From Ideonella sp. A 288 (lineage in GTDB: Bacteria; Pseudomonadota; Gammaproteobacteria; Burkholderiales; Burkholderiaceae_C), in NCBI RefSeq assembly GCF_002198735.1, contig NZ_MWLO01000094.1, positions 1 to 40,381 on the forward strand: a stretch of DNA of 40,381 nucleotides, in the 5' to 3' direction. A program made the position numbers and the translations under genes. Of this stretch, positions 1 through 40,381 are shown in pieces. The notes beneath the pieces were generated by a model. That model did not search any database. It was not told the DNA's origin and saw only the letters and a program-made list of their open reading frames with translations. Position 1 is the stretch's first letter, and each line of letters opens with the position of its first letter.

Positions 1-2
1 CC

Positions 3-668
3 TCGCCCCAGGCCGAGCCGCCGCCGCTGTACGCCACCCGGCCGCCCGCGCCGGCGCGGCTGCGTTACGCCGCCCGCCTGGGTGACCGCAATGGCGAGGC
101 CACGCTCGACTGGCAGCACGACGGCTCGGGCTACCGCCTGGCGCTGGCGGTGCAGGGCGCCGACGGCCCACTGCTGGCGCAGACCAGCCACGGCGGCTTC
201 GACGCCGCCGGACTGGCCCCCGAGCGCTTCGTCGACCAGCGACGGGGCCGTGGCGGGCGCGCCGCCAACTTCGAGCGCGAGACCGGCCGCATCCGTTTCT
301 CGGGCCCGCGCCACGACCACCCGGCCTGGCCCGGCGCGCAGGATCGCCTGGCCTGGGTGGCCCAACTGGCCGCCATCGCTTCCGCGGCCGGTGGCCTGCC
401 GGCCACCGTGTCGATCTTCGTCGTCGACGCGCGGGGCGCCGGCGACCTGTGGACCTTCATCGCCCAGGGCGCCGAGCGCGTCGACACGCCGGCCGGCCCG
501 GTGACCGCCACCCGCGTGCTGCGCGAACCCCGGCACCTGCACGACTGGCGCGTGGAGGCCTGGCTGGACCCGCAGCGCGGCCACTGGCCGGTGCGGCTGC
601 GCATGACGGTGCCACGCGGCAACGCGCTGCTGGACCTGGCGCTGACCGACGGGCCGTCGCCGCCCTGA
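3..668 (+). CDS. DUF3108 domain-containing protein, 5'-truncated
   Basis: The reading frame is open from the left edge, so the start codon and any signal peptide lie outside the window. About 221 codons remain. The visible part opens with a Pro/Ala-rich linker (roughly the first 20 residues), followed by a beta-rich domain: a Leu-Arg-Tyr strand, a Trp-Gln-His strand, then Arg-Phe-Val-Asp-Gln-Arg and Ile-Arg-Phe-Ser-Gly segments, ending with a Trp-Pro-Val-Arg-Leu-Arg strand. This pattern fits the DUF3108 family of proteobacterial envelope proteins, whose molecular function is not established. It lies 82 bases upstream of the DUF3567 gene on the same strand. The family call is by eye from the strand pattern, so moderately certain; no enzymatic role can be read from the sequence. 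Confidence 0.7.
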   Translation, partial: SPQAEPPPLYATRPPAPARLRYAARLGDRNGEATLDWQHDGSGYRLALAVQGADGPLLAQTSHGGFDAAGLAPERFVDQRRGRGGRAANFERETGRIRFSGPRHDHPAWPGAQDRLAWVAQLAAIASAAGGLPATVSIFVVDARGAGDLWTFIAQGAERVDTPAGPVTATRVLREPRHLHDWRVEAWLDPQRGHWPVRLRMTVPRGNALLDLALTDGPSPP

Positions 669-750
669 CCGGCGCCAGGGGCCGCTGTTCCCAGGGGGAG
701 CGCTTGAAAGCCGGGCCGATGGCCCCAGTTGCAGGGCAGGAGAAACCCAC

Positions 751-1014
751 ATGCAGATGCTCTACAACTCGGACCATTTCGTCGTCGTGGCTTTCGAAGT
801 GCCCGCGCCCGAAGGCCAGGCCACGCCGGCCCGCGGCGGGTACGAGATCGTCGACAAGTTCGCGCGCAAGGAGATCTACCTCCAGGGCGCGCTGGCGCAG
901 CGCTTCCAGCAGGGCGTGCAGGCGCTGGTCGAGCAGGGGCCCAACCCCGAGGCCATCGACGAGTTCATCGGCGGTTTCACCGAACTGGCGCAGCAGCCCG
1001 TCGTGCTGCACTGA
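751..1014 (+). CDS. DUF3567 family small protein
   Basis: An 87-residue protein with the layout of DUF3567, a short family found mainly in Burkholderiales: an N-terminal Met-Gln-Met-Leu-Tyr-Asn-Ser strand, a Tyr-Glu-Ile-Val-Asp-Lys motif, a Lys-Glu-Ile-Tyr-Leu segment and a C-terminal helical part ending near Gln-Gln-Pro-Val-Val-Leu. No signal peptide or membrane segment is present, so it should be cytosolic. The start is set by AGGAGA at 738-743, seven bases before the ATG. It lies between the DUF3108 gene and the AAA ATPase gene on the same strand. Function is unknown; the family assignment is fairly secure from length and motif order. Confidence 0.85.
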   Translation: MQMLYNSDHFVVVAFEVPAPEGQATPARGGYEIVDKFARKEIYLQGALAQRFQQGVQALVEQGPNPEAIDEFIGGFTELAQQPVVLH

Positions 1015-1108
1015 CCCACCCCACCCCGGGCATGGGTTGCCCGGGGCGCCGCGCTGCGACAAGATCGGCCCCTGGCGCCTGCGGGCGCGCTGTTGAACAA
1101 GGGGCGTG

Positions 1109-3412
1109 ATGCGCAAGTCGCTGGGTTCGGGCTCATGGATCGTGTCGCCGGGGTTGGCCGAGGCGCCGGTGCTCGACCGGCTGTGCTCGCACTTCGTGCT
1201 CACGCTCGCGCTGCGGCAGGGCGCGCAGTTCAACCTGCGCCGCGACTGGGGCAGCCTCTTCGCGCTGGTCGGCCGGCACCTGGTGTGGCCGGCGTCGGTG
1301 CTGGGCCGCGTGCGCGGCTACCTGGCCAGGCGTTGCGAGGGGCAGGCCGCCTGGCGCGGCCACGAGGCGCTGGCCGACCGCGATTTCATCGAGCGCCACG
1401 GCACCTGGCGCGGCCCCTACGACGAGACCAGCCTGTTCTTCTACATCGACGAGTACGTGAAAGACTCGCCGAAGGACCTGTTGGCCGTGCTGTCGTCCAC
1501 CTGCGACTGGCTGGCGCGCGACCTGAAGCGCCAGTCGACCCTGGTGCAGAAGAACATCGACTCGCTCGCCAACCTGCTGCAGCTCAACCCCGCCGAGCGG
1601 GCGCTGCTGCTGTACGGCACCCTGGCGCGTTATCAGCGCGAACTGCGCGGCCTGCTGGTCGAGTTCAAGGTGAGCAATGCCCAGCAGGCCCATGCCGCGC
1701 TGGCGGCGGTGGCCGGGGTGGACGAGCGCGAGGTGGCCGACGCGCTGCGCGCCGGCAGCCGGCTCGAGCGCATCGGCATGGTCGAGAACCTGATCTCCGA
1801 ACACAACATCACCGACCTGGCCGACCTGATGAAGGTCAGCGACCAGATGCCGCCGGTGCTGATGCGCGAGTACCGGGGCCCGGACGAGCTGATGGCGGTG
1901 TTCACCCGCCCGGCGTCGCGCTCGGCGCTCGATGCCACCGACTTCGCCTTCGTCGCCGACGACGTGCGGGTGCTCACCCGGCTGTTGCGCGCCGCGGTCG
2001 AGGGCCAGGCCGCCGGCGTCAACGTGCTGCTGTACGGCCCGCCGGGCACCGGCAAGACCGAGCTGGCCAAGGTCTGCGCGCAGGACGCCGGGCTGTCGCT
2101 GTTCGAAGTGGAGTACGCCGATCGCGACGGCAACTCGCTGTCCGGCCGCGACCGCTACCGCTCGCTGCAGATCAGCCAGGTGTTCCTCAAGGGCAATGCC
2201 GGCGTGGCGCTGCTGTTCGACGAGGTGGAGGATGTGTTCCCGCCCCTGTCGCCCGACGCGGCGCAATGGCTGTCGCGCCAGGACTCATCGGGCGAGAGCT
2301 CGGCCAGCGTCAGTGGCAAGGCCTGGGTCAACCAGATCCTCGAGACCAACCCGGTGCCGGTGGTGTGGATCACCAACCGCATCGAGCAGATCGACCCGGC
2401 CTTCCGCCGCCGCTTCCAGTACCACCTCGAGCTGAAGTCGCCGCCGCCCGGCGCGCGCCAGGCGCTGGTCGAGCGGGCGCTGGATGGCCAGAAAGTGAGC
2501 GACGGCTTCGCCGCCAAGCTGGCCGAGCGCAAGGGGCTGACGCCGGCGCAGATCCGCACCGCGCTGCGTTTCGCGCGGCTGGTGGGTGAGGCGCCGGACG
2601 AGGTCGAGGCCCTCATCGAGCGCCAGCTCGGCCATGCCGACAAGGCGCTGGGCCAGGCCGGCGCCTCGCACGCCGCGCGGCCGGTGGTCACGCAGTACCA
2701 GCTGGGCTTGTTGAACCTCGACAGCCGGTTCGAGATCGAGCGCATCGTCGAATCGCTGCAGCGCCGCGGCCATGGCACGCTGTGCCTGCACGGCGCCCCG
2801 GGCACCGGCAAGACGGCGCTGGCCGAGCACATCGCCCAGCGGCTGGGCAGGCCGCTGATGATCCGCCTGGCCAGCGACCTGATGAGCAAGTTCGTCGGCG
2901 ACACCGAGCAGGCCATGGCCCGCATGTTCGCCGAGGCCGAGGCCGAGCAGGCGGTGCTGCTGCTGGACGAGGCCGACAGCTTCCTGCGCAGCCGCCAGCG
3001 CGCCGAGCGCAGCTACGAGGTCACCGAGGTGAACCAGATGCTGGCCGGCATGGAGCGCTTTGCCGGCATCTTCATCTGCACCACCAACCTGTTCGATGCG
3101 CTCGACGAGGCGGCGCTGCGCCGCTTCACCTTCAAGATCCGCTTCAAGCCGCTGCGGCCCGAGCAGCGAGAGCAGATGTTCGTTGCCGAGGCGCTGGGCG
3201 GCAGTGCCGAAGCGCTGACCGACGAACAGCGCCGCCGCCTGGCCGAGCTCGACGCGCTGACGCCGGGCGACTTTGCCGCGGTGCGCCGGCAGGTCGACGT
3301 GCTGGGCGCCGAGTTCGAGCCGGACGAGTTCCTGTCGCAGCTGGAGGGCGAGCACCGCGTCAAGCCCGAGGTGCGCGAGCGCCGGTCGATCGGCTTCGGC
3401 CCCGCCGGCTGA
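1109..3412 (+). CDS. tandem AAA+ ATPase (two AAA modules)
   Basis: A 767-residue protein with two AAA modules. The first has Walker A GPPGTGKT near residues 310-317 and Walker B LLFDEVED about 60 residues later. The second has Walker A GAPGTGKT near 562-569 and Walker B LLLDEADSF. The second module also shows a Cys-Thr-Thr-Asn sensor-1-like motif and an Ala-Leu-Arg-Arg-Phe sequence resembling an arginine finger. The first 270 residues are mostly helical and match no domain I recognise; they may bind substrate or adaptor. The two-module design recalls Cdc48/ClpB-type remodelling ATPases, but the modules look closer to the classic FtsH/Cdc48 AAA clade. I prefer ATG at 1109 over GTG at 1106 because AAGGGG at 1099-1104 is better spaced. 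Substrate and pathway are unknown. Confidence 0.85.
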   Translation: MRKSLGSGSWIVSPGLAEAPVLDRLCSHFVLTLALRQGAQFNLRRDWGSLFALVGRHLVWPASVLGRVRGYLARRCEGQAAWRGHEALADRDFIERHGTWRGPYDETSLFFYIDEYVKDSPKDLLAVLSSTCDWLARDLKRQSTLVQKNIDSLANLLQLNPAERALLLYGTLARYQRELRGLLVEFKVSNAQQAHAALAAVAGVDEREVADALRAGSRLERIGMVENLISEHNITDLADLMKVSDQMPPVLMREYRGPDELMAVFTRPASRSALDATDFAFVADDVRVLTRLLRAAVEGQAAGVNVLLYGPPGTGKTELAKVCAQDAGLSLFEVEYADRDGNSLSGRDRYRSLQISQVFLKGNAGVALLFDEVEDVFPPLSPDAAQWLSRQDSSGESSASVSGKAWVNQILETNPVPVVWITNRIEQIDPAFRRRFQYHLELKSPPPGARQALVERALDGQKVSDGFAAKLAERKGLTPAQIRTALRFARLVGEAPDEVEALIERQLGHADKALGQAGASHAARPVVTQYQLGLLNLDSRFEIERIVESLQRRGHGTLCLHGAPGTGKTALAEHIAQRLGRPLMIRLASDLMSKFVGDTEQAMARMFAEAEAEQAVLLLDEADSFLRSRQRAERSYEVTEVNQMLAGMERFAGIFICTTNLFDALDEAALRRFTFKIRFKPLRPEQREQMFVAEALGGSAEALTDEQRRRLAELDALTPGDFAAVRRQVDVLGAEFEPDEFLSQLEGEHRVKPEVRERRSIGFGPAG

Positions 3413-3557
3413 GCCGGCGCACCCGCCGCGGCGCGGGCCGGCCGCGGTGCCTTTCCCACGCCCACCTGAACAATGCCGCGTGCCGATTTGGCAGCTCGGC
3501 CGGCTTCGTGCGGCGCGGCGCTCAACCGACCCGGCCGGCGGCCGATACTTTTGGGGT

Positions 3558-5060
3558 ATGGATGCCGCCAGTCTCTCTGCGAGCCCGGGCGCTGGTGCGT
3601 TTCCCCTGTGGGCCGCAGCGGCGCTGGGCGCCGCCCTGCTCGTCGCCTTCGCCCTGTGGTGGCGGCAGCGGGCCATCGGCCGGCGCCTGCAGGCCTCGGT
3701 GGAGTCGCTGACCACGCGCCTGGACGAGGCCGAGGACCACAGCCTGCCCGGCGTGCTGCCGCGCCCGCGCTTCGATGCCCTGCTCGACGAGGCCGTTGCG
3801 GCCTGCGACCGCGGCGAGCGGCGGCTGACCCTGGTCTTCGTCAACCTGGACAACCTGCAGTCCGTCAACGAGGCCTTCGGCCACGGCTGCGGCGACGTCG
3901 CGCTGCAGCGCGCCGCCGAGGCCATGACCACTTGCGTCGACGACACGGCCGTGGTCACCCGCACCGGCGGAGATGCCTTCGTGATGATGGTCGATGCCGA
4001 CCTGGCCAAGGCCCGCACCCTGGCCGACGCGCTGATCGCCCGGCTGGGCGGCGCCCACGGCGAGAGCAGCGACCCCGACCTGGTCTGCTCCATCGGCCTG
4101 GCCAGCTACCCCCAGCACGGTTCGCGCGCGCGCATCATCGGCCACGCCAGCACGGCGATGCGCCAGGTGCGCCTGGCCGGCGGCGGCGACTACGCGGTGT
4201 TCGACCCGGCGATGTCGGTCGACATGAAGGACCAGGCCGAACTGCTGCGCGACCTGCGCCAGGCCGTCTCGCTGAAGCAGCTCGAGCTGGTCTACCAGCC
4301 CAAGATCGACGCCAGGAGCCTGCAGATCACCTCCGCCGAGGCGCTGCTGCGCTGGCACCACCCGCAGCGCGGGCTGATCAGCCCGGCCATCTTCATCCCG
4401 CTGGCCGAGCGATTCGGGCTGATCGGGCCGATCGGCAACTGGGTCATCGAGGACGCCTGCCGACAGGCCGGACTCTGGCGCCAGAGCGGCCTGCGCATGC
4501 GCGTGGCCATCAACATCTCGGCCTACCAGATGCGGCAGGACGACCTGGTCGACCGCCTCACCGCGGCGCTGGCCGCCAACGGCCTGAGCGCGAACCGCTT
4601 CACCTGCGAGATCACCGAATCGGTGGCGATGGAGGACACGCGGGTCACCCACCGCACCTTCGACCGCATGCGCAAGGCTGGCCTGCACGTCTCGATCGAC
4701 GACTTCGGCGTCGGCCAGGCCAGCCTGTCCTACCTGCGTCGGCTGCCGGCGGCCGAGCTGAAGATCGACGCCTCCTTCGTGCAGGACCTGGCCACCAGCG
4801 CCGATGCCCGCGCCATCGTCGACGCGGTGGTCAAGGTGGCCCATGCGCTGCACCTGCGCGTGGTGGCCGAAGGCGTCGAGACCGAGCGCCAGCGCGACCT
4901 GCTGGTGCAACTGGACTGCGACGAGCTGCAGGGCTACCTGTTCGCGCGGCCGATGTCGGCCAAGGCGCTGTCGCTGTGGGCCGCCGAGGACGACCGGCCC
5001 GACCAGCCGACGGGCTTCCGCCCGTCGCTGTTCCGTGACACGCTGCCCGTGGACCTCTGA
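3558..5060 (+). CDS. degenerate-GGDEF / EAL c-di-GMP phosphodiesterase
   Basis: A 500-residue protein with one N-terminal membrane segment (about residues 12-34), a short coiled linker, a GGDEF domain (about 65-220) and an EAL domain (about 235-485). The GGDEF signature reads GGDAF at 137-141, so the catalytic Glu is Ala, and the first metal-site Asp is Asn (Phe-Val-Asn-Leu-Asp). The EAL domain keeps E261-A-L, the Asn of Asn-Ile-Ser, Glu-Ile-Thr-Glu, Asp-Asp-Phe-Gly, Leu-Lys-Ile-Asp, Glu-Gly-Val-Glu and Gln-Gly-Tyr. The expected activity is hydrolysis of cyclic di-GMP to pGpG, with the dead GGDEF domain perhaps sensing GTP. The start is the ATG just before the membrane segment; a longer frame from 3273 would begin inside the upstream AAA gene. 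A GATACT sequence lies eight bases before the ATG. Confidence 0.88.
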   Translation: MDAASLSASPGAGAFPLWAAAALGAALLVAFALWWRQRAIGRRLQASVESLTTRLDEAEDHSLPGVLPRPRFDALLDEAVAACDRGERRLTLVFVNLDNLQSVNEAFGHGCGDVALQRAAEAMTTCVDDTAVVTRTGGDAFVMMVDADLAKARTLADALIARLGGAHGESSDPDLVCSIGLASYPQHGSRARIIGHASTAMRQVRLAGGGDYAVFDPAMSVDMKDQAELLRDLRQAVSLKQLELVYQPKIDARSLQITSAEALLRWHHPQRGLISPAIFIPLAERFGLIGPIGNWVIEDACRQAGLWRQSGLRMRVAINISAYQMRQDDLVDRLTAALAANGLSANRFTCEITESVAMEDTRVTHRTFDRMRKAGLHVSIDDFGVGQASLSYLRRLPAAELKIDASFVQDLATSADARAIVDAVVKVAHALHLRVVAEGVETERQRDLLVQLDCDELQGYLFARPMSAKALSLWAAEDDRPDQPTGFRPSLFRDTLPVDL

Positions 5061-5102
5061 CGGCGCATGGCCCTGCCGCCGGGCACATGCCGGGGCGGCT
5101 CC

Positions 5103-5114
5103 TACAATTTGGCC

Positions 5115-5115
<1 letters not shown>
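5103..5115 (+). promoter_or_regulatory. putative leaderless -10 box of metH1
   Basis: TACAAT at 5103-5108 matches the sigma-70 -10 consensus in five of six positions and ends six bases before the metH1 ATG. Transcription would then begin at or next to the A of the start codon. No Shine-Dalgarno sequence precedes the ATG. The -35 region is weak (CGGGCA at 5080-5085). Confidence 0.5.
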
Positions 5116-6147
<1,032 letters not shown>

Positions 6148-6170
<23 letters not shown>

Positions 6171-6819
6171 GCGTGGCCGCCGGCGCCGCCGGCAGGTCGC
6201 TGTCGCGCAGGCGCACGATGGCGCCGGGCGCCGAGGCCATGCGCAGCTTCACCGCGTCGCCGGGTGCCGTGCCCGGCGTGGCCGACACCCGGTGCGGCGC
6301 CAGCCCCTGGGCCAGCATCTGCTCGCGCATCGCCCGCTCGCGGTCGGCACCGCCCGGCTCGGGCGCGCTCAGCGTCAGCCGCGCAGTGGGGTGGCGCGAC
6401 AGGCTCAGCCCCAGCCGCTGCAGCACGGCCTGAAGCGCCGGCCGAGGTTGGCTCCCGCCCGCGTCGAAGGCATGGCGCACCGGCACGTCGACCCGCACCG
6501 CGCCGTCGACCTCGCCCACCACCAGCACCGGCGTGCCGGCGAACAGGTCCCACAGCCAGCGGTGCTCGGCCGCCAGCGGGCCGCGCACCGGGGCGAATGC
6601 CGGGGCCGGTGCGGACGCCGCCGCAGCCGGCGGCGGCGCGGACGCAGCGTGGGGCGCCGCGCGCGGCCGGGTGGGCGCCGACGCGGCCGCGCCCTCGGCC
6701 GGCGAGCGGCCGGTGGGCTTCGATGGTCGGGCCGGGGTCGGCTGTGGCGCGGGCGGTGTCGAACCACAGCCCGCCAGGACCAGCGCCAGAAGGATCATCC
6801 AGAGTTGCATGGCCCGCAT
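6148..6819 (-). CDS. putative lipoprotein, Ala/Pro-rich linker and C-terminal domain
   Basis: A 223-residue protein starting with a lipoprotein signal (hydrophobic stretch ending Leu-Val-Leu-Ala-Gly-Cys, lipidated Cys near residue 17). A low-complexity Pro/Ala/Ser region of about 75 residues follows, then a compact C-terminal domain of about 130 residues. That domain contains Val-Arg-Val-Asp-Val-Pro-Val-Arg-His and a Leu-Thr-Leu-Ser-Ala-Pro-Glu-Pro-Gly segment; the latter, with the following helix, weakly recalls an OmpA-like fold, but the usual peptidoglycan-binding residues are not evident. The gene is convergent with metH1 and divergent from metH2, so it physically divides the methionine synthase genes. 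Start may be 6819 or 6810; neither has a good ribosome-binding site. A longer frame from 7032 would cross the riboswitch and is rejected. Confidence 0.72.
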
Positions 6820-6902
6820 TGCAATCCGGCCGGGCGTTGAAGCCGTCACGCAAGGTGTAAGCACGGTGAACGGACGTGACCGACCCCTGGGTTGGGGGTC
6901 GA

Positions 6903-6908
6903 TAGAAT
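6903..6908 (+). promoter_or_regulatory. putative -10 box for the riboswitch-metH2 transcript
   Basis: TAGAAT lies ten bases upstream of the first paired base of the riboswitch, so transcription from it would begin at the 5' edge of the aptamer. The -35 region is poor. Confidence 0.5.
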
Positions 6909-6917
6909 CCGCGTTTT

Positions 6918-7006
6918 CCCGAGGAGCGTTGCGACGGCGGTGGTACCGCCGCCAGGCTCGGGAAGCCGTGCCCGGCCTGCGGAGCACGGTGTGGCAACGG
7001 CGCTCA
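6918..7006 (+). ncRNA. S-adenosylhomocysteine (SAH) riboswitch
   Basis: The sequence folds as the SAH riboswitch family predicts. P1 pairs CCCGAG (6918-6923) with CTCGGG (6957-6962). P2 pairs GGCGG (6936-6940) with CCGCC (6946-6950). P4 pairs CCGTGC (6966-6971) with GCACGG (6984-6989). The pseudoknot joins GAGCG-TTGC (6923-6931) with GCAAC and CGCTC (6994-7005). The conserved core GAGGAGCG-TTGC and GCCAGGCTCGG are both present. It ends about 30 bases before the ATG of the B12 half of methionine synthase. In this family SAH binding raises expression of SAH-recycling and methionine genes, so excess SAH should induce metH2 here. Confidence 0.93.
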
Positions 7007-7037
7007 CCCTCGCACAACGCCCCGGGTGACACGCGCC

Positions 7038-9830
<2,793 letters not shown>

Positions 9831-9897
9831 GCCAGAGACGCGACCCGTCGCCGCGGCCCGCCATGGGCCCGCGCTGGCAGCCCCCCCGGCGCGCGCC

Positions 9898-9910
9898 GAC
9901 AATCGCGCGA
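9898..9910 (+). promoter_or_regulatory. putative leaderless -10 box of the MFS gene
   Basis: GACAAT at 9898-9903 ends six bases before the ATG at 9910, the same spacing as at metH1. A CTGGCA at 9874-9879 (18-base spacing) could serve as the -35 box. There is no Shine-Dalgarno sequence. Confidence 0.42.
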
Positions 9911-11112
9911 TGCACCCCCCGTCGCGCGCCGTCGCCCTGCTGTTGAACCTGGCCCATGCAGTCGACCACCTGTTCTTGTTGATCTTCGCCACCGCCGTGG
10001 TGGCCATCGCGGCGGACTTCGGCTTCTCGCGCTGGGAAGACCTGATGCCTTACGGCGCCGGCGCCTTCCTGATGTTCGGCCTGGGCTCGCTGCCCGCCGG
10101 CCGCCTGGGCGACCTGTGGGGTCGTCGGCAGATGATGCTGGTGTTCTTCGTCGGCATGGGCCTGTCGGCCCTGTTGGCCGCCGCCACGCAGAGCGCCTGG
10201 CAACTGGCCGCGGCGCTGACGTTGCTGGGCTGCTTCTCGGCCATCTACCACCCGGTGGGCATCCCGATGCTGGTGCAGGGGGCCAGCCGGCCGGGGGCCA
10301 CCATCGGCGTCAACGGCCTCAGCGGCAACCTGGGCATCGCCACGGCGGCGCTGGTCACCGGCGTGCTGGTGAAGGCCTTCGGCTGGCGCATGGCCTTTGC
10401 GATTCCCGGCATCGCCTGCCTGGCGATGGGCTGGCTGTTCGCGCGCGTGGTGCCGCACGAGGCCGAGCCACCGTCGAAGCGCGTGCGCAAGGCCGCGGTG
10501 GTGCTGGCGCCGGCGCAGCTGGCGCGGGTGCTGGTGGTGATGACGGTGGCCTCGGCCTGCGGCGGCCTGCTGTTCAACCTGACCACCAACGGCAACGGCC
10601 GCCTGCTCGACGAGCGCCTGCGCGGCGTCATCGAAGACCCGGCCACGCTGGGCCTGCTGCTGGCCGCCGTGTACGCGGTGGCCTCGCTGGCGCAGGTGGT
10701 GGTGGGGCGCCTGATCGACCGCTTTCCGCTCAAGCCGCTGCAACTGGGCATCGTGCTGGCGCAGGTGCCGCTGCTGCTGCTGGCCTCGCAGGCCCAGGGC
10801 TGGGCGCTGTATGCGGCGCTGATGGCGTCGATGGTGCTGATCTTCGGCGGCATCCCGTTCACGGACGCCACCATCGTGCGTTATGTCGACGACCGCATGC
10901 GCTCGCGCGTGGCCGGCGTGCGGCTGGCGCTGTCGGCCGGTGTCAGCTCGCTGGCGGTGTGGGGGTTGGGCCCGGCGGTCAAGTCGGCCGGCTTCGACAC
11001 GCTGCTGATGGCCATGGCCGGCATCGCGCTGTTCACCGCCGCGGTGGTGCTGTGGCTGCCCGGCGAGCCGGGGGCGGTGGCGCAGCCCGCGGCCGACCCG
11101 GCGCGGCCGTAG
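9910..11112 (+). CDS. MFS transporter
   Basis: A 400-residue integral membrane protein with about twelve hydrophobic segments in two halves, split by a charged loop near residues 185-200 (Glu-Ala-Glu-Pro-Pro-Ser-Lys-Arg-Val-Arg-Lys). The loop between segments 2 and 3 carries the MFS signature, Pro-Ala-Gly-Arg-Leu-Gly-Asp-Leu-Trp-Gly-Arg-Arg. An acidic/His motif, Ala-His-Ala-Val-Asp-His, sits in the first segment. The layout and that motif resemble the fosmidomycin-resistance-like branch of MFS exporters, but the substrate cannot be read from the sequence. It follows metH2 by 79 bases with its own putative promoter, so it need not be co-transcribed. It converges on the subtilase gene, with a long hairpin between. 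Confidence 0.88.
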   Translation: MHPPSRAVALLLNLAHAVDHLFLLIFATAVVAIAADFGFSRWEDLMPYGAGAFLMFGLGSLPAGRLGDLWGRRQMMLVFFVGMGLSALLAAATQSAWQLAAALTLLGCFSAIYHPVGIPMLVQGASRPGATIGVNGLSGNLGIATAALVTGVLVKAFGWRMAFAIPGIACLAMGWLFARVVPHEAEPPSKRVRKAAVVLAPAQLARVLVVMTVASACGGLLFNLTTNGNGRLLDERLRGVIEDPATLGLLLAAVYAVASLAQVVVGRLIDRFPLKPLQLGIVLAQVPLLLLASQAQGWALYAALMASMVLIFGGIPFTDATIVRYVDDRMRSRVAGVRLALSAGVSSLAVWGLGPAVKSAGFDTLLMAMAGIALFTAAVVLWLPGEPGAVAQPAADPARP

Positions 11113-11115
11113 CGG

Positions 11116-11154
11116 CCGGCACCCGGGCGCCCCGGCCAGCGCCGCGGGTGCCGG
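11116..11154. terminator. long hairpin between convergent genes
   Basis: CCGGCACCCG (11116-11125) pairs with CGGGTGCCGG (11145-11154), and GGCGC (11126-11130) with GCGCC (11139-11143). This gives about 15 GC-rich base pairs with one bulged base and an eight-base loop. It lies between the stop codons of the MFS gene and the subtilase gene and could stop transcription from both sides. No U-tract follows on either strand. Confidence 0.6.
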
Positions 11155-11170
11155 GGCCGACCGCCTGGGC

Positions 11171-13468
11171 TCACCTCACGGCGATGGTGTTGCCGGCCCG
11201 GGCGTTGTTGGCCTCGTTGGTCTCGGCCACCACATTGCCCACGTCGGCGATGGCGCCGAGGGTGTAGGTGCGGGCCACCAGCCCAGCGGGGATGACGGCG
11301 GTGGCCGTGAAGGCCTGCGAGGCGCCGGCCGCCAGCGCACCGATCGGCACGTTCACCAGGGTGGTGTCGGCGGTGGTGATGCTGGCGTCGGTCGACAGGA
11401 CGAGCCGCAGCGTGGAGGCGCCCGCGGCGGCAGTGCCCAGGTTCTTCACCGTGCCCTTGAGCGTGATGGCTTGGCCGCGCGTGCCGCGCAGCGGGCCCGA
11501 GACCGCGGACACCGTCAGGTCGACCGGCGCCGCCGTCACGGCGATCGCGCGCGCCGGGCCGACGTTGTTGTCCTCGTTGGACTCGGCCACCACATTGCCC
11601 GCGTCGGCCACCGCGAACAGGCGGTAGGTGGCCGCCGGCATGCTGGCCGGGATCGTCAGGCCGATGCTCACCGGCTGCTGCGTGCCGGCGGCAATCGCCG
11701 GCACTGCCACGCTGCCGATCAGCGTGTCGGTGGTGCTGAACACGGCGTCGGTGGACAGGTAGACCGACAGCGACGAGGCCGCTGCCGCGGCCGCACCCAG
11801 GTTGGCCACGGTGGCCACCACCGTGAACGGCTGGCCGCGTGGCACGCTGGCCGGGCCGGTGAAGGTGGGCACGGCCAGGTCCGGGAAGGCGACGCGCTCG
11901 GTGCCGGCGGCGGAGGTGTAGTCGATGAAGGTCACCCCCGCGGTGGGCGTCCAGGTGCCCGCGAAGACGCCGTCGCCGGCCGCCTGGTCGGGCGCGATGC
12001 CGTCGTCGCGCAGCGCGACCGTGACGCCGTTGGACGTGGCCACCGTGACCGGGCCCACGCTGGCGCCGCAGTTGATGCTCAAGGCCGACAGCGTGACCGG
12101 CGTGCCGGCCGCGAAGTTGCTGGGCACCTTGACGGCCGACAGCAGCGGCCGGTTGCTGCAGTTGACCGCGTTGGCGGCGTCGAGGCGACGGCCGGAGATC
12201 GTCTTGCCGGTCAGGCTGGTGACCGGGCTGGCGCCCGACAGGATCAGGTTCTTGATGGCCCGCCAATCGCGCGTGGGGTCTTGCGCCTTGAGCAGCGCGG
12301 CCACGCCGGTGACATAGGCCGCCGACGACGAGGTGCCCGTGGCGCTGATGTACTGCGCGCCTGGGAACGTGCTGAGCACGTCCACGCCGGGGGCGCCGAG
12401 GTGCACCGAGCGGCGGCCATAGCTGCTGAAGGCCGGCAGGGCATCGTTGCGGTCGGTGGCCGCCACGGCGATGACATTGGGCAGGTCGTAGCTGGCGGGG
12501 TAGAAGGCGTTGGTGTCGTTGTTCAGCGCCAGGTTGCCGGCCGAGGCGATGAACAGGATGTCCTGCTGAGCGGAGATGGCGTCGCGCAGGCCTTGCGAGA
12601 AGCCCCCTGGCCCCCCCCAGCTCATGTTGGCGGCGACCACGTTGACGCCGGCGTTCTTCAGGGCGCGGGTGTACTCGAGGCAGGCGATGGCGCCGGCGAC
12701 CGAGCTTTCGCCCAGCGCGTTCAGCGTCTTGCATGCGGCCAGGCGCACGGTCCAGTTCACACCCACGACCCCGAGGTTGTTGTTGCCGACGGCGCCGATG
12801 ACGCCGGCGACGTGGGTGCCGTGGCCGTTGTCGTCCATCGGGTCGCCATCGCCATTGCTCACGTCGATGCCATGCACGTCGTCGACGAAGCCATTGCCGT
12901 CGTCGTCGATGCCTGCCACACCGTTGGCTTCGGCGGCGTTGACCCAGGCGTTGGCGGCCAGGTCGGGGTGCGTGTGGTCGAAGCCGCTGTCGATCATCAT
13001 GACGACCACGCCGGCGCTGCCGGTGGTGGTGTTCCAGGCCAGCGGAGCCTTGATGTCGGCACCCGGCGTGCCGAAGGCCTGGCCGGTGTTGTTCAGGCCC
13101 CAGAGCTGCGGAAACCCGGGATCGAGCGGCGTGGCCTGCGCGCGCAGCACGAAGTTGGGCTCGGCGAACTCGACGTCCGGGTTCGCCCGGTATCGCTGCA
13201 AGGCCGCGTCCATGCTCTCGCCCGCGGCCAGCGCCACGTGGTCGATGCCGACGTTCCTGAACTCGCGCAGTCGGCGGTGGCCGTCGCGCGCATGCCGTGA
13301 CGCGCGCTCGGCCGCCGGCACCCTGGACTTGAACTTGACCAGCAACTCGCCCTGGACGAACTCGCGCGCCTGCACCGGGCGGGCCTCGGCGGCAGACAGC
13401 GTGCCCAACGGCAGCAGCGCCAGCGTGGCGGCCGCTGCGACGAGGCTGAGGTGGTGGATCGTTTTCAT
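11171..13468 (-). CDS. secreted S8 family serine peptidase with CARDB domains
   Basis: A 765-residue subtilase with a Sec signal peptide (cleavage likely after Ala-Glu-Ala near residue 29), an inhibitor-like propeptide (about 35-110) and an S8 catalytic domain (about 120-440). The triad is D160 (Met-Ile-Asp-Ser-Gly), H216 (Gly-His-Gly-Thr-His) and S380 (Gly-Thr-Ser-Ser-Ser), with oxyanion N312. An Asp-rich loop at 187-213 looks calcium-binding. After it come a domain near 430-520 with a Leu-Arg-Asp-Asp-Gly motif and two CARDB-type Ig-like repeats (about 525-645 and 650-765), each with the Val-Val-Ala-Glu-(Ser/Thr)-Asn-Glu signature. It is probably a secreted, self-processed protease that degrades extracellular protein. 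AAGGA precedes ATG 13468 at good spacing. A 904-residue frame over the same region is an antiphase shadow. Confidence 0.93.
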   Translation of the reverse strand: MKTIHHLSLVAAAATLALLPLGTLSAAEARPVQAREFVQGELLVKFKSRVPAAERASRHARDGHRRLREFRNVGIDHVALAAGESMDAALQRYRANPDVEFAEPNFVLRAQATPLDPGFPQLWGLNNTGQAFGTPGADIKAPLAWNTTTGSAGVVVMMIDSGFDHTHPDLAANAWVNAAEANGVAGIDDDGNGFVDDVHGIDVSNGDGDPMDDNGHGTHVAGVIGAVGNNNLGVVGVNWTVRLAACKTLNALGESSVAGAIACLEYTRALKNAGVNVVAANMSWGGPGGFSQGLRDAISAQQDILFIASAGNLALNNDTNAFYPASYDLPNVIAVAATDRNDALPAFSSYGRRSVHLGAPGVDVLSTFPGAQYISATGTSSSAAYVTGVAALLKAQDPTRDWRAIKNLILSGASPVTSLTGKTISGRRLDAANAVNCSNRPLLSAVKVPSNFAAGTPVTLSALSINCGASVGPVTVATSNGVTVALRDDGIAPDQAAGDGVFAGTWTPTAGVTFIDYTSAAGTERVAFPDLAVPTFTGPASVPRGQPFTVVATVANLGAAAAAASSLSVYLSTDAVFSTTDTLIGSVAVPAIAAGTQQPVSIGLTIPASMPAATYRLFAVADAGNVVAESNEDNNVGPARAIAVTAAPVDLTVSAVSGPLRGTRGQAITLKGTVKNLGTAAAGASTLRLVLSTDASITTADTTLVNVPIGALAAGASQAFTATAVIPAGLVARTYTLGAIADVGNVVAETNEANNARAGNTIAVR

Positions 13469-13897
13469 GGCGGTTGTCCTTCGTAGTGGGTTGGGTGCGG
13501 TCGCGCCCATGGCGGATGGCTCCGCACTGCGGGTCGGCGAGGGGGTCGACGGGAAGCCACCATTCGATCTGTCCCGACCACGAGGACCCTCTCACGAGGG
13601 ACTGCCCTGTGTGGCCGCTGTCGAATCCGGCACGGCGGCGTGGTGCTGTCCACGCACTGCGTTGGTGCTAGCGGCCGAAGTGTAGGAACGGGATCCCGCG
13701 AACACGATGCGACGCGTTGTCGCAGGCGGGCGCCGCGTTCAGCTTGGGTTCAGCGCGTCGATCGGACGCTGTGATCACGCGCCATGCACGCGGCCACCAC
13801 GGCGTCCTGTCGCGGGTCGCGCGAAGACGCTCGGCGCGGCCACGTGCCTCGATTCACCAGGGGGACGGGCGCCGCGAGGGCGCGTCCGCCGGGGGCC
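13469..13897. other. 429-base intergenic region with no gene recognised
   Basis: This lies upstream of the minus-strand subtilase gene and downstream of the minus-strand fhs gene. No credible coding frame is visible. A small hairpin, CCCTC-TCAC-GAGGG, occupies 13587-13600 and could be part of the subtilase leader. A GC-rich imperfect hairpin near 13860-13885 could end fhs transcription but has no U-tract. I see no match to a known RNA family. Confidence 0.6.
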
Positions 13898-15574
13898 TCA
13901 GAACAGGCCCGTCACCCGCCCGTCGTCGGTCAGGTCGATCGATTCGGCGGCGGGCCGCGTGGGCAGGCCCGGCATCGTCATGATGTCGCCGCACACCATC
14001 ACCACGAAGCCGGCGCCGGCGGCCAGGCGCACCTCGCGCACGTGCACCACGTGGCCGGTGGCGGCGCCGCGCGCGGCCGGGTCGGTGCTGAAGCTGTAGG
14101 GCGTCTTGGCGATGCACACCGGCAGGTGGCCGAAGCCTTCGCGCTGCAGCCGGTCGATCTGCGCGCGCACCGCGGGCGAGGCGCTCACGTCGGCCGCGCG
14201 GTACACCCGTGTGGCCACCTGGCGCAGTTTCTCCCACAGCGGGTCGGCGTCGTCGTAGGCAAAGCGCAGCGGCGCGGGCGCCTCGCACAGCCTCAACACT
14301 TCGTGCGCCAGGTCTTCCGCGCCCGCGCCGCCCTCGGCCCAGTGGCGCGCCGACACCAGCGGCACCTGCCGCTCGGTGGCCCAGTCGCGCAGCACGGCGA
14401 ACTCGTCGGCACGGTCGTCCGCGCGGTGGTTCACCGCCACCACGCAGCGCAGGCCGAAGACGCGCTGCAGGTTGTCGACGTGCCGGTCCAGGTTGGCCAG
14501 GCCCTGGCGCAGCGCGGGCAGGTTCGGTTCGTTGAGGTGCTGCAGTTCCACGCCGCCATGGAACTTGAGTGCGCGCACGGTGGCCACCACCACCGCGGCG
14601 GCGGGTGCCAGGCCGGTGGCGCGGCACTTGATGTCGATGAACTTCTCGGCGCCCAGGTCGGCCCCGAAGCCGGCCTCGGTGACCACGCAGTCGGCCAGCT
14701 TCAGCGCCGTGCGCGTGGCCAGCACCGAGTTGCAGCCGTGCGCGATGTTGGCGAAGGGCCCACCGTGCAGGATGGCCGGGGTGCCTTCGAGCGTCTGCAC
14801 GAGGTTGGGCGCCAGCGCATCCTTCAGCAGCACCGCCATCGCGCCGTGCACCTTCAGGTCGCTGGCGCGCACCAGGCGGTGGTCGCGCGTGCTGGCGACC
14901 ACGATCTGGCCGAGCCGGGCCTTCAGGTCACGCAATGACGTGGCCAGGCACAGGATGGCCATCACCTCGGACGCCACGACGATGTCGAAGCCGTCCTGCC
15001 GCGGGTAGCCGTTGGCCGGCCCGCCCAGGCCCACTGTGATGTCGCGCAGCGCGCGGTCGTTCATGTCCATCACGCGCTTCCACGTGATGCGGCGCACGTC
15101 GATGCCCAGCGCGTTGCCGTGGTGCACGTGGTTGTCGATGGTCGCGGCCAGCAGGTTGTTGGCCAGCGCCACCGCGTTGAAGTCGCCGGTGAAGTGCAGG
15201 TTGATGTCTTCCATAGGCACCACCTGCGCATGGCCGCCGCCTGCCGCACCGCCCTTCATGCCGAACACCGGCCCCAGCGAGGGCTCGCGCAGCGCGATGA
15301 TGGTCTTCTGGCCGATGCGGTTGAGCGCGTCGCCCAGGCCGACCACGGTGGTGGTCTTGCCCTCGCCGGCCGGCGTGGGGCTGATGGCGGTGACGAGGAT
15401 CAGCTTGCCGTCGGGCCGACCGGCCAGCGAGTCGATGAAGGGCAGCGAGATCTTGGCCTTGTAGTGGCCGTAGGGCACCAGGTGCTCGTCGGCGATGCCC
15501 AGCCGCTCGCGCGCCAGGTCGGCGATGCGCCGCGGCCGCGCGCGCTGCGCGATCTCGATGTCGGTCTCGGTCAA
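13898..15574 (-). CDS. fhs: formate-tetrahydrofolate ligase
   Basis: A 558-residue enzyme, the usual length for the family. It makes 10-formyltetrahydrofolate from formate, tetrahydrofolate and ATP in the cytosol. It has the P-loop [10 protein letters not shown] at about residues 63-72, the Lys-Gly-Gly-Ala-Ala-Gly-Gly-Gly segment, and a C-terminal Thr-Met-Pro-Gly-Leu-Pro motif. The start is TTG at 15574: AGGAG lies seven bases upstream, and translation from there gives the expected Thr-Glu-Thr-Asp-Ile-Glu-Ile N-terminus. The longer ATG frame from 15643 adds 23 Arg/Pro-rich residues unlike the family and overlaps the neighbouring lipoprotein gene's territory less plausibly. With MetH nearby it serves one-carbon metabolism, though it is not in the same operon. 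Confidence 0.95.
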
Positions 15575-15646
15575 GTCCGGTCTCCTGGGGTCTTGGGGTG
15601 GACGGGATGGTGGCACGGCGAGGTGGCGCCCGCGCCGGCGCACTGT

Positions 15647-16156
15647 TCAACGGTGTGGAGCCGTTGGCGGAGTGGCTGGGTGGATCTGGGTGACCTTCTC
15701 GTACTGGTACTTTCGCGGACCAATGGCCCGCCAGTCGGCTGGGCGAGGCACGGGGTCGATCAGGTACACGAAGAGCGTTCTGTCCTGGGCCACGAAATGA
15801 ATGCGCTGGCGCTCCATCTCGCGCGGCAGGACGGCCTTCAGATCGACGGTCTCCTCGAACTGCTGGCCGGTGGCCTTGAGGCGCCACTTGACATAGAGCG
15901 TGTCGCCGAGCCGCATGGGGCCGTTGATGCCGGTGTACTGCGGTGGCAGCCCGTACTGCGCCGTGACCTCCCCGTGCGTGGCCAGGTAGTCGCCGGCGCC
16001 GTATCGAAAGGCGAGGATCTCGACACCCGGGCTGTCGTTCCTCGCGTCGAACTCGAACGCGTGGTCCACCATGCGTGGGCCCAGCGCGCACCCTGACATT
16101 GCCAGCGCGCCTGCAAGCCACAGAACCATCCAGGGTCTTCGGACGAGTGACTTCAC
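15647..16156 (-). CDS. putative lipoprotein, tandem paralogue A
   Basis: A 169-residue protein starting at GTG, with an Arg-rich n-region, a hydrophobic stretch and a lipobox (Ala-Met-Ser-Gly-Cys, Cys near residue 23). The lipidation site is followed by Ala-Leu-Gly-Pro-Arg-Met-Val-Asp-His-Ala-Phe. A central beta-rich domain contains Leu-Gly-Asp-Thr-Leu-Tyr-Val-Lys-Trp-Arg-Leu-Lys and Phe-Glu-Glu-Thr-Val-Asp-Leu-Lys, followed by Leu-Pro-Arg-Glu-Met-Glu-Arg-Gln-Arg. It is clearly paralogous to the gene 13 bases upstream; the C-terminal tails are nearly identical. The family is not one I recognise; the beta-rich domain may hold a ligand or partner in the periplasm. An AGAG with seven-base spacing precedes the GTG, mirroring the paralogue. 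Confidence 0.8.
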   Translation of the reverse strand: MKSLVRRPWMVLWLAGALAMSGCALGPRMVDHAFEFDARNDSPGVEILAFRYGAGDYLATHGEVTAQYGLPPQYTGINGPMRLGDTLYVKWRLKATGQQFEETVDLKAVLPREMERQRIHFVAQDRTLFVYLIDPVPRPADWRAIGPRKYQYEKVTQIHPATPPTAPHR

Positions 16157-16169
16157 GTTGTTGCTCTGT

Positions 16170-16685
16170 TCAGCGGTGTGGAGTGGTTGGCGGGGTGGCA
16201 GGGTGGATCTGACGGGTGACGTAAGACTGAACCCTGAACGGACCCACGATGGGCGCTGAATCAGGTCTCGGCTTGGTCAGATCCGTCAGGTACACGAAGA
16301 GGTGGTCTGCCTGCACCACGAAGTACACCCGTTGGCGCTCCATCTCGCGCGGCAGGACGGACTTCAGATCGACGGTCTCCTCGAAGGTCTGGCCGGTGGC
16401 CTTGAGGCGCCACTTGACGTAGAGCGTGTCGCCGAGCGGGATTGGGCCATTGATGTTGGTGGCCTGCATGCTCTTTCCGAACTGACGAATGGCGGTGTCG
16501 GCAGAGACGAAAGCGGCATTGGTGCTGCCATAGCGGTAGTGCAAGATTTCGACTTGCGGGCTGTCAGCGAGCGCATCGAACCCGAACGCGTGGTCCACCA
16601 TGCGGGGGCCCAGCGCGCAGCCCGGCATCGCCAGCGCGGCTGCGATCCACAGGACCAGCCAGGGTCTCGGGGTGAATGAGGTCAC
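16170..16685 (-). CDS. putative lipoprotein, tandem paralogue B
   Basis: A 171-residue lipoprotein starting at GTG, with GGAG seven bases upstream. The lipobox is Ala-Met-Pro-Gly-Cys; Pro at this position is less usual than the Ser of paralogue A, so processing may be less efficient. The motif order matches paralogue A: Gly-Pro-Arg-Met-Val-Asp-His-Ala-Phe, then Gly-Asp-Thr-Leu-Tyr-Val-Lys-Trp, Phe-Glu-Glu-Thr-Val-Asp-Leu-Lys, and Pro-Arg-Glu-Met-Glu-Arg-Gln-Arg. The copies diverge most between about residues 50 and 75 and in the last 30 before the shared tail. This is a tandem duplication whose similarity also covers the DNA just past each stop codon. The two probably share a transcript. Function is unknown. 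Confidence 0.8.
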   Translation of the reverse strand: MTSFTPRPWLVLWIAAALAMPGCALGPRMVDHAFGFDALADSPQVEILHYRYGSTNAAFVSADTAIRQFGKSMQATNINGPIPLGDTLYVKWRLKATGQTFEETVDLKSVLPREMERQRVYFVVQADHLFVYLTDLTKPRPDSAPIVGPFRVQSYVTRQIHPATPPTTPHR

Positions 16686-16713
16686 GCCGCTGCTCCGCTG
16701 AACGCCCTGCCGC

Positions 16714-18237
16714 TCACTGCTGCGGCAAGGCCCGCCGGTACTGCATCGCCTCGGCCAGGTGCACCACGCCGATGGATTCGGCGCCGGCCAGGTCGGCGAT
16801 GGTGCGGGCCACCTTCATCACCCGGTGCACTGAGCGGCCCGACCAGCCCAGCCGGCCGGCGGCCTGTTGCACGAAGCGCGAGGCGGCGTCGTCCAAGGCG
16901 CAGACGGTGTCCAGCGCAGCGCTGTCGAGCGCGCCGTTGGCGCAGCCCTGTCGGGCGATCTGGCGTGCGCGGGCCGTGGCCACGCGCGCCGCCACCACGG
17001 CCGTCGGCTCGCCTTCGGGCTGGGCCAGCAACTCGGCCGGGGCGACGGCGGCCACCTCCACCTGCAGGTCGACGCGGTCGATCAGCGGCCCCGACAGCTT
17101 GCCCTGGTAGCGCGCCACCTGGTCGGGCGTGCAGCGGCACTGCCGGCTGGCCACCTGGGCGCCGAGCCAGCCGCAGGGGCAGGGGTTCATCGCCGCCACC
17201 AGCTGGAAGTCGGCCGGGAAGGTGGCCTGCCGCGCTGCGCGCGAGATGGTGATGCGGCCGGTTTCCAGCGGCTCGCGCAGGGCTTCGAGCGCGGCGCGGG
17301 GAAACTCAGGCAACTCGTCCAGGAACAGCACGCCGCCGTGGGCCAGCGAGATCTCGCCCGGCCGCGGCGGCGAGCCGCCGCCCACCAGTGCCACTGCGCT
17401 GGCCGAGTGGTGCGGGCTGCGCACCGGCCGGCAGCGCCAGCGCGTGGTGTCGAAGCCGCCCGGCGACAGGCCGGCCAGCGCGGCGCTGGACAGCGCCTCG
17501 TCGTCGGTCATCGGCGGCAGCAGGCCGGGCAGGCGCTGCGCCAGCATCGACTTGCCGCTGCCGGGCGGGCCCACCATCAACAGGCTGTGGCCGCCGGCCG
17601 CGGCCACTTCCATGGCCCGCTTGGCCGCCGCTTGGCCTCGCACGTCGCGCAAGTCTGCGCTCACGTTGGTGGTGCAGGCGTCGTCGGGCCGGGCGGGCGA
17701 CAAGGGCTCCATGGCCTCGCCGGGCAGCAGCGCGCGCACCACGTCCAGCAGGTGCGCGGCGGCCAGCACGGTGACGCCGCTGGCGCGCGCCGCCTCGCGC
17801 GCGCTGGCGCTGGGCAGCACCAGTGCGCGCGGAGCGGCCGCTTGCGACAGCGCCAGGGCCAGTGCCAGCGCGCCGCGCACCGGCCGCAGCTCGCCGGCCA
17901 GCGACAGCTCGCCCGCGAACTCGCAGGCGGCCAGCCGCGCCGCATCAAGTTGCCCGTCGGACGCCAGGATGCCCAGCGCGATCGGCAGGTCGAAGCGGCC
18001 CGACTCCTTGGGCAGGTCGGCCGGCGCCAGGTTGACGGTGATGCGCTTGTTGTGCGGGAAGGCGAAGCCCGAATTGGTCAGCGCGGCGCGCACGCGCTCG
18101 CGCGACTCGCGCACTTCGGTGTCGGCCAGGCCCACCAGGGTGAAGCTGGGCAGGCCGTTGGCCAGGTGCACCTCCACCTGCACTTCGGGTGCGTCCAGCC
18201 CATCCAGCGCGCGGCTGGCGACGACGGCCAATGACAT
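16714..18237 (-). CDS. comM: ComM/YifB family Mg-chelatase-like AAA ATPase
   Basis: A 507-residue protein, the family's normal length. The N-terminal ChlI-like domain (about 1-165) begins Met-Ser-Leu-Ala-Val-Val. It is followed by an AAA domain with Walker A Gly-Pro-Pro-Gly-Ser-Gly-Lys-Ser near residues 222-229 and Walker B Leu-Phe-Leu-Asp-Glu-Leu-Pro-Glu-Phe about 80 residues later. Cysteines in Pro-Cys-Pro-Cys-Gly and Cys-Arg-Cys form a zinc-like cluster. ComM is a hexameric helicase that promotes branch migration when transformed DNA is integrated. GGAGG five bases before ATG 18237 fixes the start; the longer frame from 18345 is rejected. It is divergent from the torF-glnK-amtB unit, so the 262-base gap serves both directions. 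Confidence 0.95.
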   Translation of the reverse strand: MSLAVVASRALDGLDAPEVQVEVHLANGLPSFTLVGLADTEVRESRERVRAALTNSGFAFPHNKRITVNLAPADLPKESGRFDLPIALGILASDGQLDAARLAACEFAGELSLAGELRPVRGALALALALSQAAAPRALVLPSASAREAARASGVTVLAAAHLLDVVRALLPGEAMEPLSPARPDDACTTNVSADLRDVRGQAAAKRAMEVAAAGGHSLLMVGPPGSGKSMLAQRLPGLLPPMTDDEALSSAALAGLSPGGFDTTRWRCRPVRSPHHSASAVALVGGGSPPRPGEISLAHGGVLFLDELPEFPRAALEALREPLETGRITISRAARQATFPADFQLVAAMNPCPCGWLGAQVASRQCRCTPDQVARYQGKLSGPLIDRVDLQVEVAAVAPAELLAQPEGEPTAVVAARVATARARQIARQGCANGALDSAALDTVCALDDAASRFVQQAAGRLGWSGRSVHRVMKVARTIADLAGAESIGVVHLAEAMQYRRALPQQ

Positions 18238-18340
18238 GCGTTCCTCCCCTGCGGGGCATTCTGCGGCCCCGCGCGGGGCCGATTGTGCGCGAGCGCGTGG
18301 CCCCTGGCGGGCACGGCGAACCATCACCGCACGCGCATGG

Positions 18341-18357
18341 TGCACCCTACCAGTGCG
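18341..18357 (+). promoter_or_regulatory. putative NtrC enhancer site 1
   Basis: GCAC (18342-18345), seven bases, GTGC (18353-18356): the exact dyad and spacing of the NtrC consensus. It lies about 90 bases upstream of the sigma-54 -24 element. Confidence 0.65.
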
Positions 18358-18368
18358 CCCCGAATCGG

Positions 18369-18385
18369 TGCGCTATTGCGGTGCC
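18369..18385 (+). promoter_or_regulatory. putative NtrC enhancer site 2
   Basis: GCGC (18370-18373), seven bases, GTGC (18381-18384): one mismatch to the NtrC half-site with the correct spacing. Its centre is 28 bases from that of site 1, which would allow side-by-side dimers. Confidence 0.55.
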
Positions 18386-18432
18386 GGCTGGCCCGATCAC
18401 ACCGACCTGGGGCGTTTGTGACAGCACACACA

Positions 18433-18448
18433 TGGCATGGAAGCTGCA
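18433..18448 (+). promoter_or_regulatory. sigma-54 (-24/-12) promoter of torF-glnK-amtB
   Basis: TGGCATGGAAGCTGCA has the invariant GG (18434-18435) and GC (18446-18447) with exactly ten bases between, as RpoN requires. The expected transcription start is near 18459, about 40 bases before the torF ATG. The two upstream NtrC-like dyads and the glnK and amtB genes downstream support nitrogen-limitation control. Confidence 0.8.
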
Positions 18449-18499
18449 AAAAGGTTCCCCGACAACCACTTCCATTCATCCACACCCGGAGCCTCGCCC

Positions 18500-19592
<1,093 letters not shown>

Positions 19593-19626
19593 AGCGCCGT
19601 CCACCATCGTTGGAAAGAACAATCCC

Positions 19627-21150
19627 ATGAGAAAACTCATCGCTTCACTCGCCCTGGGCCTGGCGGTCCTCGGCTTTGCCGGCATCGCGTCGGCGCAGGA
19701 CGCAGCGGCGTCGGCCCCGATGGCCGCCTCTGCGGCCTCCGCCGCAGAGGCGCCGGCCGCGGCCCCAGCGCCTGCCGCGGCGGCTTCGGCTGCTGCGGCG
19801 CCTGCCTCGGCCGCCCCGGCGCCCGTGGCCAACAAGGGCGACAACGCCTGGATGCTGGTGGCCACCCTGCTCGTCATCATGATGACGGTGCCCGGCCTGG
19901 CCCTGTTCTACGGCGGCCTGGTGCGCAGCAAGAACATGCTGTCGGTGCTGATGCAGGTGATGGTCACCTTCTCGCTGATCGTCGTGCTGTGGGCCCTGTA
20001 CGGCTACAGCCTGGCCTTCACCGAAGGCAATGCCTACATCGGCGGCTTCGACCGGCTGTTCCTGAAGGGCATCTTCGATCCCGCCACCGGCACCTTCGCC
20101 ATGGCCGCCACCTTCAGCAAGGGGGTCTACATCCCCGAGCTGCTGTTCGCCGCCTTCCAGGCCACCTTCGCCGGCATCACCTGCTGCCTGATCGTCGGTG
20201 CGTTCGCCGAGCGCATCAAGTTCTCGGCCGTGCTGCTGTTCTCGGTGCTGTGGTTCACCTTCAGCTACACGCCGATCGCTCACATGGTGTGGTACTGGAT
20301 GGGCCCGGACGCCTACACCGGCAAGGAAGTCGTCGACGCGATGAACGCCAAGGCCGGCATGCTGTGGCAGTGGGGCGCGCTGGACTTCGCCGGCGGCACC
20401 GTGGTGCACATCAATGCCGCCGTGGCGGGCCTGGTGGGTGCCTTCATGATCGGCAAGCGCGTGGGTTACGGCAAGGAAGCCATGGCCCCGCACAGCCTGC
20501 CGCTGACGATGGTCGGTGCCTCGATGCTGTGGGTGGGCTGGTTCGGCTTCAACGCCGGCTCGGCGCTCGAAGCGGGCAACTCGGCCGTGCTGGCCTTCAT
20601 GAACACCTTCACCGCCACCGCCGCTGCGGTGCTGGCCTGGTGTCTGGGTGAAGCGCTGATGCGCGGCAAGGCCTCGATGCTGGGTGCGGCGTCGGGTGCG
20701 GTGGCGGGCCTGGTGGCCATTACCCCGGCGGCCGGCAACGTCGGCCTCATGGGGGCGATCGTCATCGGCTTCGTCGCCGGCTTCGCCTGCCTGTGGGGTG
20801 TCAACGGCCTGAAGCGCATGCTCGGCGCCGACGACTCGCTGGACGTGTTCGGCGTGCACGGTGTCGGCGGCATCGTCGGCGCGTTGCTGACGGGCGTGTT
20901 CAACACGCAGGACCTCGGCGGCCCGGGCCTGGTGACCGATTGGGTCACCGCCACCGTCGGCTCCAACCCCATCGGCACGCAGGTCTGGATCCAGTTGAAG
21001 GCCGTGCTGCTGACCGTCGTCTGGTCGGGCGTGGTGGCCGCGGTGTCGTTCAAGATCGTCGACCTCGTCGTCGGTCTGCGCGTGACCGAAGAGGAAGAGC
21101 GCGAAGGCCTCGACATCTCGTCGCACGGCGAGACGGCCTACAGCAAGTGA
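19627..21150 (+). CDS. amtB: ammonium transporter
   Basis: A 507-residue Amt/Mep/Rh channel with a cleavable signal peptide (Ala-Ser-Ala near residue 23), an Ala/Pro/Ser-rich stretch (about 24-75) and eleven predicted membrane helices. The twin pore histidines are visible in Thr-Val-Val-His-Ile-Asn-Ala and Asp-Val-Phe-Gly-Val-His-Gly-Val-Gly-Gly-Ile; the first helix has Pro-Gly-Leu-Ala-Leu-Phe-Tyr-Gly-Gly. It brings ammonium across the inner membrane and is gated by GlnK. It is last in the torF-glnK-amtB unit and is followed by a textbook terminator. The long low-complexity segment between signal peptide and first helix is unusual and would face the periplasm. Confidence 0.96.
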   Translation: MRKLIASLALGLAVLGFAGIASAQDAAASAPMAASAASAAEAPAAAPAPAAAASAAAAPASAAPAPVANKGDNAWMLVATLLVIMMTVPGLALFYGGLVRSKNMLSVLMQVMVTFSLIVVLWALYGYSLAFTEGNAYIGGFDRLFLKGIFDPATGTFAMAATFSKGVYIPELLFAAFQATFAGITCCLIVGAFAERIKFSAVLLFSVLWFTFSYTPIAHMVWYWMGPDAYTGKEVVDAMNAKAGMLWQWGALDFAGGTVVHINAAVAGLVGAFMIGKRVGYGKEAMAPHSLPLTMVGASMLWVGWFGFNAGSALEAGNSAVLAFMNTFTATAAAVLAWCLGEALMRGKASMLGAASGAVAGLVAITPAAGNVGLMGAIVIGFVAGFACLWGVNGLKRMLGADDSLDVFGVHGVGGIVGALLTGVFNTQDLGGPGLVTDWVTATVGSNPIGTQVWIQLKAVLLTVVWSGVVAAVSFKIVDLVVGLRVTEEEEREGLDISSHGETAYSK

Positions 21151-21186
21151 TCCCTGTGTTCTGAGCGGTTCATTTCGAGCGAGCTT

Positions 21187-21216
21187 GGGGCGGCCTTCGG
21201 GCCGCCCCTTTTTTTT
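21187..21216 (+). terminator. intrinsic terminator after amtB
   Basis: GGGGCGGCC (21187-21195) and GGCCGCCCC (21200-21208) form a nine-pair stem closed by a TTCG tetraloop, followed by eight T residues (21209-21216). This is the clearest Rho-independent terminator in the window and ends the nitrogen operon 37 bases after the amtB stop codon. Confidence 0.95.
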
Positions 21217-21273
21217 GGCCGCCAGATCGAGAGGACACAGCCGCCATGCATCGGCAAGGCAGCAGGTGTCCGC

Positions 21274-22179
21274 TCAAAGCCGCTGGCAGAACTCCATCAA
21301 ATGGTTGCGGAACCACTGGTGGCCGGCGTCCGATTCCACCGCCTCGTGCCAGATCAGGTACACCGGGAACTGCGGCAGGTGCAGCGGCACCGCGTGTGAG
21401 CGCAGGCGGAAGTTGTCGGCGTACAGCTGCGCCATGCGGCGCGGCAGCGTGCAGATCATGTCGGTGTGCTGCACCATCACCGGCATCGCGATGAAGTGCG
21501 GCACCATCACCGCGATGCGGCGCTGCAGGCCGCGCTTGGCCAGGGCCAGGTCGATCATCGGCCGGGCGTTCGACGGCCCGCCCAGCACCACGTGGCGCAG
21601 CGCCAGGTACAACTCCAGCGTCATGCGCTCGCCCAGCAGCGGGTGGTCGCGCCGCGACAGGCTCATCAGCGTCTCGGTCAACACGCACTTGTTGCGGTAG
21701 CCGGCGTCCGCAAGCGCGAAGTAGTCCAGCGCCAGATCCACCGTGCCCTCGCGCAGTTCGGCCTTCAACTGCGCGGCCGAGGCGGCACGGATGCGGATGC
21801 GCACCTGCGGCGCGGCCTCGGCCAGCCAGCGGATGAAGCCCGGCAGGATCACCGCCTCGCCGTAGTCCTCGACGCCGATCACGAACTCGCGGTCGGTGTG
21901 CGCGTAGTCGAAGGTGTCGTCGCTGCGCAGGCCGCGCTCCAGCGTGGTCAGCGCCTGGCGGATCGGCTCGGCCAGCCGCTTGGCCTTGGGCGTGGGCAGC
22001 ATGCCCTGGGCGTTGCGCTCGAACAGCGGGTCCTGCAGCCGGTCGCGCAGCCGGGCCAGCGCGTTGCTCACCGTCGGCTGCGACAGGTGCAGCTTGGCGG
22101 CTGCCTTGGAAATGCTGCGCTCGCCGTAGATGGCGTCGAAGACCAGCAGCAGGTTCAGGTCCAGCGAACGCAGGTTCAC
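21274..22179 (-). CDS. LysR family transcriptional regulator
   Basis: A 301-residue LTTR, normal length, starting at GTG 22179 with the sequence Asn-Leu-Arg-Ser-Leu-Asp-Leu-Asn-Leu-Leu-Leu-Val-Phe. The winged helix-turn-helix (about 5-62) reads Ser-Ile-Ser-Lys-Ala-Ala-Ala-Lys-Leu-His-Leu-Ser-Gln-Pro-Thr-Val-Ser-Asn-Ala-Leu. The effector-binding domain follows from about residue 90. Ser-Gln-Pro-Thr-Val-Ser and the effector domain place it in the NodD/SyrM/LinR-like branch rather than the CysB branch. It is divergent from the Bug-thiolase-ACAD-CoA ligase gene set and presumably controls it, with a CoA ester or its acid as co-inducer. An upstream frame continuing to 22917 has no family support and is ignored. 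Confidence 0.92.
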   Translation of the reverse strand: MNLRSLDLNLLLVFDAIYGERSISKAAAKLHLSQPTVSNALARLRDRLQDPLFERNAQGMLPTPKAKRLAEPIRQALTTLERGLRSDDTFDYAHTDREFVIGVEDYGEAVILPGFIRWLAEAAPQVRIRIRAASAAQLKAELREGTVDLALDYFALADAGYRNKCVLTETLMSLSRRDHPLLGERMTLELYLALRHVVLGGPSNARPMIDLALAKRGLQRRIAVMVPHFIAMPVMVQHTDMICTLPRRMAQLYADNFRLRSHAVPLHLPQFPVYLIWHEAVESDAGHQWFRNHLMEFCQRL

Positions 22180-22190
22180 GGGGGGTGCCG

Positions 22191-22216
22191 ATATTCGGAA
22201 TATGAATTCTGCATAT
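22191..22216. promoter_or_regulatory. LysR operator in the divergent intergenic region
   Basis: Two overlapping dyads stand out from the GC-rich background. ATATTC-G-GAATAT (22191-22203) is a perfect inverted repeat. ATATG-N7-CATAT (22200-22216) fits the LTTR T-N11-A box, from T22203 to A22215. A perfect TTGACA (22217-22222) abuts the second dyad on the plus strand, but I find no good -10 at normal spacing, as expected for an activator-dependent promoter. Confidence 0.75.
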
Positions 22217-22290
22217 TTGACATCAGAAGTTGATGCATGTTGGCGCCGCTTCGATACTGCGCCGGCACCGCCCCCCCACCGGAGATCCAC

Positions 22291-23253
22291 ATGCGATCCA
22301 TTTCCAGATTCGCCGCCGTCGCGTTGCTGGCCGTGGGGGCGGCGGCCTTTGCCCAGGGCTATCCCAACAAGCCGATCAAGGTGGTCGTGCCCTATGCCCC
22401 TGGCGGCAACATGGAGCACTGGCGGCCCACGCTGGCCAAGGTGAGCCAGATCCTGGGCCAGCCGCTGCTGATGGAGAACCGGCCCGGCGCCGGCGGCAAC
22501 ATCGGCAGCGACACGGTGGCCAAGTCGCCGGGCGACGGCTACACCCTGCTGATCGGCACCATCGGCACCCACGCCATCAACCCCAGCGCCTACGCGCGCA
22601 TGCCCTACGACGCGATCAAGGACTTCACCCCGATCGTGTCGCTGGCCACGATGACCAACGTGGCCATCGTGCACCCGGCGATGCCGGTGAAGACCATCCA
22701 GGAGTTCATCGCCCACGCCAAGGCCAGCCCCGGCAAGCTCAACTTCGGCTCGCCGGGCAATGGCTCGTCGGCGCACCTGACCGGCGAGCTGTTCAACCAG
22801 GTGGCCGGCGTCAGCATGCAGCACGTGCCCTACAAGGGCAGCGCGCCGGCCATGCTCGACCTGATGGCTGGACGCCTGGACATCATGTTCGACAACATCC
22901 CGCTGCCGCTGCAGCACATCAAGGCCGGCAAGCTGCGCGGCCTGGCGGTGACGGCGGCGCAGCGCTCGGCGGTGCTGCCCGAGTTGCCGACGCTGGGCGA
23001 AGCGGGCGTGCAGGGCTTCGATGTCAGCTCCTGGTACGGCATCTACGCCCCGGCCGGGCTGCCGAAGGAGCTGGTGGCCCGCGTCAACGCGGCCTTCAAC
23101 GAGGCCCTGCGCGTGCCCGAGATCCGCGAGCAGCTCACCGCCCAGGGCTGGACGGTCACCGGCGGCACGCCCGAGCAGTTCGGCGCCTTCACCCAGGCCG
23201 AGCTCGACCGCTGGGCCAAGGTGGTGAAGGCCGCCAACGTCCGCGTCGAATGA
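22291..23253 (+). CDS. tripartite tricarboxylate transporter (Bug) substrate-binding protein 1
   Basis: A 320-residue periplasmic receptor with a signal peptide (cleavage after Ala-Phe-Ala near residue 21) and the Bug pattern: Tyr-Pro-Asn-Lys-Pro-Ile-Lys-Val-Val-Val-Pro-Tyr-Ala-Pro-Gly-Gly, then Asn-Arg-Pro-Gly-Ala-Gly-Gly-Asn-Ile-Gly, then Tyr-Lys-Gly-Ser-Ala-Pro-Ala. These proteins bind carboxylic acids through ordered waters. The usual Asp after Gly-Gly, which contacts the ligand's amino group or helps shape the pocket, is replaced by Asn-Met here. No TctA or TctB membrane genes are in the window, so it is an orphan receptor that may use a distant permease or act as a sensor. GGAG six bases before ATG 22291 fixes the start. 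It is first in the LysR-linked unit. Confidence 0.9.
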   Translation: MRSISRFAAVALLAVGAAAFAQGYPNKPIKVVVPYAPGGNMEHWRPTLAKVSQILGQPLLMENRPGAGGNIGSDTVAKSPGDGYTLLIGTIGTHAINPSAYARMPYDAIKDFTPIVSLATMTNVAIVHPAMPVKTIQEFIAHAKASPGKLNFGSPGNGSSAHLTGELFNQVAGVSMQHVPYKGSAPAMLDLMAGRLDIMFDNIPLPLQHIKAGKLRGLAVTAAQRSAVLPELPTLGEAGVQGFDVSSWYGIYAPAGLPKELVARVNAAFNEALRVPEIREQLTAQGWTVTGGTPEQFGAFTQAELDRWAKVVKAANVRVE

Positions 23254-23321
23254 CCAGCCCGGCCCACTGATCGGGCCCGGGCCGGGCCCGCCCCGTGACC
23301 GACCCCCAAGGAAAGCACCTG

Positions 23322-24530
23322 ATGCGATCAGAAGTTGCCATCGTCGGCTGCGGCCGCACCCCCTACAGCCGGGCCAAGGCCGGCGAGCCCGTGCGCACCG
23401 TCGACGACTACATCGCCTGGGCCGCCGACCTGGCGCTGCAGCAGGCCGGCATGTCGAAGACCGATTTCGACGGCCAGGGCCTGGGCGTGGCCCATGCCGA
23501 GGTGGCGCACACCGTCAACTGGTCGGCCGCGGTGGCCGAGAACCTGGGCATCAGCCCGCAGGTGCTGATCCGCGCCGACCAGGGCGGCGCCTCGGCCTCG
23601 GCGATGCTGATCCGCGCCGCGGCGATGATCCACGCCGGCATCGTCGACCGCGTGCTGGTGGTGGGCGCCGACACGCCGCTGAACATGCCGTCGATCGCGC
23701 CCGGCCTGCCGCTGTCGCCCGAGCGCACGCGCGGCGTGTACTGGGACTTCCAGGGCCCGTTCGGCGTGATGGGCGCCAGCGCCCAGTTCGCGCTGGTGCT
23801 GCAGCGCTACCAGCACGAACACAAGCTCACCTCCGAGCAGATGGGCAAGGTCGCCGTCAATGCGCGTTATCACGCCTCGATGCACGAGGGCGCCATCTAC
23901 CGCAAGCCGTTCACGCTGCAGGAGTACCTCGACTCGCGCCTGCTCACCGACCCGATCCGCCTGCTCGACTGCGTGCCCATCGTCAACGGCGGCCTGGCCT
24001 ACATCGTCACCTCGGCCAAGACCGCGCGCACGCTGACCGACAAGCCGGTGTACCTGCGCGGCTTCGGCGAGGTCAACAACTACTACCGCGGCCCGCGCGC
24101 GCTGCCCGACATCACCTACACCGGCTTCACGCAGGCCGCGCCCCAGGCCATGGCCATGGCCGGCGTGAAGCACAGGGACATCCAGTTCCTGCAGCCCTAC
24201 GACGACTATCCCTTCATCGCCATCATGACGATCGAGGACCACGGCTTCTGCCAGAAGGGCGAGGGCGGCCGCTTCGTCGACGAGCACGACCTGCACTTCG
24301 ACGGTGACTTTCCGATGTCCACCGACGGCGGCCAGCTCTCGGGCGGCCAGCCCGGCGGGGCCATCGGCGGCTTCATGCCGCTGGTCGAATCGGTGTCGCA
24401 GCTGCGCGGCGAGGCCGGCGCGCGCCAGGTGCGCGATGCCGGGCTGGGCATCTCCTGCGGCTTCGGCGGCATCCCCTACGGCCGCCCGGGCCGCAGCTGC
24501 ATTTCACTGGTCCTCGGAAGGGAGCCCTGA
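23322..24530 (+). CDS. thiolase-like (SCP2/Ltp-type) protein lacking the nucleophilic cysteine
   Basis: A 402-residue thiolase-superfamily protein. It starts Val-Ala-Ile-Val-Gly-Cys-Gly-Arg-Thr-Pro-Tyr and has the C-terminal Ile-Glu-Asp-His-Gly-Phe-Cys-Gln-Lys-Gly-Glu-Gly-Gly and Gln-Leu-Arg-Gly-Glu-Ala-Gly-Ala-Arg-Gln-Val motifs of the SCP2-thiolase/lipid-transfer group. Where degradative thiolases have the acyl-accepting Cys, residues 85-92 read Ala-Asp-Gln-Gly-Gly-Ala-Ser-Ala, with no Cys. Ltp2-like members of this kind pair with a DUF35 protein and cleave aldol CoA esters instead of performing thiolysis; the next gene, two bases away, is a DUF35 protein. A retro-aldolase or acyl-CoA lyase role is therefore inferred. 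AAGGA upstream supports ATG 23322 over GTG 23295. Confidence 0.85.
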   Translation: MRSEVAIVGCGRTPYSRAKAGEPVRTVDDYIAWAADLALQQAGMSKTDFDGQGLGVAHAEVAHTVNWSAAVAENLGISPQVLIRADQGGASASAMLIRAAAMIHAGIVDRVLVVGADTPLNMPSIAPGLPLSPERTRGVYWDFQGPFGVMGASAQFALVLQRYQHEHKLTSEQMGKVAVNARYHASMHEGAIYRKPFTLQEYLDSRLLTDPIRLLDCVPIVNGGLAYIVTSAKTARTLTDKPVYLRGFGEVNNYYRGPRALPDITYTGFTQAAPQAMAMAGVKHRDIQFLQPYDDYPFIAIMTIEDHGFCQKGEGGRFVDEHDLHFDGDFPMSTDGGQLSGGQPGGAIGGFMPLVESVSQLRGEAGARQVRDAGLGISCGFGGIPYGRPGRSCISLVLGREP

Positions 24531-24532
24531 GC

Positions 24533-24985
24533 ATGGCCGACACCACACCGAACGAGCCGTCGAACACGCCATCGAACAAGCCGCTGCCCGTCATCACCGA
24601 CCTGACGCGCCCCTTCTGGACGGCCGCCAAGGAAGGGCTGCTGGTGCTGCAGAAATGCCAGCGCTGCGGCACCTTCAACTTCCACCCCAAGGCCTGGTGC
24701 ATCGACTGCGGCAGCCGCGAGCTGGTGTGGACCCCGGCCCAGCCCTTCGGCACGGTGTACTCCTTCACCATCTCGCGCTCGGTGGCGATGAACTACCCGG
24801 GCTGGCAGGCCGAGCTGCCGGTGCTGATGTGCCTGATCGACCTCGACGACGGCGCCCGCATGTACGCGCAGGTGACGCACTGCGCGCCCGAGGCGCTGCA
24901 CATCGGCATGCGCGTGCAGGTGCATTTCGAATCGATCAGCGACGAGGCCGGCATCCCCAAGTTCCGGCCGTTGCTGGCCGCCTGA
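24533..24985 (+). CDS. Zn-ribbon / OB-fold (DUF35) acyl-CoA-associated protein
   Basis: A 150-residue partner protein. A rubredoxin-like zinc ribbon uses C42, C45, C56 and C59 (Cys-Gln-Arg-Cys ... Cys-Ile-Asp-Cys), followed by an OB-fold (about 65-145) with Gly-Thr-Val-Tyr-Ser-Phe-Thr-Ile-Ser-Arg. An N-terminal helix includes Thr-Arg-Pro-Phe-Trp-Thr-Ala-Ala. DUF35 proteins bind CoA esters and form complexes with Ltp-type thiolases, as in steroid side-chain degradation. The start codon is two bases after the thiolase-like stop, so translation is probably coupled and the two should form one complex. The first 17 residues are Asn/Thr/Pro-rich and likely disordered. Confidence 0.9.
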   Translation: MADTTPNEPSNTPSNKPLPVITDLTRPFWTAAKEGLLVLQKCQRCGTFNFHPKAWCIDCGSRELVWTPAQPFGTVYSFTISRSVAMNYPGWQAELPVLMCLIDLDDGARMYAQVTHCAPEALHIGMRVQVHFESISDEAGIPKFRPLLAA

Positions 24986-24994
24986 GCACGGGCG

Positions 24995-26212
24995 ATGGAG
25001 CCGACGCCCGACGATCTCGAACTGCGCAGGGCCGGCATGCACGACGTGCCCTTCGACTGGCAGGATGCGCTGCGCCTGGACGACCTGTTGACGCCCGAAG
25101 AGGTGATGATCCGCGACAGCGCGCGCAAGTACGCGCAAGAGCGGCTGATGCCGCGCATCCTGCAGGCGCACCGCCACGAGACCTTCGACGTGGAGGTGAT
25201 GCGCGAGATGGGCGAGCTGGGCTTCCTGGGCGCCACGATCCAGGGCTTCGGCTGCGCCGGCATCAGCTATGTCGGCTACGGCCTGATCGCCCGCGAGTTC
25301 GAGCGCGTCGACACCGCCTTCCGCTCGGCGCTGGGCGTGCAGAGCACGCTGTCGATGATGCCGATCTACCTGTTCGGCAGCCAGGAGCAGCGCGAGCGCT
25401 ACCTGCCGGCCATGGCCCGCGGCCGCACGCTCGGCTGCTTCGGCCTGACCGAGCCCGACCACGGCTCCGACCCCGGCTCGATGGCCAGCCGCGCGCGCGC
25501 GGTCGACGGCGGCTGGCGCCTCAGTGGCACCAAGACCTGGATCACCCACGCCCCCATCGCCGACCTGATGGTGGTGTGGGCCAAGGACGAGGGCGGCCGC
25601 GTCAACGGCTTCGTGCTCGAGCGCGGCATGCCGGGCCTGTCCACCGCCAAGATCGAGGGCAAGTTCTCGGTGCGGGCCTCGCCCACCGGCGAGATCCACA
25701 TGGACGACGTGTTCGTGCCCGAGTCGCAGCGCCTGCCCGGTGCCAAGGGCCTGGCCGCTCCGTTTGCGTGCTTGAACAACGCGCGCTTCGGCATCTGCTG
25801 GGGCGCGATGGGCGCGGCCGAGTTCTGCTGGCATGCCGCGCGGCAGTATGTGCTCGACCGCAAGCAGTTCGGCCGGCCGCTGGCCGCCAACCAGCTGGTG
25901 CAGAAGAAGCTGGCCGACATGCAGACCGAGGTCACCCTCGGCACGCTGGCCTGCCTGCACCTGAGCCGCCTGCGCGATCAGGGCCGGGCCAGCCCCGAGA
26001 TGGTGTCGCTGCTCAAGCGCAACTGCGCCGGCAAGGCGCTGGACATCGCCCGGACGGCCCGCGACATGCACGGCGGCAACGGCATCTCCGACACCTACCA
26101 CGTCATTCGCCACCTGATGAACCTCGAGACGGTGAACACGCTCGAAGGCACGCACGACATCCACGCGCTGGTGCTGGGCCGTGCGCAGACCGGCATTTCC
26201 GCCTTCAACTAG
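24995..26212 (+). CDS. acyl-CoA dehydrogenase, glutaryl-CoA dehydrogenase-like
   Basis: A 405-residue FAD enzyme of the acyl-CoA dehydrogenase family, closest by eye to glutaryl-CoA dehydrogenase: [15 protein letters not shown], Trp-Ile-Thr-His-Ala-Pro-Ile-Ala-Asp, and Asp-Met-His-Gly-Gly-Asn-Gly-Ile-Ser. The catalytic base is E384 (Leu-Glu-Gly-Thr-His-Asp). R110 in Phe-Arg-Ser-Ala-Leu matches the Arg that binds the distal carboxylate of glutaryl-CoA. Such enzymes oxidise and decarboxylate glutaryl-CoA to crotonyl-CoA. Some key context differs from housekeeping GcdH: it lies in a Bug/DUF35/ADP-ligase unit, and the usual Gly-Gly in the loop after Pro-Thr-Ile is altered to Gly-Phe-Gly-Cys-Ala-Gly. 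It starts nine bases after the DUF35 stop. Substrate may be glutarate or a substituted dicarboxylate. Confidence 0.88.
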
Positions 26213-26221
26213 AGGCTGCCG

Positions 26222-28381
26222 ATGGCCCATGCCCCCACCGCCCGCGCCGAAGCCATCGAGCGGCTGATCCACCCGCGCTCGATCGCCATCGTCGGCGCGT
26301 CGGCCGACCTATCGAAGATCAACGGCCGGCCGCTGAAGCACCTGCTCGACAAGGGCTACGCCGGCCGCATCCTGCCGGTGAACCCGAAGTACCCGCAGAT
26401 CGCCGGGCTGGCCTGCGTGCCCGACATCGCCAGCCTGCCCGAGGCGGCCGACCTGGCCATCGTGGCGGTGCCGGCCAGCGAGGTGCTGGCCAGCCTCGAC
26501 GCGCTGGGCCGGCGCGGTGTGCGCGCAGCCGTGGTCTTCAGCTCGGGCTTCGGCGAGACCGGCGCCGACGGCCTGGCGCTGGAGCAGGCGCTGGCCGCCT
26601 GCGCCGCGCGCCACGGCATGGTGCTGTGCGGCCCCAACTGCCTGGGCTTCGTCAACGCCTTCGACAAGGTCTACGCCACCTTCAGCCAGTACGCCGATGG
26701 CCCCACCGGGCCCGGGCCGATCGCCTTCGTCACCCAGTCGGGCGCCTTCGGCACCGCCATCGCCGCGCTGGCGCGGCAGCGCGGGCTGGGCCTGGGCTAC
26801 TTCATCAACACCGGCAACCAGGCCGACCTGGATTTCAGCGAACTGATGGGCAGCGTGGTCGGCGATCCGCGCATCCGCGTCGCCGCCGGCTACCTCGAAG
26901 GGCTGGAGGACGGCCCGGCGCTGATCCGCCTGGCGCGGCGCTGCCACCAGCTGGGCAAGCCGCTGGTGCTGACCAAGGTGGGCCGCATGGCGTCGGGCCA
27001 GCGCGCGGCGGCTTCGCACACCGGTGCGCTGGCGGTGGCCGATGCGGTGTTCGACGCAGTGATCCGCCAGCACGGCGTGCTGCGCGCACGCAACGAAGAG
27101 CAGATGCTCGACATGCTGCAGGCCCTGTCGCAGGAGCGCCGCCCCGCGGGCTTTGGCCTGGGCATCGCCACGCAGTCGGGCGGTGCCGGCGTGATGATGG
27201 CCGACCGCGCCGAGGAGGTGGGCCTGGACGTGCCCGAGCTGGCGCCCGCCACCCAGGCCCGCCTGGCCGGGGTGATGCCCGCCTTCGGCTCGGCCGGCAA
27301 TCCGGTCGACGTGACCGGTCAGTTCGTGGCGCGGCCCGAACTGCTGCGCGAATCGGTGGTGGCGCTGCTGGACGACCCGGGCATCCACCTGGGCATCGTC
27401 TGGCTGCAGCTGATGACCGCGCACGTGGACACGCTGGTGCGCATCTTCTGCGAGATCCGCGACCGCACCACCAAGCCCTTCTTCGTCTGCTGGGTGGCCG
27501 CACCGGCGGCGGCCCTGGCCCAGCTGCAGGCCGAGGGCATCGTCGTCTTCAGCGCCGGCGAGCGGGCGGTGGAGGCAGCGGCGGCGCTGGCGCGCCATGC
27601 CGCCTTCGCGCGGGCCCAGGCCCGGCGCGGGCCTCTGGTGCCGCGGCAGCTGGCGCTGCCGGCGCTGCGGGGCCGCGTGCACGACGGCGTGCAGCCCAGC
27701 GTGCCGGCCACCGAGTGGCTGCGCGCCGCGGGCGTGCCGGTGGCCTCGGTGGCGCTGGCCCGCGACGCCGACCAGGCGGTGGCGCTGTGGCGCGCCGCCG
27801 GGGCGCCGGTGGCGTTGAAGATCGAATCGGCCGACATCACCCACAAGACCGAGGTCGGCGGCGTGATCCTGAACCTCGACGACGAAGCGGCCGTGCGCGC
27901 TGCCTACGACCTGCTGTGGCAGCGGGCCCGCCAGGCCCGACCCCAGGCGGTGCTGGACGGCGTGCTGGTGCAGGCCATGGCCTCGGGCGACGTCGAACTC
28001 GTGGTCGGCGCGCAGCGCGACCCGGTGTTCGGCATGGTCGTGATGGTCGGCCTGGGCGGCGTGCTGGTCGAGGTGCTGAAGGACGTGGCCTTCCGCCATG
28101 CGCCCTTCGACGTCGACGAGGCCCACGCCATGCTGCGCGAGCTGCGCCTGGGCGCGCTGCTCGACGGCGTGCGCGGCCGGCCCGGCGTGGACCGGGGCGC
28201 CCTCGCCCGCCTGCTGTCCGACCTGTCGCATTGGGTGGCCGCGATGCAGCCCTGGCTGGCCGAGCTCGACCTCAACCCGGTGCTGGTCGGCGCCAACGGG
28301 CCGCTGGCCGTTGACTGCGTGATGGTGTTCCGGCACCAGCCCGCGGGTCTGCCCGCGCCGGACCGACCCCGCCCGACCTGA
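26222..28381 (+). CDS. acetate-CoA ligase family protein (ADP-forming acyl-CoA synthetase)
   Basis: A 719-residue single-chain NDP-forming acyl-CoA synthetase. It has a CoA-binding Rossmann domain (about 10-135, Ile-Ala-Ile-Val-Gly-Ala-Ser), a succinyl-CoA ligase-like domain (about 150-460) with the phospho-acceptor H266 in Ala-Ser-His-Thr-Gly-Ala-Leu, and an ATP-grasp domain (about 485-710) with Ala-Leu-Lys-Ile-Glu-Ser and His-Lys-Thr-Glu-Val-Gly-Gly. It makes an acyl-CoA from acid, CoA and ATP, releasing ADP and phosphate. In this cluster it is the candidate activating enzyme for the acid captured by the Bug receptors. AGAGG precedes ATG 26222, nine bases after the dehydrogenase stop. Acid specificity cannot be read; a protein acetyltransferase domain, present in some relatives, is absent. 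Confidence 0.9.
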   Translation: MAHAPTARAEAIERLIHPRSIAIVGASADLSKINGRPLKHLLDKGYAGRILPVNPKYPQIAGLACVPDIASLPEAADLAIVAVPASEVLASLDALGRRGVRAAVVFSSGFGETGADGLALEQALAACAARHGMVLCGPNCLGFVNAFDKVYATFSQYADGPTGPGPIAFVTQSGAFGTAIAALARQRGLGLGYFINTGNQADLDFSELMGSVVGDPRIRVAAGYLEGLEDGPALIRLARRCHQLGKPLVLTKVGRMASGQRAAASHTGALAVADAVFDAVIRQHGVLRARNEEQMLDMLQALSQERRPAGFGLGIATQSGGAGVMMADRAEEVGLDVPELAPATQARLAGVMPAFGSAGNPVDVTGQFVARPELLRESVVALLDDPGIHLGIVWLQLMTAHVDTLVRIFCEIRDRTTKPFFVCWVAAPAAALAQLQAEGIVVFSAGERAVEAAAALARHAAFARAQARRGPLVPRQLALPALRGRVHDGVQPSVPATEWLRAAGVPVASVALARDADQAVALWRAAGAPVALKIESADITHKTEVGGVILNLDDEAAVRAAYDLLWQRARQARPQAVLDGVLVQAMASGDVELVVGAQRDPVFGMVVMVGLGGVLVEVLKDVAFRHAPFDVDEAHAMLRELRLGALLDGVRGRPGVDRGALARLLSDLSHWVAAMQPWLAELDLNPVLVGANGPLAVDCVMVFRHQPAGLPAPDRPRPT

Positions 28382-28431
28382 TTTCTCGCCCCGCGCCACC
28401 CCAAAACGACCACCCCAGGAGACACAGACCC

Positions 28432-29448
28432 ATGGCACACCCTTCGCGCACCATCCTGTCGCGACTGCTCGCCGCGTCGGCGCTTGCGGCCGCCGTCCTG
28501 GCCGGGCCCGCGGCACTGGCCCAGGGGGCCTATCCCAACCGCGCCATCACCGTCGTGGCGCCCTACAGCGCCGGTGGCGATGCCGACCTGGCCGCGCGCA
28601 ACTTCGCCGCCGCCGCGCAGCGCGTGCTGGGCCAGACGGTGCTGGTGGTCAACAAGACCGGCGCCAGCGGGGTGATCGGTTCGGCGCAGGTGGTGGCCGC
28701 GCCGCCCGACGGCTACACCCTGCTGCTGGCGCGCACCGGCTCGCAGGCCATCCTGCCGGCGATCCAGCCCACGTCCACCAAGTACAAGTGGGACGACTAC
28801 ACCTTCATCGGCATGCTCGAGCTCAACCCGTACGGCTGCGCGGTGAACGCCAAGTCGACGTACCGCACGCTCGACGACCTGGTCAAGGCCATCCGCAGCA
28901 AGGGCAAGTCGATGAACTTCGGCACCGCCGGGCAGCTGACCACCAACGACATGGGCCCGCGCGAGCTGTTCCGCCTGCTCAAGCTGACCCCTGACCAGGC
29001 GCCGACGATGATCCCGTACAAGGGCACGGGCGATGCGGTGCAGTCGCTGCTGGCCGGCGAGACCGACTTCTCCTGCGGCAGCATGGGCCCCTTCCTGGCC
29101 CACATCAAGGCGGGCACGCTGCGCACGGTGATGGTCACCACGGCCGAGCGCCTGGCCTCGCTGCCCGACGTGCCCACCGCGCGCGAGCTGGGCTATGCCG
29201 AGATGGAGCGCATCGTCGGCTGGAGCGCGGTGTTCGGCCCGGCCAAGCTGCCGGCCGACGTGCGCGACAAGCTGACCGCCACGCTTAAGGCCCTGGCCAC
29301 CGATCCGGCCTGGCTGGCCGGCACCGCCCAGACCGGCTCGGTGCCCTACGTCAAGTCGCCCGACGAGACCCGCGATTTCGTGCAGGGCCAGTACCAGCTG
29401 TACCGCACCCTGGGCGAGCAACTGGGCATCATCGACGGCAAGCCGTAA
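28432..29448 (+). CDS. tripartite tricarboxylate transporter (Bug) substrate-binding protein 2
   Basis: A 338-residue periplasmic receptor with a signal peptide (cleavage after Ala-Leu-Ala near residue 30). The Bug signature reads Tyr-Pro-Asn-Arg-Ala-Ile-Thr-Val-Val-Ala-Pro-Tyr-Ser-Ala-Gly-Gly-Asp-Ala-Asp, with the usual Asp pair present, unlike receptor 1. Tyr-Lys-Gly-Thr-Gly-Asp-Ala-Val and Gly-Gly-equivalent pocket loops follow. It is distant in sequence from receptor 1, so it is not a recent duplicate and may bind a different acid. It follows the CoA ligase by 50 bases with an AGGAG ribosome-binding site and is probably last in the unit. No membrane transporter genes accompany it. Confidence 0.9.
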   Translation: MAHPSRTILSRLLAASALAAAVLAGPAALAQGAYPNRAITVVAPYSAGGDADLAARNFAAAAQRVLGQTVLVVNKTGASGVIGSAQVVAAPPDGYTLLLARTGSQAILPAIQPTSTKYKWDDYTFIGMLELNPYGCAVNAKSTYRTLDDLVKAIRSKGKSMNFGTAGQLTTNDMGPRELFRLLKLTPDQAPTMIPYKGTGDAVQSLLAGETDFSCGSMGPFLAHIKAGTLRTVMVTTAERLASLPDVPTARELGYAEMERIVGWSAVFGPAKLPADVRDKLTATLKALATDPAWLAGTAQTGSVPYVKSPDETRDFVQGQYQLYRTLGEQLGIIDGKP

Positions 29449-29604
29449 GGGGCGCCCAGGCGCGAGGTTCCCGACGGCACCGGCGGCCACGGCGGTCGCC
29501 GGCGTGCCGGGTTGCGCACCCGGCGCAACCTTGCGCACTTGCAAGCGGGCGCGGCAGCCCCATCTGCCAGAATCGTCCACCGCCCGCCGCCGCTCCCTGC
29601 CGCC

Positions 29605-30882
29605 ATGGTTCCCCACCTCATCACCGCGCTCACCGGCCCCATCAACGAGTTGGAGGCGCGCATCCTCGACTCGATGCCCGCCATCGAGCGCTGGTTCCGG
29701 CTCGAGTGGATGGAGCACACGCCGCCGTTCTACTGCTCGGTGGACGTGCGCAATGCCGGCTTCAAGCTGGCCCCGGTGGACACAGACCTGTTCCCCGGCG
29801 GCTTCAACAACCTCACGCCCGAGATGCTGCCGCTGGCGGTGCAGGCGGCGATGGCGGCCATCGAGAAGATCTGCCCCGAGGCCAAGAACCTGCTGCTGAT
29901 CCCCGAAAAGCACAGCCGCGACAGCTTCTACCTGATGAACGTGCAGCGGCTGATGCGCATCTTCACGCAGGCCGGGCTGAACGTGCGCCTGGGCTCGCTG
30001 GACAGCGAGATCACGGCGCCCACCCCCGTGGCCCTGCCCGACGGCACCGAGCTCGTGCTCGAGCCGCTGAAGCGCACGCGCGGCCGGCTGGGCCTGAAGG
30101 ACTTCGACCCCTGCACCATCCTGCTCAACAACGACCTGTCGGAAGGCGTGCCCAAGTCGCTGCAGCACCTGCACGAGCAGTACCTGCTGCCGCCGCTGCA
30201 CGCCGGCTGGGGCGTGCGCCGCAAGTCGAACCACTTCAAAAGCTATGAAGAGGTGGCCAAGAAGTTCGCCAAGCTGCTGGGCATGGACCCCTGGCTCATC
30301 CACCCGATGTTCGCCGCCGGCGGCACCCTCGACCCGGCCACCGGCGCGGGCCTCGAGGCGCTGCGCGACCATGTCGATGCGCTGCTCACCAAGGTGCGCC
30401 GCAAGTACAAGGAATACGGCATCGGCGAAAAGCCCTTCGTCGTCGTCAAGGCCGACAACGGCACCGACGGCCGCGGCCTGATGACGGTGCGCGATGCCCG
30501 CGAGGTGGCCGACCTGGCCGCCCGCCTGCGCGAGCAGGGCGAGGGCGTCACCGAGCTCATCGTGCAGGAAGGCGTGCCGACCAACGAGCGCGTCAATGCC
30601 GCCGTGGCCGAGCCGGTGGTCTACATGATCGACCGCTACGTGGTGGGCGGCTTCTACCGCGTGCACGCCGAGCGCGGCGCCGATGAGACCCTCAATGCCC
30701 CGGGCGCCAGCTACGTGCCGCTGGCCTTCGCCGAGAGCCACCAGCTGCCGCGCCGCGGCGAGAAGCCCGGCGCCAGTGCGCCGAACCGCTTCTACATGTA
30801 CGGCGTGATCGGCCGGCTGGCCATGCTGGCCGCCAGCTACGAGCTGGAAGCCTCCGACCCCGACGCCGAGGTCTACGACTGA
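29605..30882 (+). CDS. gshA: glutamate-cysteine ligase, betaproteobacterial type
   Basis: A 425-residue enzyme of the GshA class found in betaproteobacteria and acidithiobacilli, unrelated in layout to the E. coli enzyme. It joins glutamate and cysteine with ATP in the first step of glutathione synthesis. Visible marks are Trp-Met-Glu-His-Thr-Pro-Pro-Phe-Tyr, Asp-Leu-Phe-Pro-Gly-Gly-Phe-Asn-Asn, and the ATP-grasp-like [12 protein letters not shown]. ATG 29605 gives the family N-terminus ([10 protein letters not shown]); the frame from 29512 adds 31 Arg/Pro-rich residues and overlaps a CAGAAT promoter-like box near 29570. gshB lies about 6 kb further on, with kup and four other genes between. 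Confidence 0.93.
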
Positions 30883-30935
30883 GCTTGCCCCAGGGCTGTC
30901 AAGCCCCGGTGTGGTGGGCGCGCCAACGCCGGTGC

Positions 30936-30966
30936 TTGACGCACTGCACAACCCGAGGCGCACAAT
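30936..30966 (+). promoter_or_regulatory. putative sigma-70 promoter of kup
   Basis: TTGACG (30936-30941) and CACAAT (30961-30966) are separated by 19 bases. The longest frame for kup starts upstream of this (GTG 30911), which argues for a later start codon. A GGGCT-GTCA-AGCCC hairpin (30893-30906) between gshA and this promoter may weakly separate the two genes. Confidence 0.45.
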
Positions 30967-31012
30967 CCCTGCTTTGGCCAGAGGCACCGGCTCGTCCCGG
31001 CGCCCCGATGTC

Positions 31013-32896
31013 TTGAGCTCGGCTTCCGCCTCGAAGAACCCCGCCGCCCTCGCGGCGTTGACGCTCGGCGCCCTGGGTGTCGTCTATGGCGACATCGGCA
31101 CCAGCCCGCTGTATGCGCTGAAGGAAGTCTTCCACGGCGGCCACGTCGTGCCCTCGGCCGACAACATCCTGGGTGTGCTGTCGCTGATCTTCTGGACGAT
31201 GACCATCATCGTCTCGGTCAAGTACGTGCTGCTCATCCTGCGCGCCGACAACAACGGCGAGGGCGGCCTGATCGCGATGCTGGCGCTGGCCACCATGGCG
31301 GTGAAGGACCGGCCGGCGCTGCGCAGCACGCTGATGACGGTGGGCCTGTTCGGCACGGCGGTGTTCTATGGCGACGGTGTCATCACGCCCGCGATTTCCG
31401 TGCTGTCGGCGGTCGAGGGGCTGGAGGTGGCCGCGCCGCAGCTGCACGCCTGGGTGATCCCGCTGACGCTGGTGGTGCTGACCGGCCTGTTTTCGGTGCA
31501 GCGCTTCGGCACCGGCGGCATCGGCAAGGCCTTCGGGCCGATCACGCTGGTGTGGTTCGCCACGCTGGTGGCGCTGGGGCTGCCGCACGTGCTGGCCAAC
31601 CCGGCGGTGCTGGTGGCGCTGAACCCGGCCTATGCCATCGGCTTCTTCATCCACAACCCGCTGGTGGCCTTCATCGGCCTGGGGGCGGTGGTGCTGTGCG
31701 TCACCGGGGGCGAGGCGCTGTATGCCGACATGGGCCACTTCGGCAAGCGGCCGATCCGCATCGCCTGGTACGGCGTGGTGATGCCGGCGCTGGTGGTCAA
31801 CTACTTCGGCCAGGGCGCGATGCTGCTGGCGCACCCCGAGAACATCGACAACCCGTTCTTCATGATGGCGCCGGCCTGGGCCCGGCTGCCGCTGGTGTTC
31901 CTGGCCACGGCGGCCACGGTGATCGCCTCGCAGGCGCTGATCTCGGCGGCGTTCTCCGTCACCAAGCAGGCCATCCAGCTGGGCATCCTGCCGCGCATGG
32001 CCATCAAGCACACCTCGGTGCGCGACACCGGCCAGATCTACGTGCCGCTGGTCAACTGGGGCCTGTTCGTGTTCATCGTGCTGGCGGTGGCGCTGTTCAA
32101 GACCTCGTCCAGCCTGGCCTCGGCCTACGGCATCGCGGTGACGCTGGACATGACCATCACCACCGTGATGACCTTCTTCGTCATCCGCTACGGATGGAAG
32201 TACCCGCTGTGGATCTGCCTGGGCGCCACCGGCTTCTTCTTCGTCATCGACGTCACCTTCTTCCTGTCGAACATGCTCAAGCTGGTGGCCGGTGGCTGGT
32301 TTCCGCTGGTGCTGGGTGTCGGCATGTTCCTGTTGATGATCACCTGGGTGCAGGGCCGCAAGCTGATGCACGACCGCCTGCATGCCGAGGCCATCGACCT
32401 GCGCGGCTTCCTCGAGGCGGTGTTCTACAGCCCGCCCACCCGGGTGCCCGGCACGGCGGTGTTCCTGTCGGCCGACACCGGGCTGACGCCCAATGCGCTG
32501 ATGCACAACCTCAAGCACAACAAGGTGCTGCACGAGTACAACCTGTTCGTGGCGGTGCGCCACCACGAGGTGCCGTGGATCGGCTTCGACAAGCGCGTCG
32601 AGATGGAGGCGCTGGGCCACGACTGCTGGCAGGTGCAACTGCACTTCGGCTTCAAGAACGACCCCGACGTGCCCGAGGCGCTGCGGCTGCTCGAGGGCCG
32701 CGGCATCCCGCTGCCCGAGATGGACACCAGCTACTTCCTCAGCCGCGACATCGTCATCCCCACCTTCGGCGAGGGCATGCCGCTGTGGCGCGAGAAGCTG
32801 TTCGCCAGCATGCACCGCAACGCAGCGGCGGCGGCCGATTTCCTGTACCTGCCGTCCAACCGCATCGTCGAACTGGGCGCCAAGGTCGAGATCTGA
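31013..32896 (+). CDS. kup: Kup potassium uptake transporter
   Basis: A 627-residue KUP/HAK/KT family potassium-proton symporter. The first helix carries [15 protein letters not shown], and an Asp/Glu-bearing helix reads [12 protein letters not shown]. About twelve membrane helices occupy residues 15-450, then a cytoplasmic C-terminal domain of about 170 residues. It takes up K+ constitutively at low affinity. I chose TTG 31013 because it gives the family N-terminus and near-E. coli length (622) and lies after the putative promoter. An in-frame TTG at 30974, seven bases after CACAAT, is an alternative; no ATG is available and no clear Shine-Dalgarno exists. Confidence 0.9.
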
Positions 32897-32926
32897 CCCC
32901 GGCGCCGGTGTCGGGCGCGCCGCCGG

Positions 32927-33709
32927 TCAGCTCTGCTGGCCGCCGGTCTGCATCGTGCGCGGCGCGTCGGCCGCGCTGTCCCTGCGCACGTGCAGCCCGT
33001 TGCCGTCCACCGTGACGCGCGTGCCCGAGGCGATGGGCTCGCTGCGGTTGACCGTGCGCATCGAGCCGTCGTCCATGCGCACCTTGACGCGGTAGCTGGT
33101 GGTGCTGCGCTGGCGCTTCTCGATCTCGTGGCCGGCCAGGCCGCCGCCCACCGCGCCGATCACCGTCATCGCCTTGCGGCCGTTGCCGCCGCCGATCTGG
33201 TGGCCCAGCACGCCGCCGAGCACGCCGCCGGCCACGGCACCGACGCCCGAGCCTTCGCCCTTCTGCACCACCGCGGCCACCGATTCGACGACGCCGCATT
33301 CTGCGCAGGCCACCGGGCCCATCGCCGCCGGCTGGGTGTCCAGCGGCGTGGCGGGGCTGCGTGCCGTGCCGGCCGGGCGCGCGGCGGGGTTTGTGGTGGG
33401 GTTTGTGGTGTTGTAGCCGGCGCGGTGCGCGGACGACTGCACCGGCCCCGGCTTGTCCGAGCGCGGCGGGCCGGTCGGCGCCGCCGTGGCGGTCGACGGG
33501 GGCATGGCCGCCAGCGACTGCGGCGCCGCCGCGGCCTGGGCGACGGACGGGCCGGCGGGCTCGGGCGCCAAGGTCGGCTTCATCATCAGTGCGCCGGCCA
33601 GGGCGCCGACGGCCACCAGCGCCGCGGCCCCGCCGCCGAGGACGGCGGCGCGGGGCAGGGTGATGGTGGCGCCAGGGGCGGGGGCGGTGGGAGAGGTCAT
33701 GGGATTCAT
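32927..33709 (-). CDS. glycine zipper 2TM domain protein
   Basis: A 260-residue membrane-anchored protein. One N-terminal hydrophobic segment (about 20-42) is followed by a Pro/Ala/Thr-rich linker (about 45-130). A Cys pair (Cys-Ala-Glu-Cys) precedes the glycine zipper domain (about 150-195), with repeated Gly-x-x-x-Gly in Gly-Ala-Val-Ala-Gly-Gly-Val-Leu-Gly-Gly and Gly-Ala-Val-Gly-Gly-Gly-Leu-Ala-Gly-His. A beta-rich tail (about 200-250) has Tyr-Arg-Val-Lys-Val-Arg-Met-Asp-Asp-Gly. Members of this family are envelope proteins, some surface antigens, with no fixed function. It converges on kup across a 30-base gap. Start may be 33709 or 33700; neither has a good ribosome-binding site. Confidence 0.85.
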   Translation of the reverse strand: MNPMTSPTAPAPGATITLPRAAVLGGGAAALVAVGALAGALMMKPTLAPEPAGPSVAQAAAAPQSLAAMPPSTATAAPTGPPRSDKPGPVQSSAHRAGYNTTNPTTNPAARPAGTARSPATPLDTQPAAMGPVACAECGVVESVAAVVQKGEGSGVGAVAGGVLGGVLGHQIGGGNGRKAMTVIGAVGGGLAGHEIEKRQRSTTSYRVKVRMDDGSMRTVNRSEPIASGTRVTVDGNGLHVRRDSAADAPRTMQTGGQQS

Positions 33710-33839
33710 CGTCTGGAAAGGTCACCCGTGGCGCCGCAGGCTGCGGCACGTCGCGGGGTGGGTGCCTTTCTAACGCGCCACCGGCGGCCCCGTCGACGAC
33801 GGCGTGCATCCAAGTGCGTCCATTGGTGTCGGGCGGCGG

Positions 33840-33854
33840 GGCCCTGCCGGGGCC
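33840..33854 (-). terminator. possible terminator hairpin of the RTX gene
   Basis: GGCCC (33840-33844) and GGGCC (33850-33854) pair around a five-base loop, 12 bases past the stop codon of the minus-strand RTX gene. The stem is short and there is no U-tract, so this is weak. Confidence 0.3.
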
Positions 33855-33865
33855 ACGCCGGTCTG

Positions 33866-35320
33866 TCAGCCGGGTGCAGGCAGTGCGAATTCGAGGCCTG
33901 TGGTGGCCAGCCCGAGCAGGTCGGGGCTGTTGACGTTCAGCGGCAACTGGCAGGCCAGCAGCCCAAGCGAGGCCTGCGTGAAGCTGCCCGCGTCGAGCAG
34001 GCCGGTGTAGTCGGCCAGTTCCTTGGCGGACGGTGCGGTGCCCACCACGTTGCGGTAGACGAACTTGACGAAGTCGAGGTTGGAGTGCGAACCGGCGAGG
34101 CTGGCGAACGCGGGCGTGCCCACCGCCAGCGCCACGGCATCAGCGTAGCTGCTGCCCGCATCCAGCAGATCCAGTCCGATGGCGACGAAGGCCTCGTTGG
34201 CCAGCGACGAGGGGCCGAACAGCGCCCGCAGGATCTGCGCGACCTGACCCGCCCGGCCGCCGCCGACGTCCAGCGCCACACCGATGTCGCCAAACTCGAT
34301 CCGCTCGACCCGGTCCAGCGTGTCGACGCCATCGAGCAGCAGTCGGTCCGTAACCCGCCAGGTGATGAAAAGGTCGCGCGTGACGCTCAGGTCATAGTCG
34401 GACCGCGGGCCGCCATAGCGCGCCACATCCAGGTCTGGGCCACCCAGCAACCGGTCGTCACCGGCACCGCCGACGAACGTGTCGTCCCCGTAGGCGCCAT
34501 CGATCTGGTCCGCGCCACTGCCGCCGTAGATCCGGTTGTCCTGGTAGTTGCCCGTCAATTCGTCGTCGTACGCCGAAGCCGTGATGTGCTCGATCTCTTT
34601 GATCGCGTCGGTGCCCGAGGCCCCGTAGGCCCAGCCGAAGTCGAGCTGCCTGAACTCAGGCTTGACCGAAGGGCCCAGAACCACGACGACCGGCCCGGGA
34701 GAATCGGCGTAGTCGACCCAGTCGTCGCCACCGGTGCCGTTCAGGTCGTCGTTGCCCAGGCCACCGTGCAGCCAGTCGTCGCCGGTGTTCCCGATCATGT
34801 CGTCGTCCCCAGGGCTGCCGTTGAACAGGTCGTCGCCGGGCGTGCCGAAATAGTTGAACCCTGATGGGGGCGTCGACAGCCGGCTCAGGCTGACGGCATA
34901 GCTGCCGCCGCCGGAAATCGCCAGGAAATACTCGTTTGTCGTGGCACGGCCCTTGTAGCTGAACGAGAGCGTCCCGTCGGCGCCGCCCCACGCGGCGGTC
35001 CAGTTGATCCCGGCATCGAAGATCCCGGTGCTGTTGGTGACGTCCACGCGCGCATACCGGTCCGACAGCAACCAGGGAACGCCCGGGTCCGGCTGGTTCG
35101 CGACATCCTGGGACACGGTGATCTGGTAGTCGCCCGGGCCCGGCAGCCGCAGTTGGTACATGTCCTTGTGGTCGGAGAGATTGCCGTCGATGCCCTGGAA
35201 GCTTCCGTACGCCACCTCGCCGACGTTCACCTGGAAGGCGTCGGTGCGGTTGGTTGAACTGCTGTCGCGTCCCGCGGTTCGTTCATCGAACGCCGCTGCG
35301 CGACCGGCAAGTCGGGCCAT
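33866..35320 (-). CDS. RTX calcium-binding protein with DUF4214 domain
   Basis: A 484-residue protein without a signal peptide, as expected for a type I secretion substrate. The N-terminal domain (about 25-150) resembles a pre-peptidase-type beta-sandwich (Asp-Met-Tyr-Gln-Leu-Arg-Leu). Two RTX blocks follow, about 158-205 and 265-300, with nonapeptides such as Gly-Thr-Pro-Gly-Asp-Asp-Leu-Phe and Gly-Gly-Ala-Gly-Asp-Asp-Arg-Leu. They should fold as calcium-filled parallel beta-rolls once outside the cell. Residues about 380-465 form a DUF4214-like helical domain (Phe-Val-Lys-Phe-Val-Tyr-Arg-Asn-Val-Val-Gly). No protease motif (HExxH) is seen, so it is probably an adhesin-like or structural exoprotein. 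No transporter genes for it are in the window. GGGGGA precedes the ATG. Confidence 0.88.
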   Translation of the reverse strand: MARLAGRAAAFDERTAGRDSSSTNRTDAFQVNVGEVAYGSFQGIDGNLSDHKDMYQLRLPGPGDYQITVSQDVANQPDPGVPWLLSDRYARVDVTNSTGIFDAGINWTAAWGGADGTLSFSYKGRATTNEYFLAISGGGSYAVSLSRLSTPPSGFNYFGTPGDDLFNGSPGDDDMIGNTGDDWLHGGLGNDDLNGTGGDDWVDYADSPGPVVVVLGPSVKPEFRQLDFGWAYGASGTDAIKEIEHITASAYDDELTGNYQDNRIYGGSGADQIDGAYGDDTFVGGAGDDRLLGGPDLDVARYGGPRSDYDLSVTRDLFITWRVTDRLLLDGVDTLDRVERIEFGDIGVALDVGGGRAGQVAQILRALFGPSSLANEAFVAIGLDLLDAGSSYADAVALAVGTPAFASLAGSHSNLDFVKFVYRNVVGTAPSAKELADYTGLLDAGSFTQASLGLLACQLPLNVNSPDLLGLATTGLEFALPAPG

Positions 35321-35489
35321 GGTGCATCCCCCTAGAAAGCCGTGTCTCGCTGCACGGCCTGCGTGGATGTTAGCGCGGGCCGATGCTCGCTCAGGCCGCG
35401 AACGGCGGCCATGCCGATGCCGGTTGCCCGGCCAAGTGTGGCGCCGCGCCGGTATCCTCGCCGGCTGACCAGAACACGGGGAACGGTGG

Positions 35490-36674
35490 ATGCGTGGAGC
35501 GATGAGCAGGGCCTGGGCCGACCTGTCGGTGTCGGCCGTGGTGGCCGGTTTCGTCGCTGTGCTGGTGGGCTACACCAGCTCGGTGGCCATCGTCTTCCAG
35601 GCTGCGCAGGCGCTGGGCGCCACGCCGGCGCAGACAGCCTCGTGGATGTGGGCACTGGGCCTGGCCATGGGCGTCACCTGCATTGGCCTGTCGCTGCGCT
35701 GGCGCCTGCCGGTGCTCACCGCCTGGAGCACGCCCGGCGCGGCGCTGCTGGCGGCCACGCAGGGCGTGTCGCTGGCCGAGGCCACCGGCGCCTTCGTCGT
35801 GTGCGCCGTGCTGATCACGCTGGCCGGCGCCACCCGCGCCTTCGAGCGGCTGATGGACCGCGTGCCGGTGGCCGTGGCCGCGGCGCTGCTGGCCGGCGTG
35901 CTCACGCGCTTCGGACTCGATGCCGTGGGCTCGGTGCGCACCGCGCCGGGCCTGGTGCTGGCGATGGCCGCGGCCTTCCTGGCCGGCCGGCGCTGGTGGC
36001 CGCGTTATGCGGTGCCGGGCGTGCTGGCCGCCGGCGTTGCAGTGGCCGCGCTGCAGGGCCGGCTGGCGCTGCAGTCGGTGACCTGGGACTGGGCGGTGCC
36101 GGTGTGGACGACGCCGGCCTTCAGCCTGACCTCGATCGTCGGCGTGGCGCTGCCGCTGTTCATCGTCACCATGGCCTCGCAGAACCTGCCGGGCGTGGCC
36201 GCACAGCGCGCCGCCGGCTACCGCACGCCGGTGTCGCCGGTGATCACCACCACCGGCGTCGTGTCGCTGCTGCTCGCTCCGTTTGGGGCTTATGCCATCA
36301 ACCTGGCGGCCATTACGGCGGCCATCTGCATGGGCCGCGAAGCACACGAAGACCCGTCGCGCCGCTACATGGCCGCGGTGATGGCCGGCGTGTTCTACAC
36401 CGCGCTGGGCCTGGCCGGCGGCGCGGTGGTGGGGCTGCTGGCGGCCTTCCCGCGCGAGCTGGTGGCGGCGGTGGCCGGGCTGGCGCTGCTGGGCACCATC
36501 GCCGGCGGCCTGGCCGCCGCGCTGGCCGACGAGCGCCACCGCGACGCCGCGGGCCTGACCTTCCTCGTCACGCTGTCGGGCCTCAGCGTGGCCGGCATCG
36601 GCTCGGCCTTCTGGGGCGTGGTGGCCGGCGCCGTGGCGATGGCTGTGCAACACTGGCGCCCCGCCCGCCGCTGA
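35490..36674 (+). CDS. benE: BenE family benzoate/H+ symporter
   Basis: A 394-residue membrane protein of the BenE family, which belongs to the nucleobase-ascorbate-like fold. About twelve hydrophobic segments are visible. Family marks are Val-Gly-Tyr-Thr-Ser-Ser-Val-Ala-Ile-Val-Phe-Gln-Ala, Thr-Ala-Trp-Ser-Thr-Pro-Gly-Ala-Ala-Leu-Leu, and Met-Ala-Ser-Gln-Asn-Leu-Pro-Gly. Members move benzoate or related aromatic acids with protons, but no benzoate-degradation genes lie in the window, so the substrate is uncertain and the symbol is a family label. GGGGAA seven bases before ATG 35490 supports that start; ATG 35502 is possible. It is divergent from the RTX gene across 169 bases and followed by a repeat-like element. 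Confidence 0.85.
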   Translation: MRGAMSRAWADLSVSAVVAGFVAVLVGYTSSVAIVFQAAQALGATPAQTASWMWALGLAMGVTCIGLSLRWRLPVLTAWSTPGAALLAATQGVSLAEATGAFVVCAVLITLAGATRAFERLMDRVPVAVAAALLAGVLTRFGLDAVGSVRTAPGLVLAMAAAFLAGRRWWPRYAVPGVLAAGVAVAALQGRLALQSVTWDWAVPVWTTPAFSLTSIVGVALPLFIVTMASQNLPGVAAQRAAGYRTPVSPVITTTGVVSLLLAPFGAYAINLAAITAAICMGREAHEDPSRRYMAAVMAGVFYTALGLAGGAVVGLLAAFPRELVAAVAGLALLGTIAGGLAAALADERHRDAAGLTFLVTLSGLSVAGIGSAFWGVVAGAVAMAVQHWRPARR

Positions 36675-36702
36675 AGGCCCAGCCAGGCCGCCCACTGCCA
36701 TG

Positions 36703-36775
36703 AAACGACCCCAAGCTCACTGCGTTCGCTGCCCCCAAGGGGCGTCAGTCCCTTCGGACGGCCGGGCGATACTGA
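36703..36775. repeat. REP-like intergenic element with two hairpins
   Basis: The gap between the BenE gene and gshB contains GCCCC-CAA-GGGGC (36731-36743) and GTCC-CTTC-GGAC (36748-36759), preceded by a CTCACTGCGTTCGCTG stretch. The arrangement resembles palindromic elements I recall from intergenic regions of Burkholderiales genomes. No second copy is present in this window, so calling it a repeat is from memory. It may act as an attenuator or terminator between the genes. Confidence 0.5.
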
Positions 36776-36776
36776 C

Positions 36777-37724
36777 ATGACGCTGCTCTTCGTTGCCGAC
36801 CCGCTGGAGTCGTTCAAGACCCACAAGGACACCACCTTCGCGATGATGCGCGAGGCGGCCTCGCGCGGCCATCACGTGTGGGCCTGCGAACCGGCCGACC
36901 TGGTGTGGGTGCGCGGCGCGCGCGTGGTGGCCAGGCGTGCCCGCGCGATCACGCTCACCGGGCAAGCCGAGCGCTGGTTCGAGGTGGCCGCCGAGGGCGA
37001 ACTGGCACTGGCCGACACCCGCGCGGTGATCATGCGCAAGGACCCGCCTTTCGACAGCGAGTACTTCTACGCCACGCACCTGCTGGGCCAGGCCGAGCGC
37101 GAGGGTGCGCGCGTCTTCAACAAGCCGGCGGCGCTGCGCGACCACCCCGAGAAGCTGGCGATCCTGGAGTTCCCGCAGTTCATCGGGCCCACGCTCGTCA
37201 CCCGCAGTGCCGAGGCCGTGCGGGCCTTCCACGCCGAGCACCAGGACATCATCCTGAAGCCGCTTGACGGCATGGGCGGCATGGGCATCTTCCGCGTCGG
37301 CCCCGACGGCCTGAACCTGGGCTCGATCGTCGAGACGCTGAACCAGGATGGCGCGCAGTCGCTCATGGTGCAGAAGTACCTGCCCGAGATCGTCCACGGC
37401 GACAAGCGCGTGCTGGTCATCGACGGCGAGCCGGTGCCGTTCTGCCTGGCGCGCATCCCGCAGGGCAGCGAGATCCGCGGCAACCTGGCCGCCGGCGGCA
37501 AGGGCGTGGCCCAGCCGCTGAGCCCGCGCGACCGCGAGATCGCCACCGCGCTGGGGCCTATCCTGGCCGCGCGCGGCCTGCTGCTGGTGGGGCTGGACGT
37601 GATCGGCGACAGCCTCACCGAGATCAACGTCACCAGCCCGACCTGCTTCCAGGAGATCACGCAGCAGACCGGCTTCGACGTGGCGAAGAGGTTCATCGAT
37701 GCGCTGGAGGCCCGGCTGAAGTGA
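36777..37724 (+). CDS. gshB: glutathione synthase
   Basis: A 315-residue enzyme, the E. coli GshB length. It joins gamma-glutamylcysteine and glycine with ATP in the cytosol. The N-terminal domain starts Leu-Leu-Phe-Val-Ala-Asp-Pro-Leu-Glu-Ser-Phe-Lys, with Met-Arg-Lys-Asp-Pro-Pro-Phe-Asp-Ser-Glu-Tyr. The ATP-grasp loop is Leu-Lys-Pro-Leu-Asp-Gly-Met-Gly-Gly-Met-Gly near 160-170, and Gly-Asp-Lys-Arg and Glu-Ile-Asn-Val-Thr-Ser-Pro-Thr complete the site. The stop codon overlaps the next gene's GTG by 4 nt, so the two are translationally coupled. No ribosome-binding site precedes the ATG; the upstream hairpin element may shape its expression. Confidence 0.95.
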   Translation: MTLLFVADPLESFKTHKDTTFAMMREAASRGHHVWACEPADLVWVRGARVVARRARAITLTGQAERWFEVAAEGELALADTRAVIMRKDPPFDSEYFYATHLLGQAEREGARVFNKPAALRDHPEKLAILEFPQFIGPTLVTRSAEAVRAFHAEHQDIILKPLDGMGGMGIFRVGPDGLNLGSIVETLNQDGAQSLMVQKYLPEIVHGDKRVLVIDGEPVPFCLARIPQGSEIRGNLAAGGKGVAQPLSPRDREIATALGPILAARGLLLVGLDVIGDSLTEINVTSPTCFQEITQQTGFDVAKRFIDALEARLK

Positions 37725-38677
37725 GCCTGAACGCCCTGCTCAGCGACGGCGCCCGCTTCGCGCCCGAATACCACGGCGGCCTCAGCAACCACCTGCCGAT
37801 GGCCCTGGTGGCGCTGCAGCGGCTGGGCGCCGACGAGGCGCGGCTCGAGGCCTTTGCCGTTGGGTATGCCGAGCGGCTGGCCCCGGCCCCCGCGGTGCAG
37901 GCCTGGTCCGCGGGCGACGCCTGGCGCGGCCGCTTCGGCGAGCCCGAGGCCTGGCCGGCCTACCGGTCGCTGATGGCCGAGTGGATCGCCCAGGAAGGCG
38001 CCGGCGCGGTGCTGGCGCAGGCCCTGCCGGCGCTGATGCCGGGCTGCGGTGCCGGGGCCTTCCACGGCCCCATCCGCGTGGCCTATGCGGTGGCCTCGGG
38101 CCACGAGCCCGAACTGGCCGACGCGCTGGCCTACTGGGCCTGCCGGCACCTGCCGCTGGGGCCGCTGCCGCAGGCCCCCGGCCGCGTCGCCGACCCCGAG
38201 GCGCTGTTGCGCCGCCTGCAAGCTGGCCGCTCGCGCCAGCCGCTGATCGCCCAGCGCATGCGCGACGCCGCGGCCAGCCCCGCGCTGCACGCCGAGATCG
38301 CCCGCCTGGCCATCGACGCCGGCACGCTCGAGCGCCTGGCCCGCCTGTCGGCCAAGGCCTACACCGCCAGCGGCAACTTCACCGCGCTGCACCTGCTCAC
38401 CGCCTGCCATGCCATGCGCGTGCTGCAGGGCTTGCTCGACGACCCGCTGGAGGCGCTGCGCTGGTTCTGGCAGGCCTGGGCCACCGCCGTGGTGGCGGCG
38501 GGCCTGACGCAGAAGCCGCCGCGGCCGGTGCTGGACTGGGACCGCATCGTGCCGCGGGCGCTGGCGTCCGACGACGAGCACGTGGTCAAGCTGATCGACA
38601 GCTGCCGCGAGGAAGAACGCGCCTACGGTGGCGACGACTGGCGCCGGGCGGCGTCGCGCGCGGTGGCCGTGGGCTGA
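37721..38677 (+). CDS. questin oxidase family protein (DUF4243-like)
   Basis: A 318-residue protein of the questin-oxidase family, named after a fungal enzyme that opens an anthraquinone ring in geodin biosynthesis. Family marks seen are Tyr-His-Gly-Gly-Leu-Ser-Asn-His-Leu-Pro-Met-Ala near 17-28, Ala-Phe-His-Gly-Pro-Ile-Arg-Val-Ala-Tyr-Ala around H115, Ala-Leu-His-Leu-Leu-Thr-Ala-Cys-His-Ala near 222-232, and a C-terminal Glu-His-Val-Val-Lys-Leu-Ile near 285. The conserved His residues suggest an active or metal site. It is shorter than the fungal proteins. No signal peptide or membrane segment. It starts at GTG inside the gshB stop (GTGA), so it is made together with glutathione synthase. 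The bacterial function is not known to me; a glutathione-linked oxidation is inferred. Confidence 0.8.
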   Translation: MSLNALLSDGARFAPEYHGGLSNHLPMALVALQRLGADEARLEAFAVGYAERLAPAPAVQAWSAGDAWRGRFGEPEAWPAYRSLMAEWIAQEGAGAVLAQALPALMPGCGAGAFHGPIRVAYAVASGHEPELADALAYWACRHLPLGPLPQAPGRVADPEALLRRLQAGRSRQPLIAQRMRDAAASPALHAEIARLAIDAGTLERLARLSAKAYTASGNFTALHLLTACHAMRVLQGLLDDPLEALRWFWQAWATAVVAAGLTQKPPRPVLDWDRIVPRALASDDEHVVKLIDSCREEERAYGGDDWRRAASRAVAVG

Positions 38678-38744
38678 GCGCCTCGGCCCTCCGGGCGCGG
38701 TGGCCGGGCAGGGCCCACCGCCCGGCGAGCGCGGTGCGGGCGGC

Positions 38745-38756
38745 GACAATGCCGCC

Positions 38757-38757
<1 letters not shown>
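38745..38757 (+). promoter_or_regulatory. putative leaderless -10 box of the ABC-F gene
   Basis: GACAAT at 38745-38750 ends six bases before ATG 38757, the same geometry as metH1 and the MFS gene. There is no Shine-Dalgarno sequence and the -35 region is weak. Confidence 0.42.

Positions 38758-40381
<1,624 letters not shown>

Follow-up and report, generated by a model that had tools for sequence, protein, structure and literature searches.

The locus analyzed here raises the question of which organic acid is consumed by a compact gene cluster of Ideonella sp. A 288, and by what chemistry. The window, i.e. the whole stretch of DNA analyzed (40,381 nucleotides of contig NZ_MWLO01000094.1), carries at positions 21274..29448 seven intact ORFs, a LysR gene and, divergent from it, six co-directional genes. 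All seven are present and open, as described in the first-pass annotation. The LysR-type regulator (21274..22179, minus strand; Pfam HTH_1 and LysR_substrate domains) was given a GTG start by comparison with relatives. The divergent promoter contains an ATTC-N7-GAAT dyad (22193..22207), probably the site that LysR would bind, and dyad-like sequences were seen by eye upstream in beta-proteobacterial relatives. On the plus strand follow Bug1, a TctC-family solute receptor (22291..23253; PF03401, 264 bits), a thiolase-fold protein (23322..24530), its DUF35/OB-fold partner (24533..24985; PF01796 and PF12172, whose Cys4 zinc motif, C-x2-C-x10-C-x2-C, starts at residue 42), a dehydrogenase resembling glutaryl-CoA dehydrogenase, GcdH (24995..26212), an ADP-forming acyl-CoA synthetase (26222..28381) and a second TctC-family receptor, Bug2 (28432..29448; PF03401, 151 bits). 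The enzyme genes are separated by 2, 9 and 9 bases, the same values on recount, with 68 bases between Bug1 and the thiolase gene and 50 between the ligase gene and Bug2.

We have compared this arrangement with 36 named relative loci, mainly from Burkholderiales and Rhizobiales; environmental strains with the operon include Pseudorhodoferax soli DSM 21634 and Cupriavidus necator NH9. All four enzyme genes were found together in 28 of them, far exceeding chance, and the co-occurrence of the gene families elsewhere, a check set beforehand, was thus borne out. The DUF35 partner was present at no less than 55% identity in 34/36 loci as well as in the window, LysR relatives (at least 45%) in 25 and Bug2 relatives (at least 55%) in 16, Bug2 being the receptor that recurs among the relatives. 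An enoyl-CoA hydratase was linked in 21 of the 36 loci, and in many of them it occupies the slot that Bug1 takes in the window. Hydration had been proposed to take place elsewhere, which holds for the window, where there is no enoyl-CoA hydratase gene, but not for most relatives. No hydroxyacyl-CoA dehydrogenase turned up among the conserved genes on clustering and by-eye reading. A TauE-family gene lies 3' of the ligase in five Rhizobiales loci (L071 by Pfam; L072, L073, L074 and L076 by tblastn), and ABC receptors of the TauA/SsuA-like type are found in L044 and L078. Separately, two loci, L063 and L092, have genes that look TauE-like by eye and lack an NCBIfam match, and these were left out of the evidence; L092 and L096 have a 27%-identical reading 3' of Bug2.

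The nearest relative of the thiolase-like protein in the structure database was CtSal (9myr, E 4.2e-51), a bile-acid retro-aldolase with a DUF35 partner. Its active site reads Y293-D294-D295-Y296 (YDDY), together with Q338 and Q343. The catalytic Tyr of the YD-motif (Tyr302 in CtSal, Tyr294 in TcLtp2) is kept as Y293 in all 36 sequences, and so are in our protein the equivalents of both Gln and of Gly391 of CtSal; Gln161 of CtSal is not, the alignment placing Ala152 there. At the positions that we take to be those of the canonical thiolase nucleophile Cys and catalytic His, there was Gly (36/36) and Gln (35/36, with one gap). The protein had been called Cys-less, which is correct for the nucleophile, although another cysteine, C379, is present and is kept in 31 of the 36 sequences. 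Gln343 stands at the position of the catalytic-acid Tyr344 of Ltp2, and Asp295 at that of the catalytic Cys304 of CtSal (36/36). In CtSal, changing Cys304 to Ala, Ser or His abolished activity, and therefore an Asp at this position is a real problem for the retro-aldolase reading. Since the known catalytic acid (Cys304 in Sal, Tyr344 in Ltp2) is absent, we do not file the protein as either of them, only as working like one, and predict from sequence that the pair is a retro-aldolase of Sal/Ltp2-like working. CtSal-CtShy(DUF35) of Comamonas testosteroni (PDB 9MYR) and TcLtp2 (6OK1) share with it the thiolase fold devoid of the nucleophilic Cys, the DUF35 partner, the catalytic Tyr and two Gln and the logic of a retro-aldol step after a hydratase. 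They differ in the motif (YDCY in Sal and YDHF in Ltp2 versus YDDY here) and in acting on a steroid instead of the small acid predicted here; besides, Sal has a MaoC-DUF35 partner in place of a separate crotonase-type hydratase.

The dehydrogenase is very close to human GcdH (E 1.3e-173). Its R110 and E384, annotated as the dicarboxylate-binding Arg and the base, align with R94 and E370 of the human enzyme, and E103, R110, S111 and E384 (Glu87, Arg94, Ser95 and Glu370 in GcdH) are kept in 31/31 sequences. However, the equivalent of Tyr369 is Leu383, also in 31/31, unlike the two GcdH-like paralogues in the same genome, which retain Tyr. In GcdH this Tyr contacts Arg94 and the leaving terminal carboxylate (PMC3169403). 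Given that all the residues of GcdH catalysis save Tyr369 are kept, the enzyme may still act on glutaryl-CoA. Other differences from GcdH are the location in an operon with a ligase and an aldolase, and that decarboxylation would not be expected. The ligase, in turn, carries CoA-binding, Succ_CoA_lig and ATP-grasp domains (PF13380, PF13607, PF13549) and has PDB relatives, indicating an ADP-forming acyl-CoA synthetase. The H266 pointed out earlier does sit in an SHTG motif and is presumably the phosphohistidine. The top structural match of the ligase by E-value was a 3-hydroxypropionate ligase, which we count against 4-sulfobutyrate as the substrate.

Further evidence comes from Xsc, the sulfoacetaldehyde acetyltransferase, which was searched for with a profile cut-off of 676.4 bits. 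The genome of the window has one (1041 bits), on a different contig from the operon. Xsc was above the cut-off in 34 of the 36 operon-bearing genomes, two having no full Xsc, compared to 20 of 197 genomes that belong to the window's family and have no operon (p 2e-24, for genomes taken irrespective of size and with operon genomes that are not mutually independent). Within this family all three operon genomes had it (p 0.0013), and restricting the operon genomes to beta-proteobacteria gave 22/23 versus the same 20/197. In a draw of Rhizobiaceae the figures were 4/4 known operon genomes and 38/147 others. As a control, BoxB was found in 20/36 operon genomes and 104/197 operon-free ones (p 0.86), but in the beta-proteobacteria alone it rose to 18/23 (p 0.026 against 104/197), indicating that beta genomes with the operon tend overall to hold somewhat more catabolic genes. 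The association of Xsc in this group is far stronger than that of the control. An order-wide draw contained the operon in one of 399 genomes, the window's own, and gave no second co-occurrence table. At the level of the loci, Xsc is within 10 kb of the operon in two of the 36, adjoining it in L075 and 3.2 kb from the thiolase gene in L090. SauS, the sulfoacetaldehyde dehydrogenase of the sulfoacetate route, is found 2.5 kb beyond Bug2 in L063, the locus whose thiolase is nearest to that of the window, and exceeds its cut-off in 23 of the 36 operon genomes, the only ones in which it was counted. The TPP enzymes flanking L043 were considered as Xsc and rejected, one being above the cut-off of TIGR00118 (acetolactate synthase) and the other reaching 181 bits versus 676. 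Xsc is also used for taurine, so its presence by itself leaves the product unfixed. Still, the frequency of Xsc, its position or that of SauS next to some operons and the loss of the GcdH Tyr369 together indicate a sulfonated acid. For the same reasons we see no support for the substrates proposed for testing in the first-pass annotation (glutarate, methylglutarate, adipate, itaconate and aromatic-derived acids).

We consider it slightly more probable than the contrary that the operon would import an omega-sulfo carboxylic acid of short chain, with 4-sulfobutyrate as the simplest choice, and degrade it to acetyl-CoA and sulfoacetaldehyde. The gene set, its conservation, the residues and the association with Xsc and SauS are sequence findings; the route that we infer, from its substrate through each reaction and the residue roles to the permease partner and the regulation, would run as follows. 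The Bug receptors would capture the acid for a TctAB-type permease encoded elsewhere, and the ADP-forming ligase would convert it to 4-sulfobutyryl-CoA, the sulfonate analogue of glutaryl-CoA. The GcdH-like dehydrogenase would oxidize this to 4-sulfocrotonyl-CoA, with no decarboxylation, Arg110 holding the sulfonate and Leu383 making room for it in place of Tyr. An enoyl-CoA hydratase, unlinked in the window's genome and linked in many relatives, would give 3-hydroxy-4-sulfobutyryl-CoA, to be split by the thiolase-like/DUF35 complex by retro-aldol cleavage, with Tyr293 as the base and Asp295 perhaps as the acid. Finally, the Xsc encoded elsewhere in the genome would turn sulfoacetaldehyde into acetyl phosphate and sulfite. 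The order from uptake through CoA activation, oxidation and hydration to retro-aldol cleavage had been proposed before, and it gains support from the conserved gene set, the hydratase linked in 21/36 loci and the closeness of the thiolase-like protein to a proven retro-aldolase. Among the matches listed in a literature search that covered a minority of subscription papers, there was no paper on the operon or on 4-sulfobutyrate catabolism, and no record of 4-sulfobutyrate as a natural substrate.

Another sulfonated acid is an unlikely candidate, but one to be weighed, for instance the aryl sulfonate 3-(4-sulfophenyl)butyrate, which would yield a sulfonated ketone or aldehyde and acetyl-CoA, Xsc then reflecting broad sulfonate use. 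Comamonas testosteroni KF-1 turns this compound into 4-sulfoacetophenone (PMC3746432), so that a sulfonated butyrate loses two carbons to give a sulfonated carbonyl compound; this substrate is aromatic and the likeness is one of chemistry. A branched beta carbon would require retro-aldol cleavage, and Xsc at the genome level suits any sulfonate user. Against it, the enzymes that adjoin the operon (Xsc in L075 and L090, SauS in L063) use sulfoacetaldehyde, and the dehydrogenase is very near GcdH, an enzyme that takes a short C5 diacid with a linear chain.

The four GcdH residues that are kept (E87, R94, S95 and E370) would suit a plain dicarboxylate (glutarate, a 3-substituted glutarate or a relative of adipate) giving a semialdehyde or keto acid and acetyl-CoA, and TctC-family receptors are known for carboxylates. 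We rate it marginally below another sulfonated acid: the residue contacting the carboxylate is lost in every sequence, two canonical GcdH-like proteins are already in the genome, and Xsc in 34/36 genomes would be left without a reason. More improbable than either is that the thiolase-like/DUF35 pair is an unusual thiolase or decarboxylase, ending the route by thiolysis of a 3-oxoacyl-CoA made by an unlinked dehydrogenase. Its homologue BbsAB (7pxp) is a thiolase with a DUF35-type subunit, and C379 is mostly kept. But the nucleophile and His positions hold Gly and Gln, the Tyr, both Gln and the Gly391 of CtSal have their equivalents, and the conserved set yielded no hydroxyacyl-CoA dehydrogenase.

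Returning to 4-sulfobutyrate, its predicted product is the substrate shared by Xsc of the taurine route and SauS of the sulfoacetate route, one or the other of which adjoins the operon in three loci. The difference is that sulfoacetaldehyde would arise here from retro-aldol cleavage of a C4 acyl-CoA and not from taurine transamination. The phd cluster of Corynebacterium glutamicum also keeps a CoA ligase, an enoyl-CoA hydratase and chain-shortening genes together, a likeness of gene content. Its substrates are phenylpropanoids, and the route is drawn with an oxidation and a ketohydrolase (PMC5479773).

It is tempting, at somewhat less than even confidence, to go further and see in the operon a dedicated, undescribed pathway for a gamma-sulfo acid (4-sulfobutyrate). 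In it a GcdH relative would be re-tooled to oxidize the sulfonate isostere with no decarboxylation, and a thiolase-fold/DUF35 retro-aldolase of a Tyr-Asp class, itself new, would pass sulfoacetaldehyde directly to Xsc. If true, a recurring and nameless operon would be assigned a substrate and a chemistry, and the sulfoacetaldehyde node of organosulfonate breakdown would have a C4 entry. There would be an extra active-site class among the DUF35-linked aldolases, and an example of how a single altered residue in the pocket might steer an enzyme of dicarboxylates to a sulfocarboxylate. This pathway would also be the point at which the degradation of omega-sulfo acids of even chain length meets the sulfur cycle.

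Reading frames and domain scans confirmed the gene set of the first-pass annotation: all seven frames are open, and the enzyme genes are separated by 2, 9 and 9 bases. A LysR gene on the minus strand (21274-22179) diverges from genes for a first Bug receptor, Bug1 (22291-23253), a thiolase-like protein (23322-24530), a DUF35 protein (24533-24985), an acyl-CoA dehydrogenase (24995-26212), an ADP-forming acyl-CoA synthetase (26222-28381) and a second receptor, Bug2 (28432-29448). The divergent promoter carries an ATTC-N7-GAAT dyad at 22193-22207, and by eye the region is similar in beta-proteobacterial relatives. The first gene past Bug2, after 63 bases as framed, codes for a GshA-type glutamate-cysteine ligase (29512-30882, TIGR02049 above cut-off) and is probably unrelated to the operon. 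Bug receptors alone tell little, because this 6.98 Mb genome (GCF_002198735.1) has 55 TctC (Bug) matches.

Among 200 genomes drawn from the window's family, own genome included, only two others had a relative at 77-78% identity, the next best being about 40%. An alignment of these three sequences, used to scan 84,980 species genomes with two peptide patterns, gave a non-exhaustive set of 36 named loci at 64-90% identity. They include Variovorax, Cupriavidus, Pseudorhodoferax, Methylibium, Rubrivivax, Bordetella and Advenella, Rhizobiales (e.g. Martelella and Nitratireductor) and two Rhodobacteraceae; the closest relative of our thiolase-like protein is in L063, a locus of a Rubrivivax MAG. The first-pass annotation had proposed conserved co-occurrence as a check, and thiolase, DUF35, dehydrogenase and ligase do recur jointly in 28 of the 36 loci. 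Some of the other eight end at contig edges; one, L077, has only thiolase and DUF35 with 10 kb of sequence on both sides. LysR was present in 25/36 and a Bug2 relative in 16/36. Cupriavidus necator NH9 also has the operon annotated, with no function given, on its plasmid pENH92. Upstream of it there (L105, 6068-13209) are annotated an LLM-class flavin oxidoreductase, a flavin reductase, an MFS transporter, an aldehyde dehydrogenase and a 3-(methylthio)propionyl-CoA ligase. Transport genes vary, from Bug2 to TAXI-TRAP (L071-L076, L084 and L086) and NMT1/SsuA-like ABC systems (L044 and L078; L044 and L083 are one contig). Five Rhizobiales loci (L071, L072, L073, L074 and L076, ~3800-4650) have a TauE/SafE-family membrane protein gene behind the ligase.

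We analyzed sulfoacetaldehyde acetyltransferase (Xsc) in 36 operon-bearing genomes, those behind 35 loci plus our own, that of L075 (Nitratireductor indicus) not being among them. Xsc was above cut-off in 34 (misses G227 and G233) against 20/197 remaining family members (23/200 including three known operon genomes; Fisher p 2e-24), in a comparison of mixed lineages, unmatched genome size and related genomes counted as independent, the near twins L082 and L083 among them. Within the family the figures were 3/3 versus 20/197 (p 0.0013), those three also belonging to the 36. A draw of Rhizobiaceae, the family of one operon genome, had Xsc in 42/151, i.e. 4/4 known operon genomes versus 38/147 (p 0.005), the 147 being all others, unscreened for the operon. 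As a control, the unrelated catabolic gene family BoxB was found in 20/36 operon genomes versus 104/197 operon-free ones (p 0.86; 107/200 in the whole draw). Restricted to beta-proteobacterial operon genomes, BoxB reached 18/23 (p 0.026), so that these are somewhat rich in catabolic genes generally, and Xsc 22/23 (p 1e-17). Sulfoacetaldehyde dehydrogenase (SauS), scanned in operon genomes only, was above cut-off in 23/36.

In a few loci these genes also occur near the operon itself. In L075 Xsc directly follows the TRAP permease (917 bits, cut-off 676.4), in L090/L144 it lies 3.2 kb from the thiolase, and in L063 SauS is 2.5 kb past Bug2 on the opposite strand (753 bits, cut-off 600). In L085/L149 both are ~25 kb away, on a contig taken as the operon's own because the lengths agree. 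Another contig of our genome has a Bug-SauS-ligase run resembling that of L063 (80% and 74% identity). In two Methylibium loci (L092 and L096, ~16190-20300) a reading ~27% identical to Xsc follows Bug2, and a fumarate-reductase-superfamily flavoprotein, under model cut-offs, is on the opposite strand.

The nearest solved structure to the thiolase-like protein is 9myr (E 4.2e-51). It shows CtSal, a Comamonas testosteroni aldolase that acts on bile-acid side chains, together with its DUF35 partner (PMC12329534). In the alignment, CtSal Tyr302, Gln347, Gln352 and Gly391 correspond to Y293, Q338, Q343 and G383, whereas Gln161 is Ala152 and the catalytic acid Cys304 is Asp295. Over 36 sequences (the window and 35 loci) G88, G89, Y293, D294 and D295 never vary; Q338 and Q343 are kept in 35, with one gap. 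CtSal is reported to lose its activity when Ala, Ser or His replaces Cys304 (PMC12329534), so Asp295 points to either a different acid catalyst or a different reaction, and is the weakest mechanistic link. A sister group at 35-40% identity has the same YDDYP motif. Its clusters (L045, on contig C84 of our genome, 238-11429, also L052, L059 and L060) contain, by eye, indolepyruvate oxidoreductase subunits, a Rieske dioxygenase pair, a CoA ligase, a thiolase-like protein, a DUF35 fusion, a cyclase-like protein and an SDR, and look like another aryl-acid side-chain pathway.

The dehydrogenase is closest to glutaryl-CoA dehydrogenase, GcdH (human enzyme, E 1.3e-173). GcdH E87, R94, S95 and E370 are retained as E103, R110, S111 and E384 in 31/31 sequences, while Tyr369 is Leu383 in all of them; the two other GcdH-like proteins of our genome, 61% identical, retain the Tyr. 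In GcdH this Tyr touches Arg94 and the terminal carboxylate (PMC3169403). We infer a different substrate end group or no decarboxylation. The ligase has 3-hydroxypropionate-CoA ligase as top structural match, with a different domain order, and aligns end to end with 4-hydroxybutyrate-CoA ligase 8wzu, hinting at a C3-C4 acid.

In many relatives the slot between LysR and thiolase, taken by Bug1 in the window, holds a crotonase-type enoyl-CoA hydratase. It is linked in 21 of the 36 loci, 20 with it within 6 kb of the thiolase (partial-length matches in L078 and L097) and L083 with it ~7 kb away in the same gene run. L080 (Pseudorhodoferax soli, ~9743-9961) has a remnant in which the start of the gene abuts its end, with nothing left of the middle; no hydratase was found in the other 14, five of them with <1.4 kb of upstream sequence. 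Because the hydratase holds this slot or lies close in so many relatives, hydration is probably a step of the pathway. The window organism probably uses an unlinked enzyme; its genome has 27 hydratase matches, the closest 45% identical to a relative's. Hydration elsewhere, as first proposed, thus describes the window but not the 21 loci.

Xsc is described in PMC10507020 and PMC8473912 as converting sulfoacetaldehyde to acetyl phosphate and sulfite. For a retro-aldol step to yield sulfoacetaldehyde and acetyl-CoA, 3-hydroxy-4-sulfobutyryl-CoA would be needed, and dehydrogenase and hydratase could form it from 4-sulfobutyryl-CoA; Xsc would take the sulfoacetaldehyde on. 4-Sulfobutyryl-CoA is glutaryl-CoA with sulfonate for carboxylate, and would suit a GcdH relative that has retained the Arg and changed the Tyr. 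A single acid, 4-sulfobutyrate, may thus explain ligase, dehydrogenase, hydratase, aldolase and Xsc. Another sulfonate is a possible substrate, and so is a carboxylate, the class to which the first suggestions belonged (glutarate, methylglutarate, adipate, itaconate and aromatic-derived acids); the near-constant Xsc of operon genomes favours the sulfonate class over these. The enzymology first proposed was largely upheld by the linked hydratase and the closeness to CtSal. Our literature search found neither a description of 4-sulfobutyrate catabolism nor an account joining these enzymes. On the 4-sulfobutyrate reading, the system would couple the CoA-dependent cleavage of a side chain with the sulfoacetaldehyde node, both of known kinds, in a new combination.
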